A stretch of 64,000 bases of DNA, from contig NZ_CP083350.1 of the NCBI RefSeq assembly GCF_020035535.1, positions 1,746,501 through 1,810,500 on the forward strand. The letters are read 5' to 3'. This DNA is from Ensifer adhaerens. GTDB taxonomy: Bacteria; Pseudomonadota; Alphaproteobacteria; Rhizobiales; Rhizobiaceae. Below, in pieces: positions 1-64,000 of the stretch. The notes beneath the pieces are model-generated. The model had not been told where the DNA came from. It searched no databases and worked only from the letters and a program-made list of their open reading frames with translations. A program made the translations under genes and the position numbers. Every line of letters begins with the position of its first letter. Positions within the stretch are counted from its first letter, which is position 1.

Positions 1-1
1 C

Positions 2-2173
2 ATCGCCACCACGGCCCCGGCCTTCGTCATCATGCCGGCAACCGGCACGGCGCTTTCGGCCGGCATAGTGGGTACGCCCTATTCGGACGCATCGATCGCG
101 GCAAGCGGCGGCGTCGGTGCGATCAGCTATGCGGTGACATCCGGGTCGTTGCCGGCGGGCCTGAGCCTCAGCGCGTCGAGCGGCGCGATTACCGGCACGC
201 CAACGGCGGCCGGTTTCGGTACGGCGACCTTCACGGTGACCGCGACGGCGGCCACCAGCGGTACGGCTGCAGCCAGCTATACGATTAGCGTCGGCGCTCC
301 GCCGATCGTGCTGACGCCGGCAAGCGGCACAGCGCTTTCGGCAAGTACTGTCGGCGTTGCCTATACGGACACGTCGATCTCGGCGAGTGGTGGTGTTGGC
401 ATGTTCACCTATTCGGTGACATCCGGCGCGCTGCCGGGGGGCCTCGCGCTGGACGCATCGAGCGGGACCATCTCCGGCCGGCCGGCCGGCGACGGCGACT
501 TCCAGTTCGCGGTGACGGCGACCGACGCCAATGGCGCGACGGGGCAGGCGCGCTATCAGATCGCCGTCCTCTCCAGCAATTTCGTCTTCAGCCCGTCGGC
601 AGGAGCACTGCCGGATGCGATGGTCGGCGAGGCCTATGCGTCGCGGATCTCCGCCACCGGCGGCGTCGGTGCGCTGATCTACAGCGTCAAGAGTGGCGAC
701 CTGCCGAAGGGCATGGTCCTCAACGTCTCCACCGGCGAACTGACCGGGCCGCTGGCGGCAGACGCCACACCGGATACCTATTCCTTCACCATCGCCGTCG
801 TCGACAGCCGCGGCGCCAGTGGTTCGGCGGTCTATTCGCTGGAACTGAAGGCACGCTCGGTGACGGCGCCGGATATCGTCGTCGAGGTTCCCGCCGGCTC
901 GACACCGAACAACGTCTATCTCAATGCCGGCGCCACCGGTGGTCCGTTCGTCGGGGCGGCGGTGGCCGCGGTCTCGCCGCCGATCGCCGGCAAGGCGGAG
1001 ATCGTCGAAGGCGAACTAGCGGCTGCAGGCAGCTTCACTCCGGTCGGCTATTACCTGAAGTTCACGCCGAACCCGGCTTATTCCGGCTCCGTCGTCGTGA
1101 GCTACACCCTGAAGAGCGCGCTCGGCTCGTCGAATGTCGGCCGCGTCACCTACAGGATCGCGCTCGATCGTGTGGCCGCCGGCGAGGAAATCGACGGGCT
1201 CGTGCGCGACTTCGTCCGCACCCGGCAGAACCTCTTGTCCTCGACGGTGCAGACGCCCGGTCTGCTCGACCGGCGGCGGGCGGCGGCCGGTACCGATCCG
1301 GTGACGACGGCGGTGACGCCATCGGACAAGGGTGCACGGCTCGGCTTCTCGACCAGCCTCACCCAGATCCAGGCGGCGCGCGATGCGGCGGAAGCGGCGG
1401 CGGCCGGCGAAACCTTCGTCAAGACCGACCGGCCCTTCGACATCTGGATGAACGGCAGCTTCCTGTTCCACAAGGACGAGGATGACGCCAGCGACAAGTG
1501 GGGCAACTTCGCGCTGTTCTCCGTCGGTGCCGATTATCTCGTCAATGACCGGGCGCTCTTCGGCCTGTCGTTCCACTACGACTACATGACCGATCCGACC
1601 GACGAGGATGCCGAACTGAAGGGCAATGGCTGGCTGGCCGGCCCCTATGCCTCGTTCGAACTCGGCAAGGGCGTGTTCCTCGATGCCAACCTGCTTTATG
1701 GCGGCTCCTCGAACGACATCGACACCGGCATCTTCAAGGGCAGTTTCGACACCACCCGCTGGATGGCGGATGTGAAGCTGACCGGCGAATGGCAGCTCGA
1801 CGAGATCACGGTGCTGACGCCGAAGCTCCGGGCGGTCTATTTCAACGAAGAGACCGATGATAACAGCGTGAAGAACGCGCTCGGCGAGGTCATCGATCTC
1901 AAGGGCTTCATCGAGGAGCAGGCGCGTCTCAGCATCGGCTTCGACGTCGAGCGGACGCTGGAACTGAAAAACGGCCTGATCCTGTCGCCGTCGGTCGGTG
2001 CCGATGTCGGCTTCGCCTCGCTCGACGGCGAAGGCCTGTTCGGGCGGGTTTCAGCCGGGTTGGCCTTGTCGAACAACGACAACTGGGACCTTGACTTCTC
2101 GCTGCTGTTCAACATCGAAGGCGACGGTTCGCAATCGGCCGGCGCCAAGGTCGGTGCCCGCGTTCGCTTCTGA
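2..2173 (+). CDS. Autotransporter with Ig-like repeats, 3' part
   Basis: This frame is open from the first bases of the window, so the gene begins upstream and the ATG at 32 is internal. Three tandem putative-Ig (He_PIG-like) repeats of about 90 residues occupy roughly 47-862; each carries a GGVG core followed by a YxVTSGxLPxGL-like segment. A linker follows, and from about 1437 to the end there is an autotransporter beta-barrel domain of alternating amphipathic strands that ends in Arg-Phe, the usual C-terminal aromatic of outer membrane proteins. It is presumably a surface-anchored adhesin-like protein. Signal peptide and total length are unknown because the 5' end lies outside the window. 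Confidence 0.85.
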   Translation: MATTAPAFVIMPATGTALSAGIVGTPYSDASIAASGGVGAISYAVTSGSLPAGLSLSASSGAITGTPTAAGFGTATFTVTATAATSGTAAASYTISVGAPPIVLTPASGTALSASTVGVAYTDTSISASGGVGMFTYSVTSGALPGGLALDASSGTISGRPAGDGDFQFAVTATDANGATGQARYQIAVLSSNFVFSPSAGALPDAMVGEAYASRISATGGVGALIYSVKSGDLPKGMVLNVSTGELTGPLAADATPDTYSFTIAVVDSRGASGSAVYSLELKARSVTAPDIVVEVPAGSTPNNVYLNAGATGGPFVGAAVAAVSPPIAGKAEIVEGELAAAGSFTPVGYYLKFTPNPAYSGSVVVSYTLKSALGSSNVGRVTYRIALDRVAAGEEIDGLVRDFVRTRQNLLSSTVQTPGLLDRRRAAAGTDPVTTAVTPSDKGARLGFSTSLTQIQAARDAAEAAAAGETFVKTDRPFDIWMNGSFLFHKDEDDASDKWGNFALFSVGADYLVNDRALFGLSFHYDYMTDPTDEDAELKGNGWLAGPYASFELGKGVFLDANLLYGGSSNDIDTGIFKGSFDTTRWMADVKLTGEWQLDEITVLTPKLRAVYFNEETDDNSVKNALGEVIDLKGFIEEQARLSIGFDVERTLELKNGLILSPSVGADVGFASLDGEGLFGRVSAGLALSNNDNWDLDFSLLFNIEGDGSQSAGAKVGARVRF
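47..862 (+). repeat. Three tandem Ig-like (He_PIG) coding repeats
   Basis: Three diverged repeat units of about 90 codons begin near 47, 329 and 605. Units one and two share TALSA at their start, SGGVG in the middle and ASSG before a TG or SG turn. Unit three is more diverged. More units may lie upstream of the window. Confidence 0.8.
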
Positions 2174-2181
2174 CAATTGGG

Positions 2182-2201
2182 GGGCACCATTGTTGGTGCC
2201 C
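2182..2201 (+). terminator. Hairpin after the autotransporter gene
   Basis: GGGCACCA and TGGTGCCC form perfect 8-bp arms around a 4-nt loop, 8 nt after the stop codon. There is no clear T tract, so it may be a weak or Rho-assisted terminator, or a stabilising 3' hairpin. Confidence 0.45.
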
Positions 2202-2346
2202 TTGCCGCCGCTCGGGTCGAAGATCGCACGATCGCCGGATATAGGGTGCGCCGCAAGATTGGTGTCGAGCACCCGTGGCGTTAAACGCTTCGGCGGTCGA
2301 TAACGTCATCGCCCGATCGGCATCCGATAAACAGGTCCCGCCGATC

Positions 2347-2589
2347 TCAGGCAATGCCGTCGTCCCCCAGACGGGACAGCCATTCCGAACCGATCTGTTG
2401 GCGACGCAGGACCATGGCTGGGTCTTCCGCATCGAGGCGAGAGCAGATGCGGTAGACTTCGAGTGTTTCAGCATCCAACAAGCCGCGCTGGTAGAAGAAC
2501 ATTGCTGCCGCGTATCGAGCGCGGCCGGACCACTCGATGCCGGGCGCCATCTTGATCATCTCCCAGTGCCGTCTCGTCTCGTCGTCCAT
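2347..2589 (-). CDS. Small conserved-looking hypothetical protein (80 aa)
   Basis: I do not recognise a named family. The start at 2589 (MDDETRRHW) is chosen because it lies 10 bp after the stop of the GcvT-like gene on the same strand, which makes it the last gene of that operon; an upstream in-frame ATG would overlap the neighbour by 65 bp. The product is charged and soluble with no membrane segment or signal peptide. A Trp-, Tyr- and Phe-containing middle (WSGRARYAAAMFFYQRG) looks like paired helices. Its tight placement suggests a role linked to the GcvT-like/FAD oxidoreductase enzymes, possibly as a small accessory subunit, but no function can be assigned. Confidence 0.6.
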   Translation of the reverse strand: MDDETRRHWEMIKMAPGIEWSGRARYAAAMFFYQRGLLDAETLEVYRICSRLDAEDPAMVLRRQQIGSEWLSRLGDDGIA

Positions 2590-2599
2590 GCGCGCGGTC

Positions 2600-3823
2600 T
2601 CAGAAACGGCCGGGCGGATTGGCCGAGCGGCGGTCGAGTTTGACAAAGGGCCGGGCGACGACACGCGCCCGTTTCATCAGTTTCTGATACCGCAGTTCGC
2701 GCAGAGCATAGATTTCGACCCAGAGATCGTCGGTGATCCGGCTGCCGTAGGGGCGCGCAAGGCTGGCAATCGCGATGTTGCGCTTGGCGAGCGGCGACCA
2801 GATCGCCGCCGTGACGAGGCCCACTTCCTTCTTGCCGCGGTGATAGACGATCGCGCCCTCGGCCGGGATGTTGCCCTCGATTTCGAGCCCGACGAGAACG
2901 TGCTTCAGGGCCCGTTTCTCGCGAGCCCGGAAGATGGCGTCGCGCCCGTTGAAGTAGGACTTCTCGGCATCGACCAGCCAGTCGAGCCCGACCTCGTCGG
3001 GCAAGCGTTCGCGGTCAGCGCGAAGCGCGGCTTCGGCGGTGATGAAGTCGGCATTGGTGACGATGAAGCCGGCTTCGATGCGGGCGCGGTTGAGCGCATC
3101 GTAGCCGATCGCCTTCAGGCCGAAACCCGCACCCGCTGCCCACAGCCGGTCCCAGAGGTTGAGCGCGCGCTTGGCATCGACAAAGAGCTCGTAGCCGAGG
3201 TCGCCGGTGAAACCGGTACGCGAGACGGTCATCTTGCCGTCGAGATCGGGAAACTCGGCGAGTTGGAACGGCTTGAGGTTTTCCACGCCGGCAAAGCCTG
3301 CCGCTTCGAGAACTGCAAAGGAGGTTGGTCCCTGCAGCGCCAAGGCAGCAATCTCGCTGGTCTCTTCGTTAATCTCGACGGAAAAACCTGCCGCGCTGTC
3401 GAGAAGCCAGGGCAGGTGCCGCTCCTGGCAGCAGAGGCGGAAATCATCTGCGGCAAGCCGGAAGAGCGTTCCGTCGTCGAGGACATGACCATGGTCGTCG
3501 CACCAGGCCGTGTAGTGCACGCGGCCTATGCCAAGCTTGGCGACGTTGCGCAGTGTCAACCGGTTGAGATAGCGCTCGGCGTCAGGGCCGCGAACGCGGT
3601 ACTTCACCATGGGCGAGATGTCGAACAGGGCGGCCGTCGAGCGGATCGCGAAGTATTCGAGTTCCGTGTCGAAGATCGAATGCGGCGCCTTGTAGCCCGC
3701 CCAGCTGTACCAATCATTGGTCTCGCTGAGTGCGGTAAGGCGTTGATGAAACGGCGTTTCGAGACGGGGCGTCAGGATATGGCCCTGCTGGGCGCGGCGC
3801 AAGGCTGTGAGATGCATCATCAT
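2600..3823 (-). CDS. GcvT-like aminomethyltransferase family protein
   Basis: The 407-aa protein has the glycine-cleavage T-protein fold signature: an N-terminal folate-binding region with FDISPM and YTAWCDDHGHVLDDGT segments, and a C-terminal barrel-like domain. Family members take methyl or methylene groups from amines onto tetrahydrofolate, alone or fused to FAD dehydrogenases such as sarcosine and dimethylglycine dehydrogenase. No GcvH or GcvP gene is nearby, so a catabolic demethylation role is more likely than glycine cleavage. The start at 3823 is chosen because its ATGA overlaps the stop of the upstream oxidoreductase gene and a GGAGA lies about 7 nt before it; a longer frame reaching 4006 would run far into that gene and its N-terminus looks non-native. 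Confidence 0.85.
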   Translation of the reverse strand: MMMHLTALRRAQQGHILTPRLETPFHQRLTALSETNDWYSWAGYKAPHSIFDTELEYFAIRSTAALFDISPMVKYRVRGPDAERYLNRLTLRNVAKLGIGRVHYTAWCDDHGHVLDDGTLFRLAADDFRLCCQERHLPWLLDSAAGFSVEINEETSEIAALALQGPTSFAVLEAAGFAGVENLKPFQLAEFPDLDGKMTVSRTGFTGDLGYELFVDAKRALNLWDRLWAAGAGFGLKAIGYDALNRARIEAGFIVTNADFITAEAALRADRERLPDEVGLDWLVDAEKSYFNGRDAIFRAREKRALKHVLVGLEIEGNIPAEGAIVYHRGKKEVGLVTAAIWSPLAKRNIAIASLARPYGSRITDDLWVEIYALRELRYQKLMKRARVVARPFVKLDRRSANPPGRF

Positions 3824-5373
3824 GCACGTTTCTCCGATAGGACCTGCCGGGCGGCGAGCAGGCCGGGCAGGCCGGAAATGCCGCCGCCTGGATGCGAGCC
3901 GGCGCTGGCGAGATAAAGACCCCGAAGCGGCGTCGCGTAGCCGGACGCTGCGTTGACCGGGCGGTTGACAAGCAACTGATCGGCCTGCAGTTCGCCATGA
4001 TGCCAATGTCCCCCAGGCAGGTTGTAGCGCGCCTCGATATCCAAGGGGGTCATGAGGCTCGTGGCGACGATGCTCACGCCAAGACCGGGGGCATAGCTTT
4101 CGAGCGTCTCAAGTACGATCTTCTGGAATGCCGGCTTGCCCGTCTCCCAACCGTCGGCAAGCGCGTAGGGCGCGAATTCGACGAGCGCCGAAAGCGTACA
4201 ACCGCCAGCCGGCGCCAGCGAGGGATCGCCGAGGCTCGGCAAAGTGATCTCCATCACCGGGTCGCTGGAAAACGCGCCGTATTTCGCCGGGTTGAAAGCT
4301 TCTTCGACATGGTCGATCGAACGGGCGATCACCAGCCGACCGCGGAGATCAGCCGCCGCGACGCCGGGAAAGTTCGGGGGGCGGTCGAGCGCCAGGTCGA
4401 GCTTGGCGACATTGCCCTTCGAGCGGATGTTGCCGATGGCGCGGCGGAAACCGGTGCCGATCTCGGCGGCGTCGGTGAGGGCGAGGAACGTGGCCTTCGG
4501 ATGGATGGCTGCGACGATGGCTCCGGCTTCGAGCGTCTCGCCGGTGGAGAGGACGACACCGCTGGCACGGCCGCGATCGGCGACGATGCGGGAGACCTGC
4601 ACGCCCGTCCTGATCGTGACGCCGGCGCGGGTCGCCGCGCTCTCGAAGGCCGTCGCCACCGATCGGCCGCCGGCGCCGGCGACGACCTGCGCGCCGGTCA
4701 CGCCGTGCATTTCTCCGGTGAGGCGGTAGTAAAGGCCGAGCAGCGACGTCGGTGAGCGGGGTCCCAGATGGATACCGAGCGTGGCGTCGAAGGCAAGCAG
4801 CGCCTTCAGCCGGTCGTCGGTCAGGTACTCGTCGGCGATGTCCGCTACATTCATCAGCAGCATGCGCAGGAAGTCGCGGCTTTCCTCTCGTCCCTTGCGC
4901 AGAAGGCCGAGACCGGCCCCGGCGAGCGTCGCGAAATCCGCCAGCGCCATCCCGCCGATCTCCGGCGGCCTGCGTTTCAGGAACCGCTTCAGGATCGCGG
5001 CCTGGAAGGTCAGCTTGCCGCGCAGGTCCTGGAAGCGCCTGGCTTCTTCTTCGGTCACCCCGTCGATGGCTTCTCCGTAGCCGCCTCGCAGCACGGCATG
5101 ACGCCCCGTCGGCGAAAGCACCACCGTCGGTGCCTCGCCCTCGCTGCCACTTTCGAACGAGAGAGCTGCTGCGACTTCCGGATCGAGCCGGTTGACGATG
5201 TGGGCAAGGCCAGGGCTCGCATAGCCGGGATGGAAGGCGTAGCTGCGCGCGGCGCCGCCGAGCATGTCGCTGGCTTCCAGGAGCAGGACTTTGCGGCCTG
5301 AGCGGGCGAGGAAGGTCGCAGCGGTCAGGCCATTGTGGCCGCCGCCGATGACGATCGCATCAAATGACGTCAT
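3820..5373 (-). CDS. Phytoene-desaturase-like FAD/NAD(P) oxidoreductase (second of pair)
   Basis: This 517-aa flavoprotein has an N-terminal dinucleotide-binding motif GGGHNG at residues 10-15, an LLEA strand end, and a GG-aromatic segment typical of the CrtI/monoamine-oxidase-like superfamily. The C-terminus carries the conserved LYLASAGSHPGGGISG FAD contact. No carotenoid synthesis genes are nearby, so a carotenoid role is unlikely; oxidation of an amine or of an acid side chain is a better guess. It overlaps the preceding paralogue by 14 bp and the GcvT-like gene by 4 bp, so the three are probably translationally coupled. Confidence 0.85.
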   Translation of the reverse strand: MTSFDAIVIGGGHNGLTAATFLARSGRKVLLLEASDMLGGAARSYAFHPGYASPGLAHIVNRLDPEVAAALSFESGSEGEAPTVVLSPTGRHAVLRGGYGEAIDGVTEEEARRFQDLRGKLTFQAAILKRFLKRRPPEIGGMALADFATLAGAGLGLLRKGREESRDFLRMLLMNVADIADEYLTDDRLKALLAFDATLGIHLGPRSPTSLLGLYYRLTGEMHGVTGAQVVAGAGGRSVATAFESAATRAGVTIRTGVQVSRIVADRGRASGVVLSTGETLEAGAIVAAIHPKATFLALTDAAEIGTGFRRAIGNIRSKGNVAKLDLALDRPPNFPGVAAADLRGRLVIARSIDHVEEAFNPAKYGAFSSDPVMEITLPSLGDPSLAPAGGCTLSALVEFAPYALADGWETGKPAFQKIVLETLESYAPGLGVSIVATSLMTPLDIEARYNLPGGHWHHGELQADQLLVNRPVNAASGYATPLRGLYLASAGSHPGGGISGLPGLLAARQVLSEKRA

Positions 5374-6982
5374 GGGCCGGGCTCATCTTGTCGGAGGGAG
5401 TGTGGCGCAGATCGCGCAGGATTTCGGCGGCGGCGTTGCGGCCGGGGGCGCCCATGACGCCGCCGCCCGGATGGGTCGAGGAACCACAGATATAAAGGCC
5501 GCGCACCGGGCTGCGATACTGCGCATAACCGGGGACCGGGCGGTTGAAGAGCAACTGGTCGAAGGTGAGTTCGCCCTGGAAGATATTGCCTTCGGTCAGC
5601 CCCACTTCCTGTTCGATCTCGCGCGGCGTGCGCACCTCCATGTGCAGGATGCGTTCGCGGAAACCGGGCGAGTAGTCGCTGATCTGCTTGACGACCGTCT
5701 CGGCGAAAGCGTCGCGGTCGGCATCGGTCCAGTCCCGGCCTTCCACCTTGGGCGGACAGTACTGAACGAAGCAGGAGACGAAGTGTTTTCCCGGTGGCGC
5801 CATCGTCGGATCGAGCGTTGTCGGGATCATCATGTCGACGAAAGGATCGGCCGACCAGCGCCCGGCTTTCCAGTCGTCATAGGCGCGCTCCATGCGCTCG
5901 ATACTGTCGGTGAAATGCAGGTCGCCGCGAATGCAGGAGGAACCCGCCGGCAGGGCCGGGAACTCCGGCAGACTGTCGAGCGCGATGTTGAGTTTGCCGG
6001 AGGAGCCGCGCATCTTGAAGTGTCTGACCCGGTGGACGAAGCGCTCCGGCAGATCGTCCTCGTCGACGAGCTTGAGGAAGGTGCGTTTGACGTCGGCATT
6101 GGAGACGACGAGATTGCCGTGCACCTCTTCGCCATCGACAAGCACTGCACCATGGGCGCGGCCGCTGCGGGTCAGCACCTTGGCGACATCGGCGCCGGTG
6201 CGGATGGTGCCGCCCGACGCCTGGAACGACGAGGCGAGCGCCTTGGTGACGGCGCCCATGCCGCCACGGGCATAACCCCAGGCGCCGACCGAACCGTCGA
6301 CCTCGCCCATATAATGATGCAGCAGTACATAGGCCGTGCCCGGCGACATCGGACCGAGTGCCGTGCCGATGATGCCGGAAAGCGCGAGGTAGGCCTTGAT
6401 CACGTCGGTCTCGAAGTACTCGTCGAGGAAATCCGCAATCGACATGGTCCAGAAGCGCAAGGTTGCCGCCATCTCGGCCGGTGAAAATTCGCCGAACTTC
6501 TTTGCGAGATAGATGAGTTCGGAGATATCGCGTGGCTTGAAGCTGAACGGGTCCGGTGCTGTGCGCATGAGCAGCGGCTGGATGAAGCGGCACTGCCGGG
6601 TGACGTCGCGCGCATAGCGGTCATAGGCTTCCGCATCGCGCTTCGAGTAGCGGGCAAACTCGCGGCGATGGGAATCGTGGTCGCGGTAGGAGGCGAGATA
6701 GTCGCCGTCGCGGGTGAAAACGGCGCCGCCCTCGTAAGAAATCACTTGCAGCCCATGCTTCGGCAGTTCGAGATCGCGCATGATCTCCGGGCGGAAGAGC
6801 GAACAGACGTAGGAACAGTTGGAATAGAGGAAGCCGGGGGTGAGTTCGCGGCTGGTGGCCGCCCCCCCAACCCAATCGTTCTTTTCGAGGACGACGACAT
6901 TCAGCCCGGCGCGCTGCAGATAGCAGGCGGCGACCAGGCCGTTATGACCTCCTCCAATCATCACCACGTCGTATTTTTTCAT
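5360..6982 (-). CDS. Phytoene-desaturase-like FAD/NAD(P) oxidoreductase (first of pair)
   Basis: This 540-aa protein has GGGHNG at residues 10-15, WVGGAATS near residue 37 and a C-terminal LYICGSSTHPGGGVMG FAD motif. It is clearly homologous to the next gene, so the pair may act as a heterodimer or on successive steps. The start at 6982 (MKKYDVV) is preferred to the one at 7042 because the fold begins there and GGGAG lies just upstream. It is the first gene of the leftward operon 6982-2347, and its promoter region holds the 7044 operator box. Confidence 0.85.
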   Translation of the reverse strand: MKKYDVVMIGGGHNGLVAACYLQRAGLNVVVLEKNDWVGGAATSRELTPGFLYSNCSYVCSLFRPEIMRDLELPKHGLQVISYEGGAVFTRDGDYLASYRDHDSHRREFARYSKRDAEAYDRYARDVTRQCRFIQPLLMRTAPDPFSFKPRDISELIYLAKKFGEFSPAEMAATLRFWTMSIADFLDEYFETDVIKAYLALSGIIGTALGPMSPGTAYVLLHHYMGEVDGSVGAWGYARGGMGAVTKALASSFQASGGTIRTGADVAKVLTRSGRAHGAVLVDGEEVHGNLVVSNADVKRTFLKLVDEDDLPERFVHRVRHFKMRGSSGKLNIALDSLPEFPALPAGSSCIRGDLHFTDSIERMERAYDDWKAGRWSADPFVDMMIPTTLDPTMAPPGKHFVSCFVQYCPPKVEGRDWTDADRDAFAETVVKQISDYSPGFRERILHMEVRTPREIEQEVGLTEGNIFQGELTFDQLLFNRPVPGYAQYRSPVRGLYICGSSTHPGGGVMGAPGRNAAAEILRDLRHTPSDKMSPAHDVI

Positions 6983-7043
6983 GTGGCTCCCCCTGTCGTT
7001 GATCAAAAAAATGACACGGAAAGCAGAATGTTGTCTATCCATT

Positions 7044-7067
7044 TTGAATGAGCGTTCAGCAAATATG
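7044..7067 (+). promoter_or_regulatory. TGAA-N6-TTCA operator box 1
   Basis: The core TGAATGAGCGTTCA lies at 7045-7058 in the divergent region between the oxidoreductase operon and the methyltransferase operon. Over 24 bases it matches box 3 (15589-15612, opposite strand) at all but one position: TTGAATGARCGTTCAGCAAA plus TATG. A BetI-like regulator is encoded 900 bp away. The TGAA/TTCA arms suit TetR/BetI-type recognition, but binding is inferred. Confidence 0.7.
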
Positions 7068-7129
7068 TTGCAATCTGCTGATAATGCGATAGGATTTTTA
7101 GCGAGGGGTCGAGACGGCTTGGAGGTCTG

Positions 7130-7939
7130 ATGTCATCGGTCGATCAGGATGCGGAACATGCCGTCGAATATGACGATACGGCCATCCGTTTCCTCGAGGT
7201 GCTCTGGGGTGAGGGCTATCTTTCGCCCGGCGGTCCCGACGAGGTCGATCGCGTGCTTGATGGGGTCGAGATCGCGGGCAGACGCGTCCTCGATCTTGGC
7301 TGCGGCGCCGGCGGCGTGACGCTGCATATCGCCCGGACCTATCATCCCCTTGGGATCACCGGCTTTGACGTCGAGGCGCCGGTCGTCGCGCATGCGCGCG
7401 CGGAGGCGGCGCGCAATGGCGTTGCGGACGTGACTTTCGTTCAGGCGCCGGCTGGCCCGCTGCCTTTTGTCGACGGCAGCTTCGATGTCGTCTTCTCGAA
7501 GGACGCGTTGGTTCATGTTGCGGACAAGTTGGCCGTGTTTCGCGAAATCTACCGTGTGCTCTCGCCCAGCGGCATCTTCGTCGCCTCCGACTGGTTGATC
7601 TCCCACGATGGCGAGCCGTCCGATGCGATGAAGGCCTATCTCGCGGCCGAGGGGCTGAGTTTCGGCATGGCTTCGGCGGCGACGTATCTCACGGCGATGG
7701 CAGAAGCGGGTTTTGTCGAGACGCGTGCGCAAAGCCGCAACGAATGGTATCGCGACGTCGCGCGGCAGGAGCTTTCGCGACTGCAGGGAATATTGCATTC
7801 GGCGGCCGTTGCGGCGGTCGGCGAGGCCTATGTGGCCAAGAATATCCGGACCTGGGCGGCCATGCAGAAGGTGCTTGACAGTGGGGAGCATTGTCCCACT
7901 CATCTGCGTGGCATCAAGCCGATGCGGCGGGACGCATGA
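7130..7939 (+). CDS. SAM-dependent methyltransferase, phosphoethanolamine-N-methyltransferase-like
   Basis: This 269-aa class I methyltransferase has motif I DLGCGAGG at residues 55-62. The segment [10 protein letters not shown] near residues 26-35, SKDALVHV near 123-130 and a C-terminal [13 protein letters not shown] follow the pattern I recall for phosphoethanolamine N-methyltransferases of Plasmodium and plants (FGENYISSGG, SRDAILHL, KMQRW). The true substrate may be another small amine. GGAGG lies 5 nt before the start. It heads a rightward operon with the regulator (1-bp gap) and a periplasmic binding protein. A methyl-adding enzyme in an apparently demethylating cluster is unexpected. 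Confidence 0.8.
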
Positions 7940-7940
7940 C

Positions 7941-8639
7941 ATGCATCTGCGCCTGAAGAAGATCGATACGGCGGTACGGATGAAACTCACCCCTGAAGTG
8001 CAGGAAGCGGCGGAAGGCGAAAAGCGTGGCCGCAAGGCCTCGAAGGAAACCCGGCGGCAACAGCTGATCGAGGCGACGATCGATTCGCTCGCAAAGCGCG
8101 GCTACTCGGAAACGACCCTTGCCGACGTTGCCGATGGCGCCGGCCTTTCGCGCGGCATCGTCAACTTCCATTTCGAGAGCAAGGAAAAGCTGCTGATCGC
8201 CACGCTGCAATATATGGCCGACGAATACGCGGCCAATTGGGGCGCGGCGCTGGAGAAGGCCGGTGACAAGGCGGCGGCCCAGCTCTGGGCCCTTGTCGCC
8301 TGTGATTTCGATCGCAAGATCTGCACCAAGCGCAAGCTCGCGGCCTGGTGCGCCTTCTGGGGTGAGGCGAAATCGCGGCCGACCTATCAGGCGCTCTGCG
8401 GCGCGCGCGACGTCAAATACCAGGAGATCTTCCTGGCGCTCTGCCAGAGGCTGAAGGACGAGGGCGGCTACGCCTATGAGCCCGAGGGCATGACGCTGGC
8501 GCTCTGCGCCTGCATGGAAGGGCTGTGGCTGAGGCTGATGATGGGCGACGGGCTGACGCGCGAAAAGGCGCATGCGGCGGCCGTCGAATATCTGCTCGTC
8601 GCCTTCCCCAGGCATTTCACCCGGGAAGGGCCGAAATAG
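7941..8639 (+). CDS. TetR-family transcriptional regulator, BetI-like
   Basis: The 232-aa protein has an N-terminal TetR DNA-binding domain: helix-turn-helix around residues 59-82 with TTLADVADGAGLSRGIVNFHF, followed by KEKLL. The effector domain includes FDRK and LAAWCAFWGEA, matching the BetI subgroup that senses choline-like compounds. The start at 7941 follows the methyltransferase stop by one base; an ATG at 7980 giving 219 aa is also possible. It is the likely reader of the three TGAA-N6-TTCA boxes at 7.0, 12.8 and 15.6 kb. The inducer is unknown. Confidence 0.88.
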   Translation: MHLRLKKIDTAVRMKLTPEVQEAAEGEKRGRKASKETRRQQLIEATIDSLAKRGYSETTLADVADGAGLSRGIVNFHFESKEKLLIATLQYMADEYAANWGAALEKAGDKAAAQLWALVACDFDRKICTKRKLAAWCAFWGEAKSRPTYQALCGARDVKYQEIFLALCQRLKDEGGYAYEPEGMTLALCACMEGLWLRLMMGDGLTREKAHAAAVEYLLVAFPRHFTREGPK

Positions 8640-8679
8640 GGAACAACAACGCCGGAACGGCCGAATAGAGGAGGTTGGC

Positions 8680-9762
8680 ATGACATTGGTGAACGCGTGC
8701 AGGCAAATCTTGGGAGGCGCCGTCATCGCCTCGCTTGTCTCGACCACCGCCCTGCCGGCGCACGCCGCCGGAAACCTCACGATCTTCGACTGGTCCGGCT
8801 ACGAGGATCCGGCCTTCCACCCGTCCTACACCGCCAAGCACGGAAGCGAACCGGACTTCAGTTTCTTCGGTGACGAGGAGGAGGCCTTCCAGAAGCTGCG
8901 CTCCGGCTTCAAGGCCGACCTTGCCCATCCCTGTTCGCAGAGCGTGGCGAAGTGGCGCGAGGCTGGACTGATCGAGCCGCTCGACACTTCGAAACTGACC
9001 TACTGGAACGACATCGATCCGGGCATTGCCGCGATGAAGGGGCTGATGACGACGCCGGACGGAAAGGCCTGGCTGCTGCCCTTCGAATGGGGCAACACCG
9101 TGCTCACCTACCGCACCGATACGGTCAAGGAAGATGAGATCAAGTCGCTGCGCGCCTTTGCCGATCCGAAGTTCAAGGACCGGGTCTCGATCGGCGACAA
9201 TGTCGATGACGCCTATGCGCTGGCGAGCCTCGCCATCGGCGTCAAGGACTGGACGACGATGACCGACGAGCAGTTCAAGCAGGCCTCCGATTTCCTGCGC
9301 GAAGTGCACAAGAACGTCCGCCTCTACTGGACCGACAACACCGACTTGAGCCAGGCGATCGCCAGCGGCGAGGTCGACCTTGCCTGGGCGTGGAACGAGA
9401 CGGCAACGACCCTGCAGGCCGATGGAGTTCCGGCGGCGATCAAGAAGGATACGACCGAGGGGCTTTCGACTTGGGTCTGCGGCTATGTCCGCCTCAAAGG
9501 GGCCGAAGCGCCGCTCGACGAACAATATGACTACCTGAACTCGATCTCCGATCCCGCGATCACGGCCTATATGGTCGAGTCCTGGGGGTATGGCCATGCG
9601 AACGCCCGCGGCATGGCGCAGGTCGATCCGAAGATCCTGGCCGACAAGGGCTATGCCGACATCTCGAAATTCCTGGCCAACACGCTGTTCCAGTCGCCGA
9701 TGCCGGTCGAGCTGCGCCAGCGCATGATCGCCGAGTTCGAGAAGATCAAGTCGGGCTACTGA
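8680..9762 (+). CDS. Periplasmic substrate-binding protein, PotD/PotF-like
   Basis: The 360-aa protein begins with a Sec signal peptide of about 30 residues ending ALPAHAA, followed by LTIFDWSGYEDP, typical of the spermidine/putrescine-binding family. AGGAGG lies 6 nt upstream of the chosen start. It probably feeds the PotABC-like transporter encoded convergently at 9807-12668. Family members bind polyamines, but also opines, betaines and other cationic amines, so the ligand is open. It is co-directional with the BetI-like regulator after a 40-bp gap. Confidence 0.85.
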   Translation: MTLVNACRQILGGAVIASLVSTTALPAHAAGNLTIFDWSGYEDPAFHPSYTAKHGSEPDFSFFGDEEEAFQKLRSGFKADLAHPCSQSVAKWREAGLIEPLDTSKLTYWNDIDPGIAAMKGLMTTPDGKAWLLPFEWGNTVLTYRTDTVKEDEIKSLRAFADPKFKDRVSIGDNVDDAYALASLAIGVKDWTTMTDEQFKQASDFLREVHKNVRLYWTDNTDLSQAIASGEVDLAWAWNETATTLQADGVPAAIKKDTTEGLSTWVCGYVRLKGAEAPLDEQYDYLNSISDPAITAYMVESWGYGHANARGMAQVDPKILADKGYADISKFLANTLFQSPMPVELRQRMIAEFEKIKSGY

Positions 9763-9772
9763 GAAGCGAAAT

Positions 9773-9798
9773 CGGCGGGACGCGACCGCGTCCCGCCG
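9773..9798. terminator. Bidirectional hairpin between convergent genes
   Basis: CGGCGGGACGCG and CGCGTCCCGCCG are perfect 12-bp inverted arms separated by 2 nt. It fills most of the 44-bp gap between the binding protein and the ATPase gene, which end facing each other. Tails are short (GAAAT and AAACTT), so termination may be imperfect. Confidence 0.7.
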
Positions 9799-9806
9799 AA
9801 ACTTCG

Positions 9807-10895
9807 TCAGTCGGCAACGGCGACCAGCGCATCCGGATCGTAGGCCAGCCGTATCGTGTCGCCGACCGGAATGTCGTCCGCGCCGAAATTGTTGGTCTCC
9901 GATACCGAAAGCGGCTGCTCGAGGCCAGGGATATCGACGATCAGATGGGTGATCTCGCCGAAATAGTGTCGATCAACGACCTTGCCGGCGACCTCGAAAT
10001 CGGAGCGCGCGTCATCCCACAGCACACGCAGCCGTTCCGGGCGAATGCCGATCGTCGCCGTGCCGTTGCGGGCAGCAAAGCCGAGCGGCTTGTCGATGGT
10101 GACGCCGCCGAAGCGCAAGGTCTCGACCGAAATGCGCGTCGCCGTCTCATTGGTCACCCGCGCTTTCATGAAATTCATGCCGCCGAGAAAATCGGCCACC
10201 TGGCGCGTGTTGGGGCGCTGGTAGATCTCCTTCGGCGTCGCCACCTGCGCGATCCGGCCACCGAACATCACGGCGATGCGGTCCGAAAGCGCCAGCGCCT
10301 CATACTGATCGTGAGTGACGAGGATGAAGGTGATGCCGACGGCGCGCTGCAGCGTGCGCAGTTCCACCTGCATTTCCTCGCGCAGCTTCTTGTCGAGCGC
10401 GGAAAGCGGCTCGTCGAGGAGCAGCACCTTCGGTCGCATTACCAGCGCGCGCGCGAGCGCCACCCGTTGGCGCTGACCGCCTGACAGTTCATGCGCCCGT
10501 CGCTTGCCGAGATGGCCGAGCCTGACCTGTTCGAGTGCGGCGCCGACACGGCGGCGTTCCTCGGTCGCATCGAGCTTCAGGCGCTTCAGGCCATAGGCGA
10601 CATTCTCCTCGACATCGAGATGCGGAAAAATCGCGTAGTTCTGGAAGACCATATTGGTAGGGCGGCGGTTCGGCGGCACGCCGATCACCGATTGGCCGTC
10701 GATGCGGATGTCGCCTTCTGTCGGCGTGTCGAAGCCGGCGATCGAGCGCAGAAGCGTGGTCTTGCCGCAGCCCGAAGGGCCGAGCAGCGAGAAGAATTCG
10801 CCGGCGGCGATGCCGAGCGAGACGTCGTCGAGCGCCTTGTAGATGCCGTAGAACTTGCTGACGCCTTCGATTGCGATCGTCGGTGTTTCAGCCAT
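9807..10895 (-). CDS. ABC transporter ATP-binding protein, PotA-like
   Basis: The 362-aa ATPase has Walker A GPSGCGKT at residues 39-46, the LSGGQ signature at 137-141, Walker B LLLDEP at 158-163 and a C-terminal TOBE-like regulatory region of about 100 residues, as in PotA/FbpC-type importers. It energises uptake through the two permeases encoded upstream on the same strand and overlaps the PotC-like gene by 8 bp. Confidence 0.92.
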   Translation of the reverse strand: MAETPTIAIEGVSKFYGIYKALDDVSLGIAAGEFFSLLGPSGCGKTTLLRSIAGFDTPTEGDIRIDGQSVIGVPPNRRPTNMVFQNYAIFPHLDVEENVAYGLKRLKLDATEERRRVGAALEQVRLGHLGKRRAHELSGGQRQRVALARALVMRPKVLLLDEPLSALDKKLREEMQVELRTLQRAVGITFILVTHDQYEALALSDRIAVMFGGRIAQVATPKEIYQRPNTRQVADFLGGMNFMKARVTNETATRISVETLRFGGVTIDKPLGFAARNGTATIGIRPERLRVLWDDARSDFEVAGKVVDRHYFGEITHLIVDIPGLEQPLSVSETNNFGADDIPVGDTIRLAYDPDALVAVAD

Positions 10896-11712
10896 GCTGC
10901 GCTCCCTGTGCCCTGAGCCTGTATTCGGCGCGGCGGCGTATGATTTCCGAAAGAGTGAGAAGCAGGATCGAGATGAGCAGCATCAGGCTGCCGAGCGCGA
11001 GCACGCCCGGTAGCTTTGCGGCAAAGCGGAGCTGGCCCCAGATATAGACCGGCAGCGTCGGCTCGGTTCCCGAGAGGAAGAAGGCTAGGATGAACTCGTC
11101 GAGCGACACCGTGAAAGACACGAGCAGGCTGGAGACGATCGCCGGCGCGACGACGGGCAGGGTCACCCGGCGGAAGGTGCCGATCGCCGTTTCGCCGAGA
11201 TCGAGCGAAGCCTCTTCCAGCGACCGGTCGAAGCCGTCGAAGCCTGAGATCAGTACCGACATCGCATAGGGCAGGCAGAAGACCACCTGGCCGAGGATGA
11301 CGGTGACGAGCGAAAGCTCGATGCCGAGCTGCAGCAGGATCATCAGCAGCGAGACCGCCACGATGATCTCGGGCAGGAACAGGGGCGCCATGATCAGGCC
11401 TGTCGCCGGCCCTTTGCCGCGGAAGCGATAGCGCGTCAGTGCGCGCGCGGCGCAGATGCCGAGAATGGTGCTCATGAGCGCCACGGAGACGCCCACGATC
11501 ATGCTGTTGCGTGCCGCTTCCAGCATGGCCGAATTGCCCCAGAGCGTGACGTACCACTTGGTGGTGAAGCCGGCCAGCGGGAAGGTCGTGGTGGAGGCGT
11601 TGTTGAAGGAAAAGATCGGCAGCAGCAGGATCGGGAAATAAAGGAAGAGCAGGTAGAGGCCGACATAGGCCGGCAGCCAGCGGGACTTCGGGATGCCGTG
11701 ACGACCGCTCAT
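10888..11712 (-). CDS. ABC transporter permease, PotC-like
   Basis: The 274-aa integral membrane protein has about six transmembrane segments and a cytoplasmic EAA loop (LEEASLDLGETAIGTFRRVTLP) that contacts the ATPase. It is the second permease of the polyamine-type importer. It overlaps the PotB-like gene by 4 bp (ATGA) and the ATPase gene by 8 bp, showing one operon. Confidence 0.9.
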   Translation of the reverse strand: MSGRHGIPKSRWLPAYVGLYLLFLYFPILLLPIFSFNNASTTTFPLAGFTTKWYVTLWGNSAMLEAARNSMIVGVSVALMSTILGICAARALTRYRFRGKGPATGLIMAPLFLPEIIVAVSLLMILLQLGIELSLVTVILGQVVFCLPYAMSVLISGFDGFDRSLEEASLDLGETAIGTFRRVTLPVVAPAIVSSLLVSFTVSLDEFILAFFLSGTEPTLPVYIWGQLRFAAKLPGVLALGSLMLLISILLLTLSEIIRRRAEYRLRAQGAQHG

Positions 11713-12668
11713 TTCGCCAGCCTCATTGTGAGTTTCAGCGCGAGGACGACGAGCCCCGCCATCGCCGAGACGACCACCATGGTCGTCACCGAAAGTGCCG
11801 CGCCGAGCGGCCAGTTGGCGCCCTTGCCGAACTGTGCCTGGATCGCGGTCGCGATCATCACCCCATCCTTGCCGCCGACGAGCTTCGGCGTCACGTAGTC
11901 GCCGACGGTCGGGATCATCACGATCAGGAAGGCGGAGATGACGCCCGGCAGGGAAAGCGGCAGGGTGACACGCAGGAAGCTCATCACCTTGTTGTCACCG
12001 AGATCGTGCGCAGCCTCGATCAGCGAGCGGTCGACCTTTTCCAGCGACACGTAGATCGGCAGGATCGCAAAAGCCGCCCAGCTGTGGACGAGCGTAATGA
12101 CGACGGCATTGGAATTGTAGAGCAGCGTCGTCAGCGGCTTGTCGATAAGGCCGATCGATAGAAGCCCCGTATTCATCACGCCGCCATAGCCGAGGATGAC
12201 CTTCCACGACATCACGCGCAGAAGATAGCTCGTCCAGCAGGGCACGGTGATCAGGAACAGCCAGAGGTTCTTGTGCACGCCGCCATGGAAGGAAATGAAC
12301 CAGGCGATCGGATAGGAGACCGTGACGGTGACGACGCTGACGACCAGCGAGATGACCAGCGAGCGCACCAGGAGGTCCTGGTAGATCGGTTCGCCAAGGG
12401 CGGTGCGATAATTTTCGAGGGTAAAGGTACGGTCGATCGTCAGATAGTCCTGGGTCCAGAAACTGTAGGCGATGACGATCAGGACGGGCAGGAAGAGCAG
12501 GGCAAGCGCGTAAAGCAGTGTTGGTGAGATGAGAGCGAGGCCGCTGGCCTCTTCGCTGGCAATCCAGCGTGTGCGGCTTTTCGGTGGTTCTGCGGGCCGA
12601 TGCTCCACCCCCGCGCCCGACAGGACTGCCATCAGCATGTCCTCGCGCGATATGCTGAGCGTGGACAC
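11709..12668 (-). CDS. ABC transporter permease, PotB-like
   Basis: The 319-aa permease has a cytoplasmic N-terminal tail of about 40 residues, six predicted membrane helices and the EAA loop (LIEAAHDLGDNKVMSFLRVTLP). It is the first gene of the leftward transporter operon, which therefore shares the promoter region holding operator box 2 with the divergent aminotransferase gene. An internal ATG 10 codons downstream is an alternative start. Confidence 0.88.
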   Translation of the reverse strand: MSTLSISREDMLMAVLSGAGVEHRPAEPPKSRTRWIASEEASGLALISPTLLYALALLFLPVLIVIAYSFWTQDYLTIDRTFTLENYRTALGEPIYQDLLVRSLVISLVVSVVTVTVSYPIAWFISFHGGVHKNLWLFLITVPCWTSYLLRVMSWKVILGYGGVMNTGLLSIGLIDKPLTTLLYNSNAVVITLVHSWAAFAILPIYVSLEKVDRSLIEAAHDLGDNKVMSFLRVTLPLSLPGVISAFLIVMIPTVGDYVTPKLVGGKDGVMIATAIQAQFGKGANWPLGAALSVTTMVVVSAMAGLVVLALKLTMRLAK

Positions 12669-12785
12669 TGGAAATGCAGCGATCGCTTCATTCTATCCAT
12701 CCCGTGGCGGTATCCGCCTTTTGTGTTCCCTCAATTAGCAAAACGCAAATCGGGATTGAACGCAAGCGGAATTTCTGCAATATTG

Positions 12786-12803
12786 ATTGAATAGCCATTC
12801 AAT
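12786..12803 (+). promoter_or_regulatory. TGAA-N6-TTCA operator box 2
   Basis: ATTGAAT and ATTCAAT form perfect 7-bp arms around AGCC, with core TGAATAGCCATTCA at 12788-12801. It sits in the 208-bp divergent region between the PotB-like gene and the aminotransferase gene, and it is the most symmetrical of the three related boxes. It is an inferred target of the BetI-like regulator. Confidence 0.68.
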
Positions 12804-12876
12804 AAAAGTAGTCATTATCGATTGTTATCAACTTGTTGAGTGGAGGAAGACACCGGATTTAATGGGAGATTCCGTG

Positions 12877-14289
12877 ATGGCCGCGAAGCTCGATCCTGCA
12901 GTTGTGCACAACCGCGAGGCGGATGAAACCGCCGCGCTCGCCGCGCGGCATCTCGTCCAGCCTTGGCCTGTCGCCGGCAGCATCGGCGCCGAGTCGCGCG
13001 GGGCGATCGAAAGCGGCGACGGAATCTATGTGACGGACGGCGAGGGGCGCCGACTGATCGATGGGCCTGCCGGCATGTGGTGCGTCAATGTCGGTCATCG
13101 CCGGGCCGAGCTGGCTCAGGTGCTGCATGATCAGGCGCTGGCTCTCTCCTACAACTCGCCATGGTACACGACGAGCACGCCCTCGGTTGATCTCGCCGAA
13201 CGACTGGCAGCACAGGCGCCCGTAGACCTCGGCCACGTGTTCTACACGACGGGCGGATCCTCGGCGGTTGAGACGGCCCTGCGCTTCATGCAGTTCATGA
13301 ACAATGTGCGCGGCCAGCCGGACAAGAAGCTGATCGTCTCGCGTCAGGGCGGCTATCACGGCTCCACCTATCTCTCGGCCTCGCTCAATGGTCGGCCGCG
13401 CGATCACGACTGGATGGACAGCGCTTCGGATCAGGTGATCAAGCTCACCTGTCCGAACCCCTTCCGCCGCCCGACGGGTCAGTCGGAAGCCGAGTTCTGC
13501 GATTTCCTCGTTGCGGAGTTCCGCGCCGTGATCGAAGCGCGCGGTGCCGAGAAGATTGGCGCCTTCATCGCCGAGCCGGTCATGGCATCCGGTGGCGTCA
13601 TCGTGCCGCCGGCGGGCTACCTTCCGCGCATGCGGGCGCTTTGCGCCGAAAACGACATCCTCTTCATCGCCGACGAGGTGGTGACGGCTTTCGGCCGCCT
13701 CGGCGAGGTCTTCGCCTCCAAAGCAGTCTTCTCGATCGAGCCCGACATGATCACCTTCGCCAAGGGGGTAACGTCAGGCTATTTCCCGCTCGGCGGCGTG
13801 ATGATCTCGTCGAAACTTCTGGAAACGCTGCGCCAGTCCAATCATTCCGACGCGATGTTCGCCCATGGCCTCACTTATTCCAGCCACCCGATCGGCTGTG
13901 CGGTGGCGCTCAAGAACCTCGATATCCTGGAAGGCGGGCTGCTCGACCATGCGCGGGCGATCTCCGGTCATTTCCAAGCGGCACTGAAACGGCTCGAAGC
14001 GCTGCCGCTCGTTGGCGAGGTGCGTGGCCTGGGGTTGATGGCCTGCGTCGAATGCGTCGCCGATCGCGTCAGCAACAATCCGCTGATGCTCGATTTGGAA
14101 GTCGGCAAACGCATCGATCGGCACTGCCAGGAACTCGGCCTGCTCGTGCGGCCGCTGATCAACATGTGCGTGATGTCGCCACCGCTGACGATCACGACGG
14201 GCCAGATCGACGTCATGGCCGATATCCTCGATGTCAGTATTCGAAGGACGATGGACGAACTGGTGCGCGAGGGGCTCTGGAAGGGCTGA
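12877..14289 (+). CDS. Class III PLP-dependent aminotransferase
   Basis: The 470-aa enzyme shows the class III pattern: TGGSSAVETALR for phosphate binding, LFIADEVVTAFGR with the cofactor-binding Asp, and the Schiff-base Lys at about residue 296 in FAKGVTSGY. These enzymes transfer omega-amino groups (beta-alanine, GABA, putrescine, taurine) to pyruvate or 2-oxoglutarate; the donor here is unknown. The start at 12877 is chosen for GGGAG 8 nt upstream; 12862 is a weaker alternative. A strong terminator follows, so it is probably monocistronic under operator box 2. Confidence 0.88.
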   Translation: MAAKLDPAVVHNREADETAALAARHLVQPWPVAGSIGAESRGAIESGDGIYVTDGEGRRLIDGPAGMWCVNVGHRRAELAQVLHDQALALSYNSPWYTTSTPSVDLAERLAAQAPVDLGHVFYTTGGSSAVETALRFMQFMNNVRGQPDKKLIVSRQGGYHGSTYLSASLNGRPRDHDWMDSASDQVIKLTCPNPFRRPTGQSEAEFCDFLVAEFRAVIEARGAEKIGAFIAEPVMASGGVIVPPAGYLPRMRALCAENDILFIADEVVTAFGRLGEVFASKAVFSIEPDMITFAKGVTSGYFPLGGVMISSKLLETLRQSNHSDAMFAHGLTYSSHPIGCAVALKNLDILEGGLLDHARAISGHFQAALKRLEALPLVGEVRGLGLMACVECVADRVSNNPLMLDLEVGKRIDRHCQELGLLVRPLINMCVMSPPLTITTGQIDVMADILDVSIRRTMDELVREGLWKG

Positions 14290-14342
14290 TGGTGGCATGA
14301 AATGCCTCGGCCCCGCCAGCATTCCCCGGCGAGGCCGATTTC

Positions 14343-14373
14343 AGGGCCGGAGAAACTCCGGCCCTTCTTTTTT
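14343..14373 (+). terminator. Rho-independent terminator of the aminotransferase gene
   Basis: AGGGCCGGAG and CTCCGGCCCT form a perfect 10-bp stem with an AAA loop, followed by TCTTTTTT. It lies 53 nt after the stop codon. Confidence 0.9.
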
Positions 14374-14382
14374 GTTTCGGTT

Positions 14383-15579
14383 TTAGCGCGTGGTCATCGT
14401 CGCATTGACGCCGGCTATTTCCTCTTCACGCGGCGCCTGATCCAGCGTCATGACGGGCAGAACGGCCCGAAGATGATCGTGGTGGGTGCGCACGCCGTAT
14501 TCGAGGTCGGAGAGATAGAATCCGCCGAAGGCTTTCGACGTCATCGACTCGTTCGACCAGATCGTCAGCTGCACGTCCTCGGCCTGGGTGTCGCGGTCGA
14601 TGCGGAAGGCGAGGTAGCGGGCGAGCCGCTGCTGGCGCGTCTCACCGGGATAGCGATAGATGCCGCCGCGTAGCAGCGTTTTGCCCGTTGCGAGCGGGAA
14701 CTCTTGGTAGAACTGCACACTTTCCGGCGTCACCGCGATGACCGCGTTCGGAAACAGGCCAAAATAGATCCACGCCTTGCGCAGCCGCTCGGGCAGGTGC
14801 GTCGCTTCCGGCGCGACGCTGACATATTGCTTCACGCTCCAGCGCCGGCCGGCATGCGGATTGTAGGTCGCGAAGGAGCGGCAAAGCCCGTTGACGAAGG
14901 GCTCGTCGTAATAGGTCGAGCCGTAGAGATCCTGCAGCGCCGGATGGGCCATGGCGACATGGTAGCCCTCATTGTCGACGTCGCGCACGGACTTCCAGTT
15001 GACCGGGCTTTCCTGCGTCCAGATGCCCTGGGTGGGCACCATGTTGTCCGTCCCATAGTGCCCGAGTTCCTCGGCGAAGGGCCGCATGACCTCGGCGACC
15101 GACGGCTGCGGACCGGGACGGAAGCGGATGAAGACGAAGCCCATCCAGACCTCGAGTTCCAGCGGGATCAGCCCGAAGGCCTGCTTGTCGAGCGGCGGAA
15201 AGGAGCGTGGGCGCGCGGCGCCGCGCAGCGTTCCGTCGAGATTGTAGACCCAGCCATGGAACGGACAGACCAGTGCGTTGCGGCAGCTGCCCTTGTCGTC
15301 GACGACGACGCGGGAGCCGCGGTGGCGGCAGATATTGTGAAATCCGCGGAGCGTGCCGTCCTGGTCGCGCAGGATCAGTGCCCGCTCGCCGACGACGTCC
15401 ATGGCGACGTAATTGCCCGGCTCCGGCACGTCGGACACATGGCAGGCGATCTGCCAATGCTGCCTGAAGACATGCTCCTTCTCGAGCTCCAGCAGGGCGT
15501 CGCTGTGGTAGCACCAGCCGGGCAGCCCACGGCGATCCCAGTCATTCGGAACGGAAATGTCGCGGACCAACTCGTTCAT
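14383..15579 (-). CDS. Rieske-type oxygenase, alpha subunit
   Basis: The 398-aa protein binds a Rieske 2Fe-2S cluster through C84-x-H86 and C105-x2-H108 (CRHRG and CPFHGW), and mononuclear iron through H207 and H212 in DNEGYHVAMAH. The arrangement suits ring-hydroxylating or N-demethylating oxygenases such as the carnitine, glycine betaine and stachydrine enzymes. The start at 15579 is preferred because GGAGA lies 6 nt upstream; 15591 lacks a ribosome site. No ferredoxin reductase partner is encoded in the window, so electrons must come from elsewhere. Operator box 3 lies just upstream of its start. Confidence 0.9.
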   Translation of the reverse strand: MNELVRDISVPNDWDRRGLPGWCYHSDALLELEKEHVFRQHWQIACHVSDVPEPGNYVAMDVVGERALILRDQDGTLRGFHNICRHRGSRVVVDDKGSCRNALVCPFHGWVYNLDGTLRGAARPRSFPPLDKQAFGLIPLELEVWMGFVFIRFRPGPQPSVAEVMRPFAEELGHYGTDNMVPTQGIWTQESPVNWKSVRDVDNEGYHVAMAHPALQDLYGSTYYDEPFVNGLCRSFATYNPHAGRRWSVKQYVSVAPEATHLPERLRKAWIYFGLFPNAVIAVTPESVQFYQEFPLATGKTLLRGGIYRYPGETRQQRLARYLAFRIDRDTQAEDVQLTIWSNESMTSKAFGGFYLSDLEYGVRTHHDHLRAVLPVMTLDQAPREEEIAGVNATMTTR

Positions 15580-15588
15580 CACGGTCTC

Positions 15589-15612
15589 CATATTTGCTGA
15601 ACGTTCATTCAA
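15589..15612 (-). promoter_or_regulatory. TGAA-N6-TTCA operator box 3
   Basis: On the minus strand the sequence is TTGAATGAACGTTCAGCAAA plus TATG, differing from box 1 at one base in 24. The core is at 15598-15611. It sits between the Rieske gene and the divergent flavin reductase gene, close enough to the Rieske start to block transcription or early elongation. Confidence 0.7.
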
Positions 15613-15792
15613 TATATCCGGATTTTGCGATGAAGGGAAGCCGGGGCGCCGGCGCGACGGGCGGCGGTCCGGCTTGACGAGGGGCGGCATCGCAACCGAT
15701 GTCGTTAGGCGAAGCCCAACCCTTGTTGGTGGGATGTGGTGTCACTATAGAAATGGCCATCGATCAGGTTCGCCGCGGTGGCAGAGGTTTTG

Positions 15793-16371
15793 ATGGATTC
15801 GCATATTCGTCCCGTTCCGCTCGAAAAGGCCTATCGGTTGCTCAACCATGGCCCGACCGTTCTGGTCTCCGCCCGCCATGCCGGGGTGGAAGACGTGATG
15901 GCGGCGGCCTGGGCCTGTGCTCTCGATTATGATCCGCCGAAGCTGACCGTCGTGCTCGACAGTGCCACCCGCACCCGTAGCCTTGCAGAGGAGGCGGGCC
16001 TATTTTGCATCCAGGTTCCAACCGCGACCCAGGCGGTGCTGACCCATGCGGTCGGCACCACGAGCCTGCACGACGATCCGGACAAGCTTGGCAAAGCCGG
16101 TGTCGCGCTCTTCCACATGCCAGAGCATGAACTGCCCTTCGTTGCCGGCTGTTCGGCCTGGCTGGCGTGTCGGCTGATCTCCGAGCCGTCCATCGAAAGC
16201 CGCTACGACCTGTTTATCGGCGAGATCATCGCCGCCTGGGCGGACGATCGCGTATTTCGGGACGGGCACTGGATGTTCGAGACCGCCGACCCGGCCCTGC
16301 GCAGCCTGCATTATGTCGCGGGCGGACACTTCTACGCGATCGGCGAAGCGATCGACGTATCCTCCCAGTAG
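15793..16371 (+). CDS. Flavin reductase family protein
   Basis: The 192-aa protein resembles the FMN-binding split-barrel flavin reductases: an N-terminal GPTVLVSARHAGVEDVMAAAW segment, a DSATRTRSLAEEAG helix and a late SRYDLFIGEI strand. Such proteins reduce FMN with NAD(P)H or act as FMN-binding electron carriers. The start at 15793 is chosen for AGAGG 5 nt upstream; an in-frame GTG at 15778 is possible. It is divergent from the Rieske gene and may share its regulation, but whether it donates electrons to that oxygenase is speculative, since Rieske enzymes usually use iron-sulfur flavoprotein reductases. Confidence 0.8.
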   Translation: MDSHIRPVPLEKAYRLLNHGPTVLVSARHAGVEDVMAAAWACALDYDPPKLTVVLDSATRTRSLAEEAGLFCIQVPTATQAVLTHAVGTTSLHDDPDKLGKAGVALFHMPEHELPFVAGCSAWLACRLISEPSIESRYDLFIGEIIAAWADDRVFRDGHWMFETADPALRSLHYVAGGHFYAIGEAIDVSSQ

Positions 16372-16430
16372 GCTGATCTTTCCCGACAGTTGAGGAAATG
16401 ATCTGTGCGCGGGCCGCAATCACTACGCGT

Positions 16431-16484
16431 TTGACAAACGCATACCTAATTGGCTATATGATGACGTATAGCCAATTGGGTATG
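16431..16484 (+). promoter_or_regulatory. ArsR promoter overlapped by an 18-bp-arm palindrome
   Basis: A TTGACA at 16431-16436 and a TATATG 18 nt later form a plausible promoter. The -10 region lies within an inverted repeat whose arms, catacctaattggctata (16441-16458) and tatagccaattgggtatg (16467-16484), differ from perfect symmetry at one position. The repeat ends 4 bp before the ArsR-type start codon, as expected for autorepression. Confidence 0.8.
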
Positions 16485-16488
16485 AGAT

Positions 16489-16812
16489 ATGTCGCAGTTG
16501 CAGGATGCGGTTTTTCGGGCGCTCGCCGATCCCACCCGTCGTGGGCTCTTCGAGCACCTCTGCCGCCAGGGAGATACGACCGTCGTCGGGTTGCTGGCCG
16601 ATGCCGGGGTTTCGCAGCCGGTCGTGTCCAAACATCTGAAGATCCTGAAGGGGGCAGGGCTCGTGCACGACCGGCATGAGGGCCGCTACACCTATTACAG
16701 CGCAAAGCGCGAGGCGCTTGCGACCCTGGTTGACTGGACGACGGAGATGGCCGGCTTCTGGCAGGACCGCTTCGATGATCTCGATGATTTGCTGAAGAGA
16801 ATGGACCAATGA
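16489..16812 (+). CDS. ArsR-family winged-helix regulator
   Basis: The 107-aa protein begins with FRALADPTRRGLFEHL and contains GVSQPVVSKHLKILKGAGLV, the recognition helix of the ArsR subgroup commonly paired with SRPBCC proteins. No metal-binding cysteine pair is present (the single Cys is in the HLCRQG segment), so a non-metal signal is likely. It overlaps the next gene by 4 bp (ATGA) and probably represses itself through the palindrome at 16441-16484. Confidence 0.9.
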   Translation: MSQLQDAVFRALADPTRRGLFEHLCRQGDTTVVGLLADAGVSQPVVSKHLKILKGAGLVHDRHEGRYTYYSAKREALATLVDWTTEMAGFWQDRFDDLDDLLKRMDQ

Positions 16813-17219
16813 TCGAAACAACCGAAACTACACGCTCTGTCGTGGTCGAACGCAATTTTTCCCATCCGCCGGAGAAAATCTGGCGCGCACTGACGCAACC
16901 GCATCTGATCGCCGAATGGCTGATGCGCAACGATTTCGTGCCCGAAGTCGGTCGTCGCTTTACCCTGTCCGCTGATTGGGGACAGGTCGACTGCGAGGTT
17001 CAGACGATCGAGGCGAACCGCTCGCTTGCCTATCGCTGGGACACCAAGGACCTGACCAGCGTTGTCACCTGGACGCTCGCTCCCGCCAATGGCGGCACGA
17101 GCCTGCGCATGGAACAGCGCGGCTTCCGGGCAGACCAGAAGTCCTACTTCCAGGGCGCAACCGTTGGATGGCAGCGCTTTTTCACGCAGTTGGAAGAGGT
17201 CGTCGCAAAGCTCGACTGA
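16809..17219 (+). CDS. SRPBCC/AHSA1-domain protein
   Basis: This 136-aa single-domain protein has the AHSA1-type START-like pattern: NFSHPPEKIWRALTQPHLIAEW at the start, a GRRFTL strand and a C-terminal GWQRFFTQLEEVV helix. Such domains bind hydrophobic ligands in a deep pocket. Translational coupling to the ArsR gene makes it the probable regulated partner. The ligand is unknown. Confidence 0.88.
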   Translation: MIETTETTRSVVVERNFSHPPEKIWRALTQPHLIAEWLMRNDFVPEVGRRFTLSADWGQVDCEVQTIEANRSLAYRWDTKDLTSVVTWTLAPANGGTSLRMEQRGFRADQKSYFQGATVGWQRFFTQLEEVVAKLD

Positions 17220-17262
17220 TCGCTCCACCGCTCGCTCCACCGCCCGAATTCAAGGTGCCAGA

Positions 17263-17478
17263 ATGACCTCTCTGATCCGGATAATCCATCGCTGGACGTC
17301 CCTGCTATTCTCCTTGGCCGTTGCCGGGATCTTTATCGGCATGCCCCTGGCGACGCTTCCCGAATGGGTCTACTACCTGCCCCTGCCGCCGCTGTTCGTG
17401 CTTTTGCCGACCGGCCTCTATCTCTTCGTTCTGCCCTATCTGAGCAAGCCGCAAGGCAGGGTTCAGGCGGCCGAATAG
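17263..17478 (+). CDS. Small two-helix membrane protein (71 aa)
   Basis: The peptide starts MTSLIRIIHRWTS and contains two hydrophobic stretches (about residues 13-30 and 38-57) separated by a short Pro- and Trp-containing loop. It lies 43 bp after the SRPBCC gene on the same strand and is probably third in the ArsR operon. No named family is recognised. Confidence 0.65.
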   Translation: MTSLIRIIHRWTSLLFSLAVAGIFIGMPLATLPEWVYYLPLPPLFVLLPTGLYLFVLPYLSKPQGRVQAAE

Positions 17479-17488
17479 GGGGATGCGA

Positions 17489-17509
17489 CCCGCCAATTTA
17501 CCTGGCGGG
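17489..17509. terminator. Hairpin between convergent genes
   Basis: CCCGCCA and TGGCGGG form 7-bp arms with a 7-nt loop. The hairpin spans the stop codon of the GlxA-type gene and lies 10 bp after the small membrane protein gene, so it could serve both strands. There is no T tract. Confidence 0.4.
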
Positions 17510-18484
17510 AAGCGCCGGGCTGGCGAAGCGCTTTCGGTACTCGGCCGGCGTTACGCCGACATGGCGGGTGAAGGCGCGACGCAGCGTATCGGCATCGGCA
17601 AAGCCGCACTGGGCCGCCACCTGCTTGGGCGCCTCATGGCCCCGTTCGAGAAGGCGGCGGGCCGCATGAACCCGCGCCTCCTCAATCCAGCTTGCCGGCG
17701 TGATGCCGACCTCGCTGCGGAAAAGCCGGGAGAAGTGGCGCGGGCTGAGATCCATCCGCTTGGCGAGGTTGGCAACGCTGTGATCCTGTGCGGGATTGAC
17801 GGCGATCCAGCGCTGAAGTTCCTGGAGCGCCGAGCGGCCGGCCGGTGCCGCTCCCCCCTTGCGGCTGAACTGCAGCTGCCCTCCGGGCCGCTTGAAGAAC
17901 ATCACGAGCTGGCTCGCCACCCGTTTGGCGACTTCATGCCCGAGGTCCTCCTCGACCAGGGCCAGCGCCAGGTCCAGCCCGGTCGTCACCCCGGCGGCCG
18001 TGCGCACTGGCCCGTCACACACATGGATCGAATCTTCCTCGACGGTCACTTCGGGGAACCGCCGCGCGAGCGCTTCGGCCACCGCCCAATGCGTCGTCAC
18101 GCGCCGCCCCGCCAGCAGTCCCGCCGCGGCAAGGAAGAAGGCGCCGCTGCAGACCGAGCCATAGCGGCGGACCGTTGGCGCGCGCTGCCGCAGCCAATCC
18201 AGAACCACACCATCCGCCGGTAGCTCCGTCGCATTCGGGCATCCGGCAACAAGCAGCGTGTCGATCGGATCGTCGAAATCGCGGCCGATAACCCAGTCCG
18301 CCATCAATCGCACGCCGGACGAACTGCGGAGCGGCCCGGGCTCTGTCGCAGCGACAAGGAGGCGATAGGCCTCGCGCCCGACCTGCGCATTCGCTTCCGC
18401 AAACACATCCAACGGACCCGAGACGTCGAGCAGTTGCACGCCGGGCAGCGCCACCATCACGATTGTTCTCGTTTTCTCCTTCAT
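17498..18484 (-). CDS. GlxA-type AraC-family regulator with DJ-1/PfpI domain
   Basis: The 328-aa protein has an N-terminal class-I glutamine-amidotransferase-like domain (about residues 8-195) with the nucleophile-elbow Cys in GSVCSGAFFLAAAGLL, then an AraC DNA-binding domain with two helix-turn-helix units (about 228-320: HSVANLAKRMDLSPRHFSRLF and QVAAQCGFADADTLRRAF). GlxA-type regulators often control quaternary amine or amino acid catabolism. It is divergent from the PhnD-like gene, with a palindrome between them. Confidence 0.9.
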   Translation of the reverse strand: MKEKTRTIVMVALPGVQLLDVSGPLDVFAEANAQVGREAYRLLVAATEPGPLRSSSGVRLMADWVIGRDFDDPIDTLLVAGCPNATELPADGVVLDWLRQRAPTVRRYGSVCSGAFFLAAAGLLAGRRVTTHWAVAEALARRFPEVTVEEDSIHVCDGPVRTAAGVTTGLDLALALVEEDLGHEVAKRVASQLVMFFKRPGGQLQFSRKGGAAPAGRSALQELQRWIAVNPAQDHSVANLAKRMDLSPRHFSRLFRSEVGITPASWIEEARVHAARRLLERGHEAPKQVAAQCGFADADTLRRAFTRHVGVTPAEYRKRFASPALPAR

Positions 18485-18618
18485 GCGCGTCCGCCTCGAT
18501 CTGGATGTGGCCGCATTTGACGTGTTGCGTCGATTGCAGACAATCTAGGCGATTTCTATGCTGCTGGCGAGCTGGAGCGGCCATTACGGTTCGCGTAGAT
18601 TTCGATTGCGAATTAAGT

Positions 18619-18633
18619 CTATGCAATGCATAG
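18619..18633. promoter_or_regulatory. 15-bp perfect palindrome in divergent region
   Basis: CTATGCA-A-TGCATAG is perfectly symmetric. It lies 40 bp before the PhnD-like start and 135 bp from the GlxA-type start. It may be an operator; the binder is unknown. Confidence 0.4.
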
Positions 18634-18672
18634 GTTTTCGATCGCCTTCACGAGGTCGCTCCGAGGTCGCCC

Positions 18673-19479
18673 ATGCCCATCGCAAGCCTTGCCATGTATG
18701 TCAGCCCGGCGCCGCTGAAGGACGCGACGCGGTTGTTCTGGGAGACGCTGGCGGATCGCCTCCGTGCCGTTGGGCTTGATGCGCCTGCGGCCTTGCAGGA
18801 GGACATGCGCTACGACGAGCCTTGGCTTCGCCCGGATCTCCTGTTTGCGCAGACCTGCGGCTATCCCTATGTCCAGCGCCTGCGCGGTCAGGTGCAACTG
18901 GTGGCGACGCCGGTCTACGGACTGCCGGGCTGCGATGGTCCGCTCAAATGCAGCTTCATCATCGTCAACGCCGGATCCTCGGCGCGTTCGATAGAGGATC
19001 TGCGCGGCGCGCGGGCGGCGATCAACGATCCCGGCAGCAATTCCGGCTACAACCTGTTTCGCGCCTTCGTGGCGCCCCATGCGGTCGACGGCCGGTTCTT
19101 CTCGTCGGTGCTGCAGACCGGCGGTCATGTGGCGAGCATTGACGCCGTGTCCAGCGGGGCCGCCGATATCGCGGCGATCGACTGCGTGACCTTTGGCAAC
19201 ACCTTGCGCTTCGACCCCGATCGCGTCGCCGGCGTGCGTATCCTGGCGGAGACAAAAAAAGGTCCGGGCTTGCCGTTCATCACCGCAGCATCGACGCCAG
19301 CGAAGGACCTGGTGTTGTTGCGCCGCGTGCTTGCGGAAACCATTGCCGACCCGGAGCTTGCCGAAATCTGCGACACGCTTTCGCTGCGCGGCATCAGCCT
19401 GCTGGCAGATAGCGACTACGAGGCTCTGGCGGCTTTCGATCGCGATGCCGCCGGTCAGGGATACCCGACGATCGCCTGA
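18673..19479 (+). CDS. PhnD/SBP-like ligand-binding protein lacking a signal peptide
   Basis: The 268-aa protein resembles phosphonate-type (PhnD) binding proteins: LLFAQTCGYPYV, a central VYGLPGCDGP, AINDPGSNSGYNLFR and a GHVASIDAVSSGAADIAAID segment. It starts directly with MPIASLAMYVSP, the first beta-strand of the fold, so no export signal exists and a cytoplasmic location is expected. No ABC permease or ATPase adjoins it. It may be a sensor or an enzyme-like relative rather than a transporter component. Confidence 0.78.
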   Translation: MPIASLAMYVSPAPLKDATRLFWETLADRLRAVGLDAPAALQEDMRYDEPWLRPDLLFAQTCGYPYVQRLRGQVQLVATPVYGLPGCDGPLKCSFIIVNAGSSARSIEDLRGARAAINDPGSNSGYNLFRAFVAPHAVDGRFFSSVLQTGGHVASIDAVSSGAADIAAIDCVTFGNTLRFDPDRVAGVRILAETKKGPGLPFITAASTPAKDLVLLRRVLAETIADPELAEICDTLSLRGISLLADSDYEALAAFDRDAAGQGYPTIA

Positions 19480-19700
19480 CGGTTCGGCGGCGACGCTTCG
19501 TGATGGCCGTCGCGAACATCAGGCTCACGGCGATTTTGTAGAACACAAATTACATAGAATAAATATTTTAAGGGCGTGCCGTTTCGCACGACCACTATTC
19601 CCATTTGCGTGTCTTCGCCGCAAAGTCATGCGGCGCGCTCGCCTTGGCCGGCTTTTTATATTGGCGATTGAAATCTATCGCTTTTCCGGCCGGAGACCTT

Positions 19701-20627
19701 ATGTCGACTGACGCACTGCCCCCGCAATCGAGCCTGTCTGCAATCGCCCGCATCGAATGGCAGACCGTCGCCCTGGCCGTGGCCATCTATGGCGGTTTTC
19801 TCGCTCTGACCTGGTTCTGGCAGTCACTTCCCGTCGCGGTGGTGATCGGCTTGGGCGGTTGGCTGATTGCCTGGCACGGGTCGCTACAGCATGAGGTCAT
19901 TCACGGCCATCCGACGCGCGACCAACGCATCAACGATGCGATCGGATCGGTGCCGCTCTCCCTCTGGCTGCCCTACGGGATCTATCGGGAAGGCCACCTC
20001 GTCCATCACCGCGACGAACACCTGACGGATCCGATCGAGGATCCGGAGTCCTCCTATTTTACCCGAGCCGCCTGGGAAGGCATGGGCAAGGTGGGACGAA
20101 AGCTTGCCGAGTGGAACACGACCCTGCTCGGCCGGCTGACACTCGGACCATTGGTCATGATCCTGAGTTTCCTCGCGCAGGAGCTGGCGCAGATAGTGCA
20201 GGGCGACAGGGAGCGGACAAGGATCTGGCTCGCGCATGCGGCAGGCGTCGCCGTCGTGCTCATCTGGGTCCTCGTGGTCTGCGGCATGCCGCTCTGGCTC
20301 TATCTCTTCGGCTTCGTCTATGTCGGTGCGGCGCTGACGAGGCTTCGCTCCTATGCGGAGCACCGTTACGCCGGCCATCACGACGAGCGGACGGCGATCG
20401 TCGAAGGCACGCCGCTCTTCGGTCTCCTGTTTCTCTACAACAATCTGCATGTGCTGCATCACCAGCGGCCGGGTGTTCCCTGGTATCAGATCCCGGCGCT
20501 CTATCGCCGGCACAGAGGCGCACTTCTGATGATCAACGGCGGCCTCGTCTATCGCGGCTATCTCGATGTTGCACGCCGGTTTCTCCTGAAGCCGCACGAC
20601 GATCCACGTCATCCGCAGCATCCTTGA
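19701..20627 (+). CDS. Membrane fatty acid desaturase family protein
   Basis: The 308-aa membrane protein has the His clusters of the di-iron desaturase/hydroxylase superfamily: H64-x3-H68-x-H70, H99-x2-HH and H250-x2-HH near the C-terminus, with hydrophobic segments around residues 25-60 and 180-210. The start at 19701 has GGAG 5 nt upstream; the frame extends upstream but without a ribosome site. The substrate could be a fatty acyl chain, sterol-like compound or carotenoid and cannot be told from sequence. The next gene is a convergent LysR regulator. Confidence 0.85.
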   Translation: MSTDALPPQSSLSAIARIEWQTVALAVAIYGGFLALTWFWQSLPVAVVIGLGGWLIAWHGSLQHEVIHGHPTRDQRINDAIGSVPLSLWLPYGIYREGHLVHHRDEHLTDPIEDPESSYFTRAAWEGMGKVGRKLAEWNTTLLGRLTLGPLVMILSFLAQELAQIVQGDRERTRIWLAHAAGVAVVLIWVLVVCGMPLWLYLFGFVYVGAALTRLRSYAEHRYAGHHDERTAIVEGTPLFGLLFLYNNLHVLHHQRPGVPWYQIPALYRRHRGALLMINGGLVYRGYLDVARRFLLKPHDDPRHPQHP

Positions 20628-20663
20628 GCGCATGCCGCCAACGGCGAAGGCCGGTGTGAAGCG

Positions 20664-21593
20664 CTAGGCAGTTCGCCCATACCGTGCTCGGTGATGGGCG
20701 ACGAAGGCGCGCACGGCTGCCGAGCCTTCGACCTTGCGATAGGCGACCGCGAGATCCGACGTGACCCGGTTTCGCGCCAGTGAAACATAACGCACGCCGG
20801 GAAGCTGCAGGCATTGCAGCGACTGCGGCACGAGCGCGCTGCCGAGCCCGACGGCGACCATGCTCATGATGGTGGTGAAATCCCGGCCCGTCGCGCTGAT
20901 CTTCGGGGTAAGGCCGGCGTCCTTGCAGGCGTCGAGCGTGTTTAAGTGGAAGCCGACATCGGCAGGTTGGCGCGGGGTTATGAAGGTGTGGTCGGAGAGG
21001 GCCGCGAGCTCGATGGCATGCTGGGCGGCCAGCGGATGGGCCGTCGGCAGCGCCACCACGAGCGGCTCGCGCAGAACCGTGGTCGTCATCAGGCCGGCCG
21101 GGATCGGCGCCGGCGGGCGAATGTAGCCGAAGTCGAGCTCGCCTTCCGCGATCATCGTCAGCTGCTGGCGCATTTCGATCTCGACAAGTTGAAGTTCGAT
21201 GTCGGGAAACTCCTGACGGAAAGAGGTGAGTGATTCCGTCAACACGCCGGAATAGGCGGCCGAGGCGACATAGCCGATCGATATCTTGCCGGTCTGGCCG
21301 CGGCCGACCCGCTGCAGCTCCGACAAGGCGAGGTCGGCCTGCGCGACGATCTTTCGGGCTTCGTCAAACAGCAATTGTCCGGAGAGCGTCAGCTGTACCG
21401 AACGCTTCGCCCTATTCAGCAGCGGGATGCCGACCAGGCTTTCCAGATTGAGAATCTGCTGGCTGAGGCCGGGTTGGGCAATCCCGAGCCGGGCGGCGGC
21501 GCGCTCGAAATTTTTCTCCTCCACCAGGGCGATAAAATAACGCAGGTGCCGAAGCTCGAAGGTTGCGGCGCGCGGCGACTTTGGAGCCGACAT
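20664..21593 (-). CDS. LysR-family regulator
   Basis: The 309-aa protein has an N-terminal winged helix-turn-helix (LRYFIALVEEKNFERAAARLGIAQPGLSQQI) and a periplasmic-binding-like effector domain. It is divergent from the TonB-dependent receptor gene at 21769 and may control the iron-uptake operon. The effector is unknown. Confidence 0.9.
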   Translation of the reverse strand: MSAPKSPRAATFELRHLRYFIALVEEKNFERAAARLGIAQPGLSQQILNLESLVGIPLLNRAKRSVQLTLSGQLLFDEARKIVAQADLALSELQRVGRGQTGKISIGYVASAAYSGVLTESLTSFRQEFPDIELQLVEIEMRQQLTMIAEGELDFGYIRPPAPIPAGLMTTTVLREPLVVALPTAHPLAAQHAIELAALSDHTFITPRQPADVGFHLNTLDACKDAGLTPKISATGRDFTTIMSMVAVGLGSALVPQSLQCLQLPGVRYVSLARNRVTSDLAVAYRKVEGSAAVRAFVAHHRARYGRTA

Positions 21594-21768
21594 GAGGCCT
21601 CGTGGTGTAATAACTGAAAGCGATACTGCCGCCTCATATCATAATCAATAGTTCTGAAAAATCCGGTGCCGACTTATTGGAATGCGGGAAATTTTGCATT
21701 GAGAAAGATGATAAAATTACTCCAGATTGAGCGCGCTACACGGGGCGCGTAGAGGCTTTCGTCGTCAC

Positions 21769-23883
21769 ATGTCACGCATTCATTGGTTGCTGCTCACGTC
21801 CGTCGCTTTGGTGGGATATGCCGGACAGGCCGCCATGGCGCAGCAGCAAAGCGAGACCAAGCTCGAGGCGATCGTCGCCAAGGGCGACAGGGATGCCGGC
21901 GGTCCCGTCGAGGGCTATGTGGCGAAGTCGAGCCGGACCGCTTCGAAGACCGGCACGCCGCTCATCGAGACGCAGCAATCGGTGTCCGTCATCACCCATG
22001 ACCAGATCGAGGCGCAGGGTGCCCAGACGGTGGGGCAGGCGTTGAACTATACGCCCGGCGTACTGGCGCAGCCCTTCGGTACGGATCCGCGCTTCGACAC
22101 GCCGATCATCCGAGGTTTCGATGGCCGGCAGGTCCAGTTTCTGAACGGTCTGAGGATGATGCGCACCGCCGGCGCACCGGCAGTCGAAATATACGGGCTC
22201 GAAAACATCGACGTTCTGCGCGGGCCCGCCTCGGTCATGTACGGTCAGGGCAATCCGGGCGGCATCATCAACATGATCAGCAAAAAGCCGGTCTTCGAGA
22301 CCGTTGGCGAAGTCGGCGTGCAGGGTGGCAGCTACGAGACCTTTGGTGGCTTCTTTGATTTCGGCGGCACGCTGGCTGAAGATTCGGATTTCGCATACCG
22401 GCTGACCGGTGTTGGCAAAAATGCCGCTGCCCAGGTCGATGAACTGGACAACGACCGCTATTTCATCGCACCGGCACTGACATGGCAGCCGGACGAGGAT
22501 ACCAAGCTGACGATCCTTGCGAGCGTCCAGCACGACAATCCCGGCACGCCCTCGGGCCTGCCGCCGCAATACACTCTGAACGCAACCGACTTTCGCCTGC
22601 CGCGCGACTTCTATGTCGGCGACGAATCCTTCGACCGTTCCAGCCGCACGCTGACAAACCTCGGATACGAACTCGAGCATCGCCTGAGCGAAAGCTGGAT
22701 CTTCCGGCAGAACTTCCGCTACACCGATTTCGACTGGGACTACCAGTCGCTCGGCATGTCGACGCTTGGTCTTGCGGCTGACGGCCGCACGCTGCGGCGA
22801 AACGCGACCTTCCAGGACGAAGCGCTCAACACAGTCAACGTCGACAACAATCTGCAGGGCGAATTCTCGACCGGCGAAGTCGACCATACGTTGCTTGTCG
22901 GCCTCGACTATCGCTACTTCGACAACAATGTGCGGACCCGCTTCTTCCAGGCGACGCCCATCGACGTGCGCTCGCCAAGCTATGGCGGGCCGATCCGGCT
23001 GATCGCGCCGACGCTCGATACGACTGTCGACAGCGAACTTTCGCAGCTTGGCCTCTACGTGCAGGACGAGCTGGCGCTCGGAGGCTGGCGCGCAACGTTG
23101 GGTCTCAGGCAGGATTGGACCAGCAGTTCAGGAACGTCGCTCAATGGGCTGACACGGGTTTCCCGTCCGCTCGACCAGGACGATCACGAGCTGACCGGCA
23201 GGGCCGGCCTCAGCTACGTCTTCGACAACGGTGTTGTGCCCTATGTCAGCTATTCGACGTCCTTCGAGCCGGTGATCGGGGCCGGGCCGGATGGCACGCC
23301 CTTCGAACCGACCTCGGGCGAGCAGGTCGAGCTTGGCGTGAAATATGAGCCGACGGACTGGAACGGCTTCTTCACGGCAGCCGTCTACGACCTGAAGCAG
23401 AAGAACGTGCTGCGCACCATTGCCGGCATTTCCTCGCAGATCGGCGAGGTCAATGTCCGCGGTCTGGAGCTCGAAGGCGTGGCCAGCATAACGCAAGGGC
23501 TCGATCTGCGTGCGGCCTATACCTACACGGATGCCCGGATCGCCGTCGGCGCTGACGATGGCAACCGCGTCGAAAACGTACCCGAGCATATGGCAAGCCT
23601 CTGGGCAAACTACATCTTCCAGGAAGACACGGCGCTTCAAGGTCTCGGCGTCGGGGCAGGCGTGCGCTATGTCGGCCAGCGCTACGGCAACAGCGCCAAC
23701 ACCTTCAACCTGGATTCGGTCGTGCTCGCCGATTTCGCGCTCTCCTATCAGAAGAATGGTTACAAGGCCTCGCTCAACGTTCAAAATCTGTTCGACAAGG
23801 ACTATGTCGCAAGCTGCAGCTCCTTCGGCTGCTACTACGGCGACGGCCGCACATTCACGGGGAAGCTGACCTATAGCTGGTAG
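21769..23883 (+). CDS. TonB-dependent siderophore receptor, FhuA/FoxA-like
   Basis: The 704-aa outer membrane receptor has a Sec signal peptide (MSRIHWLLL...AAMA, about 24 residues), then the siderophore-receptor plug with TGTPLIETQQSVSVIT, VMYGQGNPGGIINM and a barrel of about 22 strands ending in YSW. It imports a ferric siderophore with TonB energy. The start at 21769 is chosen for the signal peptide, although no strong ribosome site precedes it; an upstream TTG at 21727 is less likely. It is first of five genes for hydroxamate-type siderophore uptake. Confidence 0.9.
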   Translation: MSRIHWLLLTSVALVGYAGQAAMAQQQSETKLEAIVAKGDRDAGGPVEGYVAKSSRTASKTGTPLIETQQSVSVITHDQIEAQGAQTVGQALNYTPGVLAQPFGTDPRFDTPIIRGFDGRQVQFLNGLRMMRTAGAPAVEIYGLENIDVLRGPASVMYGQGNPGGIINMISKKPVFETVGEVGVQGGSYETFGGFFDFGGTLAEDSDFAYRLTGVGKNAAAQVDELDNDRYFIAPALTWQPDEDTKLTILASVQHDNPGTPSGLPPQYTLNATDFRLPRDFYVGDESFDRSSRTLTNLGYELEHRLSESWIFRQNFRYTDFDWDYQSLGMSTLGLAADGRTLRRNATFQDEALNTVNVDNNLQGEFSTGEVDHTLLVGLDYRYFDNNVRTRFFQATPIDVRSPSYGGPIRLIAPTLDTTVDSELSQLGLYVQDELALGGWRATLGLRQDWTSSSGTSLNGLTRVSRPLDQDDHELTGRAGLSYVFDNGVVPYVSYSTSFEPVIGAGPDGTPFEPTSGEQVELGVKYEPTDWNGFFTAAVYDLKQKNVLRTIAGISSQIGEVNVRGLELEGVASITQGLDLRAAYTYTDARIAVGADDGNRVENVPEHMASLWANYIFQEDTALQGLGVGAGVRYVGQRYGNSANTFNLDSVVLADFALSYQKNGYKASLNVQNLFDKDYVASCSSFGCYYGDGRTFTGKLTYSW

Positions 23884-23887
23884 CGAA

Positions 23888-24784
23888 TTGAGAGAGCGGG
23901 CATTGGGTCCTTTCGTCAGCCGCCGCGAACTGCTTCTCGGCGCGGCGCTGTTGCTTGCCGCGCCGGATGTCCGGGCCGGCATGCCCTTGCGCATTGCCGC
24001 GATCGACTGGGCGATGCTGGAGACGCTCTGCGCGCTCGGCCTCACGCCGGTTGCCGCGACGGAACTCATCCAGTTTCGAAGCGGCGCGGTGGAGCCGGCG
24101 TTACCGAACGATGTCGTCGATCTCGGATTGCGCGGCTCGCCTAATTTCGAACTGCTTCACCTTCTGCGGCCTGACCTTATTCTGATTTCGCCGTTCTATG
24201 TGCGTCATGAGGCAGCACTCGGCCGGATCGCGCCGCTCTTCTCACTGTCGTTCTATGTTCGCGGCGAGCCGCCCTTTGAGAAGGCACTGGCGGCGGTCAA
24301 GGCGCTCGGCGAACGGCTCGAAAGCTCGGAAAGGGCCGAAGCGCTGCTTAAGGAGATTGCCGGAGAAATCGAAGGTTTCAGGCAGACGATGGCTCCCTTC
24401 GCGGGCAGATCCACCTACGTCGTCAACATCGGCGATGCACGGCATGTGCGCGTCTTTGGTTTCGACAGCATGTTCGGCGACATGCTTGCCCGGCTGGGTC
24501 TGCCGAATGCCTGGACGGATCGCTCGCGTTTTACTTTCGCGGCGCCCGTGCCGATCGAAAACCTGGCTGCCGATCCCGATGCGCGCATCGTCATCGTCTC
24601 CGAGGTGCCGGTGGAGGCGCGCAGCGGCCTTCGAAACAGCATCATCTGGAATTCGCTGAAGCCGGTTCGCCAGGGGCGTGTCATCCAGCTCGCCAATGTC
24701 AATCCCTATGGCGGCGTCACCGCAGGCCTGCGGTTTGCGCGCCTTTTCGCCGAGGCGATGCAGGCGGGGGATCCGCGCGGATGA
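23888..24784 (+). CDS. Iron-siderophore periplasmic binding protein, FhuD-like
   Basis: The protein of about 298 aa has a twin-arginine-like signal (SRRELLLGAALLLAAP, residues 11-26), then the helical-backbone binding fold with DLGLRGSPNFELL and LRPDLILIS. It carries ferric siderophore from the receptor to the FhuB permease. No ATG is available at the N-terminus: the start must be TTG at 23888, or TTG at 23903, which has a better upstream GAGCGGG. It overlaps the permease gene by 4 bp. Confidence 0.87.
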   Translation: MRERALGPFVSRRELLLGAALLLAAPDVRAGMPLRIAAIDWAMLETLCALGLTPVAATELIQFRSGAVEPALPNDVVDLGLRGSPNFELLHLLRPDLILISPFYVRHEAALGRIAPLFSLSFYVRGEPPFEKALAAVKALGERLESSERAEALLKEIAGEIEGFRQTMAPFAGRSTYVVNIGDARHVRVFGFDSMFGDMLARLGLPNAWTDRSRFTFAAPVPIENLAADPDARIVIVSEVPVEARSGLRNSIIWNSLKPVRQGRVIQLANVNPYGGVTAGLRFARLFAEAMQAGDPRG

Positions 24785-26745
24785 CGATGCGGGCATGGTC
24801 TTTCCTATCGGCCAGCCTGCTGGTCGGCCTCGCCCTCTTCGCGCTGGCCGCGTCGAGCCAGGTCCCGGTCTCGCAATGGGGCGATCTCTTTGCTTCTCCT
24901 GCAGACCTCAGCCTCGACAAGATCATCCTCGCCTATAGCCTATTCCCAAGGGCGGCGGTCGCGCTGGTCGCGGGCGCAGCGCTCGGTCTTTCCGGCGCGC
25001 TTCTCCAGCAATTGCTGCGCAACCCGCTCGCTGATCCATCGACCCTTGGCATCTCGGCGGGCGCCCAGCTCGCGATCGTCGCGGCGACGCTTTATGTCCC
25101 CGAGATCGTCGATGGTCACCGAACCCTGGTTGCGCTCGCCGGTGCCGCCGGCGCAGCGGCGGTTGTCTTCGCGCTCGGCTGGCGTCGGGCTTTCGAGCCG
25201 GTGACGATGGTGGTCTCCGGTCTTCTCGTGGGCGTGACGGCGGCTGCGCTCTCGGCGGCGATGACGCTCGCGCGCGGCGAATATCTCATGTCGCTCGTGA
25301 CCTGGAACGGTGGGTCGCTCAGCCAGCAGGACTGGTCCGTGTTCCAGGGCCTTGCGCTGGAGTTCGCGCTTCTCGGCGTGCTCGCCAGCATGCTGATCCG
25401 CCCACTGCTGGTTCTCGGTCTCGGGGATACCAGTGCGCGCAGCCTGGGGGTCAACCTCGGCGGTATCCGCTTTGCGATTGCTGCAATCGCTACGGCGCTG
25501 GCCGGCTTCGTCGCTGCTGCGGTAGGGCTCGTTAGCTTTGTCGGCCTCGCCGCCCCGGCCTTCGTGCGCGCCTGCGGAGCCCGCCGGCCTGCGGCGATTG
25601 TCGCGCTGTCGCCGCTTGCGGGTGCCTTGTTCCTCTGGCTCTGCGACGGCATCGTGCAGACCCTTGCTCGCGCCTCCAGCGAGAATTTTCCGACGGGTGC
25701 GGTCACCGCACTCGTTGGCGGCCCATTGCTTCTCTGGCTTCTGCCCAAGGTGCGCAGCATGGAAGTGCCGCATGAGGCACGGGAGAGCATTCGTCGCGCG
25801 AGGTTGATGCCGGCATTGGCTGTGGTTCTCGCCCTGGTGCCCGTCATTGTCGCGGTCGCATTCTTCGTCGGACCATCGGGACATGGCTGGAAGATCCTGA
25901 GCTGGGCCGAAACGCTCGACCTGGCACCGCTCAGATGGCCTCGGCTGATGGCATCTGCCGCCGCAGGCGGTCTGCTTGCCGTGACCGGCGCGATCCTGCA
26001 GCGCATGACCGGCAATGCCATGGCCAGCCCCGAAGTGGTCGGCGTCAGCGGCGGTGCCGGCCTCGGCTTCGCCGCAGCGCTTACCTTCGCGCCGGATGGC
26101 GGCACGGCCTCGGTCTTCATCGGCGCCGGTCTCGGTGCGCTTCTCGCCATGCTGGCGGTGCTGGTCTTCGCCAGCCGCCGGCATCTGCCGCCGGAAAAAT
26201 TGCTGCTTGCCGGTGTAGCGGTCGGTTCCTTCAGCTCGGCCGTCCTTTCGGCGCTGCTCGCGATCGGCGACCAGCGGTCGTGGCAGATTCTCTCCTGGCT
26301 CGGCGGTTCGGCATCCACGGCAACGCCGGCGACTGCAATTTTCCTCGGCATTCTCTCTCTGCTTGTCCTTGCCGTCGCGCTGATGCTGAGCCGCTGGCTG
26401 ACGATCCTGCCGTTCGGGCCGTCGATCGCGCTGTCGCTCGGCCTGTCGGTACGCTTGAGCCGCGTGCTTCTCCTGCTTCTTTCGGGTGCCGCGACCGGAG
26501 CGGCGTCCCTGCTCGTCGGCCCCTTGAGCTTTGTTGGGTTGGTCGCGCCGCATATCGTCCTGCGCGCCGGTCTCGTCACGGCGCCGCAGCACCTGGCGGG
26601 CTCCTTCCTGCTCGGCTCCATGCTGATGGCCCTTGCCGATTTCGGCGCCCGCTCCGCGACCTTCCCTTATGAATTGCCGCTCGGTCTCTTCGCCGCGCTC
26701 GTCGGCGCGCCCTACCTCATCTGGCTTCTGGGGCGGAAGAGATGA
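24781..26745 (+). CDS. fhuB: Double-length ferric-siderophore permease, FhuB-like
   Basis: The 654-aa membrane protein is a tandem fusion of two FecCD-type permease halves (about residues 1-320 and 340-654). Each half has about ten helices and its own NPLADPSTLGISAGAQ-like or GNAMASPEVVGVSGGAG motif. Double-length permeases of this kind are characteristic of FhuB. It works with the FhuD-like and FhuC-like neighbours. Confidence 0.92.
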   Translation: MTMRAWSFLSASLLVGLALFALAASSQVPVSQWGDLFASPADLSLDKIILAYSLFPRAAVALVAGAALGLSGALLQQLLRNPLADPSTLGISAGAQLAIVAATLYVPEIVDGHRTLVALAGAAGAAAVVFALGWRRAFEPVTMVVSGLLVGVTAAALSAAMTLARGEYLMSLVTWNGGSLSQQDWSVFQGLALEFALLGVLASMLIRPLLVLGLGDTSARSLGVNLGGIRFAIAAIATALAGFVAAAVGLVSFVGLAAPAFVRACGARRPAAIVALSPLAGALFLWLCDGIVQTLARASSENFPTGAVTALVGGPLLLWLLPKVRSMEVPHEARESIRRARLMPALAVVLALVPVIVAVAFFVGPSGHGWKILSWAETLDLAPLRWPRLMASAAAGGLLAVTGAILQRMTGNAMASPEVVGVSGGAGLGFAAALTFAPDGGTASVFIGAGLGALLAMLAVLVFASRRHLPPEKLLLAGVAVGSFSSAVLSALLAIGDQRSWQILSWLGGSASTATPATAIFLGILSLLVLAVALMLSRWLTILPFGPSIALSLGLSVRLSRVLLLLLSGAATGAASLLVGPLSFVGLVAPHIVLRAGLVTAPQHLAGSFLLGSMLMALADFGARSATFPYELPLGLFAALVGAPYLIWLLGRKR

Positions 26746-27460
26746 TGGTGAGCCAGCTTCTGGCACTTCCGGTCCCGTTCGCAGATGCGGCCTTGAGCCA
26801 CGCCTGGCCGGCTGACGACGATGATCTCGTCAGCCTGGACAGCATTCTCGAACCGGGGCCGGTTGCCCGCGCGCTGGATGGCCTGTTGCGGCGTTGGGGG
26901 CCGGGCGACCGCCGGGCCGCCGCGTCACTGTGGACGCAAGGCTATTTCGGCCGATTGCTCCGACCCGTCATCGCCTATGGGCTCGTGCACGACATCTGGT
27001 TTTCGATGACTTTGCCGGACGTTCAGGTCGGCCTGTCGGATATGGCGACGCCCGTTCGCTTCGTGCTGAAGCGGGCAGCCCCCGCTTCCTTGAGCATGCA
27101 TCTGCACGCAATTGTCGAAGACAATGTGAGGCCGTTGATCGCGCGGATGGCGAAGGTGACAGACACCTCGGAGCGGGTGCACTGGAGCAACGCGTCTTAC
27201 GCCTTCTGCCGCGCCTGCAGCCAAGTCCGCGACCTCTGGCAGCTGGGCGCGATGTCGGGCGATGTCGCGCGCGGCTCGACGAGATGCAGGCGCTGATGGC
27301 ATCGGACCATCCACTGGTCCGCCTGACGCAGACGACCCCCGACGCCTCGGGCGGCACCTGCCTGCAGCGCAAGGTCTGCTGCATCCGCTACAACCTCGAT
27401 GGATTGAAGAAATGCGGCATGGCCTGCCCGATCGATGCCTCGACCTTCCGCCACCAATGA
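26742..27460 (+). pseudogene. fhuF: FhuF-like ferric-siderophore reductase, frameshifted
   Basis: The first frame runs 26742-27296 and covers most of a FhuF protein. It then ends out of register, while the frame starting at codon phase 27269 continues LDEMQALMASDHPLV to a proper stop at 27458-27460. The second part holds the diagnostic cysteines CC-x10-C-x2-C (CCIRYNLDGLKKCGMACP) that bind the 2Fe-2S cluster in E. coli FhuF. One base appears to be missing within the GC-alternating stretch 27264-27275. The gene overlaps fhuB by 4 bp and precedes the FhuC-like gene. Either it is a recent pseudogene or the base was lost in sequencing; if intact it would reduce ferric siderophore in the cytoplasm. 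Confidence 0.85.
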
Positions 27461-27514
27461 TGTCTACCGATAGAGCAAACAGCAGGTCCAGCCATCCTGC
27501 GCCGGAACGAAGAG

Positions 27515-28330
27515 ATGCAGAACCACACGACTGAAGCTCCGCCTCTTGCCCGCGACCAGGCCGTCCTGTCGCTTCATGATGTGAGCTACGCCATCGACGG
27601 GCGCAACCTGCTGCATCCGCTGACGTTGGAAATTCCGGCAGGGCATTCCATCGCGCTGATCGGCCACAACGGCTCCGGCAAGTCGACCCTGCTCAAGCTG
27701 ATCGGGCGGCAGATCGTGCCGACGACGGGGCGGATCGATTTCGAGGGCAAGCCGCTTGCTGGCTGGGGAACGCGGGCTTTCGCCCGGCGGCTCGGCTACC
27801 TGCCGCAGAATACGCCGCCGGCGCCCGGCATGCTTGCCCGGGAACTGGTGGCAATCGGCCGCTATCCCTGGCACGGCGCGCTCGGCCGCTTCGGCGCGGC
27901 CGACAAGGCAAAGGTGGAAGAGGCGATCGAAGTCACCGGTATCGGCCCGTTCGTCAACCGCGAGGTCGACAGCCTGTCGGGCGGCGAGCGCCAGCGGGTG
28001 TGGCTCGCCATGCTCGTCGCCCAGGACGCGACCTGCCTGCTGCTCGATGAGCCGATATCCGCGCTCGACATCGGCCACCAGCTCGAGGTTCTGGCACTGA
28101 CGCGCGATCTTTGCCGGGAAAAGGGCATCACCGTCATCGCGGTGCTGCACGAGATCAATATGGCCGCGCGTTTTTGCGATCGCATCGTGGCGCTTCATTC
28201 CGGTCGCCTCATCGCCGAGGGTACGCCTTCCGACATTATGACGCCGGAAGAGCTGGCGCGGATTTACGATGTGCAGATGGATGTGCTGGAACAACCCGTC
28301 AGCGGACGTCGCGTCGCACTGGCGCGGTAG
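27515..28330 (+). CDS. fhuC: Ferric-siderophore ABC transporter ATPase, FhuC-like
   Basis: The 271-aa ATPase has Walker A GHNGSGKST, the signature LSGGERQRVWLAMLVAQD, Walker B LLLDEPISALD and switch HEINMA. This set is typical of FecE/FhuC ATPases. It is the last gene of the uptake operon, 54 bp after the FhuF stop. Confidence 0.92.
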   Translation: MQNHTTEAPPLARDQAVLSLHDVSYAIDGRNLLHPLTLEIPAGHSIALIGHNGSGKSTLLKLIGRQIVPTTGRIDFEGKPLAGWGTRAFARRLGYLPQNTPPAPGMLARELVAIGRYPWHGALGRFGAADKAKVEEAIEVTGIGPFVNREVDSLSGGERQRVWLAMLVAQDATCLLLDEPISALDIGHQLEVLALTRDLCREKGITVIAVLHEINMAARFCDRIVALHSGRLIAEGTPSDIMTPEELARIYDVQMDVLEQPVSGRRVALAR

Positions 28331-28402
28331 CCGCGCGGCCACGGTGGGAGAGAACGTCGGGCCGCCCCTCGGGACTCCTGCTTTGGTCGCGGCGGACGTG
28401 GA

Positions 28403-29986
28403 TCAGTTAGAAGGTCTCAGGCCCCAGAGACGATCGCGCAATGCGGTGTCAGCCAGAATTGAATGGTCGAAGGCGGCCAAGCCGAATTGCTCGACGATCG
28501 TGGGCTCCGACGAAAACAACGAAGTTCCCAAACCGGCCCGGTTGTCGGGAAGCCTGTAGTTCATGGCGTCCAGAATCGTTGGGAAGACGTCGACCATGCT
28601 GGCGGCCGTGCGATTTACTTCGCCCGAAAGTCCTTCTTTAATAATGATCAGCGTGTTGCGCCGATCCTGCCTTTCGAGTTCGGAGTAAAATTCTTTGCGC
28701 ATGGCAAGGTGATCACTTTGCACGACAAGAACAGCATTGTTCAACAGGCCACGTTTATCCAGATGGTCGATGAATTCCGCAGTCAATGTATTGGTACACG
28801 CAAACGCCCTCATGGTTTCATTGGGGTAGCTCATGATGTCGGAGCGCGTTGTGCAGCTTTTTGAAACATAGCCTTTCGGGCTGTGACCGCCCAGCGTTTG
28901 GATCGTTACTTGATACGGTTTCGGCTCACGGCTCAGTTGCTCAATTCTTTGAAGCGCTATTTCAAAAACACGATCGTCGTCGTATCCCCAGTCATTCTCG
29001 GCTACGCGCTCTTCGCCTGCCAACTCGTCAAAGCCGAGTGCTTCCTTGTAGTTGTGGGATGCGAGGAACCGGTCCGTTCCCGAAAAACTAAGCTGCGCTC
29101 CTTTAATGAACACCTGTCGGTAGCCGTCTCTCGCAAGCAGATCGCTTAGGCATGTCGCATTCGGCATGAAATCGGAAATTGTTGAAAACTCATTGCGGTC
29201 GATCGCCCCAAGACCGAAGAGCGGCACACCGCAATCACTTGCCACCATTCCAGCGAGGGTCCATCCCGTAAGCTCCGCCTGCTCGATTCCCATCGCTGAA
29301 AATCCGCGTTTTTCCAGTTTCTTCAACGGCGCTGCAATGTCGCTGAACACCTCTTCGTGCCAAATGGTCCGCTCGGTGCTTTCCAGAATGATACGGATGA
29401 GATTTTTGGGCTTTCCCGCCGGTGCCACTGCCAGCCGAGGATCTGAGTAATATGTGTCCAGGGCAATCGTGGCCGCTGAATACGCGCGCGTGAAGTAGAT
29501 CCCAGTTGCCAGCGTAAATGGGTTGAGAATGAAAAGAGGCAACACGATCGCGCTACCGAGACGTTGGAGCCGGGGATTGCCCCGAGCAAACGCAATCCAG
29601 CAGGTGACGACCAGAGCGAAGGGGAGAGCAGCGCTCACGATCTGCAGAACGATTTGCAAGGCGAGGTCGTTCGATCCGAGATCGTACTGCAGGTGAAAGA
29701 GGATGGCAGGAATCGAAAAGGCGCCGAACACTTCAACGAAGATGTGCCATGTCATCCAAAGCGCGAGGGGAATGATGGGCAACCACCAGCCCGCAGCCGG
29801 GGTTGCGCTCGGGCGGCGGCGTCCGAGTCGCATCAAGATGAACGCGAGCCCTGTGGCCGGAAACGCATAGAGGATGGTGATAGGATCGGCATCGATCGTG
29901 TAAACGATGATGTGCGTCAATCCGTAGGCGAAAATGAGCGCCCATGCCGGCCACAACGGCCTCACAGCACCAATCTGGTCAGTCAT
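28403..29986 (-). CDS. OpgB/CgmB-like membrane phosphoglycerol transferase (sulfatase superfamily)
   Basis: The 527-aa protein has about five N-terminal membrane segments (residues 12-180) and a periplasmic alkaline-phosphatase-superfamily domain. Motifs ILESTERTIW, GMVASDCGVPLFG, GHSPKGYVSKSC and VVQSDHLAM parallel E. coli OpgB (YGESLERTYF, GMVASQCGIPLF, SSDHLAM), which moves phosphoglycerol onto periplasmic glucans. In rhizobia the equivalent is CgmB acting on cyclic beta-1,2-glucan. Base composition looks clearly lower in GC than its neighbours, suggesting separate acquisition. It is monocistronic and convergent with fhuC. Confidence 0.85.
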   Translation of the reverse strand: MTDQIGAVRPLWPAWALIFAYGLTHIIVYTIDADPITILYAFPATGLAFILMRLGRRRPSATPAAGWWLPIIPLALWMTWHIFVEVFGAFSIPAILFHLQYDLGSNDLALQIVLQIVSAALPFALVVTCWIAFARGNPRLQRLGSAIVLPLFILNPFTLATGIYFTRAYSAATIALDTYYSDPRLAVAPAGKPKNLIRIILESTERTIWHEEVFSDIAAPLKKLEKRGFSAMGIEQAELTGWTLAGMVASDCGVPLFGLGAIDRNEFSTISDFMPNATCLSDLLARDGYRQVFIKGAQLSFSGTDRFLASHNYKEALGFDELAGEERVAENDWGYDDDRVFEIALQRIEQLSREPKPYQVTIQTLGGHSPKGYVSKSCTTRSDIMSYPNETMRAFACTNTLTAEFIDHLDKRGLLNNAVLVVQSDHLAMRKEFYSELERQDRRNTLIIIKEGLSGEVNRTAASMVDVFPTILDAMNYRLPDNRAGLGTSLFSSEPTIVEQFGLAAFDHSILADTALRDRLWGLRPSN

Positions 29987-30462
29987 TCATCAACCTGTAC
30001 TAGAAGTTATGACAACCAGAAGGCGTCATCAGTTGTTAAGGTCCAACTAACAACCTCGGCGAAATGCTCGTTATGAGAGAAAAAATGTGCAGTGCCATTC
30101 TGGATTTCGCTCGGCTGCGGCCCTACGCACGCCGCCCCAAATCCTGGCGTCACGTTCCGAACCGCTTCACCACAGCCGCCGCTACCGCCGGCCTTGCGTT
30201 TGACGCCGGTACGATCTGTGGGAACAGAGTTTACCAACCAGCCGTTCATTGCAATCAAGCTTTCAGCCGCGACTACGACGGGTGCTGGAGCCTGGCCCCC
30301 AAGGAACCAACCGCCGCATTTGGTTCTGTAATCGGCTCCAACCCGGCTGACCCGCAATTGACATGAGTCAATGCGGCAGCCTCGTCCGTCTGGCCTATTC
30401 CCGGTTGTGTTTAAGTGGTCGCGGGCTATTCTCGTGGTCTGTTTTGATGATGGGACGCTGAA
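29987..30462. other. 476-bp intergenic region
   Basis: No convincing gene is seen; short frames here lack ribosome sites and recognisable residues. It contains the inverted repeat at 30032-30054 and presumably the divergent promoters for the OpgB-like gene and the HlyD-type gene. Confidence 0.6.
30032..30054. repeat. Inverted repeat upstream of the OpgB-like gene
   Basis: GTTGTTA and TAACAAC are perfect 7-bp arms around 9 nt, 46 bp upstream of the OpgB-like start. It could be an operator; nothing identifies a binder. Confidence 0.35.
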
Positions 30463-31533
30463 ATGGAAAAAGCCCGGAAGAATTGGTTCTTGGTCGGTCT
30501 GGTCATTCTGGCGCTCGCCGGCGGCTACTATGCCTGGCAGAACATGGATCGCAATGCGCTGCCTGCCGGGATCGCCAGCGGCAACGGACGCATCGAGGCC
30601 GTCGAGATCGACATCTCGACCAAGACGGCGGGCCGGATCAAGGAAATCCTTGTGGACGAGGGTGACTTCGTCACTGCCGGGCAGGTGCTCGCCCAGATGG
30701 ATACCGTGCAATTGGAGGCGCACAAGCGGCAGGCCGAAGCGCAGCAGCAGCGCGCGATCATCAGCGTCGAAGCGGCTAAGAACCTCGTAACGCAGCGCGA
30801 AGCCGAAAAGGCGGCGGCTGAGGCTGTGCTGGCACAGCGCAAGGCACAACTGGACGCCGCCGAGCGGCGGCTTGCCCGCTCCGAGCAACTCGTGAGGACG
30901 AGCACCGTTTCGCAGCAGGTGCTGGATGATGACAGGGCGACCGCCGAAGGCGCACGTGCTGCCGCCAGTGCTGCGGAAGCCTCGCTTGCCGCGTCGAGCG
31001 CGGCAATCAATTCGGCGAAGTCCCAGGTCGTTGATGCCGAAGCCGCGGTCGAGGCTGCCAAGGCGTCGGTCGAAAGCATCATCGCCGACATCAACGACAG
31101 CACCCTGATCTCGCCGCGCGACGGCCGTATCCAGTATCGTGTGGTCCAGCCCGGCGAAGTGCTGGCCGCCGGCGGACGCGTCCTCAATCTCGTCGATCTC
31201 GGCGATGTCTACATGACGTTCTTCCTGCCGACGGATCAGGCCGGCCGCCTGTCGATCGGCAGCGAGGTCCGGCTGGTGCTGGATGCCGCCCCGCAATACA
31301 TCATTCCTGCCAAGGTCTCCTATGTCGCCGATGTCGCGCAGTTCACGCCGAAGACGGTCGAGACCGCCGAGGAACGGCAGAAGTTGACCTTCCGCATCAA
31401 GGCGCAGATCCCGAAGGAACTCCTGAAGAAGTACATCCGCATGGTGAAAACCGGTCTTCCGGGCGTTGCCTATGTGAAGGTCGACCCGAATGCAGAGTGG
31501 CCGGCGAGCCAGACCGGCACGCTGGTGCAGTGA
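30463..31533 (+). CDS. HlyD-family membrane fusion protein
   Basis: The 356-aa protein has one N-terminal membrane anchor ([19 protein letters not shown]), a biotinyl-lipoyl-like half motif ([21 protein letters not shown]), a long Ala- and Gln-rich coiled coil of about residues 85-205, then the second half motif and beta barrel ([20 protein letters not shown]). It links inner membrane exporters to the outer membrane, as YhiI does beside RbbA/YhhJ in E. coli. Its stop overlaps the next start (TGATG). Confidence 0.9.
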
Positions 31534-34319
31534 TGGCGGATCCTGATCGGGCCGGCCTGCCGCCGGCAGAGCCCGTGGTTCGCTTGAGCGCCGTCACCCT
31601 TTCCTATGGGAAGACGAAGGCTCTGGACGAGGTGACGCTGGATATTCCGTCCGGCTGCATGGCCGGGCTGATCGGACCGGACGGCGTCGGGAAATCGAGC
31701 CTGCTGTCTCTCGTTGCTGGCGCCCGCGCCGTGCAGGTGGGCAGCGTCGAGGTGCTTGGCGGCGACATTGCCGATGCCGGCCATCGCCGCCGGACCTGCC
31801 CGCGCATTGCCTACATGCCGCAGGGCCTCGGCAAGAACCTCTATCCGACGCTTTCCGTTTTCGAGAACGTCGATTTCTTCGGCCGACTCTTCGGCCATGA
31901 TCGCGAGGAACGCGAAAGGCGGATAGCCAGCCTGCTCGAAAGCACCGGGCTTGCTCCCTTCGCGGAGCGCCCCGCGGGCAAGCTCTCCGGCGGCATGAAG
32001 CAGAAGCTCGGGCTTTGCTGCGCGCTGATCCACGATCCCGATCTCCTGATCCTCGATGAACCGACGACCGGCGTGGACCCTTTGTCGCGGCGACAGTTCT
32101 GGGAACTGATCGACGACATCCGCGCTGAGCGGCCGGGCATGAGCGTCATCGTTGCGACCGCCTATATGGAGGAGGCCGCACGCTTCGACTGGCTGGTCGC
32201 GATGGATGCCGGCCGGGTGCTGGCGACGGGCACGCCTGATCAACTGCTTGCAAAGACCGGGGTCGACACGCTCGACGCTGCCTTCATCGCGCTCCTGCCC
32301 GAGGAAATCAGGGGCGAGCATCACGACGTCGTCATCCCGCCGCGCCCGGAAGGCGCGGGCGAAGACATCGCCATCGAGGCGAACAACCTCACCATGCGCT
32401 TTGGTGATTTCGTCGCCGTCGACAATGTCAGCTTCCGCATCGGCCGTGGCGAGATCTTCGGTTTCCTCGGCTCCAACGGCTGCGGCAAGACGACGACGAT
32501 GAAGATGCTGACGGGCCTGCTCGCCGCCAGCGAAGGCACGGCAAAGCTCTTCGGACGCGAGGTCGATCCGCGCGACATGGAGGTGCGCCATCGCGTCGGC
32601 TACATGTCGCAGGCCTTCTCGCTCTATACCGAACTCACGGTCCTGCAGAACCTGGAACTGCATGCCAAGCTGTTCGGTATGGCGGCGGACAGCATTCCCA
32701 AGCGGATCGAGGAACTGGCGAAGCGTTTCGATCTCTCTGATGTGATGGAAACCTTGCCGGACGCGTTGCCGCTTGGCGTACGCCAGAGGCTGTCGCTCGC
32801 GGTCGCGCTGATCCACTCGCCCGATATCCTTATCCTCGACGAGCCGACTTCCGGCGTCGATCCCGTGGCGCGCGACAGTTTCTGGCAGATCCTCGTCGAT
32901 CTCTCCCGCAACGATCAGGTGACGATCTTCATCTCCACCCACTTCATGAACGAAGCGATGCGCTGCGATCGCATGTCGTTGATGCATGCGGGCAAGGTGC
33001 TCGTCAGCGATACGCCGGCGGGCATCATGAAAAGCCGTTCCGCCGCGACGCTGGAGGAGGCCTTCATCGCCTATCTGGAAGAGGCGATCGCCGGGGCGAA
33101 ACAGCCGATGCCCGCAGTGGTCAGGGCCAAGCCGCCGCTGGAGCCGGTCGCTAAGCGAACGGCTCAGGCGACACGGCCTCCGAAGTCGGTTTTTTTCGAC
33201 GTCGGGCGCATGTTCAGCTATACCCGCCGCGAGGCGCTGGAACTGGTGCGAGATCCGATCCGCGCGACGCTTGCCACCATCGGCACGGTCATCCTGATGT
33301 TCGTCATCGGCTACGGCATCAACATGGACGTTGAGGACCTTACCTTTGCGGTGCTCGACCGCGACCAGACGACGACCAGCCGCGAGTATATTCTCGAGAT
33401 TGCCGGCTCGCGCTACTTCATCGAGAAGGATCCGATCACCGACTATGCCGATCTGGACCGGCGCATGCGCAACGGCGAACTGAGCCTCGCGATCGAGATC
33501 CCACCGGGTTTTGCCCGGGATGCGGCGCGCGGCGACACGGTGCAAATCGCCGCCTGGATCGATGGCGCGATGGCGAGCCGTGCCGAAACGGTCAAAGGCT
33601 ACGTGCAGGGGCTGCACGCCCATTGGCTGACCGGCAAGATCCGAGAGCGCTATGGAGCGGCCGCAACCACGGGCGCGTTCAAGATCGAGACGCGCTTCCG
33701 CTATAATCCCGACGTCAAGAGCATCGTCGCCATGGTGCCGGCGGTCATCCCGCTGTTGCTGATGTTGATCCCGGCCATGCTTTCGGCCCTCAGCGTCGTG
33801 CGCGAAAAGGAACTGGGGTCGATCGTCAATCTCTACGTCTCGCCGGTGACGCGGCTCGAATTCCTGATCGGCAAGCAGATGCCCTATATCGCCCTGGCGA
33901 TGCTCAACTTCGTGCTGCTGACGGCTTTTGCGGTCTTCGTCTTCCGGGTGCCCTTTACCGGCAGCCTGCTTGCCTGGACGGTCGCGGGGCTGATCTATGT
34001 CTCGGCGGCAACGGCCATGGGGCTGGTCATCTCCACCTTCATGTCGAGCCAGATCGCCGCGATCTTCGGCACGGCGATCCTGACGCTCATTCCGGCGATC
34101 CAGTATTCCGGCATGATCGATCCGGTTTCCTCGCTCGAAGGCGCGGGCGCCTTCATCGGCCAGCTCTATCCGACCACGCATTTCATGACGATCGCCCGCG
34201 GCACTTTTTCCAAGGCGCTCGGCTTCGCCGATCTCGGCGGTGCCTTCGTGCCGATGCTGATCGCGGTGCCGGTGCTGCTGGCGATCGGCACGTTCTCCCT
34301 CAAGAAGCAGGCGAGGTAG
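31533..34319 (+). CDS. RbbA-like fused ABC exporter: two ATPase domains plus ABC-2 permease
   Basis: The 928-aa protein has two ATPase domains followed by an ABC-2 permease. ATPase 1 carries [19 protein letters not shown] and [12 protein letters not shown]; ATPase 2 carries [22 protein letters not shown] and [12 protein letters not shown]. The permease part (from about residue 550) has roughly six helices. The second signature lacks the usual SGG and reads PLGVRQ, as in RbbA-type proteins. The chosen ATG at 31533 overlaps the HlyD stop by one base; an ATG at 31497 would overlap it more. The cargo is unknown. Confidence 0.9.
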
Positions 34320-34321
34320 CG

Positions 34322-35434
34322 ATGCGCCTGTCCCACATCTACCATCTCGGCATCAAGGAACTCTGGGGGCTCTGGCGCGATCCGATCCTGCTGATCCTGA
34401 TCGTCTATTCCTTCACGCTGTCGGTCTATACGGGCTCGACAGCCATGCCCGAAACGCTGAACCGCGCGGCGATCGCCATCGTTGACGAAGACCAGTCGCC
34501 GGTTTCGACGCGGATATCGACGGCTTTCTATCCGCCCTATTTCGTGCCGCCACAGATGATCACGCCGGCGGAAATGGACCGCCGCATGGACCAGGGGCTC
34601 GATACCTTCGCGCTCGACATCCCGCCGAATTTCCAGACGGATCTCCTGGCCGGTCGCTCGCCGACCATCCAGCTCAACGTCGACGCGACGCGCATGAGCC
34701 AGGCCTTTTCCGGCAACGGCTATATCCAGCAGATCGTGACCGGCGAGGTCTCGGGCTTTCTAGAGCGCCACAGCAACGAGACGCCGCTGCCGGTCGATCT
34801 CGTTCTGCGCGCCCGCTTCAACGCCGAACTCAACAAGGGCTGGTTCGGCGCGGTCATGAACGTCATCACCAACATCACCATCCTGTCGATCGTCTTGACG
34901 GGCGCGGCCCTCATCCGCGAGCGCGAGCACGGCACTGTGGAGCACCTGCTGGTCATGCCGGTGACCCCGTTCGAAATCATGGTCAGCAAGGTCTGGTCGA
35001 TGGGGCTGGTGGTGCTCATAGCGTCGGCGGTCTCGCTGATATTCGTCGTCAAGGGCGCGCTTGCGGTTCCCGTGCAGGGCTCGTTCGCGCTGTTCCTGCT
35101 GGCAACGGCGTTGCAGCTCTTTGCGACAACGTCGATGGGCATCCTGCTGGCCACGATTGCCGGCTCCATGCCGCAGTTCGGCCTGCTGCTGATGCTGGTG
35201 CTCTTGCCGCTCCAGGCCCTGTCCGGCGGCATGACGCCGCGCGAAAGCATGCCCGAGATCATCCAGAACATCATGCTGGCGGCGCCGAACACGCATTTCG
35301 TCATTCTGGCGCAGGCGGTTCTGTTTCGCGATGCGGGGCTGGACGTGGTCTGGCCGCAGCTTCTTGCCTTGCTACTGATCGGCGCGATCCTGTTTGCCTT
35401 CGCCATGCGGCGCTTCCGGGCGTTCCTGAAGTAG
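34322..35434 (+). CDS. ABC-2 type permease, YhhJ-like
   Basis: The 370-aa permease has one N-terminal helix, a periplasmic domain (about residues 45-175) and five C-terminal helices, with LIREREHGTVEHLLVMPVTPFEIM, a typical ABC-2 element. It starts 2 bp after the fused exporter and probably forms a heterodimer with it. There is no outer membrane TolC homologue nearby. Confidence 0.9.
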   Translation: MRLSHIYHLGIKELWGLWRDPILLILIVYSFTLSVYTGSTAMPETLNRAAIAIVDEDQSPVSTRISTAFYPPYFVPPQMITPAEMDRRMDQGLDTFALDIPPNFQTDLLAGRSPTIQLNVDATRMSQAFSGNGYIQQIVTGEVSGFLERHSNETPLPVDLVLRARFNAELNKGWFGAVMNVITNITILSIVLTGAALIREREHGTVEHLLVMPVTPFEIMVSKVWSMGLVVLIASAVSLIFVVKGALAVPVQGSFALFLLATALQLFATTSMGILLATIAGSMPQFGLLLMLVLLPLQALSGGMTPRESMPEIIQNIMLAAPNTHFVILAQAVLFRDAGLDVVWPQLLALLLIGAILFAFAMRRFRAFLK

Positions 35435-35514
35435 ACAACGCGCCCGGCGCTCGATTCAAGAGGCGATGCCGGCGGATCGGCGCTTGATCGCTGCACTCCA
35501 GGCTGCGGGAGGGA

Positions 35515-35958
35515 TCAGGCGGGAATGAATTTCCCGTCGTAGCGCACGCGAAAATTCCGGCGTTGGGCGTCTTCCTGGAAGCAGACAAACACGAGTTCGA
35601 GATCGTGAGTGCTGTTGCGTCTGCCCAGCAGGCTCAAGGTGATGACGATCACGCCGCCATAGGTGCGCGTCAGATTGATGGCCGCGCGCCGGATTTCATT
35701 CGTCCCGGCATCGTCCCGGTCTTCGCGCCGTTCGTACACCTGCCAGAAAGGCGCGCTCTCCCAAGCCGTTCGCAGTGCTTCGGTTATCTCCGCCTTGAAC
35801 TCTTCAACCGATCGGCCCTTGCTCCATGAAACGGTCCGTTCGGTGTGATCGCCAAAGATATCGAGATAGGCGTCATAGTCGTCCGGATCGGAAAAACACC
35901 GCTCGATCATTCCGAATGCCACGTCGTCGGAAATTGCTGCCTTAAAGAAAATCGTCAT
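35515..35958 (-). CDS. Hypothetical protein (147 aa)
   Basis: I do not recognise the family. The protein is soluble with no signal peptide, rich in Asp, Glu and Arg, and has alternating beta and alpha character: an N-terminal TIFFKAAISDDVAFGM and a hydrophobic strand TYGGVIVITLSLLG near residue 100. It stands alone, convergent with the exporter operon. A protein-interaction or immunity-like role is possible but unsupported. Confidence 0.6.
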   Translation of the reverse strand: MTIFFKAAISDDVAFGMIERCFSDPDDYDAYLDIFGDHTERTVSWSKGRSVEEFKAEITEALRTAWESAPFWQVYERREDRDDAGTNEIRRAAINLTRTYGGVIVITLSLLGRRNSTHDLELVFVCFQEDAQRRNFRVRYDGKFIPA

Positions 35959-36364
35959 CGAATCGCAATCCTGCCTTGAACACCTATGTTGTCAAAGCGT
36001 CGGCGGCGTATCCAGTCCTTCGGCTGCTGATCGCTACCGCACGAACAACTAATCGTCTCGCTGCCGGTATTTAGACGGGCTGGGCGCATCACGCAGGCAG
36101 CCGATTTTGGCTTCATGATTGTTGCCTCATATTCGGGGCCCATGCTATCGTTGGTTTTATTATTGGCTGGCGCAACTTTCATTCTCCTGTCGCCTTCTGA
36201 GGAGCAATCCTCGTGGCGACCGCGCAAGAACTGTTTGTTTTGATAGTCATATTTGCAGCATGAATTTTACTGGTGCCGGTGCTGCACGCAGATGCAACAG
36301 GATCGAGCGTGGCCGCTCCATCCGGGGCCGCGACAATCGGGAGAGGTACACTTTTTTGATCGGC
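35959..36364. other. 406-bp intergenic region, lower GC
   Basis: No gene of normal length is supported. The region is visibly richer in A and T than its flanks and carries one possible 33-codon peptide at 36142-36243. A frame continuous with the following ClpP-like gene extends upstream here, but its Cys- and Arg-rich sequence looks non-coding. Confidence 0.5.
36142..36243 (+). CDS. Possible 33-aa hydrophobic peptide
   Basis: An ATG with GGGG 4 nt upstream opens a frame MLSLVLLLAGATFILL followed by a charged tail, which would be a single membrane helix. It is too short to judge by coding statistics, has no recognised family, and may be chance. Confidence 0.2.
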   Translation: MLSLVLLLAGATFILLSPSEEQSSWRPRKNCLF

Positions 36365-37270
36365 ATGGCATTTCCACGAGAAGTATTCTCGCGTTCAGTG
36401 GTCATTGTCTGTCTGTTGGTTGGGCTTTTGGCCTCCGCCGCGACGGCTCGCGGGGCGCCAGCCGATGACAGCGACATGCAGTTCTTCGTGGTTCGTAGCG
36501 GTCAGCCCGGGTGCGAGCCAACCTGTCCGGAGTGGATATCGGCCGAGGGGGCGATCGTCCGCGACAGCCCGGCACTGTTCAAGAAGCTGCTCAAAACCAT
36601 CGGCAATCGCCGCCTTCCCGTCGTGGTGACGTCGCCCGGCGGAGATGTCGATGCGGCGCTGGCGCTCGGGCGGATCATCAGGGCGCGCAAGCTGGAAGTG
36701 GCGGTCGGCAAGACCCGCTTCATCGGTTGCCAGCCGCAGCAGAAGGATTGCCGCGACAACGACGGCAGGGGTGCGCGCTATATCGGAATCGCCTATTCGG
36801 GCGGAGCCTATTGCAACTCGGCCTGTCCGCTGATGCTGGCCGGCGGCACCCGGCGCGTAGTCGGCCAGTGGGCATATCTCGGCGTTCACCAGATCACCAC
36901 GGTCCACACGCAGGTCCTGACGCGGTACCAGGAGAAGTACCGCATCGTGAACGGCAAGAAGAAAGTCACCAGCAAGAAGGTCGTCAGCCGAAAGAATGTC
37001 GGCACCCGCACGACCTATGAGATGAGCAAGGCGCAGGAGCGCGAACTGGCGGCCTACCTTGCGGAGATGGGTGTCGGGCGTGCGGTCATCGATCAGATGA
37101 AGATCACGTTCGCTAACGACATGCGCAAGATCGAGCCGGTGGCGATGATGGAAATGAAGCTGATCACGCAGCTGGGCGGGGTCGAACTGCTGACCGCGGC
37201 CGGGGTCTGCAAGACGGTGCCCGCCTCCGCCCATTGCCGGGTTTTCGTCATGTCGGACCTGAAGCGCTAG
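36365..37270 (+). CDS. Secreted ClpP/crotonase-like hydrolase (COG3904-type)
   Basis: The 301-aa protein has a signal peptide (MAFPREVFSRSVVIVCLLVG...TARG), then a ClpP-like fold: VTSPGGDVDAALALG, a presumptive catalytic Ser in CNSACPLMLAGG and a His in LGVHQ. Cys residues in PGCEPTCPEW, IGCQPQQKDC and the C-terminus suggest disulfides, fitting a periplasmic protein. The role is unknown. It is followed at 30 bp by a shorter paralogue. Confidence 0.78.
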   Translation: MAFPREVFSRSVVIVCLLVGLLASAATARGAPADDSDMQFFVVRSGQPGCEPTCPEWISAEGAIVRDSPALFKKLLKTIGNRRLPVVVTSPGGDVDAALALGRIIRARKLEVAVGKTRFIGCQPQQKDCRDNDGRGARYIGIAYSGGAYCNSACPLMLAGGTRRVVGQWAYLGVHQITTVHTQVLTRYQEKYRIVNGKKKVTSKKVVSRKNVGTRTTYEMSKAQERELAAYLAEMGVGRAVIDQMKITFANDMRKIEPVAMMEMKLITQLGGVELLTAAGVCKTVPASAHCRVFVMSDLKR

Positions 37271-37299
37271 ACCCGGGGACTTTTAGGTTGGAGACTGCG

Positions 37300-38082
37300 A
37301 TGCGAGTATGGAGTTCTCCACCCGGTCCTGCCACGACCCGCCTGAAATGCGTTGTGGCTCTGATCTGCCTTCTGGCCGCAGGCCTGTTGATGGAGCGGCC
37401 GGCAATGGCGGCAGAGCAGGAGATGCGGTTTGTCGTCGTGCGCTCTAACCAGGCCGGGTGCGAGCCGACATGTCCGGAATGGATTTCCGCCGCAGGCGCT
37501 ATCGGTCCGAAGACACCGGCCCTGCTGAAGGCAACCTTGAAGACGCTCGCAGGCCGCAAGCTGCCATTGGTCCTGCGATCGCCCGGTGGCGACATGGCAG
37601 CTGCGATGGCACTCGGCCGCCTCATCCGCAAGAGCAAGCTCAGCGTGGCGGTGGGCACGACCATGTTCGTTGGATGTCAGCGCGATCAGAAGAATTGTAC
37701 CGCAAACGACAAAAAGGGGGCCGATTACATCGGCAAGGCAGTTTCGCTTGGAGCCTGCGAGCAGGCCTGCACGCTCGTACTTGCGTCCGGCATTCGGCGG
37801 CTGGCGGGAGAAGGGACGATCGTTGATGACATTCCGATGCTGGCCGGAAACGAGGCCGATACCCGCAAACTCGTGGCCTACTACGGAGAAATGGGCGTCC
37901 GCTACCAGTCTTTGGCCGAACGCCTGCGCAACGCGGCTGGTAGACTCCACCCCTATCAATTGTCCCTAGAGCTGATGTTGACGGACCAGCTGCCCGTCGG
38001 CCAACTGGTCGATGCGGAAATTTGCCGTGCCACACCTGCGCCCGACAATTGTCGGGTCTTCACCACGATGGATCTGGAGTAG
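37300..38082 (+). CDS. Degenerate paralogue of the secreted ClpP-like protein
   Basis: The 260-aa product shares the signal-peptide plan and PGCEPTCPEWISAAGAIG, RSPGGDMAAAMALGRLIR, VGCQRDQKNC and C-terminal APDNCRVFTTMDLE with the preceding gene. The expected active-site segment reads CEQACTLVLASG: the Ser of CNSAC is replaced by Gln, and about 40 residues including the GVHQ His are missing. The frame is otherwise intact, so it is probably a non-catalytic partner or a decaying duplicate. GGAG lies 7 nt before the start at 37300. Confidence 0.75.
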   Translation: MRVWSSPPGPATTRLKCVVALICLLAAGLLMERPAMAAEQEMRFVVVRSNQAGCEPTCPEWISAAGAIGPKTPALLKATLKTLAGRKLPLVLRSPGGDMAAAMALGRLIRKSKLSVAVGTTMFVGCQRDQKNCTANDKKGADYIGKAVSLGACEQACTLVLASGIRRLAGEGTIVDDIPMLAGNEADTRKLVAYYGEMGVRYQSLAERLRNAAGRLHPYQLSLELMLTDQLPVGQLVDAEICRATPAPDNCRVFTTMDLE

Positions 38083-38226
38083 CTGCGTTCTGGGCCTCAA
38101 CCGCCAAGGTCACTAGCCGGCGCGTGCGGGCCTCCAGGCAGGCTTGGAGCGATGGTGGGTTGAGGTGGCAGCCAGCAATGGCTATGTGGTGCGCTTCCTC
38201 TTCAACGAACCATAAGGCCGATCGGA

Positions 38227-39168
38227 ATGATCCCAGAGTTTCTCGTTACCCATTCCGGTGGCTTTCATGCCGACGAGCTGTTGTCCACCGTCATTCTCAC
38301 CCGGCTTTTCCCTGAAGCGCGCCTGATCCGCAGTCGGGATCCGGAGTGGATCAAGCCCGGTACGGATCGTATCGTCTATGATGTGGGGGGGCAGTATGAC
38401 CCGGCTACCGGTATCTTCGATCATCACCAGCGTGGCGCGCCGCTCAGAGAAGACGGCCAGCCCTACAGCTCTTTCGGCCTGATCTGGAAGCACTATGGCC
38501 GCGACTATCTCGTCGCTTCAGGCGTTCCTCAAGACCATGTCGAGGCGGTTCATTCGGCCTTTGACACACGCTTCGTGCTTCCGGTCGATCTGGTGGACAA
38601 CGGCGCGCTCGACCCTTCCGTTGCTGGGCCGCTGGCGGGGCTGACGTTGCCGGCGCTGTTGGAAACCTTGAAGCCGGTCTTCGACGAGGCCGGCCAGGAG
38701 GCAGACGACCGTGGTTTTCAATCAGCCTTGGCGATTGCCCGCTCGCTCGTCGAGGCCGGCGTAGCGCAGCGCGCTGCCAAGCTTCGGGCCGAGGCACTCG
38801 TCTTGCAGCAAATCGCCCGTGCCGGTGATGGTCGCGTTCTCGAGTTGCCGATGGGCATGCCCTTCCGTCCGGCCGTCGTGAAGTCCGGTGCCGATCATCT
38901 TTTGTTCGTCGTGCATCCGCGCGACAAGGACTGGTGCCTGACTGGCATTCGCAAGTCCGATGAGGGCTTTGAACTTCGCGCAGACCTGCCTGCCGCCTGG
39001 GCTGGCCTGACCAATGGCGATCTGGAAGCGGCTTGCGGGGTCGCGGGCGCGAGTTTCTGCCACAATGGCCGCTTCATCGCGGCCGCCGCGACGCGCGAAG
39101 CGGCACTTGCCATGGCCGAACTGGCCGTCGCGGCGGCCACTTCGTCCGCCGTGGAAGCCAGGGCGTAG
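38227..39168 (+). CDS. MYG1-family metal-dependent hydrolase/exonuclease-like protein
   Basis: The 313-aa protein matches the MYG1 family with THSGGFHADELLSTVIL at the N-terminus, DVGGQYDPATGIFDHHQRG and DLVDNGALDP. The His and Asp residues fit a DHH-like phosphoesterase metal site. Eukaryotic MYG1 is a nuclear and mitochondrial exonuclease; bacterial roles are little known. It stands alone with a hairpin downstream. Confidence 0.88.
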   Translation: MIPEFLVTHSGGFHADELLSTVILTRLFPEARLIRSRDPEWIKPGTDRIVYDVGGQYDPATGIFDHHQRGAPLREDGQPYSSFGLIWKHYGRDYLVASGVPQDHVEAVHSAFDTRFVLPVDLVDNGALDPSVAGPLAGLTLPALLETLKPVFDEAGQEADDRGFQSALAIARSLVEAGVAQRAAKLRAEALVLQQIARAGDGRVLELPMGMPFRPAVVKSGADHLLFVVHPRDKDWCLTGIRKSDEGFELRADLPAAWAGLTNGDLEAACGVAGASFCHNGRFIAAAATREAALAMAELAVAAATSSAVEARA

Positions 39169-39228
39169 TCAGAGGGGACCTTGATCGGGCAGCCTTGCCG
39201 GTTCCGGCTTGGTCTGAGACGGTATCAG

Positions 39229-39251
39229 GACCGACCGCGGTGCGGTCGGTC
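39229..39251. terminator. Bidirectional hairpin
   Basis: GACCGACCGC and GCGGTCGGTC form a perfect 10-bp stem with a GGT loop between the convergent MYG1 and LysR genes. It has no T tract. Confidence 0.6.
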
Positions 39252-39268
39252 GCATGAAGCGGGTCGCG

Positions 39269-40171
39269 CTAAGTTCTGGTGCCCGCGGTCATCCTGATGA
39301 AATCGACGAAGGCGCGCAGTGCCGCCGGCATCTGTCGCCGGCTGGGATAATATAGGTAAAGGCCGCCGTAGTAGGGACACCAGTCCTCAAGCACCCGAAC
39401 AAGCTTTCCCTCGTCTATCAGCGACTGCACCTGATCCTCGAATGTGAATGTCACGCCGGCGCCGGCAAGGGCGGCATCCACCATCATGTCCTGGTCGTCG
39501 ACGATCAGCGGGCCGCTCACTTCGACCTGAAGTTCCACGCCACCGCGCTCGAACTCCCATGCATAGAGGCGGCCGCTGCCGAAACGCAGCCCGACGCAGG
39601 GGAGTTGCCTCAGGTGATCGGGTGCGGTTGGTTTTGGAAAGCGCTCGAAGAAGGTGGGCGTTGCCACGATTGCGGTGCGTTGGCGTGGCCCGATCGGTAC
39701 GGCGATCATGTCCTGCGCAATCACTTCGCCGAAACGAACGCCGGCGTCGAAACCTTCCGATACCATGTCGACGAGATCGTTGTCGGTGACGATCTCGATG
39801 CTGATCTTCGGATAAGCTTCGAGAAAACGCGCGACCAAAGGCAGAAGCACCATCTTCGCGGAGGCCCGCGCCGCATTGAGCTTCAGGCGCCCGACGGGTG
39901 TGCCTCGGAAGTTGTTGAGGTCGTCGAGCGCATCCTCGATGTCGCGGAAGGCGGGGGCGACGCGTGCGAGGAGGAGCTCGCCTGCTTCCGTCAACGCGAC
40001 GCTGCGGGTCGTTCGGTTGAAGAGGCGGAGATCGAGACGCTCTTCGAGCGCTTTCAGCGCATGGCTGAGGGCCGAGGGCGTGCAGCCGAGCTCGTCGGCG
40101 GCCCGGCGGAAGCTGCGATGCCGGGCCAAGGCCAGGAAGGAGGACAGGTCGGACGGTGATACGGTTCTCAC
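39269..40171 (-). CDS. LysR-family regulator
   Basis: The 300-aa protein has the helix-turn-helix LARHRSFRRAADELGCTPSALSHALKALEERL and the RLFNRTTRSVALTEAGE wing of the CrgA/DmlR subgroup. It is divergent from the SDR gene at 40288 and likely controls it. Confidence 0.92.
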   Translation of the reverse strand: MRTVSPSDLSSFLALARHRSFRRAADELGCTPSALSHALKALEERLDLRLFNRTTRSVALTEAGELLLARVAPAFRDIEDALDDLNNFRGTPVGRLKLNAARASAKMVLLPLVARFLEAYPKISIEIVTDNDLVDMVSEGFDAGVRFGEVIAQDMIAVPIGPRQRTAIVATPTFFERFPKPTAPDHLRQLPCVGLRFGSGRLYAWEFERGGVELQVEVSGPLIVDDQDMMVDAALAGAGVTFTFEDQVQSLIDEGKLVRVLEDWCPYYGGLYLYYPSRRQMPAALRAFVDFIRMTAGTRT

Positions 40172-40287
40172 TGGTGAACTGTATTCATCAGCTTGAGGAG
40201 AATCCAGTCGATTATCTCAGTAGCCAGGGCGCGGTAAAACCTTCTCAGCCGCCGACGATGGAGCGGCGACACAAACAGGAGGTTCTC

Positions 40288-41124
40288 ATGCATACATGGT
40301 TCGTTACCGGGGCATCGCGCGGATTTGGTGCCCTCATTGTTGAAAGGGCGCTCGCCAAGGGCGATCAGGTCGTCGCGACGGCGCGCAATCCGAAGGCGAT
40401 CGTCGAGCGTTTCGGCGAGCAAGCCAACCTTCTGGCAGTCGCGCTCGATGTTACCGATGAGGCCCAGGCGCATCAGGCGGTCGGCCAGGCGATCGCACGC
40501 TTTGGCCGGATCGATGTTCTGGTCAACAATGCAGGCTACGGTCTGCTGGGGGCAGTCGAAGAAGCGGGCGGCGCCGAGATCGAGGCGCTCTATCGCACCA
40601 ACGTCTTCGGCCTGCTGGCCGTTACCCGGGCCGTGCTGCCGCACATGCGCCGCCAGCGTTCGGGACGCATCCTGAACTTCTCGTCGGTCGGCGGCTATCG
40701 CAGCGGCCCCGGTTTCGGGGTCTATTGCTCGACGAAGTTCGCGGTCGAAGGCTTGACCGAGGCGCTTGCCGCAGAGCTTGCCCCGCTCGGTATTTATGCG
40801 ACGGCGATCGAGCCCGGCTACTTCCGTACCGACTTCCTGGATTCGACCTCGCTCAGCGTCAGCCCGATCGAGATCGAGGACTATGCGGAAACGGCCGGCG
40901 TCGTTCGCGGCAAGGCGAAGGAGATCAGCCACAACCAGCCGGGCAATCCCGACAAGCTGGCTGAGGTCCTGATCGCGTTTGCCGATGCTGAAAATCCGCC
41001 GGTACGGCTGCCGCTCGGCAGCGACACGGTGGCGGCGATCGAAGCCAAGCACGTAGCGGACGCGGAAATCCTTGCGAATTGGCATGCCGTATCGGTCTCG
41101 ACCGACTTCGAACCGGCAGCATAG
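40288..41124 (+). CDS. Short-chain dehydrogenase/reductase
   Basis: The 278-aa classical SDR has the cofactor motif TGASRGFG (residues 7-14), NNAG (80-83), Ser at about 132 and Y146-x3-K150 (YCSTK). The motif set suits NADP(H). AGGAGG lies 5 nt upstream of the chosen start. The substrate is unknown. Confidence 0.92.
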   Translation: MHTWFVTGASRGFGALIVERALAKGDQVVATARNPKAIVERFGEQANLLAVALDVTDEAQAHQAVGQAIARFGRIDVLVNNAGYGLLGAVEEAGGAEIEALYRTNVFGLLAVTRAVLPHMRRQRSGRILNFSSVGGYRSGPGFGVYCSTKFAVEGLTEALAAELAPLGIYATAIEPGYFRTDFLDSTSLSVSPIEIEDYAETAGVVRGKAKEISHNQPGNPDKLAEVLIAFADAENPPVRLPLGSDTVAAIEAKHVADAEILANWHAVSVSTDFEPAA

Positions 41125-41157
41125 CGTCGAGGAGCGACGGCCTGCCGCTCCCGCAGG

Positions 41158-41187
41158 GGCCCCGCCATGGTGCGGGGCCTTCTCGTT
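41158..41187 (+). terminator. Terminator of the SDR gene
   Basis: GGCCCCGC and GCGGGGCC form an 8-bp stem around CATGGT, followed by TTCTCGTT. The tail is only moderately T-rich. It lies between the convergent SDR and MFS genes. Confidence 0.6.
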
Positions 41188-41250
41188 ATCTGGGGCAATT
41201 CCGCTGCGACGACGGCGGTCTCGGCCGGTTGTCGCGGTCGGAGTCGCCAC

Positions 41251-42522
41251 TCAACCGTTCAACGCCGCCTCTTCCCGATGCTTCGATCCCGAAGGCCGTG
41301 TCATCAGCCAGAAGAGCAGCGAGGCAAGGCTGATCGTGGCGCCCATCAGGCACACGCCACTCCATCCCGCCCGCGCGTAGGCGACGGTGGAGAGGGAGGA
41401 CCCGATGGCGCTGCCTAGCGAATAAAACAGCATGTAGGCGGCCGTCAGCCGGTTCTGCGCTTCCGGGCGGATGCGATAGATCAGAGCCTGGTTGGTTACG
41501 TGAACCGCCTGGAGCCCGAAGTCGAGCACGAGGACCCCGGCGATCAGCCAGAGAAGGGAGTGGTCCAGCAGGGAGATCGGCAGCCACGCGACGAGCATGA
41601 GCGTAAGTGCAATTCCGGTCGTCGTCTGGCCAAAGCCGCGATCGGCCCAATGGCCGGCCCGCGAAGCGGCCAGTGCTCCGGCGATGCCTGCGAGGCCGAA
41701 GAGGCCGACCCCGGTGTGGGACATCGAGAAAGGCGGCGCACTCAGCGGCAGAACAAGCGGCGTGAGCAGCGTGGTCACATTCGCGAAGATCAGCATGGCG
41801 ATCACGCCGCGGGTGCGCAGCACCGGCTCTTCCCAGATCAGCTTGAAGGTGGAACCGACGAGGCGGGGATAGCTGAGCTGGCTTGTTTCCCGTCTCTGCT
41901 GCGGCAGCAGCCTGTAAAGCAGGCCGGCGATCAACAGGGTTGCGACGCAGGATGCGAGATAGACCGAGCGCCAGCCGGAGAGATCCGTCAGAAGACCCGC
42001 GACCGTGCGGGCGGAGAGGATGCCGATGACGATACCGCTGGTGACGAACCCGACCACTCGTCCGCGCTCCGAAGGATGGGCCAGGCTGGCCGCATAGGCG
42101 ACCAGAGCCTGCGTCAATACGGCAAGCATGCCGACGGCGGCGATCGAGGCCATCAGCATTTCGGCACGGGCCGAAAGGGCCACAAAGCTGAGCGCGACCA
42201 CGGAAAGCAGGGACTGGACGATGATGACCCTGCGGCGATCGAAGAGATCGCCAAGCGGAACGAGCAGGATCAGGCCGAGCGCGTAGCCGATCTGCGTCGC
42301 GCCGACGATCAGGCCGGCGCTTGTCTGCGACAGCTTAAAATCCGCGGCCATCACATCCAGCAGCGGGTGGGCAAAATAGGCGTTGGCGACCGCCAGGCCA
42401 GAGGCAAAGGCGAAGAGGGTCAACATCGGGCGCGTCAGCGGTGACGTCGCAGTCTTGCCGGCGTTGGGGCGCGCAGCATCGTTTGCGGCGTCGATCGACG
42501 CCGCAGCGGCTCTACCATCCAT
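41251..42522 (-). CDS. Major facilitator superfamily transporter
   Basis: The 423-aa protein has about twelve membrane helices, a GDLFDRRRV loop between helices 2 and 3 (the MFS motif A position), and a long polar N-terminus of about 28 residues. It resembles drug or sugar efflux proteins of the DHA1-like group. It is divergent from the HxlR regulator and shares a large operator with it. Confidence 0.9.
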   Translation of the reverse strand: MDGRAAAASIDAANDAARPNAGKTATSPLTRPMLTLFAFASGLAVANAYFAHPLLDVMAADFKLSQTSAGLIVGATQIGYALGLILLVPLGDLFDRRRVIIVQSLLSVVALSFVALSARAEMLMASIAAVGMLAVLTQALVAYAASLAHPSERGRVVGFVTSGIVIGILSARTVAGLLTDLSGWRSVYLASCVATLLIAGLLYRLLPQQRRETSQLSYPRLVGSTFKLIWEEPVLRTRGVIAMLIFANVTTLLTPLVLPLSAPPFSMSHTGVGLFGLAGIAGALAASRAGHWADRGFGQTTTGIALTLMLVAWLPISLLDHSLLWLIAGVLVLDFGLQAVHVTNQALIYRIRPEAQNRLTAAYMLFYSLGSAIGSSLSTVAYARAGWSGVCLMGATISLASLLFWLMTRPSGSKHREEAALNG

Positions 42523-42547
42523 TGGACTTCTTCCTTATTTCGGTTTA

Positions 42548-42588
42548 ATTATGAAACCAAATAATGGATATCAATTTGGTTTCATAAT
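42548..42588. promoter_or_regulatory. HxlR-type operator, 15-bp perfect arms
   Basis: ATTATGAAACCAAAT (42548-42562) and ATTTGGTTTCATAAT (42574-42588) are perfect inverted repeats around 11 nt. They lie in the 106-bp gap between the MFS and HxlR genes, 26 bp from the MFS start. A further AACCAAAA half site follows at about 42591. The placement fits repression of both genes by the HxlR protein. Confidence 0.82.
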
Positions 42589-42628
42589 GCAACCAAAAAT
42601 TCATGGCACGTGAAAGAGGAGAGTTCGT

Positions 42629-43078
42629 ATGGTGGCGCGCAGAAGCCTCAAGGGGGACTACTGCCCCAGCGCGCGATCTCTGGACGCGATCGGCGACTGG
42701 TGGTCGCTGCTGATCGTGCGCGATGCGTTCGATGGGCTGAGACGCTTCAGCGATTTTCAGAAAAGCCTCGGCATTGCCAAGAATATCCTGACGGATCGCC
42801 TGCGCACGCTCGTCGACCGCGGCATTCTGGAGACAGTCCCTGTCGGTGAGGCGAAAGCGCGGGTGGAGTATCAGCTGACGCCGATGGGCCGGGACCTCTT
42901 TCCCGTGATGGTCGCTTTGCGCCAGTTCGGCGAACGACACCTGTTTCGGCCCGGCGAGGAGCATTCCCTGCTGGTCGAAAAGGAAACAGGGCTACCAGTC
43001 AAGCTCGATATCCGCACGCAGGATGGCAGGCCGATCGAGGCGTCCGAGACAGTCCTGATCAAGGTTCCCGAAGACTGA
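42629..43078 (+). CDS. HxlR-family regulator
   Basis: The 149-aa winged-helix protein has YCPSARSLDAIGDWWSLLIVRDAF at the start, with the single N-terminal Cys position common in redox- or electrophile-sensing HxlR proteins, and GIAKNILTDRLRTLVDRGIL as recognition helix. AGAGGAG lies 7 nt upstream. It probably represses the divergent MFS gene. Confidence 0.92.
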   Translation: MVARRSLKGDYCPSARSLDAIGDWWSLLIVRDAFDGLRRFSDFQKSLGIAKNILTDRLRTLVDRGILETVPVGEAKARVEYQLTPMGRDLFPVMVALRQFGERHLFRPGEEHSLLVEKETGLPVKLDIRTQDGRPIEASETVLIKVPED

Positions 43079-43190
43079 TGCCGCTCAGCGCAACACTCGA
43101 TACTTCTGCGGCGAATCGATCTAACTTTAGACGAATATTCAGTTTTCTCTTCTAGTTTGCTGGTGTCCTTCCGCAGCCGGGGAATTGGTA

Positions 43191-44375
43191 ATGAGCGTTG
43201 TCACGCTGGACCAGGTCGAGAACCAGATCGCGCGCGGCTTTCGTTATCTGCAGTTCTCGCCGGAGATCGAGGCGCTGTTCCGCAAGGAATATGCGGCCGA
43301 GCGTGTGCGGCTCGCGGTGATCTGGGGCGTGATCGGCGTCTTCATCTACGACCTGGTCTATTTCGGCGACCGTACGATGCTGCCGGATGTGTTCGACGAG
43401 TTGCTCGTCGCCCGTTTCCTGGTGTTCACGCCTTTCGTAATCGGCTGTATCCTCGCCGTGCGCCGCTGGCCGAATGCGCTTCTCTACGACATTCTGGCGG
43501 TGGCAATCGCGGTGCTCGGCGTCACCTTGCCGATGGCGGCGGCTACCCAAAGCGCCAGTTCCTACCTCTTCGTCTACCAGAACGGCAATTCTGCCGCTTT
43601 CCTGTTCTTCGTCATCGCGCTGCGGCCGCGCTTCCTTGCCGTCGTGATCGGGCTAGCGCTGATGTGCGCGTCCCATTTCACCACTACGCAGCTGACCGGT
43701 GCCTTCGACGATGTCACCTATTCCGGCATCATCACCTTCTATCTGACGCTGTCGATCTTTCTTGCGGCCAGCGCCTATTTCCTGGAGCAGAAGGACAGGC
43801 AGAATTTTCTCAACCACTTGCGCGGCAGCCTCCTCTATCGCCGGCTTGAGCGTAACGCCGAACGGGATGAACTGACGGGACTGCTGAACCGCCGCTCGCT
43901 GGCGCGAGTAGGCGAGATGCTGTGGAACGACGCGCCGCACCTGGTGCCGGTTTCGGCGATCCTTTTGGATATCGATCACTTCAAGCGGTTCAACGACGTT
44001 CACGGCCACATCGAGGGCGACGCCTGCATCCGCGCCGTCTCGCAATGCATCCGCGATACGGTGGACGAGGCCTCCTTCGTCTTCCGCTTCGGCGGGGAGG
44101 AAATGCTGGTGCTCGCCGCCGATCGGGAGCCGCTGCAGGCGCTGGCGATGGCCGAGCGGATCCGCACGGCGATCGAACGGCTCGGCATTGCGCACCGCGG
44201 ACTTGGCGACGGGTGCGTGACCGCAAGTCTCGGCGTCGCCTCGGCCCTTGCGGCCGAAACGACGCTCGAAAAATTGCTGCAAAAGGCCGACAGCGCCCTC
44301 TACGAGGCAAAGCGCATGGGCCGCAACACGGTCACGCTCGCGAGCGCTCCGAAGCCTGGTGCGCAAGTCGCCTGA
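43191..44375 (+). CDS. Membrane-bound diguanylate cyclase (GGDEF)
   Basis: The 394-aa protein has about six N-terminal helices (residues 42-198), then a GGDEF domain with DIDHFKRFND at 260-269 and the active-site loop GGEEM at 301-305. GGEEx loops are usually active. The RxxD product-inhibition site that normally lies just before the loop is absent; the corresponding residues are DEAS. It would make cyclic di-GMP in response to an unknown membrane signal. The start at 43191 is preferred to TTG at 43185 because GGGGA lies 7 nt upstream. Confidence 0.9.
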   Translation: MSVVTLDQVENQIARGFRYLQFSPEIEALFRKEYAAERVRLAVIWGVIGVFIYDLVYFGDRTMLPDVFDELLVARFLVFTPFVIGCILAVRRWPNALLYDILAVAIAVLGVTLPMAAATQSASSYLFVYQNGNSAAFLFFVIALRPRFLAVVIGLALMCASHFTTTQLTGAFDDVTYSGIITFYLTLSIFLAASAYFLEQKDRQNFLNHLRGSLLYRRLERNAERDELTGLLNRRSLARVGEMLWNDAPHLVPVSAILLDIDHFKRFNDVHGHIEGDACIRAVSQCIRDTVDEASFVFRFGGEEMLVLAADREPLQALAMAERIRTAIERLGIAHRGLGDGCVTASLGVASALAAETTLEKLLQKADSALYEAKRMGRNTVTLASAPKPGAQVA

Positions 44376-44390
44376 AAGGCGGATCTGCGC

Positions 44391-45806
44391 TCAGCCGATT
44401 ATGGCCTTCGGCTCCAGGAAGGCTTCGAGGCCGAAGGGGCCAAACTCGCGACCGATGCCGGAATGCTTGAAGCCGCCGAAGGGAGCCTCAGCATCCGCCG
44501 GCGCCTCATTGAGCACCACACGGCCGGCCTCGAGTTGGCCGGCCACGCGGCGCATGCGCGCAAGGTCGGTGCCGAGAACATAGGATTGCAGACCGTAGTC
44601 CGTGTCGTTGGCGATGGCGATCGCCTCGTCTTCGTCGCGATAGGAGAGGACGCTGAGGACCGGGCCGAAGACTTCCTCGCGCGCGATCCGCATGTCGTTG
44701 GTTACATCGGTGAAAACGGTGGGGCGGACGAACCAGCCACGATCGAGCCCTTCGGGGCGACCTTCGCCACCGACCAGCAACGTCGCGCCGTCCTCCTGCG
44801 CAAAACGAATATAGGACTGGACGCGCTGCCATTGTCTGGCGCTGACCATGGGGCCGATATCCGATGCCGGGTCGCTCGAAGGGCCGGTCCTCAGCGCCGA
44901 GACGGCGGTCGCGAGACGGGAGGTCACTTCCGCATGCTTCTGCTTCGAAACCAGAAGTCGGGTCCCGGCGATGCAGGCTTGACCGCTGTTACGAAAGGCG
45001 GAAGCAAGCACATGCGGAATGGCCCGGTTGAGATCGGCGTCGTCGAGCAGGATCTGCGGCCCCTTGCCGCCGAGCTCCAGGGTCACGCGCTTGAAGGTTT
45101 CCGCGGCGGCTCGAAGGATTGTCCGCCCGGTCGTCGTCGAACCGGTAAAGGTGATCTTGGCGACACCGGGGTTTTGGCTGAGTTCCGCGCCGACGACATG
45201 GCCGTAGCCATTGACGACGTTGAGCACGCCGCGCGGAAGGCCGGCCTCGTGCAGCGCTTCCAGCAAAGTCTGGGTCTGGATGGCGCTCATTTCCGACGGC
45301 TTGATCACAATCGTCGTGCCAGCCGCGATCGCGGTGGCGAGCTTGGTGCAGATGAAGCCGATATTGCTGTTCCACGGGGTGATAGCGGCGGCAACGCCGA
45401 CCGGTTCCATGACCACCTCGGCGTTGCCGATCTGCCGGGCAAAGGCATAATCGGCCACGGTCTTCGCGGCGACATCGAAAACGCGGGCTGCATGCGGCAC
45501 CGAAAAAGCGAGGAAGGATTGCGGTGCGCCGTATTCCGTTGCCATTGCCTCATGCAGGGCACCGGCGCGCGCCGCGACGGCGTCGCGCAACGCGTGCAGC
45601 ATTGCGATGCGTTCGGCTGGTGTCGTGCGCCGCATCGTGGGGAAGGCGCGCCTGGCAGCTGCGATGGCCGCGCGGGCGTCTTCCGCATCGCCGAGGCGAA
45701 CTTCGCCGATCTTCTCCTCCGTGGCGGGATTGAAAAGCTCGAAACGCTCGCTGCCCTCAGGTGTCACGAAAGCTCCGTCCACGTAGATCTGCTCGATCAT
45801 TTTCAT
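44391..45806 (-). CDS. NAD(P)-dependent aldehyde dehydrogenase
   Basis: The 471-aa enzyme has the oxyanion Asn146 (PWN), catalytic Glu244 in LELGGKGP and Cys278 in GQACIAG, so it should oxidise an aldehyde to the acid. AGGAGA lies 7 nt before the start at 45806; the frame reaches 46010 but would run through the divergent LysR gene. It is likely controlled by that LysR regulator. Confidence 0.92.
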   Translation of the reverse strand: MKMIEQIYVDGAFVTPEGSERFELFNPATEEKIGEVRLGDAEDARAAIAAARRAFPTMRRTTPAERIAMLHALRDAVAARAGALHEAMATEYGAPQSFLAFSVPHAARVFDVAAKTVADYAFARQIGNAEVVMEPVGVAAAITPWNSNIGFICTKLATAIAAGTTIVIKPSEMSAIQTQTLLEALHEAGLPRGVLNVVNGYGHVVGAELSQNPGVAKITFTGSTTTGRTILRAAAETFKRVTLELGGKGPQILLDDADLNRAIPHVLASAFRNSGQACIAGTRLLVSKQKHAEVTSRLATAVSALRTGPSSDPASDIGPMVSARQWQRVQSYIRFAQEDGATLLVGGEGRPEGLDRGWFVRPTVFTDVTNDMRIAREEVFGPVLSVLSYRDEDEAIAIANDTDYGLQSYVLGTDLARMRRVAGQLEAGRVVLNEAPADAEAPFGGFKHSGIGREFGPFGLEAFLEPKAIIG

Positions 45807-45902
45807 CGTTCGGTCTCCTGTTGCGATGAAGGGGATATGCGCCGGAACGGTCGCTAGGATAAGATCATCAATCATAGACAGCTTGATGAGGAAAATTGCG
45901 CA

Positions 45903-46823
45903 ATGAGGCCCAGTCTCTCCGAACTCGAGGCGGTGACGGCAATCGCGCGGCTTGGCGGCTTCCGCGCCGCGGCCCGGGAACTCGGCGTTTCGTCCTCTGC
46001 GCTCAGCCATGCCGTGTCGGCGCTAGAAGAACGGCTGGACGTCCGTCTCTTCAACCGGACGACCCGGTCGGTGGCATTGACGGCGGCGGGCGAGGCCTTC
46101 GTGGCGGAAGTCCTGCCGGCTCTCGCCGCGATCGACGGTGCCGTCGAGAGGGTGACGGAATCACGGGCGCGACCGAGGGGAACGCTCCGGCTGAATACCT
46201 CGCCCGGTGCGGCACGCATCGTGCTGCAGCCGTTGCTCATGGAGTATCTCAGGCGCTTTCCGGAAATGGCGGTGGAGGTGGCGACCGACAATGCCCTGGT
46301 CGACATCGTCGCCCTCGGTTTCGATGCTGGTTTCAGGCTGTCCGAAGCGGTGCCGCCAGACATGATCGCCGTTCCGGTGACACGCCAGACGCGCATGATC
46401 GTCGTCGGATCGCCGGACTATTTCCGTGAAAAGGCGGCGCCGCTGCGACCGGGCGATCTCGTGAACCACACCTGTATCCGGGCGCGGAGGGCGAGCGGCC
46501 GGATCTACCACTGGGAATTCTCGCGTCGTGGTGAAAGCGTGGAGATCGATGTGCCCGGACGGCTCATCCTGGACGAGAGCGGGCTGATGCTCGAGGCGGC
46601 ACTATGTGGCGCGGGACTGGCTTATCTCTCCGATCATGCAGTCCAGGAGCACGTCGCTTCCGGGCGATTGCTGCAGGTTCTCGATGATTGGACGCCACCC
46701 TATGACGGCCTGTGCCTCTATTTCTCCGGCCGACGACACGTGCCGGCAAAACTCCGCGCGTTGATCGAACTCGTCAGAGAGTTGCGCGTCGAAGGTGGTG
46801 GAGCCGTCGGCGCTACGCCCTGA
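45903..46823 (+). CDS. LysR-family regulator
   Basis: The 306-aa protein has the helix-turn-helix IARLGGFRAAARELGVSSSALSHAVSALEERL and the RLFNRTTRSVALTAAGE wing of the CrgA/DmlR subgroup, similar in style to the regulator at 39269. It is divergent from the aldehyde dehydrogenase gene, with 96 bp between starts. Confidence 0.92.
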   Translation: MRPSLSELEAVTAIARLGGFRAAARELGVSSSALSHAVSALEERLDVRLFNRTTRSVALTAAGEAFVAEVLPALAAIDGAVERVTESRARPRGTLRLNTSPGAARIVLQPLLMEYLRRFPEMAVEVATDNALVDIVALGFDAGFRLSEAVPPDMIAVPVTRQTRMIVVGSPDYFREKAAPLRPGDLVNHTCIRARRASGRIYHWEFSRRGESVEIDVPGRLILDESGLMLEAALCGAGLAYLSDHAVQEHVASGRLLQVLDDWTPPYDGLCLYFSGRRHVPAKLRALIELVRELRVEGGGAVGATP

Positions 46824-47225
46824 ATCACGATCGAAAAAAAACGAGACGAACCGGGCAGGTTGGGCGCTCGACTGCCGTTTCGTTGGCCATGGCGAGAAAC
46901 CGGAAAAACCGCCATGTTCGCCATCCCTGCCGCGTCCGGTTGACGCGGTTCGCACTCAGATGGGTAATGGTGTTTCCGGGGAAAAGTTCCGCTGCAGTAA
47001 CGGGGTAGGGTGCCTGACCGAGGACAATCGCGCTCGACGGCAATGCGCTGCCGTCACTGCCTCGAAAAATAACATGACTATTACAGACAAGTTTATTTCT
47101 GCGTGCTAAGAGACTTCGCGTTCGCTGGGTCAGCCTGTCCATCGATCGCCTCGCGGCAGGCAGTGCGAACGACGCTGGACGCCACATCAAAGTTGTTTTG
47201 TTCGGATCAGACGCCCTTGGTCGAC
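46824..47225. other. 402-bp intergenic region before the sigma factor gene
   Basis: No gene is supported. The frame continuous with the sigma factor reaches 47103, but those residues look unlike sigma region 2. The A/T-rich stretch around 47060-47100 is a likely site for the iron-responsive promoter of the sigma gene; I cannot name a Fur or RirA box with confidence. Confidence 0.5.
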
Positions 47226-47729
47226 ATGGAAACGCGCCATCAGGTCTATTTCGCCAATCGGACCGCTTTGGTCGCCTATGCCACCCGCATCGTCGGATCG
47301 CGCGAAACTGCCGAAGACATCGTGCAGGAGGCGTTCATCCGCTTCGCGCCGGCCAACGCCGACAACGGTTCCCAGGGGCGCTCGCCTGCCTATCTCTACA
47401 GGATCGTTCGCAACCTCTGCCTGGATCTTCTCAAGCGCCGGAAGATCGAGGCACGGGAGGAACAGGGCGAACCGCCTTTCTGGTCGATGCCGATCGACAT
47501 GCCGACGCCTGAAGATATCGTGATGGTGAGCGACGAGATCAGGCGCATTTCCGGCGTCCTCGACGATCTTCCCGTGGAGGTTCGGGTGGCCCTTGAGATG
47601 CACCGCTTCGGTGGGTACACCCTGGAAGAAATCGCTGCCCACCTGAACATCTCCATAGCGACCGCCCATCGCCACGTGCGCACCGCCATGATGCGGGTGG
47701 CCGCAACTCTGGCAGGCGACGCCTCCTAG
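47226..47729 (+). CDS. FecI-like ECF sigma factor
   Basis: The 167-aa sigma factor has region 2 (ETAEDIVQEAFIRFAPA and YLYRIVRNLCLDLLKRRK) and region 4 (LEEIAAHLNISIATAHRHVRTAM), with the spacing of iron-starvation FecI proteins. The start at 47226 is taken because the fold begins there. The next genes are an anti-sigma FecR and a TonB receptor, so it forms a surface-signalling system in which receptor occupancy releases sigma to transcribe the receptor gene. Confidence 0.92.
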   Translation: METRHQVYFANRTALVAYATRIVGSRETAEDIVQEAFIRFAPANADNGSQGRSPAYLYRIVRNLCLDLLKRRKIEAREEQGEPPFWSMPIDMPTPEDIVMVSDEIRRISGVLDDLPVEVRVALEMHRFGGYTLEEIAAHLNISIATAHRHVRTAMMRVAATLAGDAS

Positions 47730-47742
47730 AATTTTGGGCCGG

Positions 47743-47774
47743 GGTGAAAAAAAATCCGAAACAATTCGTCTTTG
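47743..47774 (+). promoter_or_regulatory. ECF sigma promoter upstream of fecR
   Basis: GGTGAAAAAAAATCCG at 47743-47758 and CGTCTTTG at 47767-47774 are separated by 8 nt. The same two blocks with the same spacing occur at 48870-48901. This is a -35/-10 pair of the kind used by FecI-type sigma factors, 58 bp before the anti-sigma gene. Confidence 0.78.
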
Positions 47775-47832
47775 TGTCAGACCGGATCATTCCGCTAGTG
47801 TCTCGTCGAACACGTAACCAGCAGGCAGAGCT

Positions 47833-48834
47833 TTGACCAAGGACAAGCACATACCGGAGGCGTTGCTGGAAGAGGCCATGGACTGGTTCCTCGAGCTGAA
47901 GGCACGCCCGAACTGTCGGGAGACCGAAGTTGCGTTCCGGGCCTGGTTGGGTCGGTCGGAATTGCATCTCCGATCCTGGGAGACGGCATTGAAAACCTGG
48001 CAGTTGCTGGGAGAAGTGCCGCCGGTTCATGAGCATCTCTGGCGCGGCGCTAAGCCGTCGGGTTCGTCGGTCGTCCCGGTCCGCCCGCCGAACCGCCGGG
48101 TGGTGCGAACCCTAGGTGTCGGCGCCGCGGCCATGGCGCTTGCCGCCTGCCTGGTGCTTTTCGTCTCGCTGCCGTCGCTGCTGGTGTGGTGGCAGGCCGA
48201 TCACGTGACCGAGACCGCCGAGAGCAGGACGATCACACTGCAGGACGGCACGACGATCCAAATGAGCGGCGGCAGCGCGATTGCCACCGAGATTACAGCC
48301 ACGGCCCGGCACGTTCGGCTTCTCAGGGGCGAGGCCTATTTCGATGTTGCACGCGACCCGTCTCGTCCCTTCGTCGTCGACGCCGGCGGCGTGGAGGTTT
48401 CGGTTCTCGGCACCTCTTTCGACGTGCAGCTCGCGAGTACGGAGACCACGGTCGAGCTAGCTCATGGCACCGTCGCCGTTTCGTACAACGGGGAAAGCCA
48501 CAGGCAGAACTTCGAGCTCGCGCCGGGAGAAACGGCGACGGTGACTCATGCGACGGGCGCGGTTACCCGAGGCGCGATCGCGTCCGAAGAGATCGGCGCC
48601 TGGCGCAGCGGCAAGATGTTCGTCAACAACGTCACCGTTGCCGCTGCCGCCGAGCGGCTGCAACGCTACCATTCCGCCTGGATCTCCGTCCCGCAATCCG
48701 AACTCGCGGGACGAAGGGTTACAGGCGTCTATGACCTTACCGACCCGGACCACGCTCTTCAGGCATTGGTTCAGCCCTTCGGCGGCAAGGTGCGCGAGGT
48801 GACACCCTATGGCCGCGTTCTGACGCAATTTTAA
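47833..48834 (+). CDS. FecR-like anti-sigma regulator
   Basis: The 333-aa protein has a cytoplasmic N-terminal sigma-binding domain (EALLEEAMDWFLELKA and FRAWLGRSELHLRSWE), one membrane helix at about residues 96-122, and a periplasmic FecR domain (GTTIQMSGGSAIATEI, VLGTSFDVQ, LAPGETATVT). The start is TTG at 47833 with AGAG just upstream; no better ATG exists in the proper region. It relays receptor signals to the adjacent sigma factor. Confidence 0.9.
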   Translation: MTKDKHIPEALLEEAMDWFLELKARPNCRETEVAFRAWLGRSELHLRSWETALKTWQLLGEVPPVHEHLWRGAKPSGSSVVPVRPPNRRVVRTLGVGAAAMALAACLVLFVSLPSLLVWWQADHVTETAESRTITLQDGTTIQMSGGSAIATEITATARHVRLLRGEAYFDVARDPSRPFVVDAGGVEVSVLGTSFDVQLASTETTVELAHGTVAVSYNGESHRQNFELAPGETATVTHATGAVTRGAIASEEIGAWRSGKMFVNNVTVAAAAERLQRYHSAWISVPQSELAGRRVTGVYDLTDPDHALQALVQPFGGKVREVTPYGRVLTQF

Positions 48835-48869
48835 TTTGGACTCAAAAATTCAAGAAAAAATCGCGGGCC

Positions 48870-48901
48870 GGTGAAAAAAAATCCGGAGCCCGTCGTCTTT
48901 G
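48870..48901 (+). promoter_or_regulatory. ECF sigma promoter upstream of the TonB receptor
   Basis: GGTGAAAAAAAATCCG at 48870-48885, 8 nt, then CGTCTTTG at 48894-48901. Both blocks are identical to the promoter before fecR. It lies 54 bp before the receptor start codon. Confidence 0.8.
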
Positions 48902-48954
48902 GTCCGAAGCGCCTGCCCGAGAGGCACCGCGCGGATCATCGAGACGGGGGTAAA

Positions 48955-51264
48955 ATGAGTTCGCCGAAATGCCGCAAGGGACATCTTTCTTTCAATGCAG
49001 GATATAGCCAGGCGGGCCCGCGCCTGTTGACAACGACCGCAATCGTCGGGCTTTCCTCCCTTGCCTTCACACCCCTTTCCATCGCCTCCGCGCAGCAGAC
49101 GACATCGCGCGTCAGCACGGCCCGCACGTTCAATATTCCGTCGCAACCGCTTGCTAGCGCCTTGAATGCCTTTGGCCGGCAATCTGGCCTGCAGGTGACC
49201 TTGGCCGCGGCGACGTCGCAGGGCCTTCGCTCGCCTGCCGTCAATGGTACGCTGGAGCCGCAGCAGGCCCTTGCGCGGTTGCTGTCGGGCACCGGCATCT
49301 CCTACAGGGTATCGGGCGGAACGGCGCTGATCGGTTCGCCGACGGCGGCCGGCGGAAGCGGGGGCGTGGATGCCTCCGGCGCGACGGTCCTTGATCCGAT
49401 TTCCGCCTTTGGCAGCGGACCGCTCGGCGCCGGCGAGATCGAGATTTCGTCGGAAGACCTGAAGCAGAAGAACCCTGCCAACATTGCCGACGTCTTTTCG
49501 GGTGAGCCCGGCATTTCAGTCGGCAGCTCGTTGCCGATGTCGCAGAAGGTCTATGTCCACGGGATCGAGGAGACCAGCCTTGCCGTGACGATGGACGGCG
49601 GCCGCCAGAACAACAAGGTCTTCCACCACAACGGTACGAACCTTATCGACCCCGGTCTCCTGAAGGCAGTGAGCGTTGATGCCGGCGTCGCGCCGGCCGA
49701 TGCAGGTCCGGGGGCGCTCGCCGGCGCGATCGCCTACGAGACCATCGATCCGCGCGATCTGCTGGACGCAGACGGTTTCGGCGGCTTCGTCACGTTGAGC
49801 TACAATTTCAACAGCGACACGGTGACGACGGGCCTCTCCGCCTATGGCATGCATGAAGGGCTTGAGTTCCTCGGTTACTTCAACTTCGGCAAGGGCAACG
49901 ATTTTACCGCCGGTAACGGCAAAGTGGTCGAAGGTACGAGCACCAACCTGCTCAGCGGCCTTGGAAAGCTGGCCTATGAGTTCGAAAGCGGCGACCGTTT
50001 CGAGATCAGCCACGACCGGATCAACGACGATGCGCCCCGGCCGTTCCGCGCCAATGTGGGTTCGATTTCGAACCCCAAGCCATGGGAGCCACGCATCCGT
50101 GATTATACGCTCGACCGGCAGAACACCGTCTTCACCTACACCGACAGCACGCCGGAGGGCTGGTGGGACCCGAAGCTCCTGCTTGCCTACAGCAAGACAG
50201 AGGTCGATCTGCCGATCTTCCCGAAGCCGGGAGCAGGCGTTCCCAGCACCTACGACGCCATCGGCACGTCGGATAGTTTCAACGGCAAGTTCGAGAACAA
50301 ATTCTCCTTCGATATCGGCAACGTGATCGCCGGTATCGATTTCTATAGCGACAAGGCCGAGCTCGAGGATCTCTACGATCCAGGGGCGGAGAAGGCGCGA
50401 AATGTCGGCATTTACGCACAGGCAAGGCTGGAGCCCTGGGAGAGGACGCGCCTGTCCTTCGGCGCCCGAGGCGACAACCAGCACTTCACCGGAACGACGG
50501 GCCAGGAGTGGACCAACTCCGGCTTCAGCGGCAACGTCTCGGGCGAATATGACCTGATCGAGGATCTTCTGACCGCCAAGGCAGGCTACTCGCATGTCTG
50601 GGCCGGCATTCCGCTCGCCGAGAACTTCATCATCAATCCCAACTGGGACTACGGCCAAGGCCCGAAACCGGTGACTGCCGACAATTACATCCTGGGATTG
50701 GAGGCCAATTACAACGGCTTCACCGTAGAGGGTAGCGTCTTCCAGACCGATCTCGATGATGCGCGCGCGCCACGCTTCCGGGCGGACCTCGGTATTGCCG
50801 CCCATGACGTTCGCTCGCGCGGTTTCGAGATCGGCGGCGGCTACAACTGGGGCGACGGCTACTTCAAGGTGAAATACGCCAACATCGATGTCGAAATCGA
50901 CGGCAAGCCGGCCGACTCCGACGTCGGCACCTATCTTGCAGCACCCGCCGGCCAGATCATCACCCTTCAGGCGATCCACACGCTGACCGATTGGGGTATC
51001 ACCTTCGGTGCCGATGCCGAGATTGCGCTCGACTACGACGACGTCGCTCCCGGCAGCAAGCCTCTCAAGGGCTACGAGGTCTTCAACGCCTTTGTCGAAT
51101 ATGTGCCGCCGGAACGCTCGAACCTGACGCTGCGCGCCGAGCTCAAGAACATCTTCGACGAAACCTATTCGGACCGGGCGACCTACGGCCAGGAATTCGG
51201 GAACGTAACGCCGCTCTACGAGCCCGGCCGTTCCTTCATCCTGACCGCCAGAGCGACCTTCTAG
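48955..51264 (+). CDS. TonB-dependent transducer receptor with STN domain, FecA-like
   Basis: The 769-aa protein has a signal peptide (to about residue 47), an STN signalling domain (about 57-128, FNIPSQPLASALNAFGRQSGLQV) that contacts FecR, a plug domain (about 150-270) and a barrel ending in Phe. The plug segment MDGGRQNNKVFHHNGT is His-containing, so haem or another iron source is as possible as a siderophore. GGGGG lies 5 nt upstream of the chosen start. Its position just before the petrobactin-like operon makes ferric petrobactin a candidate ligand. Confidence 0.88.
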   Translation: MSSPKCRKGHLSFNAGYSQAGPRLLTTTAIVGLSSLAFTPLSIASAQQTTSRVSTARTFNIPSQPLASALNAFGRQSGLQVTLAAATSQGLRSPAVNGTLEPQQALARLLSGTGISYRVSGGTALIGSPTAAGGSGGVDASGATVLDPISAFGSGPLGAGEIEISSEDLKQKNPANIADVFSGEPGISVGSSLPMSQKVYVHGIEETSLAVTMDGGRQNNKVFHHNGTNLIDPGLLKAVSVDAGVAPADAGPGALAGAIAYETIDPRDLLDADGFGGFVTLSYNFNSDTVTTGLSAYGMHEGLEFLGYFNFGKGNDFTAGNGKVVEGTSTNLLSGLGKLAYEFESGDRFEISHDRINDDAPRPFRANVGSISNPKPWEPRIRDYTLDRQNTVFTYTDSTPEGWWDPKLLLAYSKTEVDLPIFPKPGAGVPSTYDAIGTSDSFNGKFENKFSFDIGNVIAGIDFYSDKAELEDLYDPGAEKARNVGIYAQARLEPWERTRLSFGARGDNQHFTGTTGQEWTNSGFSGNVSGEYDLIEDLLTAKAGYSHVWAGIPLAENFIINPNWDYGQGPKPVTADNYILGLEANYNGFTVEGSVFQTDLDDARAPRFRADLGIAAHDVRSRGFEIGGGYNWGDGYFKVKYANIDVEIDGKPADSDVGTYLAAPAGQIITLQAIHTLTDWGITFGADAEIALDYDDVAPGSKPLKGYEVFNAFVEYVPPERSNLTLRAELKNIFDETYSDRATYGQEFGNVTPLYEPGRSFILTARATF

Positions 51265-51376
51265 GCCGACGGCCTGCAATTGTGGCTGCCGTGTCCTCCC
51301 CGCGGCGGCCGCCCAAGACGCTCAGGCGGTCACCCCGGCCGCCCGAGCCGCGAAAGCCGAAAGACAGGAGTTCCAG

Positions 51377-51667
51377 ATGCAAGAAGCGACCACCCATTTT
51401 GCGACGGAAGATGGCCAGAAATACCTGACGCAGCTCTGCAAGCATTTCGCCCACAAGATCGACGTCGAACAGGCGGGCGACCACGCCGAGCTCCGGTTTT
51501 CCTGCGGGACCGGCTATCTCCAGGCAACAGTGGATGGTCTGAGCATTCGCGCCCGCTCGTCCGACGATGACAATCTCGCCGATACGAAATCAGTCATTGA
51601 AAGCCATCTTCTGCGCTTCGCCTTCCGCGAAGAGCCCGGGCCGCTCCACTGGCAAGCTACCGGCTGA
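51377..51667 (+). CDS. DUF2218-family protein
   Basis: The 96-aa protein matches the DUF2218 pattern: THFATEDGQKYLTQLCKHFAHKI followed by a FSCGTGYLQA strand, and SVIESHLLRFAFREE at the C-terminus. Members are often encoded beside siderophore uptake or synthesis genes. GGAG lies upstream of the start. It falls between the receptor gene and asbA and may belong to the siderophore operon. Its function is unknown. Confidence 0.82.
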   Translation: MQEATTHFATEDGQKYLTQLCKHFAHKIDVEQAGDHAELRFSCGTGYLQATVDGLSIRARSSDDDNLADTKSVIESHLLRFAFREEPGPLHWQATG

Positions 51668-51772
51668 ACGCAGCGGGCCAAGAGCACTTTCAATAAGAAA
51701 ATTCAATGTGTTGGTCGAAAACGGCCAACGCCATTGCGCGGCTATGCGCGTCGCGTGCCGAGGATCGACAGG

Positions 51773-53548
51773 ATGCAATCGTCTAGGCAGATCGCTGAAA
51801 TCGCCACCTTTCAAAGTTTCGCAAACTGCTACCTGCGCGAAGTGAACCCGGGCATTCGGGTCATTCATCGAGCCGGCGGCGGCGCCTTCGACTGTGTCGA
51901 GTGGTCGCTGCCGCGGCAGCACATGATCCTGCGCGCCGAGGTGACGTCGCCGTCGCTCTGCGGTCCGCATCACTTCGGCAGGGTCTGGGGCAGGGGCATT
52001 TCCGATGCCACCTGGCGCCAGATCGAGCGGATATCGGCGCTGCACATTCTCATCCACGAATGCTACTGCCAGGTCGATGACGCGCACGCCGATGCCCTGC
52101 GTGGCTTCGAGCTCGAGCTTCTGATGCGGGTGCTTGAAAGCTATCAGCAGACGGCACTCTACATCGACAAGGCGCAGCCAGAGTCGGAAGTCGGCGGCCA
52201 TTTCATCGAGGCGGAGCAATCCCTCGTCTTCGGCCACTGGCAGCATCCGACGCCGAAAAGCCGGCAGGGCATGACTTACTGGCAGCAGGAGTCTTATGCG
52301 CCGGAACTGCGAGGCCAGTTCAAGCTGCACTATTTTGCCGCCAAGACGGATTGCGTGCGACACGCCTCCGCCCGCTCGACAGCGGCTCCTGAGATTGTCC
52401 GTTCGCTAATCCCAGAGGCGACCGCGCTCGGGACCGATGAGCATCTTCTGCCGATGCACCCGCTGCAGTCGGAAGCGCTGTTGCTCGATCCCGATATTCA
52501 GGCACTGATCGGGGAGGGGAGGCTGCGCCACCTAGGCCCTGCCGGACCGACCTTCACCGCTACCTCCTCGGTGCGCACGGTCTACGGCGTCGATGCCGAT
52601 TGGATGCTTAAATTCTCGCTCCCTGTCCGCATTACCAACTCCGTGCGGCTGAACCGGCGTCAGGAGCTTGAGGCGGGAGTGGCCATGGCGAAGCTGATCG
52701 ATCGCATCGGTTTTGCCGAGCGTTCCCGCAATTTCCGCATCATCCAGGACCCGGCCTATATCACCCTCGACCTGCCCGACCGCAGCGAAAGCGGTTTCGA
52801 AGTCATCCTGCGGGAGAACCCTTTTGCCGGTGGGAAGGGCAGGGGCATCGTGACCGTTGCTGCCTTGACGGCCGATCCGCTTCCGGGCCGGGCTTCCCGG
52901 CTCGAATGGCTGGTTCGGACGCTCGCCGCACGCATCGGCGAAACGCTGGCGGATGCCGCACTTCTTTGGTTCCGCCACTATCTCGACTGCGCCGTCGAGC
53001 CGCTGGTCCGCCTCTATGACGATTATGGCATCGCGCTCGAGGCGCATCAGCAGAACAGTCTGCTGGACGTCGGCAACGGCTACCCCTTAGCCAGCTACTA
53101 TCGCGACAATCAGGGCTTCTACCTCTCGGAGCGCTATCGCAGTCTGATCGTCAGCCACGTTCCCGAGACGCAAACGATCGCGTCGCTCTATTTTGCCGAC
53201 AGCGAGATCCGTGATCGCTTCGCCTACTACCTGATCGTCAACCAGGCCTTTTCGGTCGTCAGCCGCATGGGCCATGACGGGCTCTGCGACGAGGGTCTGT
53301 TGCTGCGCGAACTGCGCCTGCACCTGGAGCGCTATGCCGCCCGGATGACCGGTGCCGGTCGGGATTTCGCGCGCCATGTGCTCGACCTGCCGACGATCGC
53401 CTCCAAGGCCAACCTGACGACCCGCCTCTACGACGTGGACGAGCTGCAATCCAATAACGCGCCGACGCTCTACCGCCCCGTGCCCAACCCGCTGCGGCTG
53501 CCGGCCGTCCTGACGCTGCCGAGGATCGATCATGCCATTGCCTCTTGA
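51773..53548 (+). CDS. asbA: NIS siderophore synthetase, AsbA-like
   Basis: The 591-aa IucA/IucC-family enzyme begins SSRQIAEIATFQSFANCYLRE and contains IEAEQSLVFGHWQHPTPKSRQG, LPMHPLQSE and EAHQQNSLL, following B. anthracis AsbA as I recall it. AsbA joins spermidine to citrate as the first step of petrobactin assembly, using ATP. The start at 51773 has GAGGA 8 nt upstream; a longer frame to 51734 is unlikely. It overlaps asbB by 17 bp. Confidence 0.88.
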   Translation: MQSSRQIAEIATFQSFANCYLREVNPGIRVIHRAGGGAFDCVEWSLPRQHMILRAEVTSPSLCGPHHFGRVWGRGISDATWRQIERISALHILIHECYCQVDDAHADALRGFELELLMRVLESYQQTALYIDKAQPESEVGGHFIEAEQSLVFGHWQHPTPKSRQGMTYWQQESYAPELRGQFKLHYFAAKTDCVRHASARSTAAPEIVRSLIPEATALGTDEHLLPMHPLQSEALLLDPDIQALIGEGRLRHLGPAGPTFTATSSVRTVYGVDADWMLKFSLPVRITNSVRLNRRQELEAGVAMAKLIDRIGFAERSRNFRIIQDPAYITLDLPDRSESGFEVILRENPFAGGKGRGIVTVAALTADPLPGRASRLEWLVRTLAARIGETLADAALLWFRHYLDCAVEPLVRLYDDYGIALEAHQQNSLLDVGNGYPLASYYRDNQGFYLSERYRSLIVSHVPETQTIASLYFADSEIRDRFAYYLIVNQAFSVVSRMGHDGLCDEGLLLRELRLHLERYAARMTGAGRDFARHVLDLPTIASKANLTTRLYDVDELQSNNAPTLYRPVPNPLRLPAVLTLPRIDHAIAS

Positions 53549-55268
53549 TCTCCCGGGACGATCGGACGAGCGGGTGCTTCGCCAACTCGTCGCCGCGCTG
53601 CTGTTCGAAGGCATCGTCGACGCCGGCAAGCACGTCCGGGACGACATGGTTGAGTTTCAGTGGTCGCTCGGTGGTCGCGACTATCGCTGCCGCGGCGCCA
53701 TCGGCCCCTTCGCGCGGCTTCGCTTGGTACCGAATTCGGTAGAGATGCGTGAAGGCGCGGACAGCTGGGTTGCACCACCGCTGGCGCAGCTGATCTCGGC
53801 CCTGCCGGGTAGCGGCCCCACGCGCGGCAAACTGCTTAACGAGCTCTTGCAGACCATCGCCTTCTGCCGGTGGAACGAGCGCCATCTCGCCGGGCGGCCC
53901 CGACGCATGATGACCTTCGCGGAACTCGAGGGCGCGCTGGATGAGGGGCACCCGTACCACCCCTGTTTCAAGGCGCGCAGCGGCTTTACCTTTACCGATC
54001 ATGCTGCCTACGGTCCGGAAGCGGGCGACAGCTTCCAGCTCGTCTGGTTGCTGGTGGCGCGCAAGCATCTGCGGCAGGCCCTGCCCAGCGACGAGGATGC
54101 CTTCTGGCAGGCCGAACTCGGAGCGGAAACATGGGCGCATCTCTGCGCGTCGCGAGAACGGCTTGATGTTTCGCCAGGTGATTTCGGCCTCGTTCCCCTG
54201 CATCCCTGGCAATGGCGCGAACTTGGCGAGACATTGCGACCTGGCTGGATTGCTGCCGGCGAGGCCCACTATCTCGGCACAGTAGGCGACCGCTACACGG
54301 CAACCCAGTCGGTGCGCTCTCTCCTCAACCAGAACCGTCCGCATGCCGCCAGCCTCAAGCTGCCGCTCAACATCGTCAACACCTCGTCGCGGCGAACGCT
54401 GGAGCCGCATTCGGTCTGCACCGCGCCGGTGATTTCGCGCTGGATCGCCGGGATCGTGGCCGGCGATCCGGCCTTTTCCGCGCACTATCCCCTGACCATC
54501 CTGCAGGAATATGCCGGCATCATTGCAGACGGTGACGGCCCCCTGGCGGGGCAGGTGGCGGCGATCTGGCGCGAGAGTGCCGAAGCCAAGCTTGCGGCCG
54601 GCGAAGCGGTGATCCCGTTCAATGCGCTGATGATGGTGGAGGCGGACGGGCGGCCCTTCGCCGACGATTGGATCAGGCGTTTCGGCCTCATGCCCTGGCT
54701 CAACCGGCTCATCGAAGTCGCAGTCCTGCCCGTCTGGCACCTGCTCGTCCATCATGGTCTCGCGGTCGAGGCGCACGGGCAGAACATGCTGCTCGTCCAT
54801 CGTGATGGCTGGCCGGTCAGGCTCATCCTGCGCGATTTCCACGAGAGCATCGAGTTCTCACCGGGCTTCCTGCGCGAGCCGGACAAGGCGCCGGATTTCC
54901 TGTCGCTGCACCCCGTCTACAGGGACGCCGAATCCGACCAGTTCTACTGGACGGACAATCTGGCTTCGCTGCGCGAATTGGCGATGGACACGCTGTTCGT
55001 CTACAATCTCAGCGAAATCTCCCATCTTTTCGACCACTGCTACGACCTGCCGGAACCACTATTCTGGCAGCGGGTCCAAAGCGTGCTTGCCGCCTATGAG
55101 AGCGAGCACGGGGCGAGCGACCGACTGGCCGCGCTCGGCTGCGATCACTCCCGCATTCTCACCGAATCCCTGATGACGAGGAAGCTCCTCGCGACCAAGC
55201 CCGAGTACCACCACACGGTGCCGAACACCTTGGCTGCGAAAACGCTTCAACGAAGGAGAAAGTCATGA
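53532..55268 (+). CDS. asbB: NIS siderophore synthetase, AsbB-like
   Basis: The 578-aa IucA/IucC-family enzyme has LRQLVAALLFEGIVDAGKHV, GHPYHPCFKAR, FGLVPLHPWQWRE and VEAHGQNMLLVH, the order seen in AsbB. In petrobactin synthesis AsbB adds the second spermidine or dihydroxybenzoyl-spermidine arm to citrate. It overlaps asbC by 4 bp (ATGA). Confidence 0.88.
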   Translation: MPLPLDLPGRSDERVLRQLVAALLFEGIVDAGKHVRDDMVEFQWSLGGRDYRCRGAIGPFARLRLVPNSVEMREGADSWVAPPLAQLISALPGSGPTRGKLLNELLQTIAFCRWNERHLAGRPRRMMTFAELEGALDEGHPYHPCFKARSGFTFTDHAAYGPEAGDSFQLVWLLVARKHLRQALPSDEDAFWQAELGAETWAHLCASRERLDVSPGDFGLVPLHPWQWRELGETLRPGWIAAGEAHYLGTVGDRYTATQSVRSLLNQNRPHAASLKLPLNIVNTSSRRTLEPHSVCTAPVISRWIAGIVAGDPAFSAHYPLTILQEYAGIIADGDGPLAGQVAAIWRESAEAKLAAGEAVIPFNALMMVEADGRPFADDWIRRFGLMPWLNRLIEVAVLPVWHLLVHHGLAVEAHGQNMLLVHRDGWPVRLILRDFHESIEFSPGFLREPDKAPDFLSLHPVYRDAESDQFYWTDNLASLRELAMDTLFVYNLSEISHLFDHCYDLPEPLFWQRVQSVLAAYESEHGASDRLAALGCDHSRILTESLMTRKLLATKPEYHHTVPNTLAAKTLQRRRKS

Positions 55269-56545
55269 TCCGCATCGATGACAGGCTCTACGACGAGAGC
55301 TATTTCAGCGAAACATCGGCACGGCTGGCCACGGAGATCGGCCTTACGCAGCGCGACATCGGCCGCTATGCCGTCTGCTTCTCGGAAACCGTCGATTGGC
55401 TGTCTCTGTTTTTCGCGATCCGCAAGGCAGGCGCGAGCGTTTTGCCGATTCATCCGGGCACGCCCTATCCGGCTGCCCGCAAGCTTGCGATCGGTGCCGG
55501 CTGTGATCGGTTCTTCTACAACAGCCTGACCGCCGAAGTTCTCGATGGGCCCGCCGCGGAGCCGGAGCCGGGAACGCTGCTGCAGATGAGCTCGGGGACA
55601 ACCGGTGCGCCGAAATGCGTCGCACGCAGCTGGGCGGAGATCGACGTCGAAATCGCAAGCTACGTCCGCACCTTCCGCGAACCGGAGGACATGACGCCGG
55701 TCATCGCCTGCCCGACCACGCATTCCTATGGCCTGATCTGCGGCATTCTGGTGGCGCTGAAGCGCGGCCAGACGCCGGTCATCGTAGACACCGCGAACCC
55801 GAAGTATCTCTTGAAGGTGCTGCGCGATACAGAGCGGCCGCTGCTCTATTCATCGCCGGCGATCCTGCACACGCTGGCGCGGCTGCTGCCCGCGGGCGAG
55901 CGCATCCATGCGACGATGACTTCGGGCACGTTGCTTCCCGATCCGTGGTTTGCCGATATCCGCGCGAAAAGCCGGTTCATGTTCCAGCAATATGGCTGCT
56001 CGGAATCCGGCTGCATCGCCATCAACCCGGATGTCGCCGCCGCGGGCGACATGGGCTTCGTTCTGCCGCACCATTCCGCCGAAACTGGCAGCAGCGCAGA
56101 GGGTGCCGCCGAGATCATCGTCCGCAACGGCGACGGCATCGCAATTCATACCCGAGACCTCGGTTACCGCCGCACCGACGGCATGCTGGTCTTCGTCTCG
56201 CGCATGGACGACATGATCAATGTCTCCGGTCTCAATGTCTATCCGAAGGATGTTGAGGACGCCGCCATGGCGATGCCTGCGATCACCGATGCCGTTGCCT
56301 TCCGCAAGAGTGACCGCTTCGCCGGTGAGCGCGTCGCGCTGCTCTTCAGCGCCGACCAGGCGATCGAGCCGCAGGCGGTGCGGGAATGGTGCAGCCGCCA
56401 TCTCGCCGGCCACCAGCTGCCGATGGAGATTCTGCAGGTCGATGCAGTTCCCCGTCAGGCGAACGGCAAGATCAGCCGCCGCGACGTTGCGGCGCGGCAC
56501 ATGGCCGGTGAATTCAACAGGTCTATGGCAGGTGCTGCATCATGA
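55265..56545 (+). CDS. asbC: Aryl-acid AMP ligase, AsbC-like
   Basis: The 426-aa adenylation enzyme has the P-loop-like SSGTTGAPK at residues 109-117, QYGCSESG, and the C-terminal RQANGKISRR with the catalytic Lys. It is shorter than most acyl-CoA ligases, as AsbC is. AsbC activates 3,4-dihydroxybenzoate and loads it onto the AsbD carrier domain. It overlaps the next gene by 4 bp. Confidence 0.87.
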   Translation: MIRIDDRLYDESYFSETSARLATEIGLTQRDIGRYAVCFSETVDWLSLFFAIRKAGASVLPIHPGTPYPAARKLAIGAGCDRFFYNSLTAEVLDGPAAEPEPGTLLQMSSGTTGAPKCVARSWAEIDVEIASYVRTFREPEDMTPVIACPTTHSYGLICGILVALKRGQTPVIVDTANPKYLLKVLRDTERPLLYSSPAILHTLARLLPAGERIHATMTSGTLLPDPWFADIRAKSRFMFQQYGCSESGCIAINPDVAAAGDMGFVLPHHSAETGSSAEGAAEIIVRNGDGIAIHTRDLGYRRTDGMLVFVSRMDDMINVSGLNVYPKDVEDAAMAMPAITDAVAFRKSDRFAGERVALLFSADQAIEPQAVREWCSRHLAGHQLPMEILQVDAVPRQANGKISRRDVAARHMAGEFNRSMAGAAS

Positions 56546-57849
56546 GCGAGACCGAAATCCTGACGGCGATCGAGACCGTTCTCATCGAAAAGATGGCGCA
56601 TGGGCATATGGCTGGCTTCGGGCTGGACGCGCGGCTCAACGAGGACCTCTATCTCGATTCCGTTCTGATCCTGGAGATCTTCCTCAATCTCGAACTCGAA
56701 TACGGGCTTTCCGTGCCCGAGGAAGCGATTGCAAAGCAGGAGATCGAGACAGTTGCCGATCTGGTCGCCCTCTATCTGCCGAAGTCCACGGCTGTCGTTC
56801 CGAGCTTCCCGCTCACCGGCGGCACGAGCGACGAGGGCGTGCACGGCGACGCCTACTACGACATCAAGGTCCATTGCTTCGTCAGCTGCGTCTCGGATGG
56901 CTTGAAGCGAAACGGGCTGGACCAGCGGCCGTTCTATTTCGGTGTATGGGATGCGAAGTTCGCGGTCAGCGACCGTTTCGAACTTCTCTACCATGCGCCT
57001 GACATCACCCAGGAGTTTTTCCGCGGCTGGTTCGAGCGGCTCTACGGGGTCTCCGTCGTCGAATGGTACGATCCGGAGCGCATCAAGCTCGACAACCTTG
57101 CTGTGCTGCTCGGCCTCTTGAAGCAGCGCGGTGACACCGGTTCGGTCATGGTCATGCTCGACATGTTCCACCTGCCGGAGCGGGAGAACAAGTTCAACCA
57201 GAACCCGTTTCCGCATTATCTCATGCTGCAGGAAACCGCCGATCCCGACACCTGGTTCGTGCATGATCCGGACTACCGCTGGGAAGGCGAGATCGCCAAG
57301 GAAAAGGTCATCCACGCGATCATGCAGCCGAGCGTCGGCGGCGGCTATGTCTTCGACAATGCCGAGGCGCGCGCACCGTACGCGGAAGACCTCAGGGCCT
57401 ATTTCGAGGCGTGCTTCATCCGGGACCGGAATCCGCTTGTCGATGCCGTCAGGGCGATCGTTACCGCGCATCTCGAGGAACGGGACGGGCTCGCGCTTTC
57501 GGACCTTGGCGCCGCGGTGCGCGAACTGCCCGTCATCACCATCCGCAAATATGCCTATGAGCACGGCTTCGCCTTCTATTGGCGGGCACTGAAGCTGCCG
57601 GCAGCAGAATTCGAAGGGTGGTGCGAGGAAATCGAGGCGCTGGTCCAGTCGTTGAAGACGCTGCACTACAGCTGCATGAAGCTTGCCCAGACCGGCGATC
57701 GCGCCTTGGCGGCAGACGTTTTCGAGCGCTTCGACGAAGCGGACCGGCAGGAGATGAAGCTCAAAACCAAGCTCGCCGAGGTTTTCGATCTCTGGTGCGA
57801 CCTCGTCCTTCCCGCAGACGTTCCCCCATTGAAGAGAGCTGCACGATGA
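56542..57849 (+). CDS. AsbD-AsbE fusion: aryl carrier plus condensing domain
   Basis: The 435-aa protein begins with an acyl/aryl carrier domain (residues 1-80) with the phosphopantetheine Ser at position 40 in LYLDSVLI. From about residue 100 it continues as an AsbE-like domain (YYDIKVHCFVSC, FVHDPDYRWEGEI, CMKLAQTGD). In Bacillus these are two genes, asbD and asbE: the carrier holds 3,4-dihydroxybenzoate and AsbE transfers it to spermidine. Here one frame encodes both. It overlaps asbF by 4 bp. Confidence 0.83.
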   Translation: MSETEILTAIETVLIEKMAHGHMAGFGLDARLNEDLYLDSVLILEIFLNLELEYGLSVPEEAIAKQEIETVADLVALYLPKSTAVVPSFPLTGGTSDEGVHGDAYYDIKVHCFVSCVSDGLKRNGLDQRPFYFGVWDAKFAVSDRFELLYHAPDITQEFFRGWFERLYGVSVVEWYDPERIKLDNLAVLLGLLKQRGDTGSVMVMLDMFHLPERENKFNQNPFPHYLMLQETADPDTWFVHDPDYRWEGEIAKEKVIHAIMQPSVGGGYVFDNAEARAPYAEDLRAYFEACFIRDRNPLVDAVRAIVTAHLEERDGLALSDLGAAVRELPVITIRKYAYEHGFAFYWRALKLPAAEFEGWCEEIEALVQSLKTLHYSCMKLAQTGDRALAADVFERFDEADRQEMKLKTKLAEVFDLWCDLVLPADVPPLKRAAR

Positions 57850-58691
57850 GAGTTTCGCTCTGCACCATCACCTTCCGGCACCATCTGATATCGCTCGACG
57901 AGATCGCCACCTGGGCCGAGGCCAATGATTTCCAGGGCATCGAGCTCTGGGGGGCGCATGCGCGCAACCTGGCGCCACGGGTGGACCGGAACGCCGAATG
58001 GCTCGACGGCTATGGCCTCTCGGTTCCGATGATCAGCGATTACCTGCCGCTCGATGGCGATACCGAAGCGTTGCGGCACAAGACGGTGGAACTTTGCCGG
58101 CTTGCCCGCCGCTGGCGCGCCCGCAAGATCCGCACCTTTGCCGGAAGCCGCGGCAGTCAGGCCGTCGGGGCAGACGAGCGGCGGCAGGTCGTCGCCCGGC
58201 TGAAGGAGATCAGCGAGATCACCGCCAGCTACGGTATTCACCTTCTTGCCGAGACGCACCCGAAGACACTGGCCGATACGGCGGCATCGACCCTGCAACT
58301 GATCGAGGAGGTCGACCATTCTCACTTCGCCGTCAATTTCGACACGCTGCATGTCTGGGAGGGCGGGGACGATCCGGTCACGGTGCACCGGGCCATGAAG
58401 CCGCATATCCGCCACTACCATCTGAAGAACATCGTCGACCGTGCAGATCTGTCGGTTTTCGAGCCGGCCAATGTCTATGCGGCTGCCGGCAACCGGCGGG
58501 GCATGACGCCCTTGTTCGAAGGGACCGTCGACTACACGCGGTTCCTTGAGGAGCTAGCCGGCGATCCGCTGGCCGATGCATCGCTGGAGTGGTTCGGCAG
58601 TGACTGCATGGACACGCTGAGACGCGACCGCCGGCAGGTGCGCCAGGCGATCGAAGGCGGCTCGCGTCCGCTCAGGACCGCAAACGTCTAG
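57846..58691 (+). CDS. asbF: 3-dehydroshikimate dehydratase, AsbF-like
   Basis: The 281-aa TIM-barrel enzyme starts MRVSLCTITFRHHLISLDEI and contains FQGIELWGAHARNL, ETHPKTLADT, NFDTLHVWE and SLEWFG, closely following B. anthracis AsbF. It converts 3-dehydroshikimate to 3,4-dihydroxybenzoate, the aryl unit of petrobactin; metal ligands include the Glu of AETHP, the Asp of NFDTLH and the Glu of LEWFG. It is the last gene of the asb operon. Confidence 0.9.
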   Translation: MRVSLCTITFRHHLISLDEIATWAEANDFQGIELWGAHARNLAPRVDRNAEWLDGYGLSVPMISDYLPLDGDTEALRHKTVELCRLARRWRARKIRTFAGSRGSQAVGADERRQVVARLKEISEITASYGIHLLAETHPKTLADTAASTLQLIEEVDHSHFAVNFDTLHVWEGGDDPVTVHRAMKPHIRHYHLKNIVDRADLSVFEPANVYAAAGNRRGMTPLFEGTVDYTRFLEELAGDPLADASLEWFGSDCMDTLRRDRRQVRQAIEGGSRPLRTANV

Positions 58692-58709
58692 GGACTTTCG
58701 GAAGAAATG

Positions 58710-58746
58710 GCCTTCGCAGCGGATCCTGGCGATCCGCCACGAAGGC
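58710..58746 (+). terminator. Imperfect hairpin after asbF
   Basis: Arms GCCTTCGCAGCGGATC and GATCCGCCACGAAGGC pair except for two bases, with a CTGGC loop. It lies between the convergent asbF and acdS genes. There is no T tract. Confidence 0.5.
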
Positions 58747-58824
58747 GAGGGCCGGCATGTTCTGCTCCTGTCGACCTCCGGCCGGATGTGGTTGGCGTGA
58801 TGGATCAACCGGTGAGAGCGCAGC

Positions 58825-59844
58825 TCAGCCGTCCTTATAGTAATAGCTGTAGCCGTTCAGCGCCGGAGCGCCGCCGAGATGAGCGTAGAGCACGCGTGAC
58901 CCCTCGGGGAAGAAGCCCTTGCGGGTGAGGTCGATCATCCCCTGCATCGATTTGCCCTCGTATACCGGGTCGGTAATCATGGCCTCGGTGCGAGCCGCTA
59001 ACCGGATCGCCGCGTTGGTCTCTTCCGATGGTACGCCATAGGCGGGGTAGGCGTAATCGGGATTGATGATGATTTCGTCCTCCCGGATGCCCCGGCCGAG
59101 GCGCACCAGCTCGGCAGTGGAATCGACGATCTTCCGGACCTGGGCGCGCGTCTGCTCGAGCGTTCCGGACGCGTCGATGCCGATCACGCGATCGGCGCGA
59201 TCTTGCGCGGCGAAACCCACGATCATGCCGCCCTGGGTCGAGCCGGTGACGACGCAGACGATGATGTAGTCGAAGGTGAAGCCGAGTTCCTTCTCCTGTG
59301 CTGCTACCTCCTCGGCAAAGCCGACATAGCCGAGCGCGCCGTATTTGTGCACGGACGCGCCGGCCGGGATCGGGTAGGGCTTGCCGCCGGCATCCTTTAC
59401 CGACTGGATCGCGTCCTCCCAGCTCTTGCGGATGCCGATATCGAAGCCGTCATCGACCAGCCGGCTGTTCGCCCCCATCAGCCGTGTCATCAGGATGTTG
59501 CCGACGCGATCGTAGACCGCATCATAGTGCGGCACCCACTTTTCCTGGATGACCACGCATTTCATGCCGATCTTCGCGGCCGTGGCAGCGACCATGCGTG
59601 TATGGTTCGACTGCACGCCACCGATCGAAACCAGGGTATCGGCGCCGGAGGCGATCGCGTCGGGTACGATGTATTCGAGCTTCCGGAGCTTGTTGCCGCC
59701 CATGGCGAGACCGGAATTGCAGTCGTCGCGCTTGGCATAGATCTCCACCTTTCCGCCGAGCGCTGCCGTCAGCCGCGGCAGATGCTCGATCGGCGTCGGG
59801 CCGAAGGTGAGCGGGTAACGTTCGAACTTCTCAAGCAGTGACAT
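58825..59844 (-). CDS. acdS: 1-aminocyclopropane-1-carboxylate deaminase
   Basis: The 339-aa PLP enzyme degrades ACC, the plant ethylene precursor, to 2-oxobutyrate and ammonia. Residues separating it from D-cysteine desulfhydrase are present: PLP Lys52 in GGNK, Ser79, Tyr295 with Glu296 (PVYE), and Leu323 in [11 protein letters not shown]. The start at 59844 has GGAGG about 10 nt upstream; a longer frame to 59922 is unlikely. It is divergent from its probable Lrp-type activator. Confidence 0.93.
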
Positions 59845-59987
59845 TGATGATCGCCTCCGTGCTGGATTCATAGAAGAACGATAGGAGAATGTTCGCGAAA
59901 GGTGCTCTCTAATATCCGGCAATAATTTCCTGGATTTCGAAACTGGATCGACAGAAAATAAAATTTCTTCGAACGAGAGACATATAA

Positions 59988-60464
59988 ATGAAAGATTCTT
60001 CCAGCGATGATTTTGACAGGATCGATCTCAAGATCTTGCGAGCCCTGCAATCCGAGGGCCGGCTGTCGAATGCGGACCTCGCCGAGCGCGTGAATGTGAG
60101 TGCTGCCACCTGCCATCGGCGCACGCAGAGGCTATTCGATGAGGGCTACATCACCGGTGTCCGGGCGGAAATCGCGCCCAGTGCCGTCGGTCTCGGGGCG
60201 CTGGTGATGGTCGGCGTGGTGCTCGACCGCTCGACACCGGAAAGCTTTGCCGCCTTCGAGGGCGCGGTGATGGAGATGAAGGAGGTGCTCGACTGCAACC
60301 TTGTCGCCGGCGATTTCGATTATCTCCTGAAGATCCGCGTGCGCGACATGGCGGACTTCAACAAGCTGCACGGCCTGAAGCTGATCGCGCTACCGGGCGT
60401 GCGCCAGACGCGGACCTTCTTCGTGATGAAGGAAGTCAAGGAGAACGCGCGGCTGCCGTTCTGA
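59988..60464 (+). CDS. acdR: Lrp/AsnC-family regulator of acdS
   Basis: The 158-aa protein has an N-terminal helix-turn-helix ([31 protein letters not shown]) and a C-terminal RAM-type effector domain with [16 protein letters not shown]. Its divergence from acdS across 143 bp is the arrangement known for AcdR/LrpL, which activates acdS in response to ACC in rhizobia and pseudomonads. Confidence 0.88.
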
Positions 60465-60476
60465 TCGCTCGGAGGA

Positions 60477-60495
60477 TATCTTGATAATCAAGATA
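60477..60495. promoter_or_regulatory. Candidate MarR-type operator
   Basis: TATCTTGA-TAA-TCAAGATA has perfect 8-bp arms. It lies 48 bp before the membrane protein gene that precedes the MarR regulator, and its form is like many MarR-family sites. An alternative is a weak terminator for acdR, since CTTTT follows. Confidence 0.5.
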
Positions 60496-60542
60496 CTTTT
60501 CGATAAAGATAATTTCATCTAATTGGGACGGGAGAGCTCTCG

Positions 60543-61001
60543 ATGATTTCACTATCGGTTGCCTCGGTCGGCCTTGCCGGTTCGCTGACGCTCATCGGTG
60601 TCGGCGGTGGGCTCTATGAGTTTTCCGTCGTGGACGTCGCCTGGCCGCAGCGTCCGGATCTGATTCAGCCCGTGCGCGGGGGCATTTCCCGGCGCCGCTT
60701 CTGGATACCTGCGCATGTCGCGTTCGAGTTGGCACAGATAGCGGCGCTGATCATCACCTGGCATCAGCCCGACATTCGCTTCTGGCTGCTCATTGCCTTC
60801 ACCAGCCATGCTGTGATGCGTCTCTGGTCGGCATTCGACTTCATCCCGAAGGCGCTGGCCTTCGAGCGTGCCGATCCCGCGGAGTTCGATGCGGCGGCCG
60901 CCCGGCGGTGGAGCAACCGAAGCCGGTTGCGCCTGCCGCTCGATCTCCTGACGGCCGCGGCGATGTTGGCCGCCTTTGCGATTGCTGTCACGATCGCTTG
61001 A
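60543..61001 (+). CDS. Hypothetical membrane protein (152 aa)
   Basis: The protein has an N-terminal helix (residues 4-24) and three further hydrophobic segments (about 57-72, 80-93, 133-151), so four membrane helices are likely. A conserved-looking WPQRPDLIQPVRGGISRRRFWIP loop follows the first. No function is recognised. It is 13 bp upstream of the MarR gene and probably co-transcribed, so it may be the target the regulator controls. Confidence 0.75.
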   Translation: MISLSVASVGLAGSLTLIGVGGGLYEFSVVDVAWPQRPDLIQPVRGGISRRRFWIPAHVAFELAQIAALIITWHQPDIRFWLLIAFTSHAVMRLWSAFDFIPKALAFERADPAEFDAAAARRWSNRSRLRLPLDLLTAAAMLAAFAIAVTIA

Positions 61002-61014
61002 GCAGGAGCTGTCA

Positions 61015-61563
61015 ATGAAGGACGAGGGCAACAATAGAAGCGTGGCAGATAAGCAGGAACTCGTCGCTCAGGTCGGTCGCAATATCCGCCAGATGGGCGC
61101 GCAAAGCGTGATGACCAGCCAGGCCGTCGCGGGACGCTTCGGCTTGCATACCACGGACCTCGAATGCCTCGATCTGATCTATCTGAGCGGACAGGCCTCG
61201 GCAGGCGAACTGGCCGAAGTTGCGGGGCTTACTTCCGGCGCCACGACCGCGCTGATCGACAGGCTGGAGCGCGCCGGCTATGTCGAGCGTGTTGCCGATC
61301 CGCGGGATCGGCGCCGCGTGCATGTCCGTGTCCGGCCGCACGCCATTGCGCCGATCAAGGCCGTCTATGAACCGATGCAACAGCGGATGTTCGAGCTGTG
61401 GTCGCGCTATGATTGCGATGAGTTGGCACTGATCGCCGACTTCCTGTCGCGCAGCACGGAACTGGCAAAGGCATGTGCGGAAGATATTCGGCGCGACACC
61501 TCGCCATCACCGCCGAAACGCCGCGCACCGCGGAGCGGTGGGCGGGGGCCCGAAAAGGTCTGA
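61015..61563 (+). CDS. MarR-family regulator
   Basis: The 182-aa winged-helix protein has ASAGELAEVAGLTSGATTALIDRLERAGYVERVADPRDRRRVHVRV, the MarR recognition helix and wing. AGGAG lies 6 nt before the start at 61015. The C-terminal 25 residues are basic and Pro-rich. Its likely site is the palindrome at 60477-60495. Confidence 0.9.
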   Translation: MKDEGNNRSVADKQELVAQVGRNIRQMGAQSVMTSQAVAGRFGLHTTDLECLDLIYLSGQASAGELAEVAGLTSGATTALIDRLERAGYVERVADPRDRRRVHVRVRPHAIAPIKAVYEPMQQRMFELWSRYDCDELALIADFLSRSTELAKACAEDIRRDTSPSPPKRRAPRSGGRGPEKV

Positions 61564-61665
61564 CGGCAACTCGGGAGTAGCCACCGGCGTATCTTCGAGG
61601 CGTATTTCGTCGGGGTTTGACCGCAGTCGGCAGCGTTGAGGGAGCCGAGCGGCTCCGTTCCCTAG

Positions 61666-63501
<1,836 letters not shown>

Positions 63502-63546
63502 CTCGTTTCCTCCGTCACATGCTGCGTGCTTGGTCGTCGTTGTGGG

Positions 63547-63999
63547 TCAGTCAGGCCAGCGCATCAGGCCTGCGAAACGGCGGGCGTTGCGTTCGCTGAG
63601 CGACGTCGCGATGATCTCGTTCGAGGCTCTTGCCTTGTCGAGCTCTTCGCCGAGGCGGCTGGCCACGACCTTCTCCTGGCCGGGATGCAGATTGCAGGGG
63701 TCGAGGTAGAAGTAATTGTGCTCGGCTTCGTGGTCGCGCACGATGATCGGCGGTGTGCCGCGGGCCAGCGCATCGGCGAGATCCCAGGCGGTGATGTGGG
63801 CTTGCTGCGGATCGATGTTGACGCGCAGCCGGTCGAGCGGGTTGTTGGTCGGGTCGGCTTCGATCACCGGCTTGATGCCGGGGCGGCCGTCGAGCGTTTC
63901 ATGCCAAAGGTTCAGATAGCCGGTTTCCCGCTCTCTAATGCCGGCGTGGTCGCGTGTCTCCCAGGCTTCGAGTGCGGCCATCACACCGAGCATGCTTTC
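63547..63999 (-). CDS. SelA-like PLP-dependent protein, C-terminal part
   Basis: The frame remains open to the window edge (codons before the ATG at 63993 read Glu-Ser), so only the C-terminal 150 residues or so are present. Segments MLGVMAALEAWE, VNIDPQQAHITAWDLADAL and HEAEHNYFYLDPCNLHPGQE resemble the SelA/DgaE-like family (selenocysteine synthase relatives and D-glucosaminate-6-phosphate ammonia lyase). The gene lies 45 bp before the double ATPase on the same strand. An exact reaction cannot be given. Confidence 0.7.
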   Translation of the reverse strand, partial: ESMLGVMAALEAWETRDHAGIRERETGYLNLWHETLDGRPGIKPVIEADPTNNPLDRLRVNIDPQQAHITAWDLADALARGTPPIIVRDHEAEHNYFYLDPCNLHPGQEKVVASRLGEELDKARASNEIIATSLSERNARRFAGLMRWPD

Positions 64000-64000
64000 C

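Follow-up and report, generated by a model that had tools for sequence, protein, structure and literature searches.

In Pseudomonas, glycine betaine, dimethylglycine and sarcosine are catabolised through the gbc, dgc and sox genes, in which a Rieske step is followed by flavin-dependent and folate-linked demethylation. The island described here would share this order of chemistry, but it differs in the enzyme families of the later steps and in the type of regulator, and its regulon includes an aminotransferase and a Pot-type importer. Its Rieske oxygenase has the Rieske and iron ligand motifs and the bridging glutamate in common with CntA, Stc2 and GbcA, which are quaternary-ammonium Rieske oxygenases. 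However, it is without the cysteine pair near the iron, scores well under the GbcA cut-off, and has no dedicated reductase that we could recognise in the island. TMAO demethylase and dimethylglycine oxidase likewise carry a folate-binding GcvT domain with a DDGT motif, with oxidative enzymes alongside, whereas the island has a stand-alone GcvT-like protein of 407 amino acids and two separate CrtI-type FAD enzymes, not one fused enzyme. The regulator has the TetR_N and BetI-type C-terminal domains of BetI, and a box of the same type is found at a choline locus, but it falls under the BetI equivalog cut-offs and the set of genes it would control is different and larger. The passages available from PMC10952381, PMC12478193 and PMC6790063 contain no BetI operator sequence. 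A literature search on the gene set and its chemistry, which covered titles and the starts of abstracts and left most subscription journals outside, found no description of such a system.

The window, i.e., the whole stretch of 64,000 nucleotides that was analysed, spans positions 1,746,501-1,810,500 of NZ_CP083350.1 from Ensifer adhaerens (GCF_020035535.1), and the island occupies window positions 2347-16371. Its features are the following, in window coordinates.

2347-2589, minus strand: Sm, a conserved open reading frame of 80 amino acids, last gene of the FAD operon (77/80 named loci)
2600-3823, minus strand: GcvT-like tetrahydrofolate-dependent demethylase/aminomethyltransferase (PF01571, 5e-57)
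3820-5373, minus strand: FAD oxidoreductase 1 (FAD1), CrtI/CrtO-type (80/80 named loci)
5360-6985, minus strand: FAD oxidoreductase 2 (FAD2), CrtI/CrtO-type (family profiles)
7044-7059, plus strand: box 1, operator-like palindrome, TTGAATGAGCGTTCAG, in the divergent region between FAD2 and the methyltransferase-TetR-SBP unit
7130-7939, plus strand: SAM-dependent class I methyltransferase, dispensable member (PF13847/PF08241; 62/80 named loci)
7941-8639, plus strand: BetI-like TetR repressor, TetR_N + TetR_C_6 (80/80 named loci; alternative start at 7980 possible)
8680-9762, plus strand: PotD/PotF-like solute-binding protein, SBP (family profiles)
9807-10895, minus strand: PotA-like ABC ATPase (family profiles)
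10888-11712, minus strand: ABC permease, PotC-like by position (PF00528; conserved with the island)
11709-12668, minus strand: ABC permease, PotB-like by position (PF00528; conserved with the island)
12787-12802, no strand assigned: box 2, operator-like palindrome, TTGAATAGCCATTCAA, palindromic at 14/16 positions, in the divergent region between PotB and the aminotransferase
12862-14289, plus strand: class III (omega-type) aminotransferase, PRK07036 equivalog (679 bits, cut-off 618)
14383-15591, minus strand: Rieske oxygenase alpha subunit (family profiles, motif residues); an alternative start at 15579, after GGAG, agrees better with relatives than 15591
15597-15612, minus strand: box 3, operator-like palindrome, TTGAATGAACGTTCAG, directly 5' of the Rieske start

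The enzyme, regulator and importer families named in the original prediction were verified by profiles. The TetR protein is above the cut-offs of PF00440 and PF13977, the TetR_N and BetI-type C-terminal domains, and below both BetI equivalog cut-offs (TIGR03384, 111 against 201; PRK00767, 106 against 118). Judged by these scores, the candidate repressor is BetI-like and not a true BetI. The nearest solved relative of the GcvT-like folate domain is that of TMAO demethylase (177 bits) and the DDGT motif occurs in 88/88 sequences; the protein lies under the glycine-cleavage GcvT/TMAO demethylase equivalog cut-offs (206.6 against 300, 165.5 against 235.85 and 261 against 1100). Sm has no Pfam match, and an Sm-like stretch is found inside DMSP-lyase-family proteins in two loci (L139 and L172). 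Both the PotA-like ATPase (360 against 482 for PotA and 352.6 against 355.6 for the polyamine subfamily) and the binding protein (79 against 582 for PotD) are below their cut-offs. The closest solved chain to the aminotransferase is 3i5t.

All three boxes were located in the promoter regions to which they had been assigned, and the identity of boxes 1 and 3 at 23/24 bases was reproduced. The short pattern TGAA-N6-TTCA occurs three times in the window against 0.47 expected, with 3/100 shuffles reaching three, and in the 8.1 Mb genome it turns up 71 times, compared with 20 for a reversed control. Since these counts make it weak evidence for a regulon when taken alone, the extended box was used instead. 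Boxes 1 and 3 are the only mismatch-free occurrences of TTGAATGARCGTTCA in the whole genome. With at most one mismatch, TTGAATGNNCRTTCA is found at ten distinct places, three of which are the island boxes, against one for the reversed control; five of the seven further places are inside a listed mechanical open reading frame and two are outside any. Thus, the extended box is rare, and the concern that the boxes are common throughout the genome without relation to the regulator is not borne out.

FAD2 served as bait for homologue searches in other genomes, and the extended palindrome TTGAATGNNCRTTCAA was scored at up to 2 mismatches of 14 informative positions. A box of this type lies upstream of FAD2 in 83/84 related loci, upstream of the importer-facing aminotransferase in 62/64, and upstream of the Rieske gene in 29/29, where the 84 loci include many close relatives and the counts are therefore not independent. 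Control upstream regions have none in 298 (GcvT 0/81, PotA 0/71, SBP 0/76, PotC 0/70), and shuffled upstream regions have a box in at most 0.4%. The two boxes in 83 regions for FAD1, a fifth control, both come from FAD2 coordinates misassigned to FAD1. The importer is on the opposite side of the island in 7 of the 66 named loci with PotB, and all seven retain a mismatch-free box in the PotB/aminotransferase region. In the 25 genomes with the Rieske gene, 39 of the 43 exact sites are no more than 15 kb away from FAD2 or the Rieske gene. Five of the ten distant Rieske loci (L171, L172, L174, L177 and L179) have no site within 2 mismatches, and the sole such site in another, L175, falls inside an amine oxidase frame.

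Co-occurrence of the genes, a search proposed with the original prediction, was analysed in a family sample of 101 genomes, one per genus. The Rieske gene is found in 25 of them and FAD2 in 21; each of the 21 FAD2 genomes also has the Rieske gene, on the same contig at a distance of 4.5-23 kb (p 5e-18 by Fisher's test, without correction for phylogeny). The genus sample gives the same picture, with FAD2 and the Rieske gene in the identical 7/16 genomes. The coupling is looser at some loci: L160 and L161 have the Rieske gene, aminotransferase and TetR without FAD/GcvT genes in the stretch fetched, and L148, L149 (a short contig) and L150 have FAD/GcvT genes without the Rieske gene in theirs. 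The methyltransferase is common yet dispensable; its presence inside a demethylation regulon is unexplained and counts against the reading we favor below.

Taken together, the box footprint, the rearranged loci and the co-occurrence argue for a conserved regulon, which most likely belongs to the BetI-like TetR encoded inside the island. The original prediction had six units, and this number does not hold. The flavin reductase was rejected as a member because it is outside the conserved set, which leaves five units; it is a bystander. It is present in 6/16 genomes of the genus, three of which have no island and one of which carries it on another contig, while four island-bearing genomes are without it. 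In this sample it adjoins the island only in the source genome and in G001; it also does so on an Ensifer adhaerens plasmid (L055). None of the 19 named loci that extend for 900 bases or more beyond the Rieske gene has it.

The Rieske protein has the 2Fe-2S ligands and the 2-His-1-carboxylate site, with the motif in 35/35 sequences. Residues C88, H90, C109, H112, H211, H216, D362 and E208 are invariant in 14 sequences, D362 being assigned as the iron-site carboxylate by sequence position and not by structure. CntA is the closest solved relative, and E208 is the counterpart of CntA E205, given as the bridging glutamate in the available passages of PMC10952381. The Cys-X-X-Cys pair of some group V members is replaced by invariant Gly209 and Val212.

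Divergent relatives of the island have exchanged parts. Two enzymes of the TMADH/histamine-dehydrogenase type and an amine-oxidase-family protein are near the Rieske gene in L177. In L178 a TetR gene faces another enzyme of the former type, with a box (2 mismatches) in between, and a BetI-type TetR is fused to a second Rieske oxygenase. A different class III transaminase is present in L139, L148, L150, L162 and L174. In L178 and L140, the enzymes of the TMADH type resemble histamine dehydrogenase, which is a deaminase, more than TMADH, and so may stand in for the deamination step rather than for demethylation. These swaps fit uptake, stepwise N-demethylation and deamination, which is the candidate pathway originally proposed, and the island most likely handles a quaternary or N-methylated amine in this way.

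We consider it probable that a single regulon under the BetI-like TetR serves the import, demethylation and deamination of such an amine. The repressor, when free of ligand, would sit on the three TTGAATGNNCRTTCAA-type palindromes and shut five units: FAD2-FAD1-GcvT-Sm, methyltransferase-TetR-SBP, PotB-C-A, the aminotransferase and the Rieske gene. We infer this binding and its direction from the boxes and gene set, which were computed directly. The boxes would be freed by an inducer, which is probably the amine after its uptake or a compound formed early from it, and the Pot-type importer would be the point of entry. The Rieske enzyme would act first and most likely release one methyl group from the quaternary ammonium in the form of formaldehyde; further N-methyl groups, however many the substrate has, would be removed as methylene-tetrahydrofolate by the FAD pair and the GcvT-like protein. 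The aminotransferase, or in relatives an amine oxidase or other class III transaminase, would deaminate the resulting primary amine. The protein families, their conserved motifs and the part swaps were likewise computed directly, whereas the order of these steps is our inference.

More tentatively, and with slightly more doubt than confidence, we suggest that a modular catabolic regulon for a trimethylammonium amine is widespread. Its core would be the BetI-like repressor, the Rieske enzyme and a deaminase, while the later demethylases (CrtI-type FAD enzymes with GcvT, or TMADH-type) and the deaminases would be interchangeable. CrtI/CrtO-type flavoproteins are familiar from carotenoids, and here they would be N-demethylases feeding folate. 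If this is true, a quaternary amine would have a new path of breakdown, ending in folate-bound one-carbon units and a carbonyl compound, and CrtI-type flavoproteins would gain a demethylase role. Plant and soil osmolytes and amines are food of rhizobia and their relatives, and roughly one in four or five genomes of the family sample has the island or its Rieske gene. The ligand of the repressor and of the binding protein would name the substrate.

A special case of the explanation we favor, with a named substrate class, is possible, though we hold it to be considerably less likely than not. Here, on the carnitine/gamma-butyrobetaine/glycine betaine route, the Rieske enzyme would demethylate a betaine derived from or akin to carnitine, the FAD and GcvT-like proteins would finish the task, and the aminotransferase would take the demethylated omega-amino acid (e.g., GABA) or glycine. 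The carnitine 3-dehydrogenase family (E<=1e-120) is found in 25/25 Rieske genomes against 36/76 others (p 5e-7), and in 25/25 against 30/57 when only genomes of 3.7 Mb or more are counted (p 5e-6), both values not corrected for phylogeny. Carnitine-type genes adjoin the island in some of the 92 loci (CoA ligase in 6, crotonobetainyl-CoA-hydratase-like in 3, carnitine dehydrogenase in 2), and in G125 relatives of these three are joined by an acyl-CoA dehydrogenase, none of them much more than 13 kb from the Rieske gene. However, the Rieske protein, with 129 bits, is far under the GbcA equivalog cut-off of 670, in L071, L087 and L200 no box was seen at genes of the carnitine type, and in the source genome carnitine dehydrogenase is on a separate contig. 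We regard these neighbours as a lead to the substrate.

A polyamine or an aryl-alkyl amine, in either case lacking a quaternary nitrogen, is a rather doubtful substrate; the Rieske and FAD enzymes would hydroxylate or dehydrogenate it, and the aminotransferase or an amine oxidase would deaminate it. The Pot-type importer, the amine-oxidase-family genes of 40/92 loci, one of which lies between PotA and SBP in L159, and the histamine-dehydrogenase-like enzymes of relatives suit this idea, but the GcvT-like protein is hard to account for without a methyl or methylene donor. Also against it, the acidic ligand residues of PotD, which we take to be E36, D168, E171 and D257, are G40, N174, D177 and C267 in the binding protein, i.e., one of four is kept, and the four aromatic ligand residues are retained.

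Slightly less likely still is release of trimethylamine by the Rieske enzyme, as in CntA chemistry, with the FAD enzymes and GcvT-like protein demethylating it to methylamine and the aminotransferase acting on the carbon remnant. The closeness to CntA and TMAO demethylase and the paired enzymes of L177 speak for it; against it are the missing cysteine pair, the awkward step for the aminotransferase, and the L178 and L140 enzymes nearer to histamine dehydrogenase.

Boxes away from the island were inspected in 13 stretches, five in Rieske genomes and eight from the 15 site-bearing genomes without the Rieske gene. In L196 (G117), a mismatch-free palindrome precedes choline importer genes and is close to choline dehydrogenase, and these genes are above their cut-offs (TIGR03414, TIGR03416, TIGR03415 and betA). 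The box class is thus not private to the island's BetI-like regulator. It is very improbable, even with this choline locus, that the boxes belong to a separate true BetI with the island as an extension of choline control, since the 15-base form has no exact match in the source genome outside the island (the seven other places having one mismatch), the seven other TetR homologue loci there have no site within 2 mismatches, the island TetR is never missing from the named loci, and the L196 TetR has no NCBIfam match at 1e-30, which leaves its assignment as a true BetI unsupported by profile. We count the box at L196 in favour of the preferred reading, a regulon under the island's own TetR, as well. 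No pattern was recognised in eight other stretches. A box lies upstream of a second Pot-type operon adjoining the island in L199, just 5' of a GbcA-like Rieske gene (276 bits, cut-off 670) in L191, and at hydantoinase/oxoprolinase genes in L197 and L198.

The island, the gene set putatively controlled by a BetI-like TetR repressor, occupies 2347-15612 of the window and comprises eleven genes, together with a methyltransferase gene and three boxes, i.e., operator-like palindromes (box 1, 7044-7059; box 2, 12787-12802; box 3, 15597-15612). The window belongs to an Ensifer/Sinorhizobium-like genome, the best match among named plasmids being to Ensifer adhaerens (94% of the query, 87% identity). 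The products of the island and of the gene after it are as follows.

GcvT-like protein, PF01571
Two FAD oxidoreductases (FAD1, FAD2), CrtI/CrtO-type
Methyltransferase, class I
TetR regulator, C-terminal domain BetI-type
Importer, Pot-type solute-binding protein (SBP) and ATPase (PotA), with two permeases (PotB, PotC)
Class III aminotransferase (AT), PRK07036, 679 bits against a cut-off of 618
Rieske oxygenase, a member of the island set
80-aa ORF, without a match in a Pfam search
15778-16371, flavin reductase, next after the island

The boxes are retained in front of the same three genes in related loci. We compared 80 named loci, the best 80 of 586 confirmed in a FAD2 alignment search, and added four plasmid loci. 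Allowing at most 2 mismatches of 14 informative positions within 250 bases upstream of a gene, a box precedes FAD2 in 83 of 84 loci, AT in 62 of 64 and the Rieske gene in 29 of 29; since many of the loci are closely related, neither these counts nor those of gene presence are independent. By the same criterion, the control regions upstream of GcvT (0/81), PotA (0/71), SBP (0/76) and PotC (0/70) have no box, and the two hits upstream of FAD1 (2/83; L057 and L131) are both FAD2 coordinates mistaken for FAD1. The misses are L056 for FAD2 (3 mismatches) and L089 and L109 for AT (4 and 3 mismatches). The importer is relocated to the opposite side of the island in 7 of 66 loci, and the PotB/AT region of all seven has a mismatch-free box. 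Rhizobium SL42 (L058) has a different gene order and keeps all three boxes.

The original prediction described the boxes by the short form TGAA-N6-TTCA, which occurs three times in the window; 3 of 100 shuffles also reach three, and by itself this form is weak evidence. What stands is the rarity of the extended form: across the whole genome (8.1 Mb, three contigs), TTGAATGARCGTTCA occurs exactly only at boxes 1 and 3, and TTGAATGNNCRTTCA, when up to one mismatch is allowed, has 10 distinct locations, all three boxes among them. Five of the remaining seven locations lie within a listed, mechanically called ORF.

The FAD and Rieske genes are co-conserved, as had been proposed. Among 101 family genomes, FAD2 (E <=1e-200) is present in 21 and the Rieske gene (E <=1e-120) in 25; all 21 FAD2 genomes also have the Rieske gene, on the same contig at a distance of 4.5 to 23 kb (Fisher p 5e-18, uncorrected for phylogeny). 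Within the genus, both occur in the identical 7 of 16 genomes. Beyond the family, 14 of the 199 genomes sampled from the order carry the Rieske gene. Exact boxes follow the same pattern: the 25 Rieske genomes have 43 distinct sites, 39 of them within 15 kb of island genes, and the 76 other genomes have 20 sites, in 15 genomes (0.06 per Mb). In the 80 named loci, where FAD2 is present by construction, FAD1 and TetR are found in 80, GcvT and the 80-aa ORF in 77, SBP in 73, AT in 69, PotA in 68, PotB and PotC in 66 each, the methyltransferase in 62 and the Rieske gene in 34, many loci stopping short of the Rieske position.

Four family genomes contain Rieske but no FAD2. G025 (L160) has a methyltransferase, TetR, AT, Rieske and a different Pot importer, with a 2-mismatch site before AT; G094 (L161) has TetR, AT, Rieske and a different Pot importer, with a 2-mismatch site before Rieske. 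In G125 (L162), Rieske, a GntE/HemL-like class III transaminase, TetR, a methyltransferase and a Pot importer are accompanied by a 2-mismatch site before TetR, and in G127 (L163), where a contig end interrupts the locus, the box at the start of Rieske is perfect. A Beta-lactamase-family (PF00144) protein is encoded near Rieske at L160:10756-12063 and L161:7598-8821, in genomes without FAD/GcvT at the locus.

The flavin reductase, which the original prediction included in a six-unit regulon, was dropped as an island member. It is patchy in the genus (6/16 genomes): it adjoins the island in just two, the window genome and G001, occurs in three that have no island (G005, G009, G010), lies on a separate contig in G002 and is missing from four island genomes. 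Among named loci where the room is 900 bases or more, it adjoins Rieske in none of 19, and it is present in none of the 80 overall.

Parts are exchanged among relatives. A different class III transaminase is found in L139, L148, L150, L162 and L174, and 40 of 92 loci have an amine-oxidase-family gene. L177 has an amine-oxidase-family protein ahead of Rieske and, behind Rieske on the opposite strand, two TMADH/histamine-dehydrogenase-family enzymes. In L178, whose Rieske gene carries a perfect box, a BetI-type TetR and an enzyme of this family face each other across a box with 2 mismatches; in L140, an enzyme of this family lies beside a complete FAD/GcvT set. Whether the L178 and L140 enzymes demethylate or deaminate is undecided, because both score higher against histamine dehydrogenase than TMADH (826 versus 573 bits and 644 versus 518 bits, respectively). 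L178 also has a 590-aa stop-free frame (17719-19491, minus strand) joining another BetI-type TetR to a second Rieske oxygenase, a predicted natural regulator-enzyme fusion. Past the Pot genes of distant relatives, a DMSP-lyase-family protein has a stretch resembling the island 80-aa protein (L139:25623-26498, L172:14234-15091). Of 92 loci, 27 have a gene of the M19 membrane dipeptidase type in the vicinity of the island (L099:14734-15915 and similar); judging by record titles, most of these are from Mesorhizobium. In Rhizobium SL42, a rhizopine-like set (MocE-family ferredoxin, fatty acid desaturase, Gfo/Idh/MocA oxidoreductase, purU, folD) adjoins the island (L058:22726-36300).

Some results are contrary. 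Among ten distant Rieske loci (L170-L179), L170, L176 and L178 have good box sites and L173 has a site with at most 2 mismatches in the TetR/Rieske region; the sole such site of L175 falls inside the amine oxidase frame, and L171, L172, L174, L177 and L179 have none. The Rieske gene was not found beside FAD/GcvT in the retrieved stretch of L148, L149 and L150. We also count here the methyltransferase, which has no clear role in the proposed pathway, and the Rieske oxygenase, for which no reductase partner was recognised in the island. In addition, the Rieske match in four genus genomes crosses one TGA (open frame 398 aa).

Stepwise N-demethylation and deamination would best fit the exchange of parts among relatives. 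The Rieske cluster and iron-site motif residues and the bridging glutamate are invariant in 14 sequences. Among solved chains, carnitine monooxygenase CntA comes closest (146 bits), followed by 3vca and 4qup (127 bits); the latter, which we take to be Stc2, carries the label demethylase. The best alignment of GcvT, at 177 bits, is to the TMAO demethylase folate domain, and the DDGT motif of GcvT is kept in 88 of 88. According to PMC10952381, a Cys pair is a feature of some members of the CntA/Stc2 Rieske group; in contrast, the 14 aligned island Rieske sequences are without it.

The binding protein is alignable to PotD, whose ligand residues are presumably the aromatic W34, Y37, W229, W255 and Y85 and four acidic residues including E171. 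W34, Y37, W229 and W255 correspond to W38, Y41, W238 and W265, Y85 is replaced by Q87, and a carboxylate is present only at E171 (D177) among the four acidic positions. We infer that such a pocket would accommodate a single ammonium group more readily than a diamine. Three boxes and a divergent TetR suggest simple repression, which the substrate would relieve.

As a lead, the substrate may belong to the trimethylammonium acid class. All 25 Rieske genomes have a match to the carnitine 3-dehydrogenase family (E <=1e-120; 45 of 61 matches exceed the family cut-off), versus 36 of 76 others (p 5e-7); the figures are 25 of 25 versus 30 of 57 when only genomes of at least 3.7 Mb are taken (p 5e-6). 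Carnitine/butyrobetaine-type genes adjoin the island in some loci; in the window genome, the carnitine 3-dehydrogenase gene lies away from it, on contig C1.

Among the titles and abstract openings returned by a literature search, no description of the island gene set was found. Each part is of a known family; the whole regulon, the box and the modular exchange appear to be undescribed. The regulon would be a variant on the theme of BetI-type control over quaternary-amine catabolism.

The box also occurs at other genes. In G117, a mismatch-free box (L196, ~6056) separates choX, choW and choV, which exceed the NCBIfam cut-offs for a choline importer, from a TetR gene and the choline dehydrogenase gene behind that; this placement would fit a class of repressors that sense quaternary amines. 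A second Pot-type importer adjoining the island in G085 has its own box (L199:7596, 1 mismatch) and is probably an additional target in that genome. Palindromes of the same type (centre GCGC) precede the hydantoinase/oxoprolinase A and B genes of G123 and G035 (L197, ~4883 and ~9963; L198, ~5977). In G025, a perfect palindrome lies close to where an unrelated TetR-type gene begins (L188:6041), distant from that genome's Rieske gene.
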